From Ricordea florida (taxonomy: Eukaryota > Cnidaria > Anthozoa > Corallimorpharia > Ricordeidae): a stretch of DNA of 64,000 nucleotides. This document shows positions 1 through 64,000 of this stretch, one piece after another. The stretch covers positions 18,985,061-19,049,060 of the forward strand of contig OX453281.1 of assembly GCA_949710005.1 (NCBI GenBank), read 5' to 3'. The translations under genes were made by a program, and so were the position numbers. Position 1 is the stretch's first letter. Every line of letters starts with the position of its first letter. The notes beneath the pieces were generated by a model. That model did no database searches. It had not been told where the DNA came from and saw only the letters and a program-made list of their open reading frames with translations.

Positions 1-1343
1 GAAGTTCAGAGAATTAAAACTGAAATTCAAATTGAACCACCCAGAAATGGGATTTTCACACGGAATCTGTCTGTCATTTTTGATGGGAGCACGAGACAGG
101 GCGAGGCCATCGTGATAGTAGTGCGTTTTGTCGATGATGATTGGAATATCATACAAAGACTAATTAGAATTGACATTTGTGCCAAGTCGGTAACTGGGGA
201 CCATCTTGCTCAGGTACTCAACGAGTATTTATGTATGGAGTACGGTGTCAGAGGACACTCTCTGATTGCTGCCATGAGAGATGGAGCCAGCGTTAACCAA
301 GCTGCATTAGATCGCATCCAGTTTATGTTCCCAAAAACATTCAATGTTGTTTGTTTTTCTCACACTCTGGATAATGTCTGCAATCATTTTTTAATTCCCA
401 GTCTGAAAGAGTTTGGTAATCTATGGATCCGCCTATTTTCCAATAGCCACAGAGCAGCACTTATGTGGAAGGATTTGACTGGATGTAAGCCGAAACGTTT
501 TACCGAAACTCGTTGGTGGTCGAGATGGAAGGTTTTCAAGCAGCTTATGGAGCAATTTGGTGATGTACAAAGATTTTTAGAAGATGCTGTTAGAGAAAAT
601 GTCGCCCACCAAATCTCACGTCAACTGGTTGATATCCTGGAAGATCCAAGCAAGGTTTTCAGTCTCAAGCTTGAGCTAGCAGCCATCGTTGATGTAGGAG
701 AGTCTTTTGTCAAGGCCACTTATGCTTTAGAGGGAGATGGCCCACTAGTTTTCTCGTGTTTTGGGAGTTTGCAAGGAGTTAGCAATGCATGTCAAAACGT
801 GCATTTGCCAAATGTTCATGCCGTAGCCGTATCTATTGTCAACGAGGATCCCACACAAAATGTAGCAGCATTGGAGCGGGAGGCCAAAAGAAGTGTCGAG
901 CCTGCAATTCAGTGTTCTTTGCGAAAATACAGGCTTTGCGTCAGTTTCCGTTCCTGGAAAGTAATGACGTAATCGATTCCCTCGTTACGGAACTGCCCGC
1001 CTATATTGCTGCCGCCCAGGACGTCAGAATGGCTTGTGAAGAAGATAAAGTGAAGTGGTGGAGGCAACAATCGGACAATCTGCCTAACTGGTCTTCTGCA
1101 GTTATGAAGGTTTTGTTGGTGCAGCCCTCATCGGCGGCAGCTGAGAGAGTATTCTCTCTTCTCAACGCATCTTTTAATGATTTGCAAGACCATGCTCTCG
1201 TGGACTACCTACAGGCTTCTGTTATGTTGCAGTACAATAAGCGTTACGACCAGACGCAATGCAAAGCACCTGCACTCGCCAAAACTCTGGTAACGGTTGA
1301 CTTTGATTTTATTGTTGTTATTAACTTAAGACATAGTTACTGA
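1..1343 (+). pseudogene. hAT-like transposase, frameshifted and cut by the window edge
   Basis: The reading frame is open from base 1, so the gene begins upstream of the window. It shows an RNase H-like DDE core: a first catalytic Asp in 'SVIFDGSTRQGEA' (about bases 72-110) and a second in 'AMRDGASVN' (about 270-300). A C-terminal hAT dimerisation segment includes 'QPSSAAAERVFSLL' (about 1121-1165), the usual hATC signature. The two halves lie in different frames. The first frame stops at 972 after an out-of-frame tail, while the hATC frame becomes recognisable from about 915, so a frameshift lies near 900-930. Role by family: cut-and-paste transposition. As it stands the copy is broken. No terminal repeats were assigned to this gene. 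Confidence 0.8.
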
Positions 1344-1631
1344 ATAAGATAATATAAGATGTTTGTCTCCATATATGTTATTAAAACCTTATCAAGACTA
1401 GCAAAAGCTACTTTAAGTCAAATTTGATGTTATTTACAATGGTATTTAATTGGCACTAATTTCCTTAAAAATAGGAAGCATATTTTAGCTGACACGGAGC
1501 ATAATTTGGGAAAAAAGCCTAATTCCAGCATAATTTTGAGAAATTTCGAGCAGTGCCAAGAGCATAATATGCTCATTTTACGAGCACAATCTACAAAAGC
1601 CTATCTGCGATTATATGGAAACAACTCTCTT

Positions 1632-1692
1632 TGCGATCGTCTGCGATCTGCGATCCGCGATCGTCTGCGATCGTCTGCGATCGTCTGCGATC
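1632..1692. repeat. Short tandem repeat of a GCGATCGTCT unit between hAT-like ends
   Basis: About five or six units of TGCGATCGTC, some shortened, form a compact array. The array is flanked by related inverted sequence: 'gattatatggaaac' on the left and 'gatcatatggaaacc' on the right. This looks like the subterminal repeat region of a small hAT-type MITE. The rest of 1,344-2,100 has no gene I can support. Confidence 0.5.
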
Positions 1693-2102
1693 ATATGGAA
1701 ACCAGCCTTAAAAGCGGAGCTCCTCACACAGACCCTCACACATTGAAAATGCTGTCACTAAAGTTATTAAATACGCCTGGTGTACGTAACTACTTAAAGA
1801 AGATTCGATAGCTGAAATAAATCGTCAAAAAAAAAACATCTAGCTCGCGACTCAACGGAAGAGGCATTGCGCGAAAAACAGAGCCTCGTTTCGGTTTAAG
1901 ACCTTCTAAATATCCCGGATGACTATGGCCGCCATGTTGGGGCAACGTCGTCGTCGTCGTCGCTAGGCGCACGCGCCCGCGAGCCATGCTGCTAGCCACG
2001 ATGACCATGAAAACTCAAACGCATGGTTTTCTCAATTTGTATCCTCGCACGGTAGTTATGGGGCTCCGCTCTGCGGCTCTTCGAGCCGCTGTGGAGCTCC
2101 GC

Positions 2103-2228
2103 TAATAGTGAACAGAAAGGAATTTTGTGCGTTCTCCATCAGCCTGGTTCATTACACCATGGTAATGGTTAACCGTAATAGTGAACAGAAAGGAATTTTG
2201 TGCGTTCTCCACCAACCATGGTGTAATG
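2103..2228. repeat. 36-bp direct repeat with a short inverted repeat
   Basis: A 36-bp block beginning TAATAGTGAACAGAAAGG occurs at 2,103-2,138 and again at 2,176-2,211. Between and after the copies, 'cattacaccatgg' (about 2,150-2,162) is mirrored by 'ccatggtgtaatg' (about 2,216-2,228), so the unit can fold back. Probably a remnant of a small non-autonomous element. Confidence 0.55.
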
Positions 2229-2329
2229 CAGTCATTGAGCTGATTTATAAATTCTGAACTGGTACGCATAAAATGTCTCTAGAATGTTGACAGACGTTAC
2301 GTGTCGACGACGCGTCCATCGCGATGTGT

Positions 2330-3140
2330 GAACCCGGGGAAGGGTACTCCCTTATAAGGGCTTAATGGGGACGTGTGGCCAGCCAGGGTATGTTTTTCGA
2401 GATTTTTGTCTTAAACAGGGTATCGAATTTATCATTTTTTGTCTTAATCAGGGTATCGATTTATCAATTTTTGTCTTAAACAGGATATCTTTTCTTGGAC
2501 GATAAACAGCAAAATTTTTACAAGCTCTAATGTTAATTAATATTGACTTCCGTTGACTTTGGCATTGATACCAGGCACATTAAATTTTCATTGATTACAC
2601 AACAAGAAAGCCACACAACTTGTAATCGCAACTTTTCTCTATTATAACAATAGCCAGGTAATCGATTGTTTATCAATTTACAAAATAAAGGGTTTCCTGT
2701 TACTCCCAAGAAAGGTGGGTGGCAAACTTAAATTAGCACTAACTAACTTTAATACCAAAACTGCTACTCGTAATAAAATGTTATGAGCGTTTTTCACGTG
2801 TATACTAAAATGAAATATAAATCTACTAGACCCTAAAAAAGGCGTTCAGTGCTTGATGTAAACTACGTATACTTAGCGTAAAGAGCTCCTCGTGACTCTG
2901 TTGATCGAGCTGTAAATAGTTTTGTGATTGCCAATGGATTAAATGAGAAAGAGTTTCGATATCTATTGTTGTCTTACACAGGGTATGGTTTCGGCTTAAT
3001 TGTCTTAAACAGGGTATCAAAAATCGGAATTCTGTCTTAAACAGGGTAGGAAAACTGCGATATTTGTATTAAACAGGGTCAGAGTATGAGGGGGCGCACC
3101 GCACCTCCCCACCCAGGGATATATCGAGTACCCCCCCCGT
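2330..3140. repeat. Non-autonomous repeat with GTCTTAAACAGGGTAT units
   Basis: A degenerate unit GTCTTAAACAGGGTATCG recurs roughly every 30-40 bases, in a left cluster (about 2,405-2,495) and a right cluster (about 2,970-3,080). The clusters flank about 480 bases of AT-rich sequence without a supported gene. The outer left edge contains 'gggtactcccttataaggg', a sequence type I associate with a common coral repeat (memory, not checked). Confidence 0.5.
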
Positions 3141-3183
3141 GTGTGAAAATGCTTAAGCTTTAGCTTAAAATCATGTTTGGATA

Positions 3184-3453
3184 AGGGACGGACCATTAAG
3201 AAAGTGATTGGGGGGGGGGGGGTGGGGAATTTTCAGCTTGCACGAATTTTTTTTTTCGCTCACTACTTGTGCAAGAACTTATTTTATTACGTGTGAAAAA
3301 GTCACAATTGGACCTTCCTTCAGCACGAATTTTTTTTTTACCTTCTTCCTTGCATGAATTTTTTTCTTGGCATTTTCCCTTGCATGAATTTTTTTTGGTT
3401 TTTTCCCCACCCAACCCCCCCCCCCCCCATCACTTTTCTAATGGTCCGTCCCT
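3184..3453. mobile_element. MITE with AGGGACGGACCATTA terminal inverted repeats
   Basis: The left end 'agggacggaccatta' (3,184-3,198) is mirrored exactly by 'taatggtccgtccct' (3,439-3,453). Inside each end is a long G or C run, and the core repeats 'gcatgaattttttt'. The short proline-rich reading frames across the C runs are low complexity and not genes. A terminal fragment of the same family ends near 33,797. Confidence 0.8.
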
Positions 3454-4540
3454 AAATGATCGAAGCTGATATGAAATTAGCGTGTCCTACTGTTCTCTTT
3501 TGTTTTAATTATTCTACGAGCTTTAGCACCGACAATTTCTCTTCATTTAAGAATTCGATCAAGGAGGCGAAACTGCTACGAATTGACACATTAAGTTTAA
3601 AATTAAGATGTCACAATTAATCGTCCAGATTTACAAACTTTCTCATACTGCAGTAAGGACAAAAGCAACAGTTGTAAAAGCCAAGCACGACTGCCTTCAC
3701 ATGGCTTTACAGGTAAATCAGATTAAAACGTAAACACTAACCTTTCTCACTGCAATACACGCGAGAAAGAACGCCACCTCAACGGTGTCACAGCCTCGCG
3801 TTGTTCGTGGCGCAATGCACTCTGGTAAAATGTGGCGAAGTGCACTCTGGTCAAATGCAATGCATTCTGGTAAAAAGTGATGAATTCGAGAATTCGTTCC
3901 CCCTTCTATATATTCTTCTTAAATCCTGTTTATGTTGCTGCTCGCTCGCTACGCTCGCTCTGCATTTAAAGTCAAAAAGTCACATGCAACTCTAAACTTG
4001 AATCACATTCAACACAAAAGTAAACTAAAAATAAACTACTTACAAATCACAATAACTACTTTTACAGTACTCACTGTCTACACTTCTTACAGTCTAATGC
4101 TTCTTTCAATTACGATACAACACCTACTCTACGCACAATATGACATACAAACAACCCACACATATTTACAGTACCGTTATGTTTCGTTTGCTTCTTACAG
4201 AGGTAAATGATATTAATGTATATCGACATCTTCGTATAATTATTTCTTATAATAAGTAACATAAACATGGTTGTGCAATATATACTCATTTTTACATCGG
4301 TTATGCACAACAACATTCCACGACCGATAATAATCAGCGTAAGAAGCCGAGTTCCACCAGTCCTATAAAACAATCAAAAACGGTTAGCTTGTAAAACAAT
4401 GTTTTAAATGAGGCACTCATTGAACCAGCGAATTCACTGGGGGACAACCAATTGTTGTGGCGACTCCAGTCTTAATACGAGCCGCACTCTGGCTATCGGT
4501 CTTTACAACTACCAATAGACCATTTTACAGTTGTGTGCTT
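3454..4540. other. No gene recognised
   Basis: AT-rich sequence. A degenerate 'gtgcactctggt' motif occurs three times at about 3,815-3,875. The open frames here are short, lack recognisable domains and have biased composition. No coding claim is made. Confidence 0.5.
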
Positions 4541-4709
4541 AGTACCCTGGCCTTTGAATAGAAGCGAGGATGGAGGTGACCTTGTTTTGTTACAAACCTT
4601 CCTCTTCTTTATATGTTAATAATATGATTTGCACATGAAAGGCAGGGAGGTTTGTAACCAAGCAAGGTCACCTCCAGCCTCGCTTCTATTCAGAGGCTAG
4701 GTTCCTTAG
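4541..4709. mobile_element. Foldback MITE
   Basis: The left arm (about 4,543-4,605), containing 'gaatagaagcgagg', is mirrored by the right arm (about 4,645-4,705), containing 'cctcgcttctattc'. The arms are about 60 bp with a short loop. TTAG stands at 4,539-4,542 and again at 4,706-4,709, which may be a target duplication. Confidence 0.7.
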
Positions 4710-4768
4710 GTCAAAACTGTAATTGTAACTGTATTTGGACAGGAGCTTGGGCGCATATGAAACTAAAA

Positions 4769-5455
4769 CTAGAAAATGGCTTTGTCGAGTTCATAAAACG
4801 TTGAACCCAGGACGGCATCTTTGGAAGACCACATTACACGCACAACGGAATCGCTTAGAGAATCCAAAAATCCACCAAAAGCAGAGTCAGTAGCGTCAGT
4901 AAACACCACTGTAGCAGTTGGAGGTGGCCGGATAGAATAACCATTGAGACGATCGAGATTGCACAGCCAAAACTTCAATTCTTCTAGCAACGCAGGAGAT
5001 AGGGAAATGATCTGATCCCACCTCTGATCTTGACTCGATTGCATAGTACATCTGGCGAGTAGAACCGCGAATAATAGGCCCAACGGCAAGGGGACGTGAA
5101 ATGACAGAACCGGCAATCCGGGTTAATCAGCGGACAGAAATGTAGCCGTCAGCAACAGCAGCGGGCAGTAGACTTCTAAGTTTATCTCTTTTCTTGTCAT
5201 GTACCAAGAACTGCACAGGGATTGTATTGATGAGAAATCCCAGTCATTCACCAATTTGCATTGGAGACCAATGAGATTTCGCTTCGTTGCAAAGCAAATC
5301 AGAGGACTTTAGGTGTTGTGGTTGATTAGAACTCGCAGCCAAGGAAGAAACTCGATCGGGCTGACTTGCAAGGCCATCGTCAAAGTGGACAAAACTTAGG
5401 TGCCTCATGGACCTCCATCCCTTCACCAAAGGACGCAAAGGCTTGATGGGTACGA
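4769..5455 (-). pseudogene. DIRS-like reverse transcriptase/RNase H relic
   Basis: Read on the minus strand, the upstream part shows an RT active-site-like 'FVHFDDGLAS' and the following RT motif 'EWLGFLINT' just downstream. A separate frame then gives an RNase H-like stretch with 'LSPALLEELKFWL', 'GYSIRPPP' and 'VVFTDATDSAFGGF'. This order matches the RT-RNase H region of DIRS/tyrosine-recombinase retroelements as I know the family. The frames do not join and no recombinase or ends are visible, so it is a dead fragment. Confidence 0.6.
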
Positions 5456-5640
5456 TTTCCTCAGAGGTCCCTACTTCATTATTCATGCTGTAGCCGTACG
5501 GTTTCGTTCTCGGAAATGTTTGCACGCGCACTTCCCAACACAATTCAACTACAGCATGCATAATGAAGTAGGGACCTGTGAGGAAATCTTACCGCTTGGG
5601 AATGATTTCCGCACAGGTCCGTACTTCATTATGCATACGC
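5454..5640. mobile_element. MITE with GATTTCC...GGTCCCTACTTCATTA arms (copy A)
   Basis: The left arm at 5,454-5,495 is mirrored by a right arm ending at 5,588. A third, direct-orientation arm lies at 5,604-5,637. A second copy of the same family is at 57,478-57,620. The insertion interrupts the DIRS-like relic. No coding content. Confidence 0.7.
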
Positions 5641-6310
5641 TCCTTTGTTTCAAGAAAACTATAGCGAGAACAACAGATGTTAATTGGGACGGTTGCGCTT
5701 TGTTTGTTCTTCTTAGAGGTTTTTTTTTTCTTAGAATTTCTGACTTAGATACGAAAAATCGAACATTTCCAACGTAATTTTTCCACTTTTCCTGCAATTT
5801 TAGCCTTTGCCAATTTCTTGGAGAAAATTGGATATGGGTCGGTCAAACGAAGTCATACCAGTGCGAAGGTGAAACAAAGAATGTCCCAAGTAAAGAAAAA
5901 CAAACAAGATACTCATCTTGAAGCAGTGACCCAAACGAGGAGGTTTTTCAGCAGAAATACATGTTTGGACGGTGGATGGCAAAGACTTCGCATGCTAGCT
6001 AAACCTCTTACTCCTCTTCTCTCTCTGCTTTTCCTTGACTTTGCGTTTGGCTCTTTTCTCGGACCGGTACATTCATTTCCCATCATGCATCGGGATCAGG
6101 TGCCAGGTCGTCACTCAAATATTCATTGGCTGTAAGCCAATCCTGTTCCCTGTTATCAGTCAGTTTAATTGTCTTGCAGTTGATCCTTTTCATGACCAAT
6201 TCGGAGCCATCTTTCAAAGATTTCTTTAGCATGACGAAAGATCTAGACTTCAAGCACTCCAACGATTCATCAAATGTTTCGAGTACCTGCTAGCAGCGAT
6301 CATACTGCTG

Positions 6311-8090
6311 CTAGTTACCCTTGGACTTCATGGTCAACAACTGACTTGGAGAGAGTACGCTCAGTGAAACTGGCTCTATCAGGACAACTGTAGTCAGAGG
6401 ACAGCTGTTTACTATCGCCTCTGCTTCAACCATCAGGGTTCGCAAGGACTCGTCATTTAACTGTCTACCATGCTTCAGTAGCAAGGCTTTCAATACATTT
6501 CTAACAGTACAGATCTGTCTCTCCCACACCCCACCTATGTGACTGGCGTGTGGGATGACGTTCATTCGGAAAGTTATGCAGTCACAATAGTCTTTCAAAA
6601 GCTCTATTTGGATAACGTCCTGATGCATTTCGGCGAGTGCCTCTTCTAATTCATTTCTAGCACCGACGAAGTTGGTTCCTTGGTCTGAACATAGTTGTCA
6701 AACTGGTCCGCGGCGACCTACAAAACGGCGGTGGGCGTTGTTGAAAGAATCGGTGGTAAGAGTAGCTGCAACCGCTAAGTGGACAGCTATTGAATTCATG
6801 CATGTGAATAGGACTCCGTAATGCTTCAATTCCTTTTGTCCTTCCTTGACATACCCCCAACCGAAGAAGTCCACCGCGCTATATGTGAATGATGGGCCTG
6901 GTTGTAAACGATCCTTGGGAAGATCTGCCACCTTCTGTTCTTGTGTTGCTCCTCGAAGCCTTCAGCATGTTACACATTTAGCTACTTTTCCCCGGACGGT
7001 AGAACTACCGTTCCCTATCCATAGGCCGGACTCACGTATTTCGCTTTGTGTTCGAGTTCGCCCCTGATGGTTTGGTTGTTGGTGGTAGTAGCGGATACAT
7101 AATCTACCACGTGAGATCTCTTGGGCAGTATCACGGGTTGCCTCATTTCGTAAAGAAGATTGGCCAGATCAATTCGACCACCGACACACGTAAGACGTTA
7201 TATTCATCATGAAACGGGTCTAGTCGATGAATAGGATTTGTTTTTTTTCATTGCATTGCGGAACCCAATGGCTCTACCTTCCTTCCGTTGGACCTCGTGT
7301 AGCAACTCCCTATCATTGCTAAAATGCTGACACTGGACCATCTTGAAAATCATCTGTTTGGAAAGTTGCATATCCTCGGCAGTCGCAATGAGATATCGCT
7401 GATCGCCTTTCTTTGATGTCGCTTCATTAAGTTACCTCCTATGACTCTTTAATTTCTTCAGGTAGATTAGACAAATTGCTATGCCTTCCTTGCTCGATGC
7501 CAGTTAGAGAAATATTCAAGGCGTTTTAGGAGTTTTGGGTATTGCTGAGAAGCACAAATGAATACTGTAACTTTCCTCACTTCAGGGTCCTCAGGATAAA
7601 CATCAAATGTAAGCTGTTTGTCTTTCTTGCATCCAGGAGGGTTCCACAGAGGTGCCGACCCCTTCCACCACCTTATGCTGTCTATCAGCCTGGCTATTGT
7701 GCGTGGAGACCTCAAGACGCGTCATATGCGAGGTTTTTGTCGGTATCAATGTGCTCCCACTGACCAGGAGAGGTGTAGTGACGAATGTGTGACACGATCG
7801 GCCACAAGGTTATGGAAGCGCCTAGCATCATTGGATTTATACCCCAGTACGACCTAGCTATCCGTCCAAAGTACTTGAGGTATTTTGCCATACTTAAGCT
7901 CTCTCTGCAGAAAAGCACTGCCCTTTGTCGACACAACAGCAACCGTGAGTTCTAATCTGGGAACTGTTATGAGCCTGAGAGGCGTGACACGTGACTTCGC
8001 CAATACAAGGCAGCAGTGGATTGGCCATCTCTACTAATGCTTGCGTCGGAGAAGCTATCAAGCTCAGTTGTTTACGGCTCAACAAAATCC
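6311..8090 (-). pseudogene. BEL/Pao retrotransposon polyprotein relic (RNase H and integrase part)
   Basis: Minus-strand fragments appear in the correct Pao order. First comes an RNase H-side segment (about 8,060-7,715) with 'TVAVVSTKGSAF'-like and 'HIRHYTSPGQWEHI' text. Next is a linker (7,715-7,479) ending 'LERLEYFSNWHRARKA'-like. Then an integrase core (6,931-6,700) has 'FTYSAVDFFGWGYVKEG' and 'KHYGVLFTCMNSIAVHL'. The integrase C-terminal part (6,628-6,311) has 'PHASHIGGVWERQI' and 'SLRTLMVEAEAIVN'. Several frame changes and stops separate the pieces, so it is inactive. LTRs were not found. Confidence 0.75.
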
Positions 8091-8214
8091 TCTTGCTTGT
8101 AGCAGAAAGGGACCTTTAATTCGGCTAGCTTGTGTAACTCACGTCTCCCGTTTTTCCTAGCTCGGTCTCATGGATCTCGGGCATCGCATCATCCCAGTCT
8201 GTTTAGCCCCTTTC

Positions 8215-8495
8215 GATCTTCGGGGTCCCCAAAAATATTTTCCCACGCTTCCTATGCTGAAGTCAAAATTTCCATACGTGTCCGAAGATCATTTTTTGAA
8301 GATTTGAACTCTGTTCCGAACGGCTAGTAAATCTTCGATCTTGTTCAACTGTCGTCGCCAATTCCGATGCACTGAAATGCGTTTTTGTTCGAGCTACTGA
8401 CTTTGATAGGCTCTTCCTTTTGCGGTCATTTCTCTTGTTTTGCAGCTTCCTCTTCTTGGATCGTCGTCGAGGAGAGTTTGAAGCTCAACATCAGT
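8215..8495 (-). pseudogene. BEL/Pao gag-start fragment, copy A
   Basis: This stretch is a close direct-orientation repeat of 60,490-60,750. Minus-strand reading gives 'REMTAKGRAYQSQ' and related basic, coiled-coil-like text that I associate with the N-terminus of coral Pao gag. It lies upstream, in transcription direction, of the Pao relic at 6,311-8,090 and may belong to the same decayed element. Confidence 0.5.
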
Positions 8496-8505
8496 GTATT
8501 CTTCA

Positions 8506-8651
8506 ATACTATTAGAAATTGAAGAAATTAAGGAAAAGAGCAAAGCTGCACCAGTCACGCGCGCGTGATTAGCCAATCATATTCGAGGATTTAGGATCCG
8601 GCCCGACTCAGATATTTGAGAAAAAAATAAAAAGATATATATTTATTAGTA

Positions 8652-8689
<38 letters not shown>

Positions 8690-9405
8690 TATTTATAGTA
8701 ATCGATCTTTATTAACATATTCCAGACAAGTTATCATTTACAGGGTAAAAATTCCAATATTAAAATATCCAAGGCACAAAAGGTTGTTATTATCATCATT
8801 ATCATCATCGTCATATCATATATGTCATGATATTATGGTTACTACAACTAGTACTAATACTACTATCATCATCATAACATTAATTAACATATTCCATACA
8901 AATTGGTATATACAAGGTAAAAGAAAGTAAAAGAAATAAACTATTAAAACCTATTTCAACAGTGTTTACGTAATGGCTCCCTCCTGGGTTTCAACGTCAA
9001 TATCGATATATACAATGTAAAAGTAAATTAAAAAGAAATAAACTATTAAAACCTATTTGAACCTATTTTATTTATTCATTTATTTATTTACTTAGTTATT
9101 TATTTATACATTATATAAATATAAAAAATTGACAAAAATGTGAAAAAATAAACTGTCGACTTGACTTAACGAGGCTAAGGAGCTTACAGACCCTTGATCG
9201 GCTTGGGACTGGATAAAATGCCATTATTTTTTTTGAGCAACTTTAAAAACTTCGACAGAAATATTACATCAAGAAAAGTTAACTCAAAAGTGTCAGGAAT
9301 CACTAACAGTTTTTCAAGATAACCCCTGCGAAAATACGAGGATAAATATGGAACGTTGTAAGAATGAGCTTGAAATAATTGTTGCGGTCGCATCTTGCCT
9401 TCTCG
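8506..9405. repeat. Dispersed repeat, copy A, with AT microsatellites
   Basis: Sequence from about 8,506 matches 62,580 onward, in segments that include 'attagccaatcatattcgag' and 'actgtcgacttgacttaacg'. Between the matching segments are (ATT)n and other AT-rich runs (about 8,649-8,697). No gene is supported. The two copies differ by AT-rich insertions, so copy A is longer. Confidence 0.65.
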
Positions 9406-9605
9406 TATAACCAATCAGAACTAAGGATTCGCCTCATTTTTACCAGGTAGCCAATCAGAACTCAGGATTCGTCTCATCTTGCCCGGGTAGCCAATCAGAA
9501 CTCAGGATTCGTCTCATCTTGCCCGGGTAGCCGATCAAAACTCAGGATTCGTCTCATTTCGTCCGGGTAGCCAATCACAACTAGTTATTCGCCTCATTTT
9601 GCCCG
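9406..9605. repeat. 40-bp tandem repeat with CCAAT box in each unit
   Basis: Five imperfect units of about 40 bp with consensus 'tagccaatcagaactcagg' + 'attcgtctcatcttgcccggg'. The repeat at 63,050-63,155 has about two and a half units. Each unit carries CCAATCA. The array ends the dispersed repeat just upstream of the MFSD6-like gene. Confidence 0.75.
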
Positions 9606-9935
9606 TTAACAGAACCAGCCAGACAATATCCGTTATTATACCTTTTCTATTTCCATAATTCTTTACATCTAAGAGTTTCAAAAAATAGACCACAACCAAA
9701 CAAAAATTTACACCAGCTGTTAGGATTGCTATTGTTGTTGTTTCCCATTCTCCGAATCCCTGATTTATTCAAGGGAATTTTTTTTATTTTCGTGGAAATA
9801 ATTACTTTCTTTTTATTGATTCTTTCAGTTATAACTTACAACAAGACTTGAACGCAAGTGACCACACCCAGGGTACCACCGCACTGATGTAACTGCAAGT
9901 CAACGCTCCAGCGTGGATCTGATTATCGAAGAGCA

Positions 9936-11151
9936 ATGCTTGTTTTTAAAGTCTTTTACTTCTTTTTTCTCTCCAGTTGGGGTGCGATGTCGTCATATTA
10001 TCCTATTTATCTGAAACAGGTGGGGCTCAGTGCAAGCCACACTGGTATATTGGCAGGAATGGCGCCCATTCTTGGTGGTGTGGGTTCTGGCGTGTTGGGA
10101 TTCGTCGCAGACAAAACTAACAGCAGAAAAGCGATTTTCCTTATCAGCCTTGCTGCGAATGCTTTGACACCAACAATGTACGCCATTCTACGACCGAACA
10201 AAGAACAATGCGATAACCTTACAAAAAGTGCCAGTCTGCTGTATGGAAATGTCTCTAAGGTATCAGAACTAAACGACACCAGTTCAACAGGCTCGTCAGT
10301 GAGGAAGACAGAAAGTAACCTTGATGCAGAACTGAAACAAATCCAAATTATTCCTGCGAGTGAAAACGAAGGTCAAGTTTTTTGGATTCTGTTTGCGATT
10401 ACAATAATTGGAGAATTCCTGTCTGGTCCTTCACGAAATCTCGCCGATGCTGCTTGTCTACAAATTCTCGGAAGGGATTCAAATAATTACGGTTCCTTCC
10501 GATCCTGGGGAAACATAGGCGACGTTCCGTTATATGTACTCGTGTCTATGTTGGCAATCACAGTTCCTACGATTAATTGTTCCTCCTTAATTTCCGACAA
10601 CTTTGCTCCAGCTCTGTTGTTGGTTTCGGCCTATAGGACCGCTGCTTTTGCTTGCGGTCTACTAATAAAGTTTGAATCCAGTGGAAATGAGTTAACCTCA
10701 CATGTCGACCACAAACTTGTAGAGTACGAGAAGATTCAAATGCTTATGGACACTGTGCTAGCATTTAGAAACGTCACATTCATTGTCATTACAACCTATC
10801 CTGGCGTGGTCGATGGCCAATTCTTTACATTTATGTTTTGGTATCTCGAGGATATAGATTCATCACAGGCCACGTGGATTATGGGTGCCGCGACTATTCT
10901 TCGATGCACTGCATCTGCAATCACGTATGTATCGACAGGAAGAATATTCCAGGTCATGGGCATCATGAATGCCGTCCATTGCTCTCTTGTATTGTACATC
11001 ATTGCCTATGCAACTTATGGATTAATGCACAATCCTTGGTTGGCCATTATTCCTGAGGTGATTCAATGCGTAGCCTACTCTTTGTCCATGGTAGCTTGCA
11101 TTTTGCACTTTGCACAAACAGGAAACACTGCAGTGGCATCAACTTTACAAG
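9936..11151 (+). CDS. MFSD6-like major facilitator transporter, first coding exon
   Basis: Encodes about 405 residues beginning 'MLVFKVFYFFFLSSWGAM'. The opening segments resemble the MFSD6 family: 'YYPIYLKQVGLSASHTGIL' forms the first helix-loop, and a 'GFVADKTNSRKA' loop follows helix 2. A glycosylatable hydrophilic loop then comes before further helices, including 'FFTFMFWYLED'. An in-frame TGA lies upstream of this ATG, and a pyrimidine tract plus AG near 9,829 suggests the exon begins in 5' UTR. The exon ends at CAAG|GTTAGT in phase 1, and the partner exon at 30,909 completes the codon. The expected role is a plasma- or endomembrane transporter; the substrate is not readable from sequence. 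Confidence 0.85.
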
Positions 11152-11189
11152 GTTAGTTAGCTGTTGATTTAAAATTCTTCTCTTGAAGT

Positions 11190-11520
11190 AGTGAAGACGA
11201 CGATATAATTAGATCCGGGAAAATTTGGGAAAGACATATTTTTCGACGCTGTTACAGGCAAACTCGGTACGTAAAGGCAAATCCAAGTTCTTCCAATATG
11301 ATTTATTCCAAAATGGCCGCCTTTCATATATTCTTTTGTCTCGTTCAAGGTAAAATATTCCCTTGAATTTTAGCTTAAGAACGAGGCATCAAGGGATTAT
11401 TTGAACAAAAACAAAAGAATATTCAAAAGGCAGCCATTTTGGAGTAAGGTGAATAGGAGTCGAACCTAGGACCTTCCGATTACTCGGTTTGGACGCTCTA
11501 CCAATGAGCTGCAGGAGATT
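11190..11520 (-). repeat. tRNA-derived SINE, copy 1, split by a MITE
   Basis: On the minus strand the sequence from 11,520 to about 11,450 has a tRNA-like head: 'gctcattggtagagc' (A-box/D-arm) and 'aggttcgactcc' (B-box/T-arm). Tail sequence homologous to copy 2 continues at 11,280-11,190, interrupted by the foldback MITE at 11,300-11,449. The anticodon arm does not form a proper 7-base loop, so this is a SINE head and not a working tRNA. Confidence 0.65.
11300..11449. mobile_element. Foldback MITE inside SINE copy 1
   Basis: The left arm 'attccaaaatggccgccttt' (from 11,305) is mirrored by a right arm ending 'aaaggcagccattttggagt' (to about 11,445). The arms continue inward with 'attcttttgt' and 'aacgagg', giving about 70 bp of imperfect inverted repeat. 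Its position shows it arrived after the SINE. Confidence 0.7.
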
Positions 11521-11585
11521 CGGTTGAGCAAGGACATCTGCATACTGCAACGATTTGAACGTCAAGCGGTGAAAGGGTGTTTAAA

Positions 11586-11752
11586 AAATGAAGATGGTGG
11601 ATTTTGAGCCTGGAAAATTTGTAAAAGATCTATTTTTCGTCACTGTCACATGCAAAATCGGAAAAAGAAAATCTGAGTTATTGTGTCGGGAGTCGAACCT
11701 ACGACCTTCCGATTACTAGTTCGGAAGCTCAACCACTGAGCTGAAGGAGACT
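11586..11752 (-). repeat. tRNA-derived SINE, copy 2
   Basis: Minus-strand head 'cagctcagtggttgagc' (D-arm) and 'gtaggttcgactccc' (T-arm), followed by the same tail as copy 1. The stem around 'actagtaa' has an 8-base loop, not a tRNA anticodon loop. Both SINE copies lie in the MFSD6-like intron, 45-600 bases before Polinton 1. Confidence 0.65.
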
Positions 11753-11796
11753 TGTGAAAGCAAGACCGTTAAATAAGATTAGTATAAATACTCAAG

Positions 11797-12081
11797 AGTA
11801 GTTGGGAAAGGCCGGTTCTGGCGCAATTTGATTTTCGATCGATTTTTTTGCGAAATCGTGGTTTTGGGTGTGGTCGATTTTATCGGATGGGTGTGGTCAA
11901 AAAAGTTTGTGCATAATTAATTGGGTCGAGTCGAGTTTGACTTGTTTGATTTTTTTTTTCCGTCGTGTCGATTTTTTCGTTTGGATCGTCGATGTCCTTT
12001 GGGGGGTGGGGGTGGGGGTCGATTTGTTAAAGTGGGATTTTGTGTCGAGGGTTGCACCGATTGGCATACGCAAACGAAATG
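11797..12081. repeat. Polinton 1 left terminal inverted repeat
   Basis: 285 bp, mirrored at 29,598-29,882. It contains a G-run cluster near 12,000-12,018 (GGGGGGTGGGGGTGGGGG) able to form a quadruplex. It ends at the ATG of the first gene, so the repeat supplies the leader of the genes at both ends. Confidence 0.92.
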
Positions 12082-12684
12082 GCTTACGACATGAATGAGA
12101 TGAGTCAATTGATCGATATTAAAAAGGATTTTATACAATGGATGGTTATGGGACCAGATTGTATAGTGGTTGATTCTTTTGATAGTGGAATTGATTTGGG
12201 CCTTGACTATCCTAGAAAGGGGGACGATTTTGAAGTTTCGCTGTCATACCGTTATGGCAATTGCAGATTCTTGAAGTCATTAACAGTCTGGAGGTCAACG
12301 CTTAAATATTGGTGTGATGTTACTAAAGCAAACAAGTTGATCATTACGTCATCATCTTCAAAAGTTTGGGACATCAATGTACTTACTGTTTATCTGGATC
12401 GAGGAAATGTTATGTTTGAAAATTTAACGAAGTTAGGATTTGCTGAAGGCGTGTTTTTTTCAGCTCTTACTGACTTTACAGGGTCACTTGATTTGGTAAG
12501 TAGTGAAGAAGAAAGACACATTAAAATTTGTTTAATCAATGAGTACAAGGTCAATCACAAAGAGTCTTTCAACTACAAGGATTTCTATGAAGAGTTGATG
12601 AAGCGTGCATATCATCCAGACAGGTTTATTGATTGGTGTTATGACGAAGACCAGAAGAAGTCTTTGTATGAGTTTGTTGAATAG
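12079..12684 (+). CDS. Terminal paralogue protein with HPDRF-W motif (left)
   Basis: About 201 residues from the first ATG, which is the last codon of the TIR. The longer open frame upstream lacks an ATG. No enzyme family is recognised. The C-terminus has 'ELMKRAYHPDRFIDWCYDEDQ', close to the C-terminus of the gene at 28,420 ('ELMSVAWHPSRFVYWCLD'). I recall a similar H-P-x-R-x3-W tail in uncharacterised proteins of large DNA viruses (not checked). The leader 'attggcatacgcaaacgaaatg' is shared with the two minus-strand genes at the other end. A 25-bp dyad follows at 12,703. Possibly an early host-interaction gene by position; that is inference. Confidence 0.75.
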   Translation: MAYDMNEMSQLIDIKKDFIQWMVMGPDCIVVDSFDSGIDLGLDYPRKGDDFEVSLSYRYGNCRFLKSLTVWRSTLKYWCDVTKANKLIITSSSSKVWDINVLTVYLDRGNVMFENLTKLGFAEGVFFSALTDFTGSLDLVSSEEERHIKICLINEYKVNHKESFNYKDFYEELMKRAYHPDRFIDWCYDEDQKKSLYEFVE

Positions 12685-12702
12685 TTATGTTAAGGGCACA
12701 CA

Positions 12703-12727
12703 TTTGTGACATGGACCGTGTCACAAA
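12703..12727. promoter_or_regulatory. 25-bp dyad, copy 1
   Basis: TTTGTGAC, nine-base spacer, GTCACAAA. It lies between the left terminal gene and the polymerase ATG. Three sister copies at 27,791, 28,381 and 29,115 share the same arms (TTTGTAAC in those) and the same spacer length. It could bind a dimeric regulator or act as an RNA hairpin. Confidence 0.75.
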
Positions 12728-12780
12728 AGTTGAAACATGGTTGTCTTAGAGATTACAAATGCCAGTATACAATTCGTGCC

Positions 12781-15700
12781 ATGGAGAATTTGACAGTGAA
12801 AGACCTGAGGTCAATAGCCAAAAGAGCTGGTGTGAGTGTTCGAGGATTCAGAAAGGCTGAAATGCTTACAGCGTTATCCGATATACAACCTGAGAACTTG
12901 ACAGTGAAGATACTACGAACCATTGCCAAGAAGTCTGGTGTTCGAGGTTCTGGTAGCATGCGGAAAGAGGCTCTCATTAATGCTGTTGGAGCTCCACGAG
13001 TGGTTGAAGCCAACGTTCCAGTTCCTGGTCCAGTTAGACCTATAAGAACAAGACCCGCCAGGGCTTCGTATGGAAGGGCTGTTGCTGCCGCCAGGCGTGA
13101 AATCGTTCAGACCACAGAGTGGATAAGATCCAATGTTAGAGACCCAAACAAAAGGGCCATCACCAGGAGATTAAGAAAGGCAGCAGCTGCGGTTAGAAGG
13201 GAGGAACCCGAGTTTTTCGTCCCCGAAAGGCATGAAACGGCTCTGAGAGGCTTTTTGAGGACTTACATAGTGAATGGTAGAACTGGATATGATCCACCTT
13301 CATTCCTTGACAAGGTTAGAACACCATTCTATGTTTTGATGCTTAACCTTAGGAAGCCATTCAAGTTGAAGTGTATTCTTTCGTGTGGATTCGCGAGGAG
13401 GAACCCCCAAGATAATCGTGTTATTGAGCGGAGCCAAGGTCATTTCCATTCATTGATGGAGACAGTGACAGCTTCAACAGACACATACGCTTTGTTTGAT
13501 AGCATCAAAGCTAAACTTGGTGAATTGGTGCAGAAATACGAGAATGAGCACTCTGGATGGGTGTTTGAAAGTGTGATTGACTTTCGTATTCATTTGAACC
13601 CATTTCAACCCTTTTCTGGAACTTCATACATTAAACTACCACACAAATTGGCTGCTAAGAAGGCAATCGTCAATGTCAAGAATGAGGATCAAGAGTGCTT
13701 CAAATGGGCAGTGACGTCCGCTGTGTTTCCAAGGGAGAAGGATGCTGGAAGGCTGAACAGAGAGATGAGAGAGAACTCAGAGAAACTCGATTGGTCAGGG
13801 ATAGAGTTTCCCGTGGCAGCACTTAGTACAACTCAGATAGACAGGTTTGAAAGGCAGAACCCATATGGGATCAACATCCTCGGTTATGAGAATGGCGAGC
13901 CAACCCTAATCAGGCGTAGTAACAAGTCAGGGGTTACAAAGATTAACCTACTCTTGATATCAAACGAAGAGACGAATCATTACTGTTGGATCAAAAACAT
14001 GTCAAGACTTATTGAGTATAATAAGAATGAGCATGCACGTTTCTATTGTGACAATTGCCTAAACTCGTTCAATTCTAAAAAGTCGTTGGATGACCATATG
14101 GAGTACTGCCTAAACAACGAATCAGTCAAAGTCCAGATGCCCATGGAAGAGGATGGCAGCCCAAAGTACATTACCTTCAAGAACCACAGACGAAAGATGC
14201 AAGTGCCATTTGTGATCTATGCTGATTTTGAGTGTTTCACGGAGAAGTTGGACACTTGTTTACCGGACGATAGGGACAGCTTCACGAATCAGTATCAGAA
14301 GCACAAGCCATCAGGATTTTGTTACCTTATCAAGTGTTTCGACGATGAGGTCTTTGAGCCCAAGTTGGTGATGAGAACAGCCAACTCACCGGAGGATGAC
14401 ATACCACAAATGTTCCAGGAAAGCTTGGAGGAGGACATCAAAAAGATCTATGATCAATTCAAGTCCGAAAGGAAGCTTGTAATGAAGAATAGCGATCATA
14501 GGAAGCATGGAAAGGCTACTCACTGTCACATTTGTGAGGGTGAATTGGGGGCTGATAAGGTGATCGACCACTGCCATTTTACAGGTAGGTACAGAGGAGC
14601 AGCCCACAAGAAATGTAACCTGGAATTTAGCACACCCAAGTTCTTTCCAGTCATCTTCCACTACTTGTCTGGATATGACAGTCACTTGTTTATCAAGAAG
14701 ATGGGAGTGTCAGAGGGTAAGATTGATTGCATCCCACTCAACGATGAAAAGTACATCTCATTCACCAAAGAGATTGTGGTTGAAAAGTTTATGAAGAAAG
14801 ACGATGATGGTAAGGAAAAGGAGGTTCAGATTAAACGTACCATTAGATTTGTAGACAGTTTTAGGTTCATGGCAAGTAGTTTGGCTAGATTGGTTGACAA
14901 CTTACCGAGAGAGTCTTTGCCAAACCTTTCGAGATACTACGAAGGGACAAACTTTGATCTTTTGGCTAGGAAGGGAGTGTTCCCCTATGATTGGTTTGAT
15001 GGCTTTGACAAGTTACAAGTGTCCAGTCTGCCACCCAAGGATGAGTTCTATTCGATACTATACGACACAGACATATCGGATGACGATTATCAACATGCCG
15101 GAAACGTGTGGGAGACCTTTGGTATGAGAAGTTTCAGGGATTACCATGACTTGTATCTCAAAACAGATGTGATCCTGTTGGCTGACGTCTTTGAGAACTT
15201 CAGGGGGGTTTGTATGGAGAACTATGGGTTGGATCCAGCATGGCATTATACTGCACCTGGATTGGCTTGGGATGCTACGTTGAAGATCACCAAGGTTGAG
15301 TTGGAGCTTTTGAGGGACCCCGATATGCTGATCATGGTGGAGAATGGGATCAGAGGTGGGATCTCAACGATCTCGACCAGGTATGGGAAGGCCAATAATC
15401 GATACATGAACAACTATAATCCCAGGTTGCCTACAAAGTTCATCACCTATTTGGATGCGAACGGGCTCTATGGCTATGCAATGACCAAGGCTTTGCCAAC
15501 CCACGGTTTTGAGTGGATGAGTGATCAAGAGTTGGTAGACTGGAGGAACCATCCATGCATATTGGAGGTGGACTTGGAGTACCCATTGGAGTTACACGAT
15601 CTTCACAATGATTACCCGTTGGCCCCAGAGAGGGTGGATGTGGATGGGGTTGTTAAGTTGGTCCCCAATTTGAGAGCTAAGAAGAAGTACATTCTACACC

Positions 15701-16659
15701 ACGAAGCTTTGAAACAGTACTTGTCGTTGGGGTTGGAGTTAACCAAAGTTCACAGAGGGATCAAGTTCGAGGAGTCGGAGTGGCTGAGGTCCTACATTGA
15801 TCTAAACAATAGCCTGAGAGCCAGGGCTGAGAATGATTTCGAAAAGGACTTCTTCAAGTTGATGAACAACTCAGTGTTTGGCAAGACCATGGAGAACATT
15901 AGGAAGAGGGTGGACATCCAGTTGGTCACTGAGGAGAAGAAAGCGCGTAAGTTGATTGTGAAGCCAAACTTCCATCACAGGAACATCTTCTGCGAGGACC
16001 TGACTGCCTTCCACATGAAGAGAACGAAATTGCTCTTTGATAAGCCCATTTACTTGGGGCTGTCCATTCTGGATCTTAGCAAGACAGTCATGTACGATTT
16101 CCATTACAGGTACATAAAGCCCAAGTATGGGGAGAAGGCCAAGTTATTGTTCACAGACACGGATTCTTTAGCTTATGTGATAGAGACTGAGGACTTTTAC
16201 AGAGACATCAGTCCAGATGTGAGGGCTAAATTTGACACCAGCAACTACCCCACGGAGCATCCATCCGGGATTGAGACCGGAGTGAACAAAAAGGTCGGAG
16301 GGATGTTCAAAGACGAGGCTGGCGGTGAACAGATCACGGAATTCGTGGGTCTGAGGGCCAAACTGTATGCTTTCAAGACGGACAAGGAGAAGGAAGTCAA
16401 GAAGTGTAAGGGAGTTAACAAGGCAGTGGTCAGCAAAAGCATAAGTTTCCAAGATTACAAGACTTGCCTTTTCAGTAGCCAATCACAGAGACGGAAGATG
16501 AACACCATAAGGAGTCATAGCCATGACATCTACACTGAAACCATCAACAAGATTGCATTATCACGCGAGGACGATAAACGTGTGATAATGGAAGACGGGG
16601 TAAACACGTATGCACATGGTCATTTCAGGACGCTGGAAGGGGGTGATTCGGTGTCTTGA
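12781..16659 (+). CDS. Protein-primed family B DNA polymerase with SAP-like N-terminus
   Basis: 1,292 residues from the first ATG; the open frame extends upstream to a GTG, across the dyad. Two SAP/HeH-like repeats (about residues 2-30 and 38-75, each 'LTVKxLRxIAKxxGV') are followed by a basic linker. A C2H2-like finger ('CDNCLNSF...HMEYC', about 423-443) and a C/H cluster of HNH/endonuclease VII type ('HCHICEGELG', 'DHCHFTGRYRGAAH', about 581-614) come next. The 3'-5' exonuclease motifs are ExoI 'YADFECF' (D near 482), ExoII 'LSGYDSHLF' (D near 633) and ExoIII 'YLKTDVILLADVF' (near 796). The polymerase motifs are A 'YLDANGLYG' (near 892), B 'KLMNNSVFGKTM' (near 1029) and C 'FTDTDSLAY' (near 1127). 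All catalytic residues are present. It overlaps the convergent integrase gene by 40 bases. Confidence 0.95.
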   Translation: MENLTVKDLRSIAKRAGVSVRGFRKAEMLTALSDIQPENLTVKILRTIAKKSGVRGSGSMRKEALINAVGAPRVVEANVPVPGPVRPIRTRPARASYGRAVAAARREIVQTTEWIRSNVRDPNKRAITRRLRKAAAAVRREEPEFFVPERHETALRGFLRTYIVNGRTGYDPPSFLDKVRTPFYVLMLNLRKPFKLKCILSCGFARRNPQDNRVIERSQGHFHSLMETVTASTDTYALFDSIKAKLGELVQKYENEHSGWVFESVIDFRIHLNPFQPFSGTSYIKLPHKLAAKKAIVNVKNEDQECFKWAVTSAVFPREKDAGRLNREMRENSEKLDWSGIEFPVAALSTTQIDRFERQNPYGINILGYENGEPTLIRRSNKSGVTKINLLLISNEETNHYCWIKNMSRLIEYNKNEHARFYCDNCLNSFNSKKSLDDHMEYCLNNESVKVQMPMEEDGSPKYITFKNHRRKMQVPFVIYADFECFTEKLDTCLPDDRDSFTNQYQKHKPSGFCYLIKCFDDEVFEPKLVMRTANSPEDDIPQMFQESLEEDIKKIYDQFKSERKLVMKNSDHRKHGKATHCHICEGELGADKVIDHCHFTGRYRGAAHKKCNLEFSTPKFFPVIFHYLSGYDSHLFIKKMGVSEGKIDCIPLNDEKYISFTKEIVVEKFMKKDDDGKEKEVQIKRTIRFVDSFRFMASSLARLVDNLPRESLPNLSRYYEGTNFDLLARKGVFPYDWFDGFDKLQVSSLPPKDEFYSILYDTDISDDDYQHAGNVWETFGMRSFRDYHDLYLKTDVILLADVFENFRGVCMENYGLDPAWHYTAPGLAWDATLKITKVELELLRDPDMLIMVENGIRGGISTISTRYGKANNRYMNNYNPRLPTKFITYLDANGLYGYAMTKALPTHGFEWMSDQELVDWRNHPCILEVDLEYPLELHDLHNDYPLAPERVDVDGVVKLVPNLRAKKKYILHHEALKQYLSLGLELTKVHRGIKFEESEWLRSYIDLNNSLRARAENDFEKDFFKLMNNSVFGKTMENIRKRVDIQLVTEEKKARKLIVKPNFHHRNIFCEDLTAFHMKRTKLLFDKPIYLGLSILDLSKTVMYDFHYRYIKPKYGEKAKLLFTDTDSLAYVIETEDFYRDISPDVRAKFDTSNYPTEHPSGIETGVNKKVGGMFKDEAGGEQITEFVGLRAKLYAFKTDKEKEVKKCKGVNKAVVSKSISFQDYKTCLFSSQSQRRKMNTIRSHSHDIYTETINKIALSREDDKRVIMEDGVNTYAHGHFRTLEGGDSVS

Positions 16660-17609
16660 GGTACAAATTGAAGCTCTTCGCGAACGAATCCTCGTTTTGG
16701 ACCTCCACTCAAATAATACAAGACTGGTTGACCCGGTTCGATTATGGTTCGAGCTAAATCATAGACTTCAAGACTCCATATGGGGTCAGTAGCCCTTCGT
16801 TTGTCCCCACCTTCATCTTCACCCGGGGCATAAAGATACCTGACTTGAACATCTGGAGGTAATCTCTTCTCATTCAACCCCACAGGTCGCTTGTAGTCTG
16901 GAGTTTTGGTGTCAATCGAGTCCATTTTCAAAGCTTCGTCGGGCTCTTTACCAGTAATACGGGTGGCCTCACTGTTGAGGGTCTTCATGATGGCTGGCAA
17001 TCTATTCACCCAAACTGTGGATCGGGTATCACTAATCATCTCTTGAGCGTATTGATGGCTGAATAGCTTCTCACCGAGAGTCCTGTTGGCCCTCTCCACA
17101 AAGGCTTGAGCTCTATGATTCCCAGCTTCACTACGCTGGATTGTGACTTGATGCTTTTTCATAAGAGTTGTTACATCACCTTTGAATTCTGTTCCCGGAT
17201 CCACCATTAATGTTTGTGGCCACTTCAACTTACGGGAATAAATCCGTTGAAAGGCATTGGCAACTTCACCACTCTCCTTTGAGGTCAATGGTTCGGCATC
17301 CTTGTATCTTGACGCGATATCAATCACGACTAAGGCATAGCGGTATGTTTTTCTTCTCACTGTATCGTGAGGAAGAAACAACAAGTCCGCCTGATGGATC
17401 TGATTAGGCTTATTCACACTCCAATGTGGCCTGGGTATATACTTGGGGGCTGGGAGGTAAATTTGCCACAAGGCTTGCTTTTCCAACCACCCTTTGGCGA
17501 CCTTTTCACTAACTTTGGCTGCTTTGGCCAATTTGGGTATGGCTGAGTATCCTTTCCAGTATCCATCAGTGGAGTAGTATAATCGATTTAAAACGTTAGA
17601 ATCAGTCAT
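16620..17609 (-). CDS. Retrovirus-like integrase (rve family)
   Basis: 329 residues. The rve core has D75 ('HQADLLFLP'), D137 ('LMVDPGTEF') and E172 ('FVERANRTL'), a D,D35E spacing typical of retroviral and Polinton integrases. An N-terminal helical segment precedes it. The C-terminal region, with 'RYLYAPGEDEGGDKRRATDP' and 'GPKRGFVREEL', is a likely SH3/chromo-like DNA-binding part. It inserts the element and generates the 5-bp target duplication. It is the only minus-strand gene in the left two thirds of the element and overlaps the polymerase tail to tail. The Polinton 2 homologue at 43,219 is closely similar throughout. Confidence 0.95.
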   Translation of the reverse strand: MTDSNVLNRLYYSTDGYWKGYSAIPKLAKAAKVSEKVAKGWLEKQALWQIYLPAPKYIPRPHWSVNKPNQIHQADLLFLPHDTVRRKTYRYALVVIDIASRYKDAEPLTSKESGEVANAFQRIYSRKLKWPQTLMVDPGTEFKGDVTTLMKKHQVTIQRSEAGNHRAQAFVERANRTLGEKLFSHQYAQEMISDTRSTVWVNRLPAIMKTLNSEATRITGKEPDEALKMDSIDTKTPDYKRPVGLNEKRLPPDVQVRYLYAPGEDEGGDKRRATDPIWSLEVYDLARTIIEPGQPVLYYLSGGPKRGFVREELQFVPQDTESPPSSVLK

Positions 17610-17635
17610 TTACAAACAGAACATAAGCATTTAAA

Positions 17636-18847
17636 ATGGCTTCTATACCAAGCATTCTTGATGTCAATCGCGTTCCAAGGACTCGCGAAGGGTTGAAGGC
17701 TATGACGTCATTAAATAGGGTCACACTAAACCCATCGTCAGCCGAACCTGGTGAGACGCTGTACATTGAAATACCAAGATTGAGTGAAAATCTTGTGATT
17801 GTGCCCGGTAGCGTCTACATAACCTTTGACATGGTTGTGACCGGTCACAAAGACAACACTCTTGTCAATAATTTGGGAAGGAATCTGATTTCACAGTATA
17901 AGGTTCTATTTGGTGGTGAAGTCGTCGAGGATCTTGGTAGATTTGATTTGTTCAAGACTTACCACGACTTGTTTCTGACCACCGAAGACCGTGAGAATAG
18001 ATTGAGACAGGGCATATCCAATGTCAACATAAGGAAGATCAGGACCAATGCGGGGAACAAAGATACGTCAAAAGCCAGGGACAATACGTTAGCTGTGATT
18101 CACAACACTAGGTACGCCATTCCATTAGATCACACAATCCTCAAAGATCATGGCGTATTTTACCCAATAGGATTACCCCATCCACTTAGATTTGAGTTGA
18201 CTTTGGCCAAAGTCTCTGATGTTGTGGTTTATTCAAACCGTGAAGCACCACCTGATTACAAATTAATAAACATGGAGATGGAGTACCAGTGCATATCAAG
18301 CAATTCTTTGGCAAGTCAGGCTGTTGGGTCCTACACAAATGGGAAAGGGTTCACGTATGAAAAGGTTCTTCTTCACAAAACCTTCACAATCTCTGAGGCG
18401 AATGATTCTGTGATAAATCAACACGTCAATGTGCCGAGGAGATCCATGACTGGCATACTATGTCTTTTCACCGCCCCTCATGCAGAAGGCCTCAGGGACT
18501 CTGAGATGTTTGCAAACCCGAAGATCACGTCAGTCAAGATTGACATAGATGGAGTGCCCAACCAAGTTTACTTGAAAGGTATGATGGCGACTGATTTGTG
18601 GCAATCCATCATTAAGCGAGTCGGTCTTAGTGATTCAATCGATGAATCTGATTTCTACACAGATAAGTTCGCTTTGTGGATTGACCTGAGGACTTATCCA
18701 GACAACGACATCCATGGAAGTGGTTTGTACATTCACGCTACTCGTGATGGGGTGACTTTGGAAATTAAGAGAGAAAAGGTAGGCACTAGAGTTCTTACGT
18801 GCCACATGTTTGTTATTGCTGACGCTGTCATATATGAGCATTGTTAA
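17636..18847 (+). CDS. Candidate major capsid protein (double jelly-roll type suspected)
   Basis: 403 residues, beta-rich and soluble, with no membrane segment. A conserved start 'LNRVTLNPSSAEPGETLYIE' leads into 'VPGSVYITFDMVVTG'. The Polinton 2 homologue (41,725) keeps these and also 'PRRSMTGIL', 'DGVPN', 'KFALWIDLRT' and 'DNDIHG'. It is followed directly by the packaging ATPase, as expected for a morphogenesis block. I recall this family as widespread in cnidarian virus-like elements. The double jelly-roll assignment rests on position, size and beta-strand spacing and was not tested by structure. The 511-residue protein at 25,831 is the alternative capsid candidate. Confidence 0.6.
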   Translation: MASIPSILDVNRVPRTREGLKAMTSLNRVTLNPSSAEPGETLYIEIPRLSENLVIVPGSVYITFDMVVTGHKDNTLVNNLGRNLISQYKVLFGGEVVEDLGRFDLFKTYHDLFLTTEDRENRLRQGISNVNIRKIRTNAGNKDTSKARDNTLAVIHNTRYAIPLDHTILKDHGVFYPIGLPHPLRFELTLAKVSDVVVYSNREAPPDYKLINMEMEYQCISSNSLASQAVGSYTNGKGFTYEKVLLHKTFTISEANDSVINQHVNVPRRSMTGILCLFTAPHAEGLRDSEMFANPKITSVKIDIDGVPNQVYLKGMMATDLWQSIIKRVGLSDSIDESDFYTDKFALWIDLRTYPDNDIHGSGLYIHATRDGVTLEIKREKVGTRVLTCHMFVIADAVIYEHC

Positions 18848-18880
18848 TGGCGGCCTAAAGGAGATTAGATATTAAGCCGC

Positions 18881-18924
18881 TGTATGGTTTTCTTCTCACG
18901 GTGTCATGAGAAGAAACATCAGTC
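18881..18924. other. Intergenic hairpin resembling a piece of the integrase gene
   Basis: TTCTTCTCA...TGAGAAGAA forms a 9-bp inverted repeat at about 18,889-18,914. The surrounding 44 bases resemble 17,342-17,387 inside the integrase gene in the same orientation ('tttttcttctcac', 'gaagaaac'). It may be an integrase relic or a structured leader between the capsid and ATPase genes. Confidence 0.4.
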
Positions 18925-18950
18925 TAAAGGGATTCATGTAATGAGTAACG

Positions 18951-19586
18951 ATGAACGAACTCAGAGATTTGATTCCATTCAATTGCATCATCACTGGTCC
19001 CACGAATTGCGGAAAGACCCAATACATAGTGGAACAGCTTCGAGGTCACTATAGGCAAGTGTTTGATTATATTGTGTTGATTTGCCCAACATATGCCCAC
19101 AACAAGACGTATAGAGGTTTTGCCAAAGGGGACAAACGATTCTTTGTCTTGTCGCCAGATGCCAGTGATCATGACGAAATCAACAATTTGTTGATGGACT
19201 GCGAATCGTTCTTCTCGGGTACCAATACGCTCCTAATTTTGGACGACTGTGCCGTTTCCAAGGATCTGAAGAATAGGTCCAACAAATTCATCGGTTTGGC
19301 CTTCTCTGGGAGACATGTAGGGATATCAGTGTGGGTTCTCACTCAGCAACTGACATCCATAGCCAAACCATTCCGTGAAAATGTAGCTTGTGTGGTCTCA
19401 TTCCACAATCCATCTCAAACGGCGATGAAGATGCTTTTCGAGGAGTATGGCGGGGACCTGGATGCTGAAACGTGGAAGAAACTCAAGAAGCATCTTATGA
19501 ATGAAAAGTATGCCAGGCTATGCTTCTCCCTCAGACATCCATTCCAAAACTATTTAGAAATACCGGCTCTAACGGTACAACCATGA
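18951..19586 (+). CDS. A32-like DNA packaging ATPase (FtsK/HerA superfamily)
   Basis: 211 residues. Walker A 'GPTNCGKT' lies at about residues 16-23, and Walker B 'TLLILDDCA' near 93-101 with Asp98/Asp99. 'SGRHVGISVWVLTQQLTSIAK' is a sensor-like segment in which the Thr/Gln-rich strand follows the Arg. The length fits the compact A32-like ATPases of Polintons and NCLDV relatives. Expected role: pumping genomic DNA into the capsid. It follows the capsid gene, and its stop overlaps the next ATG as ATGA. The Polinton 2 homologue is at 41,058. Confidence 0.92.
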   Translation: MNELRDLIPFNCIITGPTNCGKTQYIVEQLRGHYRQVFDYIVLICPTYAHNKTYRGFAKGDKRFFVLSPDASDHDEINNLLMDCESFFSGTNTLLILDDCAVSKDLKNRSNKFIGLAFSGRHVGISVWVLTQQLTSIAKPFRENVACVVSFHNPSQTAMKMLFEEYGGDLDAETWKKLKKHLMNEKYARLCFSLRHPFQNYLEIPALTVQP

Positions 19587-20131
19587 CAACGCCCGAAGAA
19601 ATCATGAATGGTCAAACTGCAGTGGTGGAACAATCACCGCCAACCATGAACGTCGATGATGTGAAAGCCAAAAGAGAAGAGCTGGCAATACTAGCCTCTC
19701 TAGGCTCTAGCAAGGAGTATCTTGGCGTTCAGATGGCTCTAGGTGACGTCCACAGATTGTCGGATAGGGACGTAGAGAAGTACTACAAGAGGTACAAGAT
19801 GGTGTCTGGTAAGAATGTGGCTGACGGGCTAATTGATCCTCCTTTACATCTATTGGCCAGACTAGTCAACTGGTCTCTTAGTAGTTACGGCAGAATAGAT
19901 GATCCAGATGCTTTGGTAAAGGATTTGAAGAACAACCAGTTGATCAAGCAGTCGCTGTCAGAATATTCTGGTTCAATCGTGGTACATGGTGGTGCGATTG
20001 TTACGTTATTGATAATAGCCATTACCGCTCTCAAGCATTTCAGACTAAATGAGCCTAGTCCCCCAGCTAGATTGTACGACATGGCTAACACGGATGAAGA
20101 TTGGGGTGAGGGCGTCGACACTGTTCGGTGA
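19583..20131 (+). CDS. Conserved single-pass membrane protein after the ATPase
   Basis: 182 residues from the ATG that overlaps the ATPase stop. The N-terminal part is charged and helical ('ELAILASLGSSKEYLGV', 'LSDRDVEKYYKRYK'), with one membrane segment near the C-terminus ('GAIVTLLIIAITAL'). The Polinton 2 homologue at 40,427 keeps 'ELAILASLG(T/S)(T/S)KEYLGV' and 'DVEKYYxRY'. The function is not known to me. By position it is a structural or membrane-morphogenesis protein. Confidence 0.75.
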   Translation: MTTPEEIMNGQTAVVEQSPPTMNVDDVKAKREELAILASLGSSKEYLGVQMALGDVHRLSDRDVEKYYKRYKMVSGKNVADGLIDPPLHLLARLVNWSLSSYGRIDDPDALVKDLKNNQLIKQSLSEYSGSIVVHGGAIVTLLIIAITALKHFRLNEPSPPARLYDMANTDEDWGEGVDTVR

Positions 20132-20193
20132 AAAAATTGAAATTGGAAGTGGAAGGGGTCGGTGTGAAGGCATACTCGAAAGAGATCGAAAAC

Positions 20194-20998
20194 ATGTCTC
20201 AGAGAAAACACTCAACTTCCTCAAATGGTTCAATGACGTCACTGAAAACTCATTTCGTACCCATCGACGTAGATGACTTCAATTGGGACTCTATTGAGAT
20301 AGAAGCTCCAGTGAAGAGAGGCAACTACTCCTTTTCGAGACTTATTGTTCGGAATGATGATGGTGAAGCCGTCAATCTGGCTTTCCAATTGGCTGACCAA
20401 AACATATTTGGTCTCAAATGGAACAATGGTCACGAGAACAAAAAGCCCAAGTCTGGTATCAAGTTCAACTATTTGTTGCGTGACGATGAAACTCGAGCCA
20501 GGTTTGACATCATCACGGATAAAGTCGCCTCTGCCATTGAGAAATTCTACGCTGACGAGGTTATTTGTAAGAAAATGCCCAAATTGAGCAAAATTCAGCT
20601 CGAAGTCATGAAGAAGGGAGACACAATTGATCTGATCAAACCACCGTATTCCACAAACGAAAACGGAAATACATGTGTATACCCGGAATTCAACACGAGT
20701 GGAAGTGGATCCAACCTGAAAAACCACACAGCATTCATTGGTCGAAAGAATAAAGGTTGGATTGATTACATTCCCAAAGATGCAGAGGATGACAGTACAA
20801 AGGCATGTGCAACAGTCTCTGAGAATCAAAGGGATAACATTTGGTGCCTGTGGGACTGCTATGGGGTGCATGGCCAACGTGAAGTACGTGGTCCAGGCCA
20901 TTAAACTAAGAAAGCCAATAGAAGAAGTAAAGGTTGCAGAGGAAAATGTTTTCGCAGATATGCCTGACGACGAAGACTCCGATGAAAATGATGAGTAG
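20194..20998 (+). CDS. Probable nucleic-acid-binding protein with acidic tail, frame break near 20,850
   Basis: From ATG 20,194 one frame runs to 20,904 with mixed beta-like text: 'VPIDVDDFNWDSIEI', 'FSRLIVRNDDGEAVNLAFQL', then 'DTIDLIKPPYS'. A second frame, convincing from about 20,840, gives 'GCMANVKYVVQAIKLRKPI' and a strongly acidic end 'DMPDDEDSDENDE'. An acidic C-terminal tail is typical of viral single-strand DNA-binding proteins, so that role is possible. The change of frame may be a frameshift or a misread. Polinton 2 has no counterpart. Antisense frames here are shadows. Confidence 0.5.
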
Positions 20999-21109
20999 GA
21001 ATGTTGGTAGTAAAAGGGTAAGAAGAAATAGTGGTTGGATGGGATCTGACAGTTTCCTAGTATGCAACTTACTAGGAGACTTAAAAATAAGAATAAGTTA
21101 ACTCACAAC

Positions 21110-21502
21110 ATGTCTGAAGAAACGAGTCAAGTTGAGCAAATCACTAGAGAGCCTTCTGTCAAAACCAAGGTCAAAGACCCCAAGAGAGTTCAGGCTGGTA
21201 AAACATTATCGGAAAAGAACAAGAGGGCCAGAGAGGCTTTGAAACGTGAAGAGGAAAGGGAGAAGAAAGAGAGTGAAAAGGAAGAGGATAAGGGTAGTTC
21301 TGGTGATGGAAGAGGTGGTTGGATGCCGTCCCAACCTATCTTTTTAGCCATAGGTGCAATTGGCCTCACCGCCTATGGACTGTGGACCAACTATCGAGAT
21401 AGGATACCTGACTTGCATTTTCCATCGAACCCCAAAGTCACAGAAAGTCAACCCGTGGCCAGCAAAGCAAAGGAAACCAATTTAAAAGATGACGTGTTAT
21501 GA
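21110..21502 (+). CDS. Small membrane protein, 'VEQITR' family
   Basis: 130 residues. It starts 'MSEETSQVEQITREPS', then has a Lys/Glu-rich helical stretch, a membrane segment ('PIFLAIGAIGLTAYGLWTNY') and a hydrophilic tail after 'RIPDL'. The Polinton 2 homologue (39,941) shares 'VEQITRDP', 'VEAGKKLAE' and 'RIPDL'. The start at 21,110 was chosen because the homologue begins MSEE. Probably virion-membrane or internal; function unknown. Confidence 0.75.
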   Translation: MSEETSQVEQITREPSVKTKVKDPKRVQAGKTLSEKNKRAREALKREEEREKKESEKEEDKGSSGDGRGGWMPSQPIFLAIGAIGLTAYGLWTNYRDRIPDLHFPSNPKVTESQPVASKAKETNLKDDVL

Positions 21503-21508
21503 TCCAAA

Positions 21509-21730
21509 ATGACGGAGAATAAGCTCGTGAAGACAGTTACTGGCTCTGCAGTGCTCGTTGGATTGTCAACTGGGATGGGCTGGCTTGGCAAAAAGGCTCT
21601 TCGGGAGTCGTTCATCGGTGACCCATCGACCAGTATCATGAACTATGGCAAATGGGTGCTTGTGCTGTCTATAGCCATGTATGTCAAAACCTATTTAGAG
21701 GATCAGAAGATACTACCCACAAGTGATTGA
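21509..21730 (+). CDS. Small two-helix membrane protein, 'ENKLVKTVT' family
   Basis: 73 residues with two hydrophobic helices ('SAVLVGLSTGMGWLG' and 'WVLVLSIAMYV'). The end is conserved: 'KTYLEDQKILP'. The Polinton 2 homologue at 39,686 is over half identical by eye. Tight packing with both neighbours suggests co-expression. The size suggests a minor virion protein; this is inference. Confidence 0.8.
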   Translation: MTENKLVKTVTGSAVLVGLSTGMGWLGKKALRESFIGDPSTSIMNYGKWVLVLSIAMYVKTYLEDQKILPTSD

Positions 21731-21732
21731 AC

Positions 21733-22131
21733 ATGCCTTTGAGTTTCACTGAAGCAATTAAAGATGCTCAAACTGATTACATTATTGATCTTATGAGACA
21801 CATAAGACAATCATACGTTAATGCTTTGCATAAAGCTGAGTATCTCTCTGCTGAGAGAAATTTAGAGGTTGAAATCGACCCCATGCCTAGTAACAGAGAG
21901 CTTATCGAATGGTATTTCAAACTTGGAAATAGACAATTTCATCGTGCCAAGGAGCCTAAACTGGTAGGCTATCTTTTGAGAGATATGGATAAGGAACTTG
22001 ATGAGACCAACAAAAAGTCGGAAAAGGCTACAGAACAACCACAACGAGGCTCACACCCATTAGTATCCTTTATGTTTGGGGTGTTGGCATCGATCGCGTT
22101 ATACACAGGCTTGAAATTGTTTAAGAAGTAG
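21733..22131 (+). CDS. Tail-anchored small protein, Polinton 1 only
   Basis: 132 residues from ATG 21,733. The body is helical and charged ('MRHIRQSYVNALHKAEYLS', 'ELIEWYFKLGNRQFHRAK'), with one C-terminal membrane segment ('VSFMFGVLASIALYTGLKLF'). No family recognised and no counterpart in Polinton 2, although the neighbours on both sides are conserved there. Confidence 0.65.
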   Translation: MPLSFTEAIKDAQTDYIIDLMRHIRQSYVNALHKAEYLSAERNLEVEIDPMPSNRELIEWYFKLGNRQFHRAKEPKLVGYLLRDMDKELDETNKKSEKATEQPQRGSHPLVSFMFGVLASIALYTGLKLFKK

Positions 22132-22147
22132 GACAACAAATGGATAA

Positions 22148-22552
22148 ATGGCGACTATAGCAATCATGCTTGGAGGGGCAGTCCTCAACGCAACGGCCTT
22201 CATTGGTGGAAACTATTTAGCAAAAGTCATTAGCGGCTCGTCTTCGGCCGATCTCCAACTTGAAAGGGAAAGGCATGACAAAGCCATGGAGAAGTACCAG
22301 AAAGACTATGCTGCTTATCAAGAGAGACGAATGGCTTATATTGACTTTGAGAACCGTAGGAAGGGTGATGAGAACCAAGCCTCTGAGAACATATCAAAGA
22401 CGGACGAAGCGCTAAGATTGTACAATCAAATGGGCAATCCCCCACAATTCTCTAACTATTACCGACCCAATTCAGATCAAAAGACTGGGGAAATGGTCTA
22501 CGTTTCTGGTGGGATGTTAGCCTTGGGATACATTGCCAGCAAATGGATATGA
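22148..22552 (+). CDS. Small membrane protein, 'MLGGAVLNATAF' family
   Basis: 134 residues. The hydrophobic N-terminus 'MLGGAVLNATAFIGGNYLAK' is followed by a charged coiled-coil region ('HDKAMEKYQKDYAAYQERR') and a second hydrophobic end ('VYVSGGMLALGYIASKWI'). The Polinton 2 homologue (39,262) is closely similar, including 'YQKDYA', 'SKTDEAL', 'YYRP' and 'GGMLALGY'. I recall the same family elsewhere in cnidarians. Likely a virion component. Confidence 0.8.
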   Translation: MATIAIMLGGAVLNATAFIGGNYLAKVISGSSSADLQLERERHDKAMEKYQKDYAAYQERRMAYIDFENRRKGDENQASENISKTDEALRLYNQMGNPPQFSNYYRPNSDQKTGEMVYVSGGMLALGYIASKWI

Positions 22553-22788
22553 TGACTCCCCACGAGTATGTCAAGTTGGTGGGGACCAGAGCTGAGCAAT
22601 TGCGGATGGGTAGTAAACCAGTGATAGACTGGCCATTTGATTTCAACCCTATAGCCATTGCCAAGAGTGAACTCAAACAGCGCGTTTTACCCCTTGCTAT
22701 AATTAGAAAGATCCCGGACTGCAATTCAAAGACTGGTTTCCGCGACGAGATATGGGACCCAAACGACATGCACATACGAGACTTTTAA
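22543..22788 (+). CDS. RPB6-like RNA polymerase subunit
   Basis: 81 residues. The pattern 'HEYVKLVGTRAEQLRMG', then 'NPIAIAKSELKQRVLPLAII', then 'RKIPD' matches the RPB6/omega fold as I know it: Y-x3-LLGxRA-xQ, then a P-x2-IA-x-KEL helix and a P-(L/I)-x-IxRxLPD strand. RPB6 stabilises RNA polymerase assembly, and homologues occur in eukaryotes, archaea and large DNA viruses (poxviruses, asfarviruses and others). The ATG overlaps the end of the previous gene by 10 bases, so it is part of the same array. No counterpart in Polinton 2 and no other polymerase subunit in the window, so it would have to act with a host or helper-virus enzyme. The acidic N-terminal extension of cellular RPB6 is absent. 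Confidence 0.8.
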   Translation: MDMMTPHEYVKLVGTRAEQLRMGSKPVIDWPFDFNPIAIAKSELKQRVLPLAIIRKIPDCNSKTGFRDEIWDPNDMHIRDF

Positions 22789-22823
22789 AATCAGTTTAGA
22801 AGTTTCCATATTCAACTTCAAAT

Positions 22824-23762
22824 ATGGCAACTGCTTATGATGATCCTGATTTGGATCCGACTACACTAAATGAGGCAGGTGATGGTGATGATGGTGATGA
22901 TACACTTTACATGAGCCCAATCATAAAAACGTCCACCACTCACCTCCCTGATGATGCAGAGGAAGAAACCTCGTTCGGTGGTGTTGATGAAACTCGGCCC
23001 TTACTGATAGAAGAGATGGAAATAGAACAAGATGAAGCCTGGGCCAAGATTAGATCAAGATTCCCCAAAGTTGATACGTCCAAGTTTACAGCCAAACTGA
23101 ATGAATTCAAACAAGTAGTCGTCAAATTGTTTAGGAAAGGATCAAAACCTTATGTGTTATTCAAAGGTGACGATGAATTGAATGATAGATTGCCAGACAC
23201 CATCAAAAACAGTCTAGGCCCAAGAGCAGAAGACGTCCTGGAAGCCAATGATGGTGTGATCGCTGAGAAAAAGGGATTACTCACCAAAATGAAGGAGACG
23301 CTAAGATTCCAAAGAGATAAGCCTCTGAAGACCCCAGAAGAAGAAAGTAACATAGAGACTCTGGAGAGGGAAATCGGTGAGCAGGAGGAGGAGATAGCCA
23401 ATTTGGAGGGTGAGAATGAGAGAATCCAGGAACGAATGTCATTGCGGGATCGTGTAAAGGCCATCTTCAAGAAATACGGATTCACAGTCTTTGCTGTCAT
23501 GAGTGCCGTTGGAGTGGTCATTGGTGTCATAGTCTCCAACCTCTCCAAAGGGCTATCGAAATTGGGCAAGGGTGTTGGTGATGGGCTAAAAAACCTTGGG
23601 AAGAAACTTGGCGAATTGCTGCCTGGGATGGTGGGCGCTATTGTAAGCTTTCTGTTCAAGACTGCTGGAGAGGTCGTCTCATTCCTGGGGAAACATGCCT
23701 GGCTGTTAATAATGGCGGTTGTGCTTTACTTCATAGAAGAGTTAAAAAGGAGACGTACATGA
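22824..23762 (+). CDS. Coiled-coil protein with C-terminal membrane-active module
   Basis: 312 residues. An acidic disordered N-terminus contains 'DDTLYMSPI'. A coiled coil follows (about residues 140-210, 'LEREIGEQEEEIANLEGENE'). The C-terminal module is highly conserved: a hydrophobic helix ('FAVMSAVGVVIGVIVSNL'), Gly/Lys-rich amphipathic repeats ('LGKGVGDGLKNLGKKLGELL'), then two further hydrophobic helices ending 'HAWLLIMAVVLYFIE'. The Polinton 2 homologue (37,969) has a longer coiled coil and nearly the same module. It resembles membrane-lytic or membrane-shaping virion proteins in design, which is inference. Confidence 0.8.
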   Translation: MATAYDDPDLDPTTLNEAGDGDDGDDTLYMSPIIKTSTTHLPDDAEEETSFGGVDETRPLLIEEMEIEQDEAWAKIRSRFPKVDTSKFTAKLNEFKQVVVKLFRKGSKPYVLFKGDDELNDRLPDTIKNSLGPRAEDVLEANDGVIAEKKGLLTKMKETLRFQRDKPLKTPEEESNIETLEREIGEQEEEIANLEGENERIQERMSLRDRVKAIFKKYGFTVFAVMSAVGVVIGVIVSNLSKGLSKLGKGVGDGLKNLGKKLGELLPGMVGAIVSFLFKTAGEVVSFLGKHAWLLIMAVVLYFIEELKRRRT

Positions 23763-23947
23763 ATCAAATGAAGAGCTATTGTGTCAAAGAGAAAAAGCTG
23801 ACTGATTGTGTGCCTGGTAGTGAAACCTTGACCAAAACAGCCAAAGGAAGGCCGATGATGAAGTGTAAATGTTCCAGCTGCGGCATCATCAAAACTCGAT
23901 TCCTCTCAGAGGCTGACTATAGAAGTTTAAAGATGTTGAAGAAGTAA
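23759..23947 (+). CDS. DUF5679-like zinc ribbon
   Basis: 62 residues; its ATG overlaps the previous stop as ATGA. 'MKSYCVKEKK', then 'GRPMMKCKCSSCGIIKTRF', fits the small DUF5679 ribbon (YCVKCxxK...GRxxxxGxCxxCGxxKxRF). The second Cys of the first knuckle is Glu here, so metal binding may be altered. The family occurs in some large DNA viruses and Polinton-like elements, as I recall. No counterpart in Polinton 2. Confidence 0.7.
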   Translation: MNQMKSYCVKEKKLTDCVPGSETLTKTAKGRPMMKCKCSSCGIIKTRFLSEADYRSLKMLKK

Positions 23948-23956
23948 TCAAACAAC

Positions 23957-24586
23957 ATGTTGAGCATTACTATGTACGCGTCTGAATCCAGGGTGTATTT
24001 GGATCCCCCATTGGAAGAGGTTCGGGAGATCCAACTCCTCGACTGTGTTGTACCCAAACGATTGGTGAACTTCAAGGATCGACAGAGCCTTCTCAAGGAG
24101 GATCGACCCATCATAATAATCCAGCCCGGTACATACTCTCTACGTGGCATACACGCAATCCTTCTGAACGATCCGGACAACGCCAAGCTGTCTATCATTG
24201 AGACTGGCACCGTTGATTACCTGTACTCCAACAAGACGTTCAACATTAAACTCACAAGAGGTCTCCAAGTTGCGTTGGGGGTGCCTGAAATCGTAATCCC
24301 TGGAAAGCTGTACCCCATCAACATACAGATTAAGGAGCCGCTGAGACTTTTGTGCAGTCTAGTGGACAATAAGTCGTCATATGCGAATGAGACTCTGTAT
24401 GGCGACCTCGTGAAACTCTCACCTTCCCACCTCCTTGCCAACATACCATCACAGGATTACCCGGCCATGCCAGTCCAAAACCATGAGAGTCTCCTAACCC
24501 ACTTCGACTTAAGTATCCTCGACATTGGATGGAAGAAACTTGATCTGAAGGGTTCTCCCATCACATTCAGTATACGATTCAGATAA
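23957..24586 (+). CDS. Penton-like minor capsid candidate
   Basis: 209 residues, beta-rich, no membrane segment. Landmarks are 'YLDPPLEEVREIQLLD', 'IQPGTYSLRGIHAILL', 'LQVALGVPEIVIPGKLYPI' and a final beta pair ending 'ITFSIRFR'. I recognise this family from many invertebrate Polinton-like elements, where a single jelly-roll penton or spike role has been suggested. That role is inference here. The Polinton 2 version (37,562) lacks about 75 central residues. Confidence 0.6.
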   Translation: MLSITMYASESRVYLDPPLEEVREIQLLDCVVPKRLVNFKDRQSLLKEDRPIIIIQPGTYSLRGIHAILLNDPDNAKLSIIETGTVDYLYSNKTFNIKLTRGLQVALGVPEIVIPGKLYPINIQIKEPLRLLCSLVDNKSSYANETLYGDLVKLSPSHLLANIPSQDYPAMPVQNHESLLTHFDLSILDIGWKKLDLKGSPITFSIRFR

Positions 24587-24617
24587 CATCTTAAAAGTAA
24601 GTGATCCTCAGTCCAAA

Positions 24618-25220
24618 ATGGGAGAATATAAGGCGATTTACCCTAACTTGGAAGCCACTGCGCCTCCTCCCACTGATGGACCATCATTCAGACTTCAACA
24701 ATGTTGCGATGCCCTGAACAAGCTAAAGTCTGAATTAAACCACTACGAGACAGTACTCAAAAAATACAACCGATCCAAGGGCACACTCATGAATGTAAGC
24801 TCGACCTGTGGTATAATGTCTTGCGTCTTGGCGGCTGGCGGTCTGGGCACGTCGCTTAGTGGTGTCGGAATCGTCGCATCTGTACCATTGGGTGTGGTGA
24901 GTGGTGTGTTTGTGTGTGCATCCATAGCGTGTCAACAGATATCCAAGAGACTGTCCCAGAAAGCTGTGAAGCATCAAAACACCATCACACTGGCCAGATC
25001 CAAGATAAACACCATTGAAGACCTGGTGTCCAAAGCCCTTCGTGACAATACGATCTCTGACTCAGAATTCTCGTTGATCGTGGACGAACTCAAGAAATTC
25101 GAAAAGCTCAAGGCCGAGATACGGGCTACGGCTCAAAAAAATGTGAGTGGAGAGGACCCATTGGTGCTGAGGCAGAGAGTACGCGAAGAAATCCTCAAAG
25201 AACTAAAAGAAGGACCATAA
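24618..25220 (+). CDS. Conserved helical protein with central hydrophobic hairpin
   Basis: 200 residues. Helical N-terminal half, then a Gly/Val-rich hydrophobic centre ('AAGGLGTSLSGVGIVASVPL', 'GVVSGVFVCAS'), then coiled-coil text ('KINTIEDLVSKALRDN', 'EFSLIVDELKKFEKLK'). The Polinton 2 homologue (36,944) is alignable end to end. I recall relatives in other cnidarian elements; no biochemical role is known to me. Leader motif 'tcttaaaagtaagtgat' precedes it. Confidence 0.75.
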   Translation: MGEYKAIYPNLEATAPPPTDGPSFRLQQCCDALNKLKSELNHYETVLKKYNRSKGTLMNVSSTCGIMSCVLAAGGLGTSLSGVGIVASVPLGVVSGVFVCASIACQQISKRLSQKAVKHQNTITLARSKINTIEDLVSKALRDNTISDSEFSLIVDELKKFEKLKAEIRATAQKNVSGEDPLVLRQRVREEILKELKEGP

Positions 25221-25260
25221 CTATCATATACGAGCAAAACAAATACTAGTGCAAAATAGA

Positions 25261-25290
25261 CTTAAAAGTTTGAACTCTTCTACCCAAATT
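25261..25290 (+). promoter_or_regulatory. 30-bp leader/promoter block, copy 1
   Basis: CTTAAAAGTTTGAACTCTTC plus 'tacccaaatt' lies just before the ATG at 25,299. It is repeated with one mismatch at 25,790-25,819, before the ATG at 25,831. The TTAAA core matches the motif before other Polinton genes. Confidence 0.65.
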
Positions 25291-25298
25291 ACTTGACC

Positions 25299-25772
25299 AT
25301 GGCGGCAATACCGATGGACTTAATATGTGATTTCAGAAACAAGTATCCAAAGGCTAAACGTTATAAATTCAGACTTCATAATGGCCAATCTGGAAGTTAC
25401 ATTGAGTGGGGCCATAATGGAAAAACAATCATGTCTGAGAACCCCACTGACAAAACATGTATTGATGATTTACCACCCTCTTTGGAAAGACTATTATGGA
25501 TAGATTTAGGATTGATTGATGAGTCACAACCTAGTGGCTTAAAAGTAATACATACTAATGACATAACCATGGGCAACAATCAAACTAAAAATCAATTGGA
25601 GTGTGACTTGGCAAAAGCAGAAGAAAATGTTGAAAGACTGGAAGAAAGTGTTGAAAGAGCAGAAGAAGACGTTGAAAACGTAAAACACACATTAAATCTT
25701 GGAGTAAAAGTTTTGACGGTGTGTGCTATGGTTGAAGTTTTTCGTGTCATGTCGTCATTCCTTCTTGATTAA
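25299..25772 (+). CDS. Short paralogue of the 511-residue protein, with coiled coil and membrane anchor
   Basis: 157 residues from ATG 25,299. The first 70 residues match the N-terminal module of the next gene ('DFRNKYPKA', 'YIEWGHNGKTIMS', 'PSLERLLWIDLGL'). A coiled coil ('AEENVERLEESVERAEEDVE') and a hydrophobic C-terminus follow. The shared leader and shared module show a duplication followed by replacement of the body. Polinton 2 has only the long version. Role unknown; a virion surface partner of the long form is possible. Confidence 0.75.
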   Translation: MAAIPMDLICDFRNKYPKAKRYKFRLHNGQSGSYIEWGHNGKTIMSENPTDKTCIDDLPPSLERLLWIDLGLIDESQPSGLKVIHTNDITMGNNQTKNQLECDLAKAEENVERLEESVERAEEDVENVKHTLNLGVKVLTVCAMVEVFRVMSSFLLD

Positions 25773-25789
25773 TCATATGCCTCTAATGG

Positions 25790-25819
25790 CTTAAACGTTT
25801 GAACTCTTCTACCCAAATT
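25790..25819 (+). promoter_or_regulatory. 30-bp leader/promoter block, copy 2
   Basis: Differs from 25,261-25,290 at one of 30 positions (CTTAAACGTTT for CTTAAAAGTTT). It lies 12 bases before the ATG at 25,831. Confidence 0.65.
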
Positions 25820-25830
25820 CTGGATAGAAG

Positions 25831-27366
25831 ATGGTCTTACTCGATGACTTCAAAAACAAGTATCCAAAGGCTGACCTTAACCAATTCAACTTTGTGAACG
25901 ATCAATATGGGGGGTACATTAGATGGAAAGATAACGGTATGACAGTCATGTCCTATGATGACCCCACTGGCAAGACATGGACTGATGGGATGCAACCAAG
26001 TTTGAAATCGCGACTCTGGACTGATCTTGGACTGGCCGCACTGAACTCATTCCCGCCAAGCTTAACCATGACCAAACGATACTACCCGATACCCGCCGTT
26101 GACTTTGACAGCCCCACCAGTAACACCACAAACATGCTGACCTCGCTGGACATATACGTGTCCAATACGAAGAAATTCAACGCCAAGATGCGTAATGTTT
26201 TCACCTCCCAAGTTGTAACTTTCAAGTTTGGGAAACAAAGTCGAAAGTGGTTGAACGCCCCCGACATGAACTACTGGCCACAACAACTGAACTTTGCAGT
26301 GTGGTGTGCGACCTCTGGCTGTGGGATTAGCCCCTTCGAGAGCCTCAACTACCCCAAAGTCGTGAATAGCTTCATCAAGTTTCATGTATACTTCACCATA
26401 AGACGAATATTGTATGAACTGAGCCTTCCACTGCCTGATGAGCAACCCTTTGTAATCAACAACAACCCTTACAGCAAGGTCGCTTATCAACGATTGTGCG
26501 CTGAATTTGGCATCTCAAACAACTCTGACTTCAGATGGAAAGGTGGACGAAACGGGGGTTTGGGTGACATCTTCATCGATTATGGGGCTGGGTACCATGG
26601 AGTAGGTGGAGGATACCAAAACGTCCATATGGTAAGAAACTATGACGATGGAGCTGACCAATGGCCTGGTGAAGGTGGCAATTTCGCTGATGATGGGGGT
26701 AAGAAGGAAAAGGGTGACCTCATTTCATTCATCCGTAATGACGACTTTGCTGATTACAAGTATGCTTGGTTCATACCAACGAGTGGCTATGGACTCACCA
26801 AGGCTGGGCTAGGCAGGTTGAATCGGTCTGCTGAAGCTTTTGTTTACTGTGTGTTGGGGGCTCAAGTCAACACTAGAAACTCGATTGTGGGCACTGGTGG
26901 TGGAGCAATTGAAACTCAACAAGAATTCTTGGCCCTGTTTGAGAGTAGTGTGATCGAGAACGACATATCGAGTTCGATCCAAAGGTACCAACTGGCCACT
27001 CAAGAGGCTAAATTAAGACTTGATTTGGCCATTGCTCCTGGAGTGTGGTTGATGCCTAGTAACATGATCATAAACACGGAGAGCGTGGTCGGGTATAACA
27101 ACAACCTCATGAAGGCCACTGATGGGATGAAATTTGGTGTCAACACAAACATAAACCTAGAGACTAAGACTGTGGGGATCAGCCATAACCTGGGCTCTTC
27201 CAAGGTCAAGTTACCACATGCAATTGTAGAGACTAAACGTTCAACAACAACACCAACGATCCATCCTCCCCCTGAAATCAAAGAAGAAACAAATACTAAT
27301 CATGAAACCAACCTGATACTGTTAATCGTTGGAGTTGGAATTGCCGCTTGGATGCTCTTCAGATAA
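25831..27366 (+). CDS. Large conserved structural candidate with C-terminal anchor
   Basis: 511 residues. The N-terminal module (1-75) has 'DFKNKYPKADLNQF', 'YGGYIRWKDNGMTVMS' and 'DDPTGKTWTDG'. A long mixed domain contains 'YWPQQLNFAVWCATSGCGIS', 'FHVYFTIRRILYEL', 'PFVINNNPYSKVAYQRLCAE', 'GAQVNTRNSI' and 'APGVWLMPSNMI'. A Thr/Pro-rich stalk leads to a final membrane helix ending 'AWMLFR'. There is no signal peptide. The Polinton 2 homologue (35,264) is very similar over the central domain and also ends with a helix and 'LFR'. I recall the central domain from many coral elements. Capsid-associated or surface protein are both possible. Confidence 0.75.
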   Translation: MVLLDDFKNKYPKADLNQFNFVNDQYGGYIRWKDNGMTVMSYDDPTGKTWTDGMQPSLKSRLWTDLGLAALNSFPPSLTMTKRYYPIPAVDFDSPTSNTTNMLTSLDIYVSNTKKFNAKMRNVFTSQVVTFKFGKQSRKWLNAPDMNYWPQQLNFAVWCATSGCGISPFESLNYPKVVNSFIKFHVYFTIRRILYELSLPLPDEQPFVINNNPYSKVAYQRLCAEFGISNNSDFRWKGGRNGGLGDIFIDYGAGYHGVGGGYQNVHMVRNYDDGADQWPGEGGNFADDGGKKEKGDLISFIRNDDFADYKYAWFIPTSGYGLTKAGLGRLNRSAEAFVYCVLGAQVNTRNSIVGTGGGAIETQQEFLALFESSVIENDISSSIQRYQLATQEAKLRLDLAIAPGVWLMPSNMIINTESVVGYNNNLMKATDGMKFGVNTNINLETKTVGISHNLGSSKVKLPHAIVETKRSTTTPTIHPPPEIKEETNTNHETNLILLIVGVGIAAWMLFR

Positions 27367-27392
27367 AAATTGAAATTTCCAATCCATAGATC

Positions 27393-27776
27393 ATGGCCTC
27401 GCAAATCATGACATCATTGGCAATCGTTGGCAGCCGGTACTTCAATGACATGTCCTTCTTGAAAGAGCAAATACGTAAAGCCCTCAAGAAATGGAAGCTG
27501 GATCTCTCCGACATACAATTGATTGTGTCTGGGGGTGCAGAAGGAGTTGATGAACTGGCCATGGATTTTGCCATTGAACAGGAGATCCCGTTCAAAGCGT
27601 TTGAACCTCAATGGGACTATTATGGCAAGGCGGCTGGGCCAATCCGCAATAGAGCGATCATGGAGTGTGCAACGCATGTATTGGCCTTGCCTTCTTGTAT
27701 TTACTCACCAGGTACCAAATCCGCTATTAAGTTGGCTAGGAAATACAAGAGAGAGGTTATAGTCGTTTATGTCTAA
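27393..27776 (+). CDS. SLOG-family protein (DUF2493/YspA-like)
   Basis: 127 residues. Features of the SLOG Rossmann-like fold are 'AIVGSRYFND' at the start, 'IQLIVSGGAEGVDELAMDFA', 'WDYYGKAAGPIRNRAIM' and 'PGTKSAIKLARKYKREVIVV'. GGAxGxD and GKxAGPxRN are the signature of DUF2493/YspA-like proteins, which bind nucleotide-derived ligands and occur in bacteria, phages and some large viruses. It is the last plus-strand gene of the element. No counterpart in Polinton 2. Suggested role: sensing or binding a nucleotide signal in the infected cell; this is inference. Confidence 0.85.
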   Translation: MASQIMTSLAIVGSRYFNDMSFLKEQIRKALKKWKLDLSDIQLIVSGGAEGVDELAMDFAIEQEIPFKAFEPQWDYYGKAAGPIRNRAIMECATHVLALPSCIYSPGTKSAIKLARKYKREVIVVYV

Positions 27777-27790
27777 TGATTAAGTGAACT

Positions 27791-27815
27791 TTTGTAACGT
27801 GAAGCGCGTTACAAA
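27791..27815. promoter_or_regulatory. 25-bp dyad, copy 2
   Basis: TTTGTAAC-N9-GTTACAAA, between the convergent SLOG gene and the CxxC-repeat gene. It could terminate both transcripts as a hairpin or bind a regulator. Confidence 0.75.
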
Positions 27816-27829
27816 TGTCTTTGGATACC

Positions 27830-28117
27830 TCACAAAGGCCCACACTTTCCACAATCCTTTCGTAGCTTAACATGACGACAAACATACTCTCCACTACACA
27901 AATGGCACATCCGTTTCTTATTATTAGTCTTAATTCTACCATGTTCACAATAACGATGAGGGCTACACGCTCGACAATTACCTCTCTGTCTATCGTGTAA
28001 GCAGATACCTGCGCCGCCGCAGTCTTTACAAGTATACCTTATCCTATCGTGTTGGCAAATACCAACACCGCCACACTCTTTGCAGATTGATTTTTGTCGA
28101 CCGTGCATGCAAGGCAT
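27830..28117 (-). CDS. CxxCGG-xxxC-xH repeat zinc protein
   Basis: 95 residues of tandem Cys/His units: 'CKECGGVGICQHDRIRYTC', 'CKDCGGAGICLHDRQRGNC', then two degenerate units, ending 'CGKCGPL'. This repeat (CKxCGGxxICxHxRxRxxC) occurs in proteins of giant viruses and some protists, as I recall. It probably binds zinc and perhaps nucleic acid. Polinton 2 carries the same unit fused to a SAP-like N-terminus at 34,763. On the minus strand a TATATATGGAAT sequence lies about 110-120 bases upstream of the ATG. Confidence 0.75.
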   Translation of the reverse strand: MPCMHGRQKSICKECGGVGICQHDRIRYTCKDCGGAGICLHDRQRGNCRACSPHRYCEHGRIKTNNKKRMCHLCSGEYVCRHVKLRKDCGKCGPL

Positions 28118-28380
28118 TTCTCAAAGCTGTACCCGATGGTAAAAACATCGACCATCAATTACAATTTTGTAATGTCACACACTCGCTCTGTTTTACTCCC
28201 ACGCTTCCGCTTTAATACCACGCCCCATTCCATATATACTTTTACGACGTAGCAACCGCGATTCTATAAATGGGTTTGATGTTTACTTTCTAAAGGCCCG
28301 TTTCTAACGTCGCTCAGGAATGTAATGACGTCAATGTAAAACCACTTTGAACCGGAAACTTCTTGACCTCTGTTATAGCT
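28118..28380 (-). promoter_or_regulatory. Intergenic region with TATA-like boxes
   Basis: No coding frame. Minus-strand 'gtatatatggaatggggcg' near 28,225-28,245 and 'tatagaatcgcgg' near 28,260-28,275 are TATA-like and lie upstream of the CxxC-repeat gene. Plus-strand text contains a CRE-like TGACGTCA at 28,326-28,333. Likely the promoter of the minus-strand gene. Confidence 0.4.
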
Positions 28381-28405
28381 TTTGTAACATGATCTATGTT
28401 ACAAA
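28381..28405. promoter_or_regulatory. 25-bp dyad, copy 3
   Basis: TTTGTAAC-N9-GTTACAAA, 15 bases beyond the stop side of the minus-strand gene at 28,420-29,058. It marks that gene's 3' boundary. Confidence 0.75.
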
Positions 28406-28419
28406 AATATCATGTATGA

Positions 28420-29058
28420 TTACCAGTGAGTCCCCCAACGCTCCTTCACCTCTTGAAACTCTTCCAAATCAAGACACCAGTATACAAACCTACTTGGGTG
28501 CCATGCAACAGACATTAGTTCTTCCCAAATTTCATTTCGAAAAGTACGTTTGTGTATGCCCTTCCAAGCCTCATGCAACAACTCGTCTTTGAAACTTATG
28601 TACACCGCAACTGAAAGATCCCCGATAAGAAGCTCGTCGACAGAATATGGCCGTTCGAGGTCAGCGTCAATCATACCAAACAGAGCTAACTCTTCAGCGC
28701 CCTTACATAAGTTCTCGGCTATGTCTTTCACAGACAACTTGTCAAAGTCTTTCGAATATTCATAGACAATCTCATTATCGTCAATAGGAAAATGGGCCAT
28801 GGTAAAAACAAGACGAACCTTCTCAACCAACCATGGGTTGAAACTAGAAACTATATATAATATGCTTAATTTGTGTTCTCCCAGAAAATCATTAACTCCT
28901 AACCGACCCACGTTGTCACATAAGAAGTCAAATGATGTTGGCATTCTCATCGCGTATGTGTAGGGCCTTTGAGGAATCATATACCAATCCCTACCAACGT
29001 CAGCCCTACGTATCAATCCCACAAATTCACTCGTCGTCTCGTCAATTCTGTAAGCCAT
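28420..29058 (-). CDS. Terminal paralogue protein with HPSRF-W motif (right, inner)
   Basis: 212 residues from the ATG at 29,058. The leader 'gattggcatacgcaaacgaaatgg' copies the TIR leader used by the other terminal genes. Its C-terminus 'EELMSVAWHPSRFVYWCLD' pairs with that of the left terminal gene. The body is alpha/beta without a recognised enzyme motif. The dyad copies at 28,381 and 29,115 bracket it. Probably arose by duplication of a TIR-linked gene. Confidence 0.75.
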   Translation of the reverse strand: MAYRIDETTSEFVGLIRRADVGRDWYMIPQRPYTYAMRMPTSFDFLCDNVGRLGVNDFLGEHKLSILYIVSSFNPWLVEKVRLVFTMAHFPIDDNEIVYEYSKDFDKLSVKDIAENLCKGAEELALFGMIDADLERPYSVDELLIGDLSVAVYISFKDELLHEAWKGIHKRTFRNEIWEELMSVAWHPSRFVYWCLDLEEFQEVKERWGTHW

Positions 29059-29114
29059 TTCGTTTGCGTATGCCAATCGCTACACACACCGACCTAAAAT
29101 ATCAATCTTATACT

Positions 29115-29139
29115 TTTGTAACACGATCCATGTTACAAA
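29115..29139. promoter_or_regulatory. 25-bp dyad, copy 4
   Basis: TTTGTAAC-N9-GTTACAAA, between the two minus-strand terminal genes: downstream of the outer gene's stop and upstream of the inner gene's leader. Confidence 0.75.
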
Positions 29140-29168
29140 AATGATCACTTAAAACTTGACTACCCCTG

Positions 29169-29600
29169 TTAAGTCCAGACACACAACTTGCCTTTCAACA
29201 CATCGTGAATTACATAACGTTGAAACTTGCCATAATCATCACTAGCAACCAAGTCATCACTAACATTCAAACGGATATTAACCGTGATGATTTCGTACTC
29301 GTCAGATCCATAATTAGCTACACAACGTTCATGAAAATCGCTACAAAGACCTTCAATGTTCAAAACGTCCTCCAACCTTCGTTTGGTTAATACTCTAAAT
29401 TTGTAGCCCAAATAGTCAAACGAAACGACCTCTTTGAAAAGTTCACAAATGTCGTTGGGTGCAAAATGTTGAAAGAACCCAACCATTTCGTTCCTCATCT
29501 TGGTAATGAAATCATCATTACGTAACCTGTTGCAATTGTAAAGAGCCAACTCCATATAATTGAAAGCCGGGTTGAAATCAATTTGCAGGTTTCTTTGCAT
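29169..29600 (-). CDS. Terminal paralogue protein (right, outer), short form
   Basis: 143 residues from ATG 29,600, which sits at the inner edge of the right TIR. The N-terminus 'MQRNLQIDFNPAFNYMELAL' is unrelated to the left gene after the shared leader. The HPxRF-W tail is absent, so it is either a shorter family member or a truncated one. No function recognised. Confidence 0.65.
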   Translation of the reverse strand: MQRNLQIDFNPAFNYMELALYNCNRLRNDDFITKMRNEMVGFFQHFAPNDICELFKEVVSFDYLGYKFRVLTKRRLEDVLNIEGLCSDFHERCVANYGSDEYEIITVNIRLNVSDDLVASDDYGKFQRYVIHDVLKGKLCVWT

Positions 29601-29882
29601 TTCGTTTGCGTATGCCAATCGGTGCAACCCTCGACACAAAATCCCACTTTAACAAATCGACCCCCACCCCCACCCCCCAAAGGACATCGACGATCCAAAC
29701 GAAAAAATCGACACGACGGAAAAAAAAAATCAAACAAGTCAAACTCGACTCGACCCAATTAATTATGCACAAACTTTTTTGACCACACCCATCCGATAAA
29801 ATCGACCACACCCAAAACCACGATTTCGCAAAAAAATCGATCGAAAATCAAATTGCGCCAGAACCGGCCTTTCCCAACTACT
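29598..29882. repeat. Polinton 1 right terminal inverted repeat
   Basis: Mirror of 11,797-12,081, identical as far as I compared it. Followed directly by TCAAG, the second copy of the target duplication. Confidence 0.92.
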
Positions 29883-29887
29883 TCAAG

Positions 29888-30908
29888 TGCAAATACAAAA
29901 TACAAATAAAAGAACAAAATACTCAAATACAAAATCGCGTGCTCTGATTGGTTCGCTATCTCGGATTATCAGCCGATAATCACCTCGACGAACAAAATGG
30001 CTTCCAGTCGTTTGCGCGCTTTTGATGAAATAAACTTTTTTCGTGTTGTACAATGCTTTTTCTTTTCTTTTTTCAAATAATCACCTGTGTATTTATACTA
30101 AAACAATTATTCGTCTCAGGCTCAATAATCGTTAATTCATGGGACAAACATGCTGCAGACTGGTCGGATTTGAATTTTCTCTAGAACTGGGTCATCTGAT
30201 ATTTTCCTACCGTCAATCGGTTCGAAATTGTTAAAGCCTCCTGAGCAAATCCCCCAGAAAGGAATTTCAAGTATTCTTCTCGCAATTTCTCGACAATAAG
30301 GAATTAAAGCTGAAATTTTCTTAAGTTAAAACAAAATATCATAATGAATGGAAGAAAGAAGCGCTTTCTCATGGTTAACATGGTTACATTTTGGAGCTCA
30401 AGGTATTCGAATACATTTTATGTAATGCGTTTTTACCATTAAATTAAAAGCGACTAGCAGCATACATTTAAGTAAAAATCGTGTCTACTCTGTTTTTTAA
30501 TTTAGCTTATACATACCTCGGTGCGTTTGGGAGAATTCTTGAGCAAGTACAAATACTCGAAATTCAGTCTTCTGTTTCTGAGGCAATCGATGGTTAATCA
30601 ATCATTGATTATATCCGATAAATAAATTAGTAATTGTGAATAATCGATAAGCCACAAAATTTTCAAACAAACGTAACTTGGATGTTCAATTTCTCTTTGC
30701 CCATTACTATCGTCACGAACCATCAATATAAATTTTTGTCACAAGAAGTTATGATAGGCCACAAAATTTTGGGTCATCGATTAGTAGTCGATTATTCATT
30801 GATTTTCGCTAAAAATCAATGACTAGTCAGTTGATTACTCAATGATTACCCATCGATTACTGATTGAGGTCATTCATCATCGATTTATTGCGTCTCTTCT
30901 ATTGTCAG
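29888..30908. other. Remaining MFSD6-like intron, no gene
   Basis: AT-rich sequence with repeated 'atcgatta' and 'caatgatt' words near 30,590-30,860. It ends in the splice acceptor 'ctattgtcag' at 30,899-30,908. No coding frame is supported. Confidence 0.6.
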
Positions 30909-31201
30909 GTATTGTTCAGTTTTGTTATACTGGTGTGGGATATGGTGTAGGCGCCATGATGACTGGTCCAATAATTGACACGATTGGAGGGTCGAGGACA
31001 TTCTTGCTGTTTGCAGCTGTTACTGCAGCAATGACGGTGTTTTCTGTCGTTACGGCTCTCGTTGCGAAATACATTGACCAGCCAGAAAATGACTATGAAT
31101 ATACAGCTCTACCTATGCCCTGGAACATGAGTAATCGGCGCACGATATGTTCACTGCAGGGGTCAGTTCGACTGGCCCGGAATCAGTTTCATGATCATTG
31201 A
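30909..31201 (+). CDS. MFSD6-like transporter, last coding exon
   Basis: Begins in phase 1 and completes the Gly codon split from the exon ending at 11,151. It gives 'IVQFCYTGVGYGVGAMMTGP' and a last helix ('TFLLFAAVTAAMTVFSVVTA'), then a cytosolic tail with a TGA stop. The join is in frame, and the sequence is the expected C-terminal part of MFSD6 proteins. The intron of 19.8 kb would shrink to about 1.7 kb without Polinton 1. Confidence 0.82.
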
Positions 31202-31605
31202 TTGACTCTAGATCTGTGGCCTGCTTTTAGCTTTGTTTAGAGCAATGCACGTTTGCTCGTTAGCTGTTTAGTCGTACAATTTCTGTAATTCTGTTCAGGA
31301 AACGGTAAAACTGTCAATTCCTGTCTCCTCTTAACTCAAAACATCTGAGTAGGAGGCTCGTCTAAGGGTCTGTTGAAGAAATGTCAAACGCGTAGCGTGC
31401 AACCATCGAGTTATGTATGCACACGGGAGGTTGCTAAGCATGAGAGAAGCGTTGATGGTTGCACAGCTGCTTTGTTTACCATTTCTTTCATAACATTTAA
31501 GACATCACTACTTCACAATCCTACGTCAGCATGCAACCCATGGGCAAATGTATCGCGCGTATTAGCCAATCATAGCGCGCGCTTTCCCAAAGCAATGTTA
31601 TAATT

Positions 31606-31819
31606 AACAACTATTCACCGAAGTGGAGGTGGCTAGTGGTGGATAGGCAGGGATCTCATGTATATATCCACCACTAGTCCCCAGTACGCAATTGAATGGT
31701 ACGTTGACGTAATTGAATGGATCATTGAATAATTTAACGTGTGTTACGTAGTTGGGGACTCGTGGTGGGTACATACATGAGATCTTTCCCTACTGACACT
31801 GAAGTGAATAGTCGTTTTA
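31606..31819. mobile_element. MITE with long imperfect TIRs
   Basis: The left end 'aacaactattcaccgaagtg' is mirrored by 'cactgaagtgaatagtcgtt' at the right. Internally 'gatctcatgtatatatccac' (about 31,650) is mirrored near 31,770-31,785. No coding content. The flanking sequence 31,202-31,605 has no recognised gene. Confidence 0.65.
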
Positions 31820-32288
31820 GTATATACAAAAACAGTGAGATAATGTACACTACAAGTGAAAATGGCTGGGACAATGGAGGACTTCAAAAGTTACAATTCA
31901 ACACGTCTCGGATCGAGGTAAGGGATTTTTTGTTGTAATGACTACCGTGCGTCTCGTTTTCTCGCTGACAGAAAAAAATGTGATGCCGGACACTTGTTTA
32001 GTTCTAGTGGCGACATTTCTTCAAGTGGAGGTGCAAACTCTTTTTGTATTTGAAACAATTCTGTAAAAAGTATCATTCAACTTTGATTCTCAAGTGAACA
32101 AGTGACATCAAATTTGGTTACGCAAGATTAATTTGTATTTGTAAACAAAACCTCTTGTTGGTTTTAATCGATAAACTCCGGGATAAAAACATAAGCCATT
32201 ACCTTTGAACACGACCAAGGCAAATTTAGTCGCTTTCTTTGTGTTTTCAGGGACTGCGTCGTTGTTAATTTTGATTATTTTTTTACGA

Positions 32289-32776
32289 TATGGAAATCTG
32301 TGAGACCGATCCCAGGTCCTCTGTTGAGACAGGTGGACTGTTTTCCAACATGGCTGACCTTTATTTGCATGGACGCCGCCATCTTGAATACTTAATTCGG
32401 CTCCTGATTGGCTAAAATTTGTGGCTTCCATCTTGAATTTGGAAAACAATAGCATCCATTGTTCTCCAAACAATAGCCTATTGTCTTCCTCGGCTCCTCG
32501 GCTCCTGGCCACAGGACACTGTAAGTATTTTCCCGCCTTTTATTGATTGGGTTGTCATGGAAATCCCTGAGACCGACCCCAGTTCCTCTGTCGAGGCTGG
32601 TGGGCTGTTTTTCAATATGACTGACTTTTATTTGCATGGGCGATGCTATTTTGAATATTTAATTCGCCTCCTGATTGGCTGAAAAATACCTCCGCCTTCT
32701 TGGATTTAGGAAAAAATTAGCATCCATTGTTCTCCAAACAATAGCCTAATGTTTTTCTCGGCTCCTGATTGGTTAC
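32289..32776. repeat. Tandem duplication of a 230-bp unit
   Basis: The units at about 32,289-32,519 and 32,558-32,776 share 'gagaccgatcccag', 'tttatttgcatgg', 'attggct' and 'catccattgttctccaaaca', with moderate divergence. Not coding; the open frames across it have no domain. Confidence 0.6.
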
Positions 32777-33528
32777 CGGTTATTTAAGAGCCAATGTCGG
32801 AAAATATCGAGAATCTCAAATCAGTTCCAAAAATTCGAATTTTGGCTGATACCACCCAAACATCCCTTTGGGGGAACTATTTCAAGAAACGATATTAAGA
32901 AATCCCCAAGCGCTTTACATTTTGAGAATTTTAGAAAAGTTCCAAAATTCGCAAAAAATACATTTTTTAATTCGGGAAACGGGTGCAAATTTCAACATAT
33001 TTCAATGAAACAGTACAAGCGCGCAAAAGCTCCTATTGACTTGATATTACTCATGTATTTAGCAGACATCCACGGCTTTAAGACCCCGTAAAAAGGTTTT
33101 GCGAAATAAGTATTTTAATATAGTTTCTGGCTTTTATTGTGTGCGCTCTGATTGTGTGTTGTTTTGGTAGTCAAAATAACGCCCAACTTCAACCGTCAAA
33201 AGTCGATCCTGGTATGTCACAAATTGAAAAAACTACTATGCCAAACGAAAGACCTGTTATTTTTTTAATTACACCTGAAGTTTTAGCTCTGCGAATTTAA
33301 ACACGTGCGAGTAATAAAATTTCAACTTGTGCCCCCAAGTCGCCTGTCCGCGACAAGAACGGGAATGTAAACAAAGGAAAACATATGCAAATCGAGGAGA
33401 AAATCATGCGGAAGTTATGACTTACCCCTCAAAGCGCAAAAAATTGATGGAATTCTGTTACCTTAACAGGTATTTCTATCTGAGAGACTAATAAAACGAA
33501 ATTATCCGTCCAATAATAATAAAAAAGC

Positions 33529-33537
33529 TATAAAAAG
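33529..33537 (+). promoter_or_regulatory. TATA box in the outer inverted repeat
   Basis: TATAAAAAG followed by GGCTGGAGGG, about 60 bases before an ATG at 33,591. The same arrangement on the minus strand in the right repeat gives two outward-to-inward promoters. Confidence 0.45.
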
Positions 33538-33590
33538 GGCTGGAGGGCTAGTGTCATGAAGTCGCCTCGGATGCATCGGAACTCGTGTGT

Positions 33591-33660
33591 ATGGTTCCGG
33601 AGGTAAAAAAGCTTCTAAAGAAGCTTTCAAAATGCACCATGGAGCAAGCAAACAATGTCA
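33591..33660 (+). CDS. Possible first exon of the outer element's gene
   Basis: ATG 33,591 opens 'MVPEVKKLLKKLSKCTMEQA' and reaches 'AATGTCA|GTAAAA', a fair donor in phase 1. A candidate acceptor at 48,925 (TATTCAG) opens a frame in the matching phase. Upstream ATGs and the absence of a family make this tentative. If right, Polinton 2 lies in its intron. Confidence 0.25.
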
Positions 33661-34367
33661 GTAAAAATAGACTGATATTTTGAGGTATGATAGAAATGAA
33701 CCATTGTAAGTTTATTTTTACAAGTGACCTTTAAAATTAAATAAAATGACAGATGAGGGCCGGCCATCGACAGTTCCATTTTAAATGGTCCGTCCCTTGG
33801 CTATCGTACTCAATGTTAAGTCCAAAAAACCGAAACAAGATTCAACAAAATAAAACATATATTACAATAATCTTTAAAAAGTATAATGCTAACTTGAGAA
33901 TTAGATTTCCCGCATCGCAAAGTTTTAGTTATGTAAATATCAGGAATGTTTACTTACTGATCTTATGTCGTGTTACATGCTCCAAGTTTCACAGGAGAAG
34001 AGTAAAACCCTCCGTCTTGTTTATACATTTCATAAAAAAAGACTAACTTATTTGTTTACTAGAACTATATATAGATAGGGAGTTAATAATCCTCCCATAA
34101 ACACAGAAAACGAAGAAGCCAAATTCATCTCGTTTGTTGGTGTTGTGTTACCTGTCACATTTTCCAAGTCACGTGTTTTGCTGTACACGGTTTGTGAAAA
34201 TGAAATACAAAACATATTATTTAGTTATTTCTTTTAAGGTAGTCACCTGCAAAACATCGCACAATTGTCAATGAATAAAGAAGGACTGTGCAATCAAACC
34301 TAACAGAATCTCCTGGAGCACACAAGCCATCTCCGTTTAAATTTTCATTAACAAAAACATCATCTTA

Positions 34368-34818
34368 AGTAGTAGGGAAACGCCGATTCTAGCGCAGTGA
34401 CTAATTTTTAGTGAAAAAAAATTTAATCAAAAATTATCATAAAATTAAACAGAGATTTTATCAAGACAAAAAAAAAAAAAAAAGTTATAAAAAGTTAATC
34501 AAAAATTAGCTGAAAATTAAACAGAGATTTTATCAGGCCGTTGCCATGCTGTTGCCAAACCATCACCAAACCATCACCAAACCATCACCAAGCCATCACC
34601 AAGCCATCACCAAGCCATTGCCAAACCATCACCAAGCTCCCACCAAGCCATTGCCAAGCCATCGCCAAGCCATCGCCAAGCCATTGCCAGAATTAAATTA
34701 ATACAATAAAATAAAAAATGAAAATAAATTGTGATTTAAAAGGATGAATAATGAAATATTAAATGGAGAATTTAGAAATATTACATGTGCCTCAATTGAG
34801 AAATATTGCTAGAGAACT
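34368..34818. repeat. Polinton 2 left terminal inverted repeat
   Basis: Mirrors 48,481-48,911. It extends into coding sequence, so the genes at both ends start with the same 'MENLEILHVPQLRNIAREL'. The length difference of 20 bp is explained by two extra 10-bp minisatellite units on this side. Confidence 0.9.
34541..34690. repeat. 10-bp minisatellite in the left TIR
   Basis: About 14 imperfect units of CCATCACCAA/CCATTGCCAA. The right TIR has the inverse array at 48,609-48,739 with two fewer units. Confidence 0.8.
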
Positions 34819-35209
34819 GAAAATTAAAGGTTGTTATATCATCAATAAAGAAAAATTAATCAAAGAGATTGAAAAATTTACGGATGAAAAGAGTATTAAG
34901 ATAATCTTAAATGCTATTATTAATGATAAATATATTTGTGTTCATGGAAAGTGTAAGTATTTTTGTAAAGAATGTGGTGGATCACAAATATGCAAACATA
35001 GTAAAAATAAGTATCGCTGTAAAGAATGTGGTGGATCACAAATATGCAAACATAGTAAAAATAAGTATCGCTGTAAAGAATGTGGTGGATCACAAATATG
35101 CAAACATAGTAAACAAAAACAGCAATGTAAAGAATGCGGTGGATCACAAATATGTGAACATGGTAAACAAAAAGCTTCTTGCAAGGAATGTCGTGTTGCA
35201 AAAAGATAA
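34763..35209 (+). CDS. SAP-like domain fused to CxxCGG zinc repeats
   Basis: 148 residues. Residues 1-50 are a SAP/HeH-like module begun in the TIR ('LHVPQLRNIARELKI', 'INKEKLIKEIEKF'). Four near-identical repeats 'CKECGGSQICKHSKNKYR' and a final 'CKECRVAKR' follow. The repeats are 54 bp at DNA level. It is the counterpart of the Polinton 1 zinc-repeat gene at 27,830, but with a DNA-binding-type N-terminus gained from the TIR. Likely DNA-associated; role unknown. Confidence 0.75.
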   Translation: MENLEILHVPQLRNIARELKIKGCYIINKEKLIKEIEKFTDEKSIKIILNAIINDKYICVHGKCKYFCKECGGSQICKHSKNKYRCKECGGSQICKHSKNKYRCKECGGSQICKHSKQKQQCKECGGSQICEHGKQKASCKECRVAKR

Positions 35210-35263
35210 AAAAAACATTATGTTATATAACTTAAATTAAGAGTTACATAACAAAAAAGGAAA

Positions 35264-36817
35264 TTACCGAAATAGATACCAAGATATTACACCCCCTAAA
35301 ATTATAAAAGATATTATATTATCTTCATGTTCCGACCGGAGGGAGGGTTGTGTTGTATATTTTTCATCACTTTTAACTGTTTGTGTTCCGACAGAAGGTG
35401 AGGTTGTAGTTGTTTTTGTATTAATTAAATGAGGTAATGAAACTTTTGTTGATCCTAAACTATGAATTATCCCCACAGGTTTTGTTTCAGCATTTACTGC
35501 GTTATTTAAACCAAAAGTCATATCCTCTGTAGCTTTAACCAACTTGTTATTATATCCACCCACACTCTCTGTATTGACAATCATATTACTTGGCATCAAC
35601 CAAACTCCTGGAGCAACAGCTAAATCAAGCCTCATTTTCGAATTTTGTACAGCCAATTGGTAATTTTGTATAGATTTAGAAATATCGTTTTCAATAACAC
35701 TACTTTCAAATAATGATAAAAATTCTTGTTGCGTTTCAATCGCTCCTCCTCCATTACCATAAATTGAGTTTCTAGTGTTAACTTGAGATCCTAATATGCA
35801 ATATACAAAAGCTTCAGCCGATCGATTTAATCTACCAAGCCCAGCTTTGGTTAACCCATGTCCGCTTGTTGGAATAAACCATGCATATCGGAAATCCCCA
35901 AAGTCATCATTACGGATAAATGAAATTAAATTTCCATATTGTTTCTTTCCACCTTCATCACTAAATTTACCCCCTCCAGGATATTTATCAGCGTCTTTAT
36001 CATAATTTCTTACCAAATGTACATTTTGATATCCTCCTCCTTTTCCCTCAAATCCAGAACCATAATCTAAAAATATATCGCCTAAACCATTGTTTCTACC
36101 ACCTTTCCATCTAAAATCAGCCGAAGTACTAGCCCCAAATTCAGCACACAATCGTTGATATGCTACTTTACTATATGGGTTATTATTTATCACAAAAGGT
36201 TGTTCATCTGGTAAAGGTACTTTCAATTCATATAATATTCTCCTTATTGTAAAATATACATGAAAATTTATAAAACTTCTCACCACCTTTGGATAATTTA
36301 AACTTTCAAACGGACTTATACCGCACCCAGAAGTTGCACACCATACCGCAAAGTTAAGTTGTTGGGGCCAGTAATTGAAATCTGGCGAATTCAACCATTT
36401 TTTGCTTTGTTTTCCGGATTTGAAAGTTATAATTTGATTTATAAATATGTTTCTCATTTTAGCAGTGAATTTATTATTATTTGAAACATATATATCCAAA
36501 AAGGTAAGCATTTTTGTTACATCAGTTGTAAAATCATAAAAATCAATTGCAGGTATAGGATAAGATCGGTTTGTTAATGTTAAACTTTTCGGAAATGAAC
36601 TCAATTCATCATCACTCAAACCCAAATCTTTCCATAAAAGTTTTTTCAAATAAGGTGCTAAACCATCAGTCCAAGTTTTTCCGGTAGGGTCATCATTAGA
36701 CATGACAGTCATATTATTATATTTCCACTTAATATAACCGCCATATGGATCTGAAACTGCAATGAATTTACTAATATCAGCATTTGGATACTTATTTTTG
36801 AAATCTCCTAAAGTCAT
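35264..36817 (-). CDS. Large conserved structural candidate with C-terminal anchor
   Basis: 517 residues, homologous along its length to the Polinton 1 gene at 25,831. The N-terminal module has 'DFKNKYPNADISKF', 'YGGYIKWKYNNMTVMS' and 'DDPTGKTWTDG'. The core has 'YWPQQLNFAVWCATSGCGIS', 'FHVYFTIRRILYEL', 'GSQVNTRNSI' and 'APGVWLMPSNMI'. The C-terminal helix is 'FIILGGVISWYLFR'. The frame is intact. Strong conservation between two diverged elements implies selection on a central virion role. Leader motif 'atctaaagacctaat' precedes it. Confidence 0.75.
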   Translation of the reverse strand: MTLGDFKNKYPNADISKFIAVSDPYGGYIKWKYNNMTVMSNDDPTGKTWTDGLAPYLKKLLWKDLGLSDDELSSFPKSLTLTNRSYPIPAIDFYDFTTDVTKMLTFLDIYVSNNNKFTAKMRNIFINQIITFKSGKQSKKWLNSPDFNYWPQQLNFAVWCATSGCGISPFESLNYPKVVRSFINFHVYFTIRRILYELKVPLPDEQPFVINNNPYSKVAYQRLCAEFGASTSADFRWKGGRNNGLGDIFLDYGSGFEGKGGGYQNVHLVRNYDKDADKYPGGGKFSDEGGKKQYGNLISFIRNDDFGDFRYAWFIPTSGHGLTKAGLGRLNRSAEAFVYCILGSQVNTRNSIYGNGGGAIETQQEFLSLFESSVIENDISKSIQNYQLAVQNSKMRLDLAVAPGVWLMPSNMIVNTESVGGYNNKLVKATEDMTFGLNNAVNAETKPVGIIHSLGSTKVSLPHLINTKTTTTSPSVGTQTVKSDEKYTTQPSLRSEHEDNIISFIILGGVISWYLFR

Positions 36818-36943
36818 CTTATTCTTTATTTTTCTTCGATTAGATTAGGTCTTTAGATTTAGAATAAGATGAAAATTAATATACTTCTTTACCAACCCCC
36901 GCAAAACAATTACAACCCACATCAGTTCTTTCATATGATATTT

Positions 36944-37552
36944 TTAATGTGCGGGACCGGTTAGTTCTTTTAATAGCTCTGATCGAACTTCTCTCCTTAT
37001 TTGAGACATGTTTAAGTTTTTTTCTGTATCTCTTCTAAATTTTTGTCGAACTTCTAGTTTTAGTTTTTGAAACTTATCCAACTCTGCTAAAATTATGGAA
37101 AATTCTTGATCGGATATAACATTATCTTTCAAAGCTTTCGAAACCAAGTCATTAATGGTGTTTAATTTTGATTTCGCAATTGAAGCTGTTTGTTCATGCT
37201 TACTAACTTTATTAGAAAGTCTTTTCGAGGCAACTCCAAATATAACGGATGCTCCGCCAAAAATTCCACCTACAACACCCAAGGGAACACCTATAATAGC
37301 TCCAAAGCCACTAAGAGAAGTTCCCAAACCACTTGCAGATAGAATAATAGAAATCAAACCACCAGAAACACTAATTTTTGTGCATATTCCTCTAGCGCGA
37401 TTGTATTTTTTCCTTACATCTTCGTAATGTTTTATTTCCCTTTCAAGATTTTGTTGTACTTCACTTGCTTTTTGAAGTCTGAAATTAACCGGGTCTGGAT
37501 TAATATTGTTTGTATTTGGTAATTGCGGGTAAATTCTATTATACTCATCCAT
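36944..37552 (-). CDS. Conserved helical protein with hydrophobic centre
   Basis: 202 residues, homologue of the gene at 24,618. It shares the Tyr/Pro-containing start ('YPQLPNTN'), the Gly-rich hydrophobic centre ('ASGLGTSLSGFGAIIGVPLG') and the coiled-coil end ('KLNTINDLVSKALKDN', 'LAELDKFQKLK'). Intact. Position next to the penton-like gene is conserved in both elements. Confidence 0.75.
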   Translation of the reverse strand: MDEYNRIYPQLPNTNNINPDPVNFRLQKASEVQQNLEREIKHYEDVRKKYNRARGICTKISVSGGLISIILSASGLGTSLSGFGAIIGVPLGVVGGIFGGASVIFGVASKRLSNKVSKHEQTASIAKSKLNTINDLVSKALKDNVISDQEFSIILAELDKFQKLKLEVRQKFRRDTEKNLNMSQIRREVRSELLKELTGPAH

Positions 37553-37561
37553 TTTTACTAC

Positions 37562-37960
37562 TCAAAATGTTATCTTTAAATTAATGCGGATGCGCACGCT
37601 GTCGGAAATTAACTTTGTTCCATTTTTATCTAAAATCCATAATTTAAAATGGTTAACGGGGTTTTTGGTATAAGGAATTGTTAAATATGGATACTTTTTA
37701 GATGGAATAATAGCTAATAATTGTGATGGGGAAAGTTCGACATTGGTAATTTTTGGATTTCGATTGTAATATGAAGATTTTGGTTCAATAAGATCACACA
37801 TTAAGTATAATGGTTCGTCAACCCTAGCACTTGTACCAGAAAAATCAAGAATTTGTATATCTTTTACATTGTATAATGGCGGTTCTAAATAAATTGTTGT
37901 TTCGGTGGATAACATTGTAATAGATAGAAAAGTTGCTTTCTCCTTGCAATTAACATTCAT
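37562..37960 (-). pseudogene. Penton-like gene with large internal deletion
   Basis: 132 residues in frame. The start ('TIYLEPPLYNVKDIQILDF') and end ('EPLYLMCDLIEPKSSYYN' to 'RINLKITF') match the 209-residue Polinton 1 protein at 23,957, but about 75 residues from the middle are absent. The deletion keeps the frame. Since it removes half of a compact beta domain, loss of function is likely. A minimal functional variant cannot be excluded. Confidence 0.6.
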
Positions 37961-37968
37961 GTTTTTAC

Positions 37969-39201
37969 TTACTTTCTCTTCCTTTTAAACTGCTCTACAA
38001 AATACAAAACCACAGCCATTATCAGTAGCCAAGCGTTCTCGCCTAAAAATCCAATAACCTGACCCGCTGTTTTGAAAAGAAAGCTGACTATTGCACCTAC
38101 CATTCCTGGTAATATTTTTCCAAGTTTTTTACCTAAAGTTTTTAATCCATTTCCCACACCTTTACCCAATGTTGATAAACCCTTTGAAAGATTAGAAACT
38201 ATTACTCCGATGACCACGCCTACCGCACTTACAACAGAAAATGCTGTAAAACCATACTTTTTAAAGATGTATTTTAATCGCTCTCTTAATGGCAAATTTT
38301 TAAGTATTTCATCTTTTCGTCCCTCTATAACTGATATTTGTTCTTCACTTGAGATTACTTGATTTCTAATTTGTTCTCTTAATTTATCAACCTCGGTTTG
38401 CAATCGTTTATTTTTTTCCACTAACTTTAAACTTGATTCTCCCTTCTTATATTCTAACTTTTTATTTTTATCTATTTCTTCTTTGTATCCTTTCATTTCT
38501 TCCAAAAGTCTTTCCTTTTCTATTGTTAATTCTATATTCTGTTCAGCGGTTTTATCGAAAAGTCTTTTACCTTCCGCCACATCTATTAACATCTCTTCTT
38601 TTTCTGCTTTTTGACTATCAATTACTAAAAGAAGTCTTCTTTCTTTTTCTTGATATAGATCAATCTCCTGCGGATATACTTCCGCGGCTGCTTTCAATCC
38701 TTGCAATGCATTATCTAATTCCTTGTTTTTTTCAATAGATTTTTTCAATTCTAACTCGGCCTTATTATATTTTTCCAACATGGTTTCATAATCAGCACCT
38801 AGAGCTTTTATAATTGTTTTTGGTAAATCTTCAAGCTTAAGCGTCCCATATTTATCGATCAATATATGTTTAGCAGGATTAACCCTTCCACTCAATTTAA
38901 CAGTTAAATTACCTTCACTATCCCATTCTGCTGTAAATGGAGAATCCAAATCGTTGAAATCTGGAAAAAATCTTTTTATGGTTTGTATCGCTTCTCTCCT
39001 TTGATCATATATATCAATAGGTGGTATAGGTCTTTCTTCTACCCCCGGTCGGTTATATTCATCATAACCAGTATAATCTGTATCAATAGAAGTGTTTGTT
39101 CTAGTTGGTGTCAAATAAATTGTATCATTATTATCCTGAGTATCATCATCTTTTGGGTCGTTTAGTTCAGTTGGATCTAATTCTTCTCCTCCTTCTGCCA
39201 T
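37969..39201 (-). CDS. Coiled-coil protein with C-terminal membrane-active module
   Basis: 410 residues, about 100 longer than its Polinton 1 homologue (22,824). The extra length is coiled coil (about residues 140-305, Glu/Lys/Leu-rich). The acidic N-terminus keeps 'ELDPTELNDPKDDD' and 'DTIYLTP'. The C-terminal module is nearly unchanged: 'FKKYGFTAFSVVSAVGVVIG', 'LGKKLGKILPGMVGAIVSFL' and 'NAWLLIMAVVLYFVE'. The promoter-like motif at 39,221 precedes it. Confidence 0.8.
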   Translation of the reverse strand: MAEGGEELDPTELNDPKDDDTQDNNDTIYLTPTRTNTSIDTDYTGYDEYNRPGVEERPIPPIDIYDQRREAIQTIKRFFPDFNDLDSPFTAEWDSEGNLTVKLSGRVNPAKHILIDKYGTLKLEDLPKTIIKALGADYETMLEKYNKAELELKKSIEKNKELDNALQGLKAAAEVYPQEIDLYQEKERRLLLVIDSQKAEKEEMLIDVAEGKRLFDKTAEQNIELTIEKERLLEEMKGYKEEIDKNKKLEYKKGESSLKLVEKNKRLQTEVDKLREQIRNQVISSEEQISVIEGRKDEILKNLPLRERLKYIFKKYGFTAFSVVSAVGVVIGVIVSNLSKGLSTLGKGVGNGLKTLGKKLGKILPGMVGAIVSFLFKTAGQVIGFLGENAWLLIMAVVLYFVEQFKRKRK

Positions 39202-39220
39202 ATTTAGATTTTTTACTCAT

Positions 39221-39240
39221 CAGTAAGAAATCTTTAAACC
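39221..39240 (-). promoter_or_regulatory. Promoter-like motif before the coiled-coil gene
   Basis: On the minus strand: GGTTTAAAGATTTCTTACTG, ending 20 bases before the ATG at 39,201. One of a family of TTTAAAGATT-type leaders in Polinton 2. Confidence 0.6.
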
Positions 39241-39261
39241 TACCTAATAACATACAATTAA

Positions 39262-39654
39262 CTATATGAATTTACTAGCTGCGTAACCCAAAGCTAACAT
39301 TCCTCCTCCTACATATGCCATTTCTCCCATCTTTTGATTATTGCTTGGTCGGTAATAATCCGAGAATTTTGGTTCATGTATTTGTTCATATAATTCTAAA
39401 GCTTCATCTGTTTTTGACATATTTTGTGATGCTTGATATTTATCATCTTTTTGTTGTACTTTCCAATCGATTAATTTCTGTCTTTTTTCCTGATATTCTG
39501 CATAATCTTTTTGATATTTTTCTAATGCCTTATCGTGTCGTATTTTCTCTGTATCTGTTTTATCACCAGATAGATATTTTGCAAGATATGAACCACCAAC
39601 AAAAGCAGTTGCATTTAATACAGCTCCTCCTAACATCATTGCTAATGTCGCCAT
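39262..39654 (-). CDS. Small membrane protein, 'MLGGAVLNATAF' family
   Basis: 130 residues from the ATG at 39,654, chosen by alignment with Polinton 1 (22,148). It begins 'MATLAMMLGGAVLNATAFVG' and ends 'GGMLALGYAASKFI', with a charged coiled middle. Intact. No RPB6-like gene follows it here, unlike in Polinton 1. Confidence 0.8.
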   Translation of the reverse strand: MATLAMMLGGAVLNATAFVGGSYLAKYLSGDKTDTEKIRHDKALEKYQKDYAEYQEKRQKLIDWKVQQKDDKYQASQNMSKTDEALELYEQIHEPKFSDYYRPSNNQKMGEMAYVGGGMLALGYAASKFI

Positions 39655-39685
39655 GTTTCTTCGCTTCACTCAGGTCTATAAATAA

Positions 39686-39904
39686 TTATTTTGGTAAAAT
39701 CTTTTGATCCTCTAAATATGTTTTTAGATACATACTACCTGACAATACAGCGACCCACTTAGCATAATTTACAATACTCGAGGATGGATCATTCATAAAT
39801 GACTCTTTCATTGCTTTTTTAGCAACATAACCAACTCCAGCCGCTAATCCGATAAGTACTGCGGAATCAGTAACAGTTTTCACAAGTTTATTTTCGTTTG
39901 ACAT
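39686..39904 (-). CDS. Small two-helix membrane protein, 'ENKLVKTVT' family
   Basis: 72 residues, intact homologue of 21,509: 'NENKLVKTVTDSAVLIGLAA', then 'KTYLEDQKILPK'. Preceded by a TCTAAAGGTTTCTTAC leader at 39,921. Confidence 0.8.
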   Translation of the reverse strand: MSNENKLVKTVTDSAVLIGLAAGVGYVAKKAMKESFMNDPSSSIVNYAKWVAVLSGSMYLKTYLEDQKILPK

Positions 39905-39920
39905 TATTTTTACTACAACA

Positions 39921-39938
39921 GTAAGAAACCTTTAGACC
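39921..39938 (-). promoter_or_regulatory. Promoter-like motif before the two-helix protein
   Basis: Minus strand GGTCTAAAGGTTTCTTAC, about 17 bases before the ATG at 39,904. Confidence 0.6.
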
Positions 39939-39940
39939 AA

Positions 39941-40381
39941 TTATAGCATTCCAATTTTCAGCGGAGCAGGTCCTACGGATTTAGGATTTTGTGGTTTAGG
40001 TTGTTGTGTTGGTTGTGGGGTTAGTGGTTGAGGCAATTGTGGAACTTGAGATAAATCAGGTATTCTATTTTTGTAATATCTCATAAACATATCAAATGCA
40101 GTAAACCCTATCCCAACAATTGATAATACGGTTGTAAAAGATAGCTCTGGAAGCCATGCCTGATTAGACTCACTTTCTTTATTTTCATTTTGATCTTCTT
40201 CCCGTTTAATTTTTTGCTCTCGTTTCATCTCCCTAGCTAATGCATCTTTTGCTTTTTTATTATATTCGGCTAATTTCTTACCAGCTTCTACTTTTTTAGG
40301 ATTTTTTGCCTTTTTTCCTGTAGTTTTTTCCTCTTCTTTTGGAGGATCTCTTGTAATTTGCTCAACAACTTCTTCAGACAT
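39941..40381 (-). CDS. Small membrane protein, 'VEQITR' family
   Basis: 146 residues from the MSEE start shared with the Polinton 1 gene (21,110). An upstream in-frame ATG at 40,396 overlaps the promoter-like motif and is less likely. 'VEQITRDPP', a Lys-rich helix, one membrane segment ('VLSIVGIGFTAFDMFMRY') and a Pro/Gln-rich tail. Confidence 0.75.
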   Translation of the reverse strand: MSEEVVEQITRDPPKEEEKTTGKKAKNPKKVEAGKKLAEYNKKAKDALAREMKREQKIKREEDQNENKESESNQAWLPELSFTTVLSIVGIGFTAFDMFMRYYKNRIPDLSQVPQLPQPLTPQPTQQPKPQNPKSVGPAPLKIGML

Positions 40382-40395
40382 TATTTTACATATCA

Positions 40396-40413
40396 TTAAG
40401 AAATCTTTAAATC
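40396..40413 (-). promoter_or_regulatory. Promoter-like motif before the VEQITR-family gene
   Basis: Minus strand GATTTAAAGATTTCTTAA, about 15 bases before the ATG at 40,381. Confidence 0.6.
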
Positions 40414-40426
40414 AATCACATAATGC

Positions 40427-40981
40427 TTAGTAAACAGTATCAGTACCGTTAGCATCTTGCTTAGTAGACTGCTCAGTTTTGTTGGTATCCTCTTGTATTT
40501 TATGCTCAGTTGTACTTGCAACTTGTTGATTTTTGTTGAATTTTATGTGTTTAGCAACCTGGAACAGCCCGCTAGCAAGTGCTGCCAGTCTTCCTGCTTT
40601 CAATGCTAAGAAGCCTACAATGTTTGTCAGTTCACGATTAACCAAATCATCATTCTTCAAATCTGTACAAAGAGCTTCTATATCATCCACGGGAACCACA
40701 TAAGAAATGACTTGTGAAACTAATTGAAGAGATGAATCTACCAACCCACCGCTAATTTTCTTACCTAATACCGCCTGATACCGATTATAATATTTTTCAA
40801 CATCTTTTACTGATAATTTTTTTACATCACCCAGACTCATATCAACTCCTAAATATTCCTTTGTAGTTCCAAGAGATGCTAGAATAGCTAGTGATTCTTG
40901 TTTTATTTCAAGATCCTCACTTTGATCGGTATCATTTTTTACCTCAGTTTTTTCTTCAATGTAATCTTCAACTTCTGTCAT
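40427..40981 (-). CDS. Conserved membrane protein after the ATPase
   Basis: 184 residues, homologue of 19,583. It keeps 'ESLAILASLGTTKEYLGVDM' and 'LSVKDVEKYYNRYQA'. The C-terminal hydrophobic part is weaker than in Polinton 1 ('FLALKAGRLAALASGLFQV'). Intact frame. Confidence 0.72.
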   Translation of the reverse strand: MTEVEDYIEEKTEVKNDTDQSEDLEIKQESLAILASLGTTKEYLGVDMSLGDVKKLSVKDVEKYYNRYQAVLGKKISGGLVDSSLQLVSQVISYVVPVDDIEALCTDLKNDDLVNRELTNIVGFLALKAGRLAALASGLFQVAKHIKFNKNQQVASTTEHKIQEDTNKTEQSTKQDANGTDTVY

Positions 40982-41000
40982 CTTATAATTTTCTAATAAT

Positions 41001-41019
41001 ACAAAGATTCTTTTAAATC
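41001..41019 (-). promoter_or_regulatory. Promoter-like motif before the post-ATPase gene
   Basis: Minus strand GATTTAAAAGAATCTTTGT, about 20 bases before the ATG at 40,981. Confidence 0.55.
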
Positions 41020-41057
41020 ACCTCAGGTTACTCCCTTTGGTCGAGTTCCGCACTTCG

Positions 41058-41684
41058 CTACGCTCCGTTTGGAACTTCCAAATAACATTGAAATGGAAAT
41101 CTTAAACATAAACATAGTCTAGAATATTTTTCAGTTTTTAATAATTGCATAAATTTTTTACATGATTCATAATCCAAATCGCCTCCATAATCTTCAAAAA
41201 ACATCTTCATACCTTTCTGCGACGGATTATGAAATGAGACCACACAAGCTACATTTTCTCGGAAAGGTTTTGCAATTGATGTTAATTGTTGAGTGAGAAC
41301 CCAAACTGATAAACCATGATGCCTTCCGGAGAATGCTAAATCTATAAACTTGTTTGATCTTTTCTTCAGATCATTAGATACAGCGCAATCATCTAAAATT
41401 ATTAATGTGTTTGTTCCAGAGAATAAAGTTTGACAATCAGTTAATAATTCATTAATCTCGTCTATATTACTAGCATCGGGTGACAATACAAAGAATCTCT
41501 TATCTCCGCGAGCAAAATTATGATAGGTTTTATTTTTAGAAAAAGTTGGACATATTAAAACAATGAATTCAAAAACTTTTCTGAAGGGGCCTCGGAGTTG
41601 ATCTATGATGTATTTTGTTTTTCCACAATTTGTTGGTCCAGTTATAATACAATGAAAAGGGATTTTATCTCTCAATTCTTCCAT
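41058..41684 (-). CDS. A32-like DNA packaging ATPase
   Basis: 208 residues. Walker A 'GPTNCGKT' lies near residue 16 and Walker B 'TLIILDDCA' near residue 95, followed by 'SGRHHGLSVWVLTQQLTSIA'. It is the most similar protein pair between the two elements together with the integrase. The active-site residues are present and the frame is intact. Confidence 0.92.
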   Translation of the reverse strand: MEELRDKIPFHCIITGPTNCGKTKYIIDQLRGPFRKVFEFIVLICPTFSKNKTYHNFARGDKRFFVLSPDASNIDEINELLTDCQTLFSGTNTLIILDDCAVSNDLKKRSNKFIDLAFSGRHHGLSVWVLTQQLTSIAKPFRENVACVVSFHNPSQKGMKMFFEDYGGDLDYESCKKFMQLLKTEKYSRLCLCLRFPFQCYLEVPNGA

Positions 41685-41724
41685 ATTTTTTGTATTATAA
41701 CATTAGGTTTTAAATTTTAGATTC

Positions 41725-42951
41725 TCAGTACTTTATCGAATGTAAGTTTGAATTCATAATTTCCATCATTGCATCGGCTACAACAAACATATAACAGGTT
41801 ACAGTGCCAGATCCGCTTTGTTTTCTTTTAATTTCTAGTTTTACCCCATCCCTTGTATTGTTTAAAACCAAACCTCCTCCGTGAATATCATTATCAGGGT
41901 GAGTTCTCAAATCAACCCATAATGCAAACTTGTCATAATAAAAATCCTTTTCTTTCATGTCATTTCTTCCAAATCTTTTCTTCACTGACTCCCAGAGATC
42001 AGAAGGTATCATTCCCTTAGAGTATAAACGATTTGGCACTCCATCAACATCTATATTGATCGAGGTGATCCCTGGATTGTAAAAACTTTCAGAGTTTCGA
42101 GCTCCTGCAGTGTTGGGTAATTTAAACAAAAATAATATTCCTGTCATTGACCTTCTAGGTAGATTAATATGCTGGTTAATAACAGTGTCCCCGCCTATGG
42201 AAAAAGTAAAAGTTTTGTGTAGAGTAACATTTTCGTAAAAGAATCCTTTTCCAACCTGATAAGCTGCTTGTGCCTCACGAGCCAAGTATTCACTTGAAAT
42301 GGAAGAATATTCTAACTCTAGGTTTTTGATTGAATATGTTGGGGTCTTTGTAGTATCGGAAAAAACAACAATATCAGAAACTGGGGCTAGCGTAATCTCA
42401 AAGATTAAATGATGATCTAGAGCTTTTGGATAGAAAACTCCGTGATCTTTTAGAATAGGGTGATTTAGTGGAATATGATACTTGGTATTATGTACTGATG
42501 CGAGAGCTACTTCCCTAACATCTTGAGTTTTCTTATCACCGGCATTTGTCCTGAGTTTTCTCATGTTTTCAGAAGAAATACCTTGTCTTAATTTATCCCC
42601 TCGATCCTCATCTGATAAAAATAAATCATGATATGTTTGAAATAGATCGTATCTTTGAGTATCCTGTAATGTTTCACCACCAAAAAGAACCCTTAATCTG
42701 GATACAAGATTACTGCTCACATTATTCACAAGGGTGTTATTAGCATGCCCATCAACTTCCAAATCGAAAAGTAGAGATACACTTCCAGGTACAATGACTA
42801 AATTATCAGAAAGTTTAGGGATATTTATATATAATGTTTCTCCAGGGCTGGCCGAGGATGGATTTAATGTAATTCTATTCAAAGTTGATTCTGCTTTCAG
42901 CCCAAATGGTTCTCGTGGAATTCTGTTTGGATTAATTTTTTCAGACGTCAT
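41725..42951 (-). CDS. Candidate major capsid protein
   Basis: 408 residues, homologue of 17,636. Shared landmarks are 'NRITLNPSSASPGETLYI', 'NNTLVNNV', 'KDHGVFYP', 'PRRSMTGILFLF', 'DGVPNRLYSKGM' and 'DLRTHPDNDIHGGGL'. It extends slightly further at the C-terminus than the Polinton 1 copy. Intact. Capsid assignment carries the same uncertainty as there. Confidence 0.6.
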   Translation of the reverse strand: MTSEKINPNRIPREPFGLKAESTLNRITLNPSSASPGETLYINIPKLSDNLVIVPGSVSLLFDLEVDGHANNTLVNNVSSNLVSRLRVLFGGETLQDTQRYDLFQTYHDLFLSDEDRGDKLRQGISSENMRKLRTNAGDKKTQDVREVALASVHNTKYHIPLNHPILKDHGVFYPKALDHHLIFEITLAPVSDIVVFSDTTKTPTYSIKNLELEYSSISSEYLAREAQAAYQVGKGFFYENVTLHKTFTFSIGGDTVINQHINLPRRSMTGILFLFKLPNTAGARNSESFYNPGITSINIDVDGVPNRLYSKGMIPSDLWESVKKRFGRNDMKEKDFYYDKFALWVDLRTHPDNDIHGGGLVLNNTRDGVKLEIKRKQSGSGTVTCYMFVVADAMMEIMNSNLHSIKY

Positions 42952-42971
42952 ATTTGATTTATAAGATACTT

Positions 42972-42988
42972 TGACTAATCTTTAAACC
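42972..42988 (-). promoter_or_regulatory. Promoter-like motif before the capsid candidate
   Basis: Minus strand GGTTTAAAGATTAGTCA, about 20 bases before the ATG at 42,951. Confidence 0.6.
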
Positions 42989-43185
42989 TCTTGGGCATCT
43001 GAATTGGTATTTTTTTTATTCTCTAATTCTTCAATATCTTTTACTAAACTTTCTCTTACTCCTTCAATTACAAGCATAAGATTAAAAAGTTCATCGCCAT
43101 CTTCCATATTGTGAATTTTTGAAATTATAATTTTTTTCATCATATTAATTTGATATTCGCTAAAATTTATTTTTTCTTCCTCCAT
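42982..43185 (-). CDS. Small acidic helical protein, Polinton 2 only
   Basis: 67 residues, helical and charged ('YQINMMKKIIISKIHNM', 'VIEGVRESLVKDIEELENKK'). No family and no counterpart in Polinton 1. It has its own TTTAAAGATTAACCA leader at 43,204-43,219, which favours a real gene. The stop overlaps the capsid gene's promoter-like motif. Confidence 0.5.
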   Translation of the reverse strand: MEEEKINFSEYQINMMKKIIISKIHNMEDGDELFNLMLVIEGVRESLVKDIEELENKKNTNSDAQEV

Positions 43186-43203
43186 TTTAATTTATAAGAT
43201 GCT

Positions 43204-43219
43204 TTGGTTAATCTTTAAA
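43204..43219 (-). promoter_or_regulatory. Promoter-like motif between the small gene and the integrase
   Basis: Minus strand TTTAAAGATTAACCAA, upstream of the 67-residue gene. The integrase ATG on the plus strand begins at its edge. Confidence 0.5.
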
Positions 43220-44208
43220 TGAGTAACGAAAAGATATCAAAAATATATTATTCAACTGAAGGATATTGGAAAGGATATTCTGCAATTCCTAAATTAGCTG
43301 AAAAGGTAAAGGTTAGTGAAGATGAAGCAAAACAATGGCTTCAGAAACAAGCAATATGGCAAATATATCTTCCATCTCCAAAATATATACCTAGACCTCA
43401 CTGGACAGAGGATAAACCTAATCAGATTCATCAAGCAGATTTATTATTTTTACCGCATGATAGAGTTGGAAGAAAAACATATAAATATGCATTAGTTGTG
43501 GTTGATGTAGCCAGTAGATACAAAGATGCTGAAGCATTAACCTCAAAAGAAAGTCATGAGATATCCAAAGCTTTTGAAAAAATATATTCCAGAAAGTTAA
43601 AATATCCTAAAACATTAATGGTTGATCCTGGAAAAGAATTTATGGGTGAGGTTTCAAAACTTATGAATTACCATAATGTGAAAATACAAAGAAGTGAAGC
43701 TGGAAATCATAGAGCACAAGCATTTGTAGAAAGAGCAAATAGGACATTAAGTGAAAAATTATTTAGTCATCAATATGCACAAGAAATGGTAAGTGATGAT
43801 CGATCTAGAGTATGGGTAAAACGATTACCTGATATTTTGAAAACTTTGAACAATACACCGACGAGAATAACCGGTAAAGAACCTGATAAAGCTATAAAAA
43901 TGAAAGAGGTTGATATTAGTCCTAAAAATTATCAACGAGTTGTGGGTCTTGATGAGGTTAGATTACCTCTTAGTGTTAAAGTTAGATATTTATTATCTCC
44001 TGGTGAACTCGAGGGTGGTGAAAAAAGACGAGCTACAGATCCTATTTGGAGTATCAAAGTTTATAATATTACGCGTAGTGTCGTTTCACCTAATCAACCA
44101 GTTTTATATTATTTGGCGGATGGGCCAAGACGTGGGTTTGTTAGAGAAGAATTACAGGTTATACCTCATGATACTGAGTTACCTCCTAATTCTGTTTTGC
44201 AAAGATAA
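43219..44208 (+). CDS. Retrovirus-like integrase (rve family)
   Basis: 329 residues, the same length as the Polinton 1 integrase, with identical catalytic context: 'IHQADLLFLPHD' (Asp75), 'TLMVDPGKEF' (Asp137) and 'AFVERANRTL' (Glu172). C-terminal landmarks 'GEKRRATDPIWS' and 'GPRRGFVREEL' are kept. Intact. Tail-to-tail overlap of 43 bases with the polymerase reading frame mirrors Polinton 1. Confidence 0.95.
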   Translation: MSNEKISKIYYSTEGYWKGYSAIPKLAEKVKVSEDEAKQWLQKQAIWQIYLPSPKYIPRPHWTEDKPNQIHQADLLFLPHDRVGRKTYKYALVVVDVASRYKDAEALTSKESHEISKAFEKIYSRKLKYPKTLMVDPGKEFMGEVSKLMNYHNVKIQRSEAGNHRAQAFVERANRTLSEKLFSHQYAQEMVSDDRSRVWVKRLPDILKTLNNTPTRITGKEPDKAIKMKEVDISPKNYQRVVGLDEVRLPLSVKVRYLLSPGELEGGEKRRATDPIWSIKVYNITRSVVSPNQPVLYYLADGPRRGFVREELQVIPHDTELPPNSVLQR

Positions 44209-47200
44209 TGTCCGTAGGCAAAAGTATTTATATTATCTTCACAAATTTCTCTCTTATCATCATCACAAGACAGTGCAACTTTATTAATTGTTTCTGAAAA
44301 AACGTCGTGCTTATGACTTCTTAATACATTCATCCGCCTCATCTGTGGCTCTTTATTGAAAAGGCAATCCTTATAATCATTAAATCTTATGGTTTTTTTC
44401 ACGATTGCCTTCTTTACTCCCTTACATTTCTTTTCCTCTTCTCCTTCATCCATCCTGTAGGAGTAAAGCTTTGCTCGTAGGCCTACAAATTCAGCTATCT
44501 GCCTACCACCAGCCTCATCTTTAAACATATTAACAACTTTCTTATTCACACCAGTCTCAATACCAGACGGATGGTCTTTAGGAAAATTGCTGGTATCGAA
44601 CATTTTTCTCACATCGGGGCTAATATCTTTATAGAAATCTTCTGTTTCTATTTCATATGCAAGGCTGTCCGTATCTGTAAACAACAATTTGGTTTTTCTC
44701 CATATTTAGGTTTAATATAATTATAGTGAAATTTGTACATTATTGTTTTACTTAGATCCAGAATGCACATACCCAAGTAAACAGGTTTATTGAATACTAG
44801 CTTTGTTTTCTTCATGTGGATAGCCACAAGATTTTCACAAAAGATAGTACGATGCCGATAGTTAGGTTTTGATATTAATTTTTTCGAATCTTTTTCATTC
44901 GTAACTAATCGCACATCCACCCTTTTTCTAATGTTTTCCATTGTTTTACCAAATACGGAGTTATTCATAAGTTTGAAGAAATCTTTCTCAAAATCATTAT
45001 TTCCTTTAGCTCTGAGGTTGGTATTCAAGTCAATGTATGGTTTTAACCAAGCTGACTCTTTGAATGTAATGCCTCTATGAATTTTTGTAACTTTTAATCC
45101 AAGACTTTCGTAAAGTTTTAGTGTTTTATGATGAACAACATACTTTACCTTATTGTTTAGGTTTGGAATCAATTTCTCAACCTTATTAATGGTAAGTCTC
45201 TCTGGAGCGAGGGGGTAATCATTATGCAAATCATGAAGGTTAGTTGGGTATTCCAAATCAGCCTCTATTATACAGGGGATATTTTTCCAGTTTTTAAGAT
45301 CTTCTTCACTCATCCATCTAAAACCATGCGTAGGTAGTTTTTCGCTCATTCCCCCACCATATAGATTGTTTGCGTCGAGATATGTAATATACTTTGTTTG
45401 CAGTTTTGGATCATATTCGTTCATGTAGGGGTTGTTAGCTTTCCCATATCTAGTAGATATCATGGATACCCCGCCCCGTACACCTTTTTCAATCATAAGT
45501 AGCATGTCAATGTCAGCCAGCAACTCTAAATTAACCTTTGTTATCTTTAATGTTGCATCCCAAGCTAGTCCTGGTGCTGTATAATACCAGGCGGGATCCA
45601 ATCCATAGTTTTTACTACAAACATCTCTAAAGTTCTCAAATACATCTGCTAAAAGTAATACATCCGACACAAGATATAGGTCGTGATATTCCCTCATTGT
45701 TTTCATATTGAAGGTTTCCCACACCTTTTTAGCATGCTGGTAGTTATCTTCTGTTATATCTTCATCGTTGAGTTTTGAGTAGAACGCTTCTTTAGGTGGA
45801 AGTTGAGTTGAGCTGAGTTTATCGAAGCTATCGAACCAATCATATGGAAAAACGCCTTTTCTCAACAATGAATTTAATTTCTCGCCTTCATAGAAAATAT
45901 TTAAGTTTTTGAAAGATTCTTTTGGTAGATTAGTTACTAATTTATCCAGACTTGTTTGCATAAATTTAAATGAATCTATGAATCTAATATCTCGTTTTAC
46001 CTCAACACGCTTGCCTTCTTTATTTGTAAATGTATCAACTACAATCTGTTTTGTAAAAGAAATATACTTTTCTTCATTATTAGGTATGCAGTTTATATTT
46101 CCTTTTGTTTTACCAAGATTCTTGATAAAAAGATGCGCGTCATATCCAGATAGGTTGTGAAATATTACTGGGAAGAACTTTGGAATCTTGTAATTTAAGT
46201 TGCATTCATTATGAGCTGCTCCTCTATACTTTCCTGTAAGATGACAGTGATCTAATACCTTATCTTCTCCCAATTCTTTCTCACAGATATGACAGTGAGT
46301 AGCATTTTCATATTCTTTTTTATCCATTTCTGTCATATACCCCACCTTCTTATGGTATTTTGTCTTATTGTAAATTTTTTTAATATCCTGCTCCAAATTA
46401 TGTACAAATATCTGTGGGATATCATCATCTGGGGATTCGGCGGTGTATTGTGCAAGCTCGGGTGGAAATATTTTATCATCAAAAGATTTTATGAGATAAC
46501 TGAATCCTGATGGTTTGTGTTTTTGGTATTGATTAGTAAAACTTTCACTTTCATCTGGCGAGCAGGTGTATATTTTCTCTGGATAACACTCAAAGTCTGC
46601 ATATACAACAAAGGGTGCTCGCATTTTTCTATTGAAGTTCTTAAAATTAATAAACTCAGGATTTCCATCTTTATCCTTGGGCATAACAATCTTTACTTCT
46701 TCATTTGTAGCACAATATTCAAGATGTTTTTCCAACGATTTTTTTGTGGGAAATGTGTTATAACATCTAGAGCAAGGTTCGCGTTTGTGTTGATTATTAT
46801 TTACTTGTGATGAAACAAGTCTACTAAAATTCTTTATCCAACAGTAATGTTGATTTCCTTCATCATTCGATATTAGAATTAATTCAATTAAAAAATCTTT
46901 TTGTTTCTTACTTATTCTCAGAGGATATGCTTCGCCTTTATCTTTATCAAATCCATGGACGTTAATCATATAATAAGGATTTTGCTTTTCAAACTTATCA
47001 ATATTTTTTAGTGAAGTTGGGAACTCAATTCCTGTCCAGTCAAACTTCTCTGAGTTCTCTCTCATTTGTTTATTTAGTCTTTGTGGATCTTTCTCTTTAG
47101 GAAACACGGCGGAAGTAACTGCCCACTTGAAACACTCTTGATCATTTTCATTCTTAACATTTATAATAGCCTTTTTATTTACTAATTTTGGCGGCAACTC

Positions 47201-47836
47201 AATATAGGAACTTCCAGAAAGAGGCTCAAAAGGGTCTATGTTAATATCAAAGTATGTCACACTATCAAATCTACAACTGCTGCCGTTTTGTGTAAAATTT
47301 ACAGAAAGTTCAAGAATATAATCAATCATTAAGTCAAATAAGTTGGATAAATCTTCCGCCTCTGTTACAACCACTGGTTTTTCGCTATGAAATACTGCTT
47401 CTACGTCAATCCTTTTATGCACATCACTTCCATCTTTTAAAGTATTCATAAAAAATCTGCTGCAAAGTATAAATTTTAACTTTAGTGGCTTTTTTTGTTT
47501 ATTAATTAGATCTATAACTTTTGGTTTTATTTTATTGAAAAATGTTTGTTCATCATATCCTATCTTTCCATCTATTCTATATGTTTTCAAGTAACCTTTT
47601 AATGCTTTTTGTTGTTCTTTTATATTGAATTCTTCTTCTTTTTCTTGTTCATCTTTTTTATCATCTTCAAATATATCTACATTTCTTTTTGTTTTAGGTC
47701 TGGCTCCCTCCTTCTCATAATCTCTAAAATTTTCTGTAGTAACTGCTAAAGATTGTGGTTGATAATTTTTTTTTCTTGACGGTAAAATTCGTCTTTCAGG
47801 TTTCGTTTTATTATTTATAAGATTTTTAAAGGCCAT
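44166..47836 (-). pseudogene. Protein-primed family B DNA polymerase, frameshifted before motif C
   Basis: From ATG 47,836 the frame covers a C2H2-like finger ('CSRCYNTFPTKKSLEKHLEYC' without its last residue is one knuckle), the C/H cluster ('HCHICEKELGEDK'), ExoI 'YADFECYPE', ExoII 'LSGYDAHLF', ExoIII 'YLVSDVLLLADVF', motif A 'YLDANNLYGG' and motif B 'KLMNNSVFGKTM'. It then leaves frame at about 44,690 and stops at 44,648. The remainder, with motif C 'FTDTDSLAYE', continues in another frame from about 44,687 to 44,166. The break is a single-step frame change, so all active-site parts exist but not in one frame. Programmed frameshifting is possible but unsupported; decay is more likely. Confidence 0.88.
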
Positions 47837-48536
47837 CTCCAGTAGATTTAACTTTGTCAACCACTTTCGATATTTGTTTTTTTATCCAATTAAAAGTTTT
47901 ATCTTTTGTTTTTGTTTCCTTAATTTTTTCCACTAAACTCTTTGCTTCATTCATAAAACTAGATACAATATTTTTTCTAGGTGGAGGTGGGCGCGGTGGT
48001 TTAGGTTTAGTAAGATTGGGTGGAGGTGGGCGCGGTGGTTTAGGTTTAGTAAGATTGGGTGGGGGTGGGCGCGGTGGCTTAGGCTTAGTAAGATTGGGTG
48101 GAGGTGGGCGCGGTGGCTTAGGCTTAGTAAGATTGGGTGGAGGTGGGTCCGGAGGTGTTTCTACCCAAGATCTATCCGGCGAACCTGGCGGTGGTGTTTC
48201 TGCATTAAATATTTGTGGCGGGTTTTGTATATCATTTCTGGGGGCTGGATTGGGCCTTTGTTGCTGATTTGTTGTATTTTCAATAGTATTAAGTGCAGTA
48301 ATAAGTTCTGGTTTACGCAGCCTATAATAGCGGGGAATGCCCCGATCTCTGGCAAGATTTTTCAGTTGTTGTACATTTAATCTTTGTAATTGGTTTTGTG
48401 TATTATTTCTTGGTGGATTAATATTATTAATAGCATCAATAAGTTCAGGTTTACGCAACCTGAAATAATTGGGAACATTAAGTTCTCTAGCAATATTTCT
48501 CAATTGAGGTACATGTAATATTTCTAAATTCTCCAT
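47826..48536 (-). CDS. SAP-like/proline-rich protein, detached polymerase N-terminus
   Basis: 236 residues. Two SAP/HeH-like modules ('LHVPQLRNIARELNV' and 'LNVQQLKNLARDRGI', each followed by 'YxRLRKPELI') correspond to the N-terminus of the Polinton 1 polymerase. Four copies of 'PPPPNLTKPKPPRP' follow, then a basic amphipathic end. Its stop overlaps the polymerase ATG by 11 bases, so in this lineage the DNA-binding part is a separate overlapping gene. The first codons lie in the TIR. A terminal-protein or DNA-tethering role is possible, as inference. Confidence 0.75.
   Translation of the reverse strand: MENLEILHVPQLRNIARELNVPNYFRLRKPELIDAINNINPPRNNTQNQLQRLNVQQLKNLARDRGIPRYYRLRKPELITALNTIENTTNQQQRPNPAPRNDIQNPPQIFNAETPPPGSPDRSWVETPPDPPPPNLTKPKPPRPPPPNLTKPKPPRPPPPNLTKPKPPRPPPPNLTKPKPPRPPPPRKNIVSSFMNEAKSLVEKIKETKTKDKTFNWIKKQISKVVDKVKSTGDGL
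47975..48145 (-). repeat. 42-bp coding tandem repeat (PPPPNLTKPKPPRP)
   Basis: Four units of 42 bp differing at a few third positions, in the proline-rich part of the SAP-like gene. The plus-strand glycine-rich frame across it is a shadow. Confidence 0.85.
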
Positions 48537-48911
48537 TTAATATTTCATTATTCATCCTTTTAAATCACAATTTATTTTCATTTTTTATTTTATTGTATTA
48601 ATTTAATTCTGGCAATGGCTTGGCGATGGCTTGGCAATGGCTTGGTGGGAGCTTGGTGATGGTTTGGTGATGGTTTGGCAATGGCTTGGTGATGGCTTGG
48701 TGATGGCTTGGTGATGGTTTGGCAACAGCATGGCAACGGCCTGATAAAATCTCTGTTTAATTTTCAGCTAATTTTTGATTAACTTTTTATAACTTTTTTT
48801 TTTTTTTTTTTGTCTTGATAAAATCTCTGTTTAATTTTATGATAATTTTTGATTAAATTTTTTTTCACTAAAAATTAGTCACTGCGCTAGAATCGGCGTT
48901 TCCCTACTACT
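48481..48911. repeat. Polinton 2 right terminal inverted repeat
   Basis: 431 bp, mirror of 34,368-34,818. Followed by TCTTA. It includes the first about 19 codons of the SAP-like gene. Confidence 0.9.
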
Positions 48912-48925
48912 TCTTATTGTATTCA

Positions 48926-49081
48926 GAATTTCCCGCGGTATCACAGATCCAAATCTCGGCATTAACGAAACATCTATCCTCTGAGAAATGCATACGGTCC
49001 TTGGAAAAACACACTCTTATGGATCTTGCAAAACTTGGCTATCAGCAGGTTTTAGAAAAGGGTGTCGGTGTCTTGCCAACC
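48926..49081 (+). pseudogene. Possible second exon of the outer element's gene, interrupted by an inner TTAA transposon
   Basis: After the acceptor-like TCTTATTGTATTCAG, a frame reads 'FPAVSQIQISALTKHL', 'SLEKHTLMDLAKLGYQQVLE' and 'KGVGVLPTL' up to the TTAA at 49,082. Ignoring the inserted transposon, the frame resumes past the second TTAA and stops at 52,908-52,910, right at the inner edge of the inverted repeat. No family recognised. The Polinton 2 target duplication lies inside the presumed acceptor tract. Confidence 0.3.
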
Positions 49082-49239
49082 TTAAAGGGACACTGTCACG
49101 GGTTGACTTGCGCAGTAGAGCGCACTTATGTTGACACGCTGGGACGTTATGTTTTTTTCGTTCGCCATGATTGAGTTGCCGGCAAGTGGAAATAATTTGC
49201 ATCTATTTTGCATTTTACCGGTTCTTTTGAAATTCCAGT

Positions 49240-50462
49240 GATTGAGGAGTCTGTTTCCTTTGTTTTGGAAGCTATGTCTACTTTCTGCAAGTGTAAAAGT
49301 GCTTCCACTACGAAGCGAAAGGAAAATAGTTCTAGCGGATGCCCTTGCGAAGGAAGAATTGTGCTTTGCGGTATCGATTGCAAATGTGGAACCACAAATA
49401 AACCTTGGAGAAACAAGGTATGCGTGCAGTTGAATTCTTAAAAAATTCGCCTGTCTGTTTTTTAAAGCTGGGAAAAGGAGAATTTCTTTATAATTGTACT
49501 AGCTACATTTTCAGGACTCGCAAGATTCGCCTCTGCAACCGATACACGAGCACGAAGAGTGAGACCAAGAATTGACGGATTTCGTCTCCAATCAGGTTCT
49601 TTGGACGTTGATACAGAGGAACAACAAAAAATCAAAGAGAATAACGATGTGAAGGTACTTTCCTCTTGCTTGGTCTTTTTTGATGCACTGATTTTTATAG
49701 ATTTTATCTGAATACTTATTTTTATAAATAGATTCACAATAATTTCTTACTCCATTTATTGGTTTGTTGTTTTGCACTTGATGTCATGCAGTTTATTCTG
49801 CTTTATCAGTCGGTAAAATAGATATGTCCATTGTTTTTGCATTTGCCATGGGCATGAAAGCACTATATAATCCCTAAAAGGACAGTGGCACATCTGCATG
49901 TTGCAGGCAGTACATTTGCAAGTAAATATTTATGGTATAAATTATGACAGTATTTTCTCCTGTCAACTTTATGACAGTTCACTGGAATAGTAAGTTTACT
50001 TTCTTTCCGATTGCTGTGTTGCCATGCATTTGAGTTACCTGTAGAGCTACACATTGCTACTACTGATTCTATTATAATTATTTGGATTATTTTGTGAACT
50101 TGATTTTAATGAAGTCTTTTGAAATACCAACAGGAGTTCATTTTCACCCTGGATGATGCAATGATAAGCTGAGGTAACCCAGACAGCTACAGCTACAGCC
50201 AACCCTGCCCCACCACTGAGCACAATGGCAATAGCTTTGTGTGTCTGTGATATGTACAGAACCATGTCACAGGCCATAGAAAACAAATGCAGTCAGCAGA
50301 GCAAGTGCATAACAACCACATCCCACTTTGCAAAGTTATACCCTGATACTCATGTCCTTGAACTTGCTATTAGAAGTGTAGGTGACATTAAGAATGACAG
50401 CCAAGTCAATAGTACTTTCACATTCAGCAAAACTGCCTATCATCAATTTATATTGGCCTGAC
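49240..50462 (+). pseudogene. Cysteine-rich / P2X7-C-like gene relic in the inner transposon
   Basis: Exon-like piece 1 (about 49,240-49,417) gives 'MSTFCKCKSAS', 'GCPCEGRIVLCGIDCKCGT' and 'NKPWRNK|GTATGC'. Piece 2 (49,516-49,653) is open in one frame: 'RPRIDGFRLQSGSLDVDTEE'. Piece 3 (from 50,132) gives 'EFIFTLDDAMIS' and stops. Further on, 50,250-50,462 reads 'CDMYRTMSQAIENKC' and 'LELAIRSVGDIKND', then 'KTAYHQFILA'. The last stretch resembles the P2RX7 C-terminal ballast-type domain that is common in coral gene families (memory). The phases do not all join and stops interrupt, so it is decayed. Confidence 0.45.
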
Positions 50463-51100
50463 ATAGTTATTTGGTCAAAGAAAATAGGCATGTGTGTCCT
50501 TCATGCGTTGTTTTAAAAATTAGAGCTTGGAATACCCATCAGTCACTGGGATTTATATGGGGTATTGGGAACACTAACTGTTGAGAGAGCACTACTTCCT
50601 TGTTACAAAGTCTTCCAAAACATGTTTCTTGCAGTGATGATATTTCAACATGCTTTTATTTATTTCTCTTACCAATTTGGTATAATGTGCACTAGGTCAT
50701 ATCACATGTAAATGAATGCATTCTAGAAATTTATATTTATTATTGAATTATTATTACATAATTTACTATCCCAAAATCAGATTTGGGCAATCTCTTATGC
50801 ATTGATTTATTTGAATAAATGGAACATTAATAATAATCATAGTTATGTATTCATCAGTAATTTAGAAAATCTTATATTTATAAATGTGAACATGGAACTC
50901 TGACATTGACTTTTGCTCAAATAATTTGTCATAACAATAGTGAATATCAAAGCACAGTCCCTTTTGGAAAAAGCAATTATTGCATATTAAAGGCTTCAAA
51001 ATATAACATAACCCCCATGACGCAGGGGAATTTCTGAAAGGGGTTATACACTGCAATTACACAGGATAATATCTGCACATTCATGCAGAGTTTTTCATTG

Positions 51101-51420
51101 TCATGGTGCTGTACCATTTTGCTGTTCTTTGGATGGAGGGTTCTCACTACGTTCCTCGGTGGCACTTGCTGCAGACTTGAAATGCAGATCAAACCTACTT
51201 TGGTCATTTGATGAAGGAGGAGCCTTTGCAGCAATTGTGGGTGCCAAGAAACGTGGGAAGCTTGTATTGAGTGACATGTTTCCATGCTCCTCCTCCATAC
51301 TTGCTGCAGTTGTTTTGGTTGCAACACTGGCAACATCACCACCCTGATTTTCCTGACCATCACCAGTACCCACTTATGTATCAAGTAGCAGGAGTTCATC
51401 ATCCTTGCCATAGGCAAATC
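51101..51420 (-). other. Low-complexity open frame inside the inner transposon
   Basis: The minus frame 51,373-51,101 is Ser/Ala/Glu-rich and polar ('SFPRFLAPTIAAKAPPSSND', 'SAASATEERSENPPSKEQQ'), plausible as a disordered exon of the minus-strand gene. A short acidic exon-like piece ('KDDENESDSDVS') lies near 51,700. No domain; coding status unproven. Confidence 0.3.
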
Positions 51421-52298
51421 AGCATTTGTGCTGTAATGCACACTGAGAAAAATAGAAACACAAATACAGTATAAAGAGGGGACCACTGTCATAATAACCA
51501 TACATAAAAAAGGGTGAGTACAAATAGCAAATATTAAATCATGTGAAGATTTCACTAAAACTGAATTCCACCCATTTTTACAAGTTATGTTATTCTCATT
51601 TCACTTATTCAAGCCTAACATTGCACGTTTAACACAACAGTTCTTCAAAGAGGTATGAAGAAAAATACCTACATTGAAACATCAGAGTCACTTTCATTTT
51701 CATCGTCCTTCTAACAAATCAGCATTTTGATTGTAATCCACACTAAGAAAAAATGGAAACACAAATACAGAGTAAAGGTGGAAGTACTATCATAATAACC
51801 ATACATAATAAAGGCTGACCAAAAATAATAATTATCATGTAGATATTTCACTAAAGCTGAATTTCACCTATGTTTACAAGTTATGTTATTCTCACTCACT
51901 TATTCTAGCCTAACATGAAACATCTAACACAACAGGTCTTCAAAGAAGTATGAAGGAAAATAGATATTTGAAACATTGTGAATGTTGTCCTGGTTCAGTT
52001 CTCTAATGGCAGAGTCAAAGAGCTCCCTAAAACGTATTGGCAAAGACAACATTTTAATACATGAGCAACACATACAAAACCATTACAAACATGCAACTAA
52101 TATTGCAGAATAATTGTCATTTTAAATTATTCCCATGTTTTAATAATGTAAAATGAAACACCAGGACAACTGTGATCTGTATTTCCACATGAAGCGAAAA
52201 TAATTTTGTACAAACTTTCAACATGCAAAATACATACTAGGATACATTTATTAAGAAAATATGCCTTTTTAACGAGTTGAAGGTTTTTGCAAAACATT

Positions 52299-52756
52299 TT
52301 ATATATACACTCTACATTTATTATATTTTTCTTTGGAAGGATAGTAACACTTTAAGCAATCGAACGTGTTAGGTACGTGTTGTTTTCGTTCGCCAAACGC
52401 AGCTGTTGAGACACTCAAAATATCTTCCATTTCCCTGAAAGAAAAAAAAACAATAACTTGATAACGTAAATGAAACTTTACAAGGAACATAACACAAACG
52501 GTTATGAACGCAAGTCGTACCTTCGACGATATTCGAGAGACAACAAATGCGCCGCGAAGTCGGAAGTCTCGTAGCCTGCATTATATTTTGCTTGTAGCCA
52601 CGACTTGAATATCCTTCCTTCCAAAAAATACACTTGTGGTTCCTCAAACACGCTTTGTTATATTCACCTCTGTCTTGAATCTTTCGTATTCGTCCCGAGT
52701 TACGTTTACCACCACGCATCCGGCACCCATCCAGACCCTCCACTTGTCGACGCCAT
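52299..52756 (-). pseudogene. Spliced minus-strand gene of the inner transposon, frame-damaged
   Basis: Exon 52,756-52,521 starts 'MASTSGGSGWVPDA'. It changes frame near a GGTGG run, then reads 'GGKRNSGRIRKIQDRGEYNK' and 'LRNHKCIFWKE', changes frame again, and ends 'WLQAKYNAGYETSDFAAHLL' and 'SLEYRR' at a GTACGA donor. The acceptor at 52,434 joins in phase to 'REMEDILSVSTAAFGERKQH' and runs to a stop at 52,299. I recall similar N-terminal domains in coral P2X7-C-like families. The two frame changes suggest decay. Confidence 0.45.
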
Positions 52757-52909
52757 CTTGAATTTGTGAATGCAGAACTTGAAAAAGTCAGGCTGACTTT
52801 TTCAAGTTTCGATCGCCCGCGAGAGCATGCGCAAACCGTGACAGTGTCCCTTTAAGAACAACCAGCGTTGCAAACAAACAATCCAGAGAACGTTTAACAG
52901 TGACATTTA

Positions 52910-53785
52910 ACTGACATTGTTTGCTTGCTCCATGGTGCATTTTGAAAGCTTCTTTAGAAGCTTTTTTACCTCTGGAACCATACACACGAGTTCCGATGCA
53001 TCCGAGGCGACTTCATGACACTAGCCCTCCAGCCCTTTTTATAGCTTTTTTATTATTATTGGACGGATAATTTCGTTTTATTAGTCTCTCAGATAGAAAT
53101 ACCTGTTAAGGTAACAGAATTCCATCAATTTTTTGCGCTTTGAGGGGTAAGTCATAACTTCCGCATGATTTTCTCCTCGATTTGCATATGTTTTCCTTTG
53201 TTTACATTCCCGTTCTTGTCGCGGACAGGCGACTTGGGGGGCACAAGTTGAAATTTTATTACTCGCACGTGTTTAAATTCGCAGAGCTAAAACTTCAGGT
53301 GTAATTAAAAAAATAACAGGTCTTTCGTTTGGCATAGTAGTTTTTTCAATTTGTGACATACCAGGATCGACTTTTGACGGTTGAAGTTGGGCGTTATTTT
53401 GACTACCAAAACAACACACAATCAGAGCGCACACAATAAAAGCCAGAAACTATATTAAAATACTTATTTCGCAAAACCTTTTTACGGGGTCTTAAAGCCG
53501 TGGATGTCTGCTAAATACATGAGTAATATCAAGTCAATAGGAGCTTTTGCGCGCTTGTACTGTTTCATTGAAATATGTTGAAATTTGCACCCGTTTCCCG
53601 AATTAAAAAATGTATTTTTTGCGAATTTTGGAACTTTTCTAAAATTCTCAAAATGTAAAGCGCTTGGGGATTTCTTAATATCGTTTCTTGAAATAGTTCC
53701 CCCAAAGGGATGTTTGGGTGGTATCAGCCAAAATTCGAATTTTTGGAACTGATTTGAGATTCTCGATATTTTCGGACATTGGCTC
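52910..53785. repeat. Outer element, right inverted repeat
   Basis: Mirror of 32,788-33,662, followed by TTAA at 53,786-53,789. Same TATA box on the minus strand near 53,036-53,044. Confidence 0.8.
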
Positions 53786-53789
53786 TTAA

Positions 53790-55117
53790 GCGTGCTATAC
53801 TACTCGTTCTATTCTTCCAAAATCCCAACCTGATCTCTCTCTAGCCATTCCTCGATTTCACCATTCGTTTTTCCAATTTATTACATCCATTTTGAAATCA
53901 CCGGTGATCCCTTCAATTTGATTGGCTTATAGCAGTATGATTTATTCACAACTTACATCAATTTTTGCTCTAAATCGCATAATTTTTAAAACGTTACTCT
54001 TCTTCAAAAACCGGGCTTCCTGAAGTGTATAAATAAATATTTGGAATCACGCGTATGACTTCAGACCAAATTGCACTCCACTCCGTTCAACTACCATTAT
54101 TAATTTGTCAAATGCTCGTTTTATTTCATCTGCATTATGCTTGCTGAAAACGTAAAGCTTCTTCCGAATAAAAAGACCTGCGCTCCTTTTCCTCGCCTAC
54201 CCTCCTTTTCCTTGAGAACTGAATTTCCAGACCAAAATGAACTTTAACACTGCCTTGTTCTTCTATTTCTTTTGCATGTAAATTTTCAAACTTTTGCTTT
54301 GTTTCTTTCTCGGAAACGAAAAGGTCTGTTCTTTACCTATGATCTTCTGGCAGTCATCCATTAGCCATCCATGGAGATTATTATGTAAAATTTGAGTAAA
54401 ATTTGTAACTGTGGCTCCACCTCGAGCTGCACTGGTCGAGGTAGCTCCCCTGCTATTGCGCCGAAAGACATCTGTAGAACAACTTTGGAATACTGATTTG
54501 CTTTCATTTCTTTTTATAATACTAAGGATATATTTCTTCAATATGAAAAAGAATTCTGGGGCTGATTATATTTTTCTAATACGAAAGTAACCCGGAGGCA
54601 TTGCACACATAAAAGCTAAACCTCTTGATAGTTTTAATACCTTACTGTACTCATAAATCAAAATCCTGTAACGACTATGTGGCTGTTAACCGAATTGCTC
54701 GCCTCAGTATAAACAGATCCTAAGGTGAATTCTTACTTATAACGGATTTGAATTCTTGACAGTAAATGGCCTCCACGATTTCCCAGTTATACTTTCGATT
54801 TCTAAAAATACTTTTTAGACACGTTAACCAAGAACTTACAATTTATTTTAGCGAGGTAGATCGGGTTGAAAAATATCTCCTCAAATTCATAAATGACAAA
54901 GGAAATCAAGCATGAAAGATATGGAACAGTGATGATAACCAACTTGTTTTAAAGTCGGTCAACCATTTTCCTCTATTCTGGTTTTCTCATGCAGTTTCCG
55001 TAAACCAATTTCAGGCCGGTAAGCAGGCTGATTTTCCTGTAATAAAAGTAAGGCAAGAAGTTGGCCATCCAACGAGCTAGCCCATCTGACTGAATTCACT
55101 CGGCTCTGCATGTATAA
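53790..55117. other. No gene recognised
   Basis: AT-rich with scattered short frames of no recognisable content. Confidence 0.5.
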
Positions 55118-55320
55118 CAGACCCTGAGGCGAATTCTAAACAGATCTTTAGAGTGAAAGGCGTCTTAGCCTACTGTGAATACGTTAGGTTAATGAAAAGA
55201 TACGCCTTGTAAGACAGACCCTAAGGGGAATTCTTACTCAGTTCTTGTGAGTGAAAGGCGTCTAGCTTCTGACAACACGTTAGGTCAATGAAGAAATACA
55301 CCTTTGGGAGTGAAACGGTA
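55118..55320. repeat. Imperfect tandem duplication, about 100 bp
   Basis: 'cagaccctgaggcgaattct', then 'gtgaaaggcgtct' and 'acgttaggttaatga', occur at about 55,120-55,218 and again at 55,224-55,295. A third partial unit lies at 54,710-54,740. No coding content. The sequence onward to 56,686 has no supported gene. Confidence 0.6.
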
Positions 55321-56686
55321 ACAGACGTTTCACCGTTTAGTGATCAGAATTTGACGGCCAAACGTACATTGCTGCAAACAAAGCGAAAAGGAATGCAGAG
55401 AGGTAATCAGTGAAGAACGTGTGGCGAGTTAATTAGTTGAGGCGTAAAAGGCAAAAATAATGTGACAGTAGAAATAAAGAAATTTCTGTATCATCTAAAT
55501 TTTGTATTCATGACGAAACGCGAAATGGCTGCTACGAAAACCTAGCTGCTGGATTTCCAAGCGCGATACGGACTCACTTATTGGAAATAGGCTATGAAAC
55601 ACTAAGTTACTAGGTACGAAGGAGCGAGGGAGTTCTATTATTTATGCAAATAACGTGAGAGCAACATTGACAGAGAAGATGCCCTTAGGGTTTGATATCG
55701 CCTTCTTGCCTCAACATCTACCCAATGTGTTTGAGCCGATTCTGATTCGTTCTGCAACTCATTGAATTGCATAGAGCAGAAAGAAAACGAAATTTGATGA
55801 GAACTTATTATTTCAACTTTTAAAAGTTTCTTTTTTGTTTTCATTTCTTTTATTTCTTGCATGAAACCAGCTATTTATTCAAGTATGCAACGTGACACAA
55901 AATCATTGACTATTGTCTTTTAACAGACGAATGTTATTTTGGTATTTATATGGAGATTTGCGGTCAACTGGTTAATAATACTTCGATTTAATGTTAATTG
56001 CAACGCAAAGGTATTATTATGCTAAGAGAGATTTCGATGTGAGGAAGGTCGGACATCTTTCACCATTGCAGTTCTGTTGCATTAAACAAGATTGACAGAG
56101 CAAGGTGCCTTGATCTGTAGCGAGTTGTTTCAGTCTTGTTATGGTAAGTGTTATCACTGTTGCTTTATAGTAATTGCGGACTACGTCTGAGTGCATTCAA
56201 TCGTTTTAACGCAAGTTTTTGCGTTCCTGGTGAAGAAAAGTATCCTTATTATGACTTGCAAAGAAACTTCGTTGAGAAACCGTAAGCTGGCTACGAAATT
56301 AGCCAAGCACTGCCAGGCTAGAGACATACTAATAGATGCTTTAATATTCATTAAAACTAATCTATGTCTGAACACTATGGTTGCGGAATGTTCATCGCGG
56401 AGAATGCCTGTTGTTATGGGGACATTTACTTCTAGTTCAACAAAGTTTGAAGATCTGTCATATCACTCGTTGTTATGCATCAACGCTATGAAAGCGCTTC
56501 AATTATTGGTTGCCAAGAACGCACGACGATGCTCACTGATGTGATGTAGGCGGCAAACTAAATAATGAGTGCAGCACGGTATTGTTCTCCATTTGTTTAT
56601 CAAAACGTGAAAATGCGGATATTTTGCAGTACATATTTTAGAAACTCACTTTGGCATTAATGTATAGGCATTCTATTTAGTCAATC

Positions 56687-56903
56687 TTAACCCTTTCACT
56701 CCCAGAAGTGATCAACACCGAACTTCTCCTTTCCATAACACTACACTGTAAAGCAAACTGACTATAAGAACTGCACAAAACAATCAACTCAAAGGTAAGG
56801 AGATGACCTAATGCCAAATTCTAAAACTTTAATTATTTGTAACATAATGTATGGTACTCACTTGAGGGAATTGCTACCCAGATCAGGGGAGTGAAAGGAT
56901 TAA
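56687..56903. mobile_element. MITE with TTAA and CCCTTTCACTCCC ends
   Basis: TTAA + CCCTTTCACTCCC on the left (56,687-56,703) mirrors GGGAGTGAAAGGA + TTAA on the right (to 56,903), with one mismatch. About 210 bp. Third TTAA-type element in the window. Confidence 0.7.
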
Positions 56904-57215
56904 GCACACGAAGAATGATAACATGTCAAATTATCTCTGTTATTGCCTAAAGATGTTGTACACGCAGGATCGCTGACTTTACTTCGCAACAGATTAATGA
57001 TTTATATGAAAATTGATTAAGAAGATTGTAAACAGTTTTGATTATCTGTAGATAACGTTTAAGATTCTTGATTTTACCTTTTCACCATTTATTTTGGGAA
57101 TCTCAAACTCATCAATTATCCATGAGGTTATTAGCCAATGAGGGCAAAGTATCTCGTCACATATGCATGAATCTAGATACCCAATAAAAACGCGTATTCG
57201 GATCACTGGAATGTA

Positions 57216-57279
57216 GATATCCAATAAAAACGCATATCCAGATCATTAATGAACTGGATATACGTTTTCATTGGATATC
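57216..57279. repeat. Imperfect palindrome
   Basis: 'gatatccaataaaaacgcat' is mirrored by 'tacgttttcattggatatc' around a 14-base centre. An extra direct copy of 'ccaataaaaacgc' lies at 57,181. Confidence 0.65.
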
Positions 57280-57477
57280 AAGAGTTATGCATAGCATGAA
57301 ATGCAAAAAAGAAAAACTACACATTCAATAACTCAATAAATCAAGTGAATAACACCTATTTTAATCTAATAAACTGTAAATTCCAAAATAGCGCTTCGGA
57401 ACCAACAACATCTATCAAATGCCTTCGCAAACCACAGATTAAATCATAAACTGTTCTGGCTGGATATCTCTTGGCAA

Positions 57478-57620
57478 GATTTCCGCATAGGTCCCTACCT
57501 CATTATGCGTGCAGCAGATGAATTGTTCAGGGTAATGCATATGTAAACATTTCTTGTTGTTGCAGAATGAAACAGTATGGCTAGAGCATGCATAATGAAG
57601 TAGGGACCTGTGCGGAAATT
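57478..57620. mobile_element. MITE with GATTTCC...GGTCCCTAC arms (copy B)
   Basis: The left arm 'gatttccgcataggtcccta' is mirrored by 'tagggacctgtgcggaaatt' at the right. Same family as 5,454-5,640. Confidence 0.75.
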
Positions 57621-57918
57621 ATTCCTATCTCTTCCCCTCGCTGTTTGCTACTTCCGGCACAAATTTACTGAGCCAATACTTTAGAGTTTCGGCGTCCATG
57701 CTTGTGACATCTGTTATAACGGTATTATGTTTATGCAAGTTACTCCAGTCTTTAAATTCGCCACCAGAATCTATTAAAGGAACATGCACTACACGACTCG
57801 GAAAACTTGCGCAGACCATTTATTGTTGTAAACGGTTGATTTGGGAACACTTTTTCTTTAGCAGTTTACTTCCCTCTTTCCATGTTTGTTGTATTATAAG
57901 TAGTAGTCTTAGGTTAAC

Positions 57919-58555
57919 ATGCCGGTCAACAAGAGAGGAAAAGAGAAACACTTAACTGATGCACCAGAAGATTTTGAATCGTTTATACGTGGATCACTCG
58001 CCGACTTGAGTAACGGTCAAAAGAAAATCTTGCAGGACATTTCCTACCTAAGAGAAAACGTTAAGCTGAAAATGTTACTGAATGTAATGTCGACGAAGTA
58101 GAAAGATGCGTACAAAATCATGACAAGCAAATCCAAGGAATGTGGGAACGATTGCTCTCCCTCGAGCGCTACTCGCGTGAATATAACCTCCGCTTTCATA
58201 ATGTTCCAGAATCTCCCTGCGAGAATTGTGGTCAAGAAATCCAGGATCTACTATAAATCAACTAAATTTGCAGGCCAAGTTAGAAAATGTGCATCGAGTC
58301 GGTCCTCGTAACGACGCCAAACCTAGAGCGATAATTTGCAAATTTCTCTATCGTCCTGAGAGGTACCAAGTATTCCAGAAGAGGCGTGATTTTCAAAACG
58401 GGATCTGGATTACAGAGGATCTGATTTGGGAAGATCGAGAAAGAAAAAAAAAGCTGAAAGACGTAATGAAGGAGGCCTTCGAGAGTGGAAAAAAGCCCAG
58501 ATTACTCCGTGGAAAACTATTTATTGACGGAGTTCCGTACAAAGATTGATAAGTT
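57919..58555 (+). pseudogene. Non-LTR retrotransposon ORF1 relic
   Basis: Starts 'MPVNKRGKEKHLTDAPEDFE'. It continues through a coiled-coil-type region in shifted frames ('SLERYSREYNLRFHNVPE' near 58,160-58,215). It ends in an RRM-like part with 'ENVHRVGPRNDAKPRAIICK' and 'RDFQNGIWITEDL'. At least two frame changes. This is the L1/CR1-type ORF1 layout. The 5' end may be near 57,900. Confidence 0.7.
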
Positions 58556-58576
58556 TAATGTCATGGTCAGGTTAGT

Positions 58577-59198
58577 TTGATTGTATTATCAATTTATTCT
58601 CCTTGTATTAAGCCTGGAATTATGTTGAACGATGCTAATGATCCAGATATAAATTTACAATCCTTTAATGATCATGGCATTTTTACTTTACAAGAGCTAA
58701 ATGAACTCTCTACATTAGTTAAACCCCATCTTGCTGCGATGCACTTAAACACTAAAAGTTTAAGCAAGCATTTCGATGATTTGTGTAATCTTTTGAATTC
58801 TATTTCAATAGAATTTGATTTGATTGCCTGTTCTGAAACATGGATTACGCCCCAAACTGATGTAGAATGTATGAAAATTCCAGGCTTTAACATGTTATTA
58901 GAAAATCGTATATTTTCATCTGGTGGTGGGGTGCTGTATACTTAAAGTCTACTTTCGACTCAAATTAAGAGAAGATTTAAAAATCGACGGGTTTGAAAAT
59001 ATTAGGGTTGAATTCCATGACATGCTAATTGGTGTGATTTATAACCCTCCTAATCGGTCCCAACGCGACTTCGTTGATCATTTTGAACAACAGCTGCATT
59101 CCACCCTTTTGTCTCAACGAAAGTGTTTGATATTAGGTGGCATCAATATCAATACACTTGACTTTTACAATGTCGGACAAGCGTTCTTCACAAGATAA
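58577..59198 (+). pseudogene. Non-LTR retrotransposon ORF2 start (AP endonuclease), truncated
   Basis: Frame 1 shows 'HLAAMHLNTKSLSKHFDDL' and 'FDLIACSETWITP', the beginning of an AP endonuclease (N and ET motifs). A second frame continues 'VEFHDMLIGVIYNPPNRSQ' and 'KCLILGGININ', where the family has GDFN. No reverse transcriptase follows, so the copy is 3' truncated. It shares strand and order with the ORF1 relic just upstream. Confidence 0.75.
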
Positions 59199-59388
59199 AA
59201 TACTATGGGAGTTACAAAGTTCATGCAGTTCATCACCTCAGTTACATTATGTGTTTCTCCCATGAACGTTTTGTTTCCGCCATCTTGAATTTCTATTTTT
59301 TAACTGAAGCCGCGCATCGGTACGCGGGCTCAAATGTCCAAGATTTCTGGAGATGATGAAAATCATTGCAGAGGGTGCAGGAGTCGCT

Positions 59389-59838
59389 CAGGGACGGCGG
59401 AGCCGGAGGGGCTGGGGGGGCTTTAGCCCCCCCCCACTTTTGAGGAGGATGACATTTTATTTTGTTTAAGCTACAACTTTATACAAGCCTCGTCGGAAAC
59501 TTTTCGCGTTTACGTATTTTTAACATTTTCTCAGCGTGTGCTTCCTTCCCACAGACGGGAAGCTTGTGTCAAAAAACCGCAGGTTAGCGTTGGAGACCGA
59601 AAGGCTGAGAAATAACCTCCAAAATATTGCTGTAAGCATTAAAAGTACCTTTCATTTTACGCTTTATCCAGGCTAATTATTTCAAGACGTATGTCGCGGA
59701 GAATGTTGTAAATACGATTTCCGTGACTCTAGATTTCAAAATTTTCTGGTAGACGATGCCCCCAGACCCCCCTACCAACTCGCGCCTCCGGCGCTCGTTT
59801 CCAGACCCCCCACTTCAAAATACGCTCCGCCGTCCCTG
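59389..59838. mobile_element. Non-autonomous element with CAGGGACGGCGGAGC ends
   Basis: 'cagggacggcggagc' at 59,389 is mirrored by 'gctccgccgtccctg' ending at 59,838. GTCGCT occurs immediately outside or at both ends (59,383-59,388 and 59,838-59,843), so the exact boundary is ambiguous by one base. G/C runs near both ends. No gene. Confidence 0.7.
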
Positions 59839-60239
59839 TCGCTTCGTTCTTTGTTATCTGCGCATCGGTCTTCCAGTCCATTCCTTACAGATGCTTTTTT
59901 AAATTCGCTTGAGCCGGTGGCAAAGCTGCCCTCTCCTTCTCCTCTTTTTCTGTTGAGTCTGAATTCGCCCTACCTGGTCCTCTTTCTTGTCATCTTCATC
60001 ATTCAAGACTCGTGCAGAGATTGCATGCAATTATTGCTTTTCTCTTCAAGAAATCGCAGAACTCTGAGCAGGGCGGATATTCGATATCTCCCTCGTTAAC
60101 ATGCTTGTCGATACTGCGATCACGGTTCTCATCTCTAGTCATCCAACTATCGACTTGCCGTCCCAGCGATTTATGAGATACTTTGGAAGCCTTTCTACTA
60201 TTCTTTGGTTCTCGTTAGGGTCGTCTAGCACCTTGAAAT

Positions 60240-60765
60240 AATTCATGGCGACTTGACACTCACGCTACTGGTGAACGCCTAATCTCGCAACCTTTGCTGC
60301 CATTTCAAACCTTTCCGCTAGAGTTTCTGAGCGTCGAGACCCTCGCGAACCTGTTGATGTCGAGGACGCTCTTGAAACCAAGTCGTTTTCGCGCTGTTTC
60401 AATTCGACGATCGTTTTGTTGAGCCTCTTTAACGCCTCTGTGTTCTCGCGCTTCAGGGTTTCGAGTTTCTTTCTTTCGATCTTCAAGGTTTCTTAAAATA
60501 TTTTCCCACGCTTCCTGTGCTGAAGTCAAAATTTTCATACTTGTCCGACGTTAATTTCTTTTGTTTTGGAGATTTGAACTCCTTTCCGAGTCGGCTCGTA
60601 AATTTTCGATCTTTTTCAACTGTCGTCGCCAATTCCGATGCGCTGAGATGCGTTCTTGTTCCTGCAACTGACTTTGATAGGCCCTTCCGTCTGCGGTCAT
60701 TTCTCTTGTTCTGCGGCTTCTCCTTGGATCGTCGTCGATGAGACTTTTAAGCTGCTCTTGGTCAT
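60240..60765 (-). pseudogene. BEL/Pao gag-start fragment, copy B
   Basis: Minus-strand frames contain 'EMTADGRAYQSQ'-like text (near 60,700), then 'MKILTSAQEAWENILRNLED' and a basic coiled-coil stretch with shifted frames. Direct-orientation repeat of 8,215-8,495, and longer. No polymerase region follows. Inactive fragment. Confidence 0.5.
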
Positions 60766-62422
60766 GTCTGTTATCCCGTTCGAAATCCGTCTCCCCTGTA
60801 TTTGTAGCCTTTCTCTTTAGGAAGAGTTTTTACTGTCACGGCTAGGGAATGTCGCTGTTTTCAATCACTGAATTCAAATCCGGCTAGGCCGTAAGGGGGA
60901 GTTTTACGAAAGCCAACAGAAACATCGTTTTGACAACTTCGTAGCTCCGCTTGAACAATATGCTCAAGGACCTTATATGTCAAAGACTTAAAGCAGGGAT
61001 ACGGCTTTCTGGAGGAACAAGCTGAAAAGGTAAAAAATGATGTTGCTGGAAGGCGAGTCGCGTTGACGTTGCCTCTCTCGAAAGGAAAGTAGAAGATTTA
61101 GAGTCCCTCTCTAAGAAAAATAACATTGTTTTTAGCATCATGATGGGGACTGCAAGAGGATTCAGAGACTAAATATGGATCCTTGGTAGCTTCTCTAATG
61201 TAGTTCTTTGAAGACCATACGGGCCTCCAGAATATTGAGGTGATGCGGGCACACCGTACGAATAGTAAATAACGCGGCTCGACAAGTAATAAGCCAGCAG
61301 CGTCAATGCCCATTCACGTTTACCTTCTTCGTCACACGGACAAAATAAGAATCTGCTACCGATGCTTTTGAAAAGACAACACTTCTCATGACTGGCAAAG
61401 TTATATCTCAGATGATATGTCTAAGTGTGTTCATAGGGACAGGGCAAACTTGGTAAAGAGTATTAACACAAAATCAAGGGAAGAGACGAGGTGGAATTTG
61501 CATTTATCGCGTGGTTGGTTTCAGCCCATATTTTGTATGAGGAAGGTACCTCGAAACAACTGATATCTTTGAAACTGCTGACTGAGTAGTCAAAGAATGT
61601 TTGATTATTTAAACTGATTTTGCTCTTAAAAATAAATAATAAATAATAATTTAAATAGTTTACTTCCGTTCCAATTCAAAGTGGAAACACACTCTCATTT
61701 CATTATTGCGTATCTTATAACGATAAGGAGATCTAGGCGAAAGTGTGCCTTGACCTGGATGATAAATCTTTATGTTTACTTGTTCTTTGTGTAAAACACT
61801 AGCTCAACATAGAAGTTTTTTGTACATAAATTCATATTTCCAATTGGTTTAATTCAAGCATTTGGAGCAAGCCTGAGTTGAAGCCTATTGGCATTAAATT
61901 TTTGTCTTGAAATATGCGAAGCCGTCGAAGTAGCTTTAAAAAACACCGAGCAATATTTTCCTAGTGTAGAAAAAACAAAAAGCCGATTTGATATTTTTAA
62001 AAGAAACGCAACTCCAGCAAGGAAGCGGTGAGAGGCACAGTGGAGAACAGAATGGCGCCCACAGATAATGTTTTCTCACGGGAGTACTACTGCCAGAGAT
62101 GTTACGGTGCTTGTAAAGAACAGCCTTGACAGAGGAAAGTTTTTGAGAAAATTTTTATTATGGGCGGGGCTTTCAATTCCCCTTTGAATATTGTCTGGGG
62201 CAAAAAAAGTGACATTCAAATTCCTCGATTCAAAAGTACTCGAAGATACATTGTTAAGTGCATTGAAGAAATTCAAGATGAAATTAGTCGTCACGATATT
62301 TAACGCATAGAAAATTCAAATAGGCAAAGCTTTGGATAGGGACGCTGTTCTCCATTTGTATCCTACAGTTTGGGTTACTTCTTAGTTTCAGATAAATTAC
62401 CTGACATAGTTACATAAGGAGA
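60766..62422. other. No gene recognised
   Basis: Several frames of 60-75 codons without domains. Composition is AT-rich. Nothing supportable was seen on either strand. Confidence 0.5.
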
Positions 62423-62545
62423 TGTTGTGGTTCAATGTTATTCTTGGTTTTAAATTTTATTTTCCTTTGTTCATTATCAGCATTACCATACCAAAAAACA
62501 AAGGAAAATAAAATTTAAACCAAAGAAAAAATTGAACCACAACGT
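62423..62545. mobile_element. Foldback element
   Basis: The left arm 'gttgtggttcaat' to 'ttaaattttattttcctttg' is mirrored by 'caaaggaaaataaaatttaa' to 'attgaaccacaac'. About 50-bp arms with a 20-base loop. Confidence 0.7.
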
Positions 62546-62579
62546 AGATGATTTATTTTCAATCGAATCTGAGCATTTC

Positions 62580-63155
62580 GCAATACTATTAGAAATTGAA
62601 GAAATTAAGGAAAATAGCAAAGCTGCACCAGTCACGCGTGTGTGATTAGCCAATCATATTCGAGGATTTAGGATTCCGGCCCGCTCAGATATTTGAGAAA
62701 TAATAAAAATATATATTTATTATTATCATTATTATTTATTTATTTATTTATACATCATATAAATATAGACAAATGACAAAAATGTGATAATCAATAAACT
62801 GTCGACTTGGCTTAACGAGGCTAAGGAGCTTACAGACCCTTGATCGGTTTGGGACTGGATAAAATTCCATTATTTTTTTTAAGCAACTATTAAAACTTCG
62901 ACAGAAATATTATATCAAGAAGAAGTATCTCAAAAGTGCCAGGAATCAGTAACAGCCTTTCAAGATAACCCCTGCGAAAAACGAGAATAAATATGGAAAG
63001 TTGTAAGAATGAACTTGAAATAATGGCTGCGGTCACATCTTGCCTGCTTGTGTAACCAATCAGAACTAATCGTCTCATTTTCCCCGGGTAGCCAATCAGA
63101 ACTCAGGATTCGTCTCATCTTCCCCGCGTAGCCAATGAAAACTCAAGATTCGTCT
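62580..63155. repeat. Dispersed repeat, copy B
   Basis: Matches 8,506-9,605 in order and orientation, with a shorter AT-rich middle and about two and a half 40-bp CCAATCA units at the end (63,050-63,155). Confidence 0.7.
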
Positions 63156-63159
63156 GATC

Positions 63160-63189
63160 AATAATAATAATAATAATAATAATAATAAT
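63160..63189. repeat. (AAT)n tail of the minus-strand LINE
   Basis: Ten AAT units at the 3' end, in minus-strand sense, of the retrotransposon at 63,345-64,000. Simple 3' microsatellite tails of this kind are typical of CR1/L2/RTE-type LINEs. Confidence 0.65.
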
Positions 63190-63344
63190 CTTTTATTAGG
63201 AAGCCTTCATTCACTATACAGTGGTTTTCAGAAAGGTCCTAACTAAGATTAAAAATACTAAATAAGACTATAAACAATAAAACGAAAAAATGCCTTAGAA
63301 TTAAAAACTATTATTAAAAACTAACTTGAATACAAAGGAAAGAG

Positions 63345-64000
63345 TTAACTAACAAACCTACTTAGAACGCTACGCTTAAAATTTACAAGATCAGGTGCAT
63401 TTCTGGTGTTTCTGTCTAGGTTGTTCCAGTCTTTCAGAGAGTGATAACACACTCTCTGCTTTCCCCAATTTTTGGTTACACGAAGTAGCCTAAGCATATC
63501 TTTGTTCCTTGTGTTATAGCTATGAATGTCCCCGTGAGCTAGTAACTCCATAGAGTGATCCATAAGTCCATTAATACACTTATAAACATATATACAGCGA
63601 TGATAAAATCTACGTTGTTCTAGGTTAAGCCACTTTAAAGCTACGAGGGCATCAGAAGCTGACGAATAAAGTTGTCTGTCCAGGATGATTTTCGCGGCTT
63701 TGTTTTGTAAAACCTGTAGGTCATTCATAAGCTCCACATTGTTCTTGTCGCCCCACACAAGATCAGCATAATCAAAAATTGGTAAAACAAGGCTGTTGTA
63801 GAAAAGTAGGCGAGCGGTGAAAGGTAACAAATGTTTTATCCTACGTAAAAGACCGAGTCGCTGATTTACTTTAGAAATTACATGCTCTACATGATCAGAC
63901 CATGTGAAGTCTGAGGCCAGCTTAATCCCTAAATATTTAAACGTACTAACACTATCTAATTTACAATCAAAAATAGATAGAGACATTGAGGAAATATTTA
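63345..64000 (-). CDS. Non-LTR retrotransposon reverse transcriptase, C-terminal part
   Basis: Open from the window edge to the stop at 63,345, at least 213 residues. It shows the post-thumb region of LINE reverse transcriptases: 'FKYLGIKLASDFTWSDHVEH', 'SKVNQRLGLLRRIKHLLP', 'LFYNSLVLPIFDYADLVWG' and 'LQVLQNKAAKIIL'. The remainder is helical, ending 'FKRSVLSRFVS'. Catalytic motifs lie outside the window. No stops in the visible part, so this could be the youngest LINE here. Confidence 0.85.
   Translation of the reverse strand, partial: NISSMSLSIFDCKLDSVSTFKYLGIKLASDFTWSDHVEHVISKVNQRLGLLRRIKHLLPFTARLLFYNSLVLPIFDYADLVWGDKNNVELMNDLQVLQNKAAKIILDRQLYSSASDALVALKWLNLEQRRFYHRCIYVYKCINGLMDHSMELLAHGDIHSYNTRNKDMLRLLRVTKNWGKQRVCYHSLKDWNNLDRNTRNAPDLVNFKRSVLSRFVS

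Follow-up and report, generated by a model that had tools for sequence, protein, structure and literature searches.

An RPB6-like RNA polymerase subunit encoded by a Polinton-like element in the genome of Ricordea florida

The window, by which we mean the whole analysed stretch of 64,000 nucleotides, contains two related Polinton-like elements, the first of which (element 1, 11797-29882) encodes an RPB6-like protein in an array of capsid and packaging genes; as the earlier note had said, both a major capsid protein (MCP) and a Pox_A32-type ATPase lie upstream of it (Table 1). The terminal inverted repeats of element 1 measure 285 nucleotides, are 100% complementary and have the ends AG..CT, and the element is flanked by a 5-bp target duplication, TCAAG, on both sides. 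Polintons, or Mavericks, have a 6-bp target duplication and AG..CT ends; the ends of element 1 agree with this pattern, whereas both elements of the window have a duplication of 5 bp (TCAAG and TCTTA).

Table 1. Features of the two elements in the window
Feature	Position	Strand	Evidence and remarks
Left terminal inverted repeat, element 1	11797-12081	+	begins AGTAGTTGGG; TCAAG at 11792-11796
Large ORF, 1317 aa, PolB-like	12706-16659	+	SAP/Rho_N-like N-terminus, endonuclease VII-like stretch
rve-type integrase	16620-17609	-	PF00665, E 1.2e-7, 32.4 bits, cut-off 32.6 (0.2 under)
Major capsid protein (MCP)	17636-18847	+	Capsid_N PF16903, E 3.4e-5, 23.9 bits, cut-off 24
Packaging ATPase	18951-19586	+	Pox_A32 PF04665, E 1.8e-11, 44.4 bits, cut-off 22.8
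ORF22148, RPB6 upstream neighbour	22148-22552	+	stop overlaps RPB6 start
RPB6-like RNA polymerase subunit, 81 aa	22543-22788	+	translation, PDB phmmer, Pfam/NCBIfam, predicted fold, profile
ORF22824, RPB6 downstream neighbour	22824-23762	+	
Small cysteine-containing ORF	23759-23947	+	its ATG overlaps ORF22824 stop (ATGA)
511-aa element protein	25831-27366	+	no Pfam match; 72% identical to element 2 counterpart
SLOG-type protein (YspA/cpYpsA-related)	27393-27776	+	YAcAr PF10686, E 3.7e-10
Right terminal inverted repeat, element 1	29598-29882	-	TCAAG at 29883-29887
Element 2 (Polinton-like, related to element 1, no RPB6)	34368-48911	-	TCTTA at 34363-34367 and 48912-48916

Polintons typically encode a protein-primed type B DNA polymerase, a double-jelly-roll MCP, an adenain-type protease and a penton. 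The large ORF of element 1, which by eye and from its motifs we take to be a type B DNA polymerase, gave no polymerase match in Pfam or PDB searches and is 61-69% identical to its counterpart in element 2. For the MCP, no relative was found in phage records, nor in the PDB by profile, while the packaging ATPase also resembles the phage terminase-like phrog_2666. An adenain-type protease or a penton gave no Pfam match among the scanned ORFs of element 1, where a divergent one could be missed. The name Polinton, used in the earlier note, holds in a broad sense, on the strength of the terminal repeats, the rve-type integrase, the packaging ATPase and the capsid-type protein, but is qualified by the 5-bp duplication, the lack of a recognised protease or penton and a Capsid_N match slightly under the cut-off. 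Polintons, adintoviruses and 'meldviruses' have in common with element 1 terminal repeats, an integrase, a PolB-like ORF, a capsid-type protein and a packaging ATPase, with such replication genes being paired in meldviruses with pox- or mega-like virion proteins, as set out in the meldvirus description (PMC11071296); element 1 is set apart from them by its 5-bp duplication and its Capsid_N-type MCP. At both ends of element 1 there are, in addition, related ORFs (12040-12684, 28420-29076 and 29169-29639) with a LAYANEM-like start at the terminal repeat and no Pfam match.

The 81-residue product contains both of the RPB6 motifs quoted in the earlier note, and its identification as RPB6 is backed by sequence, profile and predicted fold alike. 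In a phmmer search of the PDB (E up to 10), all 27 matches were RPB6, its ASFV homologue or Rpo6/RpoK (best E 1e-7), ruling out a chance ORF. The match to PF01192 that the earlier note had proposed as a check exists and is the only Pfam match of the protein (E 0.001), but with 19.5 bits it stays below Pfam's 26-bit cut-off; NCBIfam subunit K models match up to 2.9e-11, again below their cut-offs. All eight rows of our alignment A1 match PF01192 (best 5e-6), and the match with profile A7 reaches 2.4e-13. The RPB6 helix pair and strands are present in the predicted fold (helices 6-21 and 36-45, strands 53-58 and 66-71), including the paired C-terminal strands, in a prediction that leaned on 58 alignment rows, 46 of them of cellular type. 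A first AlphaFold model, made with eight element-type rows only, was poor (pLDDT 63); 49 of the 50 rows listed by Foldseek for this model were RNA polymerase entries, and no RPB6 stood among the three chains of its VIA list. The residues T, E, RA, P, A, E and R are invariant in both the element and the cellular RPB6 alignments, and the core and C-terminal region are conserved over 12 family rows. Since the part of the human-type RPB6 chain that aligns with the protein is residues 54-127, the TFIIH p62-binding tail is absent. Sequence and modelled fold together support its membership in the RPB6/Rpo6/omega family.

In the 537.8-Mb host assembly, the window RPB6 yielded 374 first-look candidates, of which 150 were scored; all 150 match, with 85-100% identity among the matches listed, and none contains a stop codon. 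Broken copies were met with other queries, with stops in 2 of 13, 2 of 150 and 3 of 150 rows. We examined 44 distinct copies: 27 from the window-RPB6 list (the 8 best and 19 spread along the list, the window's own included), 16 from other queries, and L035; two more loci from other queries duplicated others and were left out. The slot between ORF22148 and ORF22824 is kept in 41 of the 44 (ORF22148 being a remnant in L040), while L009, L010 and L012 have the RPB6-like stretch in another position. In 37 of these 41 copies, the RPB6 ATG overlaps the ORF22148 stop, either as TAATG (21 copies) or as a TGA overlapped by the ATG (16 copies); in the remaining four (L028, L040, L046 and L050), ORF22148 is in two pieces or a remnant. 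Other viruses are known to use overlaps of the UAAUG type in termination-reinitiation. The median pairwise omega of RPB6 is 0.139 (27 copies, 350 pairs), compared with 0.087 to 0.530 for six neighbours. The RPB6 omega is biased low, because selecting copies by their protein score tends to pick up those that are intact and conserved. With 150 of 150 scored matches free of stops and this omega, a decayed passenger was rejected. A 711-aa frame at C2:242774 was considered as a fusion of RPB6 with another protein and rejected, since it seems to stem from an internal deletion that brought the PolB-like ORF and RPB6 together.

Element 2 contains homologues of many element 1 genes, among them ORF22148 (64%), but tblastn revealed no homologue in it of RPB6 (E up to 1), ORF20194, ORF21733, the small cysteine-containing ORF or the SLOG gene, which lies at the right end of the element 1 gene block. 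In this copy of element 2 the PolB-like ORF falls into two frames around 44690, which marks the copy as decayed. RPB6 was also missing from the best 30 loci with an ORF22148 homologue (element 2 included, about 3.4 kb each), where a single stray match had E 0.078. At these loci the place of RPB6 is taken by a gap, roughly 55 to 990 bases long, that extends to the next long ORF and holds no ORF of at least 50 aa common to all. A closely related lineage thus does without RPB6, which is therefore not essential to such elements. With the element 2 homologue of ORF22148 as query, the first look gave 4829 candidates, 150 of which were scored, whereas RPB6 queries gave 374 to 405. RPB6 carriers are thus probably a minority, though this is a rough figure that counts candidates before scoring. 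In the elements without RPB6 (L051-L080), the gap after ORF22148 is often long and AT-rich, and several have a recurring stretch before the next ORF (around 39211-39250 in element 2), which might be a promoter. A small, partly decayed lineage carries a C-terminally shortened RPB6-like ORF (L009 1450-1686, L010 1420-1677) between the homologues of ORF23957 and ORF24618; five copies of this type reach 55% identity (150 of 358 candidates scored).

The host's own RPB6 is a separate gene on contig C11 with at least three exons, whereas the element RPB6 is a single uninterrupted frame. Pairwise identities of the window protein to RPB6 from the host (37%), ASFV (34%) and a nematode (35%) do not discriminate between sources, all RPB6 compared lying at 34-40%. 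A 12-sequence family profile was matched at E up to 1 by 71 of 745 candidates; for 61 of these proteins, retrievable query rows included, the E-value was 2.7e-15 or better. They come from public contigs (sources jgi, lgn, ena and ncbi). In a tree of 74 rows and 109 columns, a branch with support 95/95.5 separates the element family, two ASFV rows and two NCLDV-like rows from 20 eukaryotic and six archaea-like rows. The split is weakened by the small number of columns, by long branches and by a bootstrap that had not settled; which rows count as NCLDV-like or archaea-like is our guess. IMG/VR scans returned no relative for RPB6 or MCP queries, nor for the two NCLDV-like rows. On the tree and the exon structure we rejected a captured host gene, and we favour a viral origin of the element RPB6.

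RPB6 is common to RNA polymerases I, II and III. In the human protein, the N-terminal tail is reported to bind the PH domain of TFIIH p62, and in Pol II strands 3-4 of RPB6 and one strand from the largest subunit together make up a sheet (PMC8754651). From the directly supported features of the system, namely the RPB6 core with its predicted fold, the stop-start layout, the conserved slot, the many stop-free copies, the low omega and the distinctness from the host gene, we arrive at the following proposal. The element RPB6, of presumed viral origin, would be produced late, together with the virion proteins, and be translated by reinitiation behind ORF22148. It would then take the position of host RPB6 in one of the nuclear RNA polymerases, of which Pol II is the likeliest, the retained core docking on the largest subunit; we favour such an exchange because the core is retained and the tail is missing. 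Because the element form is without the TFIIH-recruiting tail, the resulting polymerase would behave differently from one with the host form, in a way that might favour element transcription. We give this reading as a whole an even chance of being right. The presence of intact RPB6 in many related copies suggests that the element interferes with the polymerase by which it is transcribed. It is conceivable, if more tentatively, that a broad Polinton-like lineage, together with the related proteins on public contigs, uses a virus-derived RPB6 as an exchangeable subunit that removes the TFIIH docking tail and so makes the host enzyme element-biased. RPB6 is not known to bind promoters, so that an exchangeable subunit of the host polymerase fits a stand-alone RPB6 better than a promoter-binding adaptor does; the earlier note had envisaged an adaptor that draws a host or helper-virus RNA polymerase to element promoters. 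The further claim that no other polymerase subunits are present held for the 21 element ORFs scanned with Pfam (a set without 23759-23947), among which no second RNA polymerase subunit was found, but this absence is weak, as Pfam also misses the presumed DNA polymerase of element 1.

If the element RPB6 instead bound the largest subunit or an assembly intermediate non-productively, it would be a decoy or brake that lowers host transcription or antiviral expression and does not serve element promoters. A small, core-only RPB6 without the TFIIH-binding tail, and with no partner subunits seen among the Pfam-scanned element ORFs, would suit such a role; we nevertheless regard it as unlikely, given that conservation of the core and C-terminal region over 12 family rows exceeds the need of a docking fragment. 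Somewhat less probable in our view is that the protein joins an RNA polymerase supplied by a large DNA virus infecting the same cell, comparable to virophage-like parasites that use helper transcription. The grouping with ASFV and two NCLDV-like rows apart from eukaryotes (95/95.5) and the Capsid_N match of the MCP point in this direction, but the NCLDV-like label is a guess, the scan for relatives of these two rows found none, the identities to host, ASFV and nematode RPB6 do not discriminate, and the element has been integrated into the genome of an animal, with no helper in evidence.

The location of the RPB6 gene within the structural block also raises the idea of an exapted virion or assembly protein, in which the RPB6 fold would have a role outside transcription. 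Its position downstream of the capsid and packaging genes, among ORFs without known domains, some of them with hydrophobic stretches by eye, would agree with this, as would the stop-start overlap with ORF22148; the retention of the residues common to element and cellular RPB6 (T, E, RA, P, A, E, R) makes it improbable. That the gene is a captured host gene carried along as a functionless passenger, for which its absence from element 2 and 29 related copies and the few copies with stops (2/13, 2/150, 3/150) could be cited, appears very improbable in view of the 150 stop-free copies among 150 scored, the omega of 0.139, the uninterrupted frame as opposed to at least three host exons, and the identity of only 37% to the host gene.

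Unlike eukaryotic RPB6/RPABC2, the element protein has no N-terminal tail, and its gene is a single frame on a mobile element. The general assumption is that Polintons depend on host transcription, and a conserved lone polymerase subunit makes this dependence testable with a single 81-residue protein. If the exchange reading is true, this would be, to our knowledge, the first mobile element shown to remodel a host polymerase in this way. The RPB6 of large DNA viruses differs in its setting: ASFV, with its RPB6 homologue C147L, encodes its own transcription machinery (PMC10881513), whereas no other subunit was found here among 21 scanned ORFs. In the literature that we searched, no paper joins a Polinton with RPB6, or RPB6 with a virophage, and 'RPB' is absent from the main text of the meldvirus description, the closest precedent (PMC11071296); the search covered polintoviruses only loosely and coral PLV work fell outside it, so that a prior mention is possible. 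MCPs of Cnidaria have been reported outside the main Maverick-Polinton group (PMC10120064), and PMC12220804 refers to work on endogenous PLVs of stony corals. Through the element protein, Polinton-like elements may be connected with the RPB6 lineage of large DNA viruses, which would be one more gene exchanged between the two virus phyla, and a natural tail-less RPB6 could serve as a probe of the shared subunit's role in three polymerases. Loss of the tail is not general in the family: some relatives extend further at the N-terminus, with acidic and aromatic residues there, and may have kept a tail function. Three family members (P0127, P0140 and P0158) lie on contigs of 418, 176 and 534 kb, which could be genomes of giant viruses or else eukaryotic contigs into which elements have integrated.
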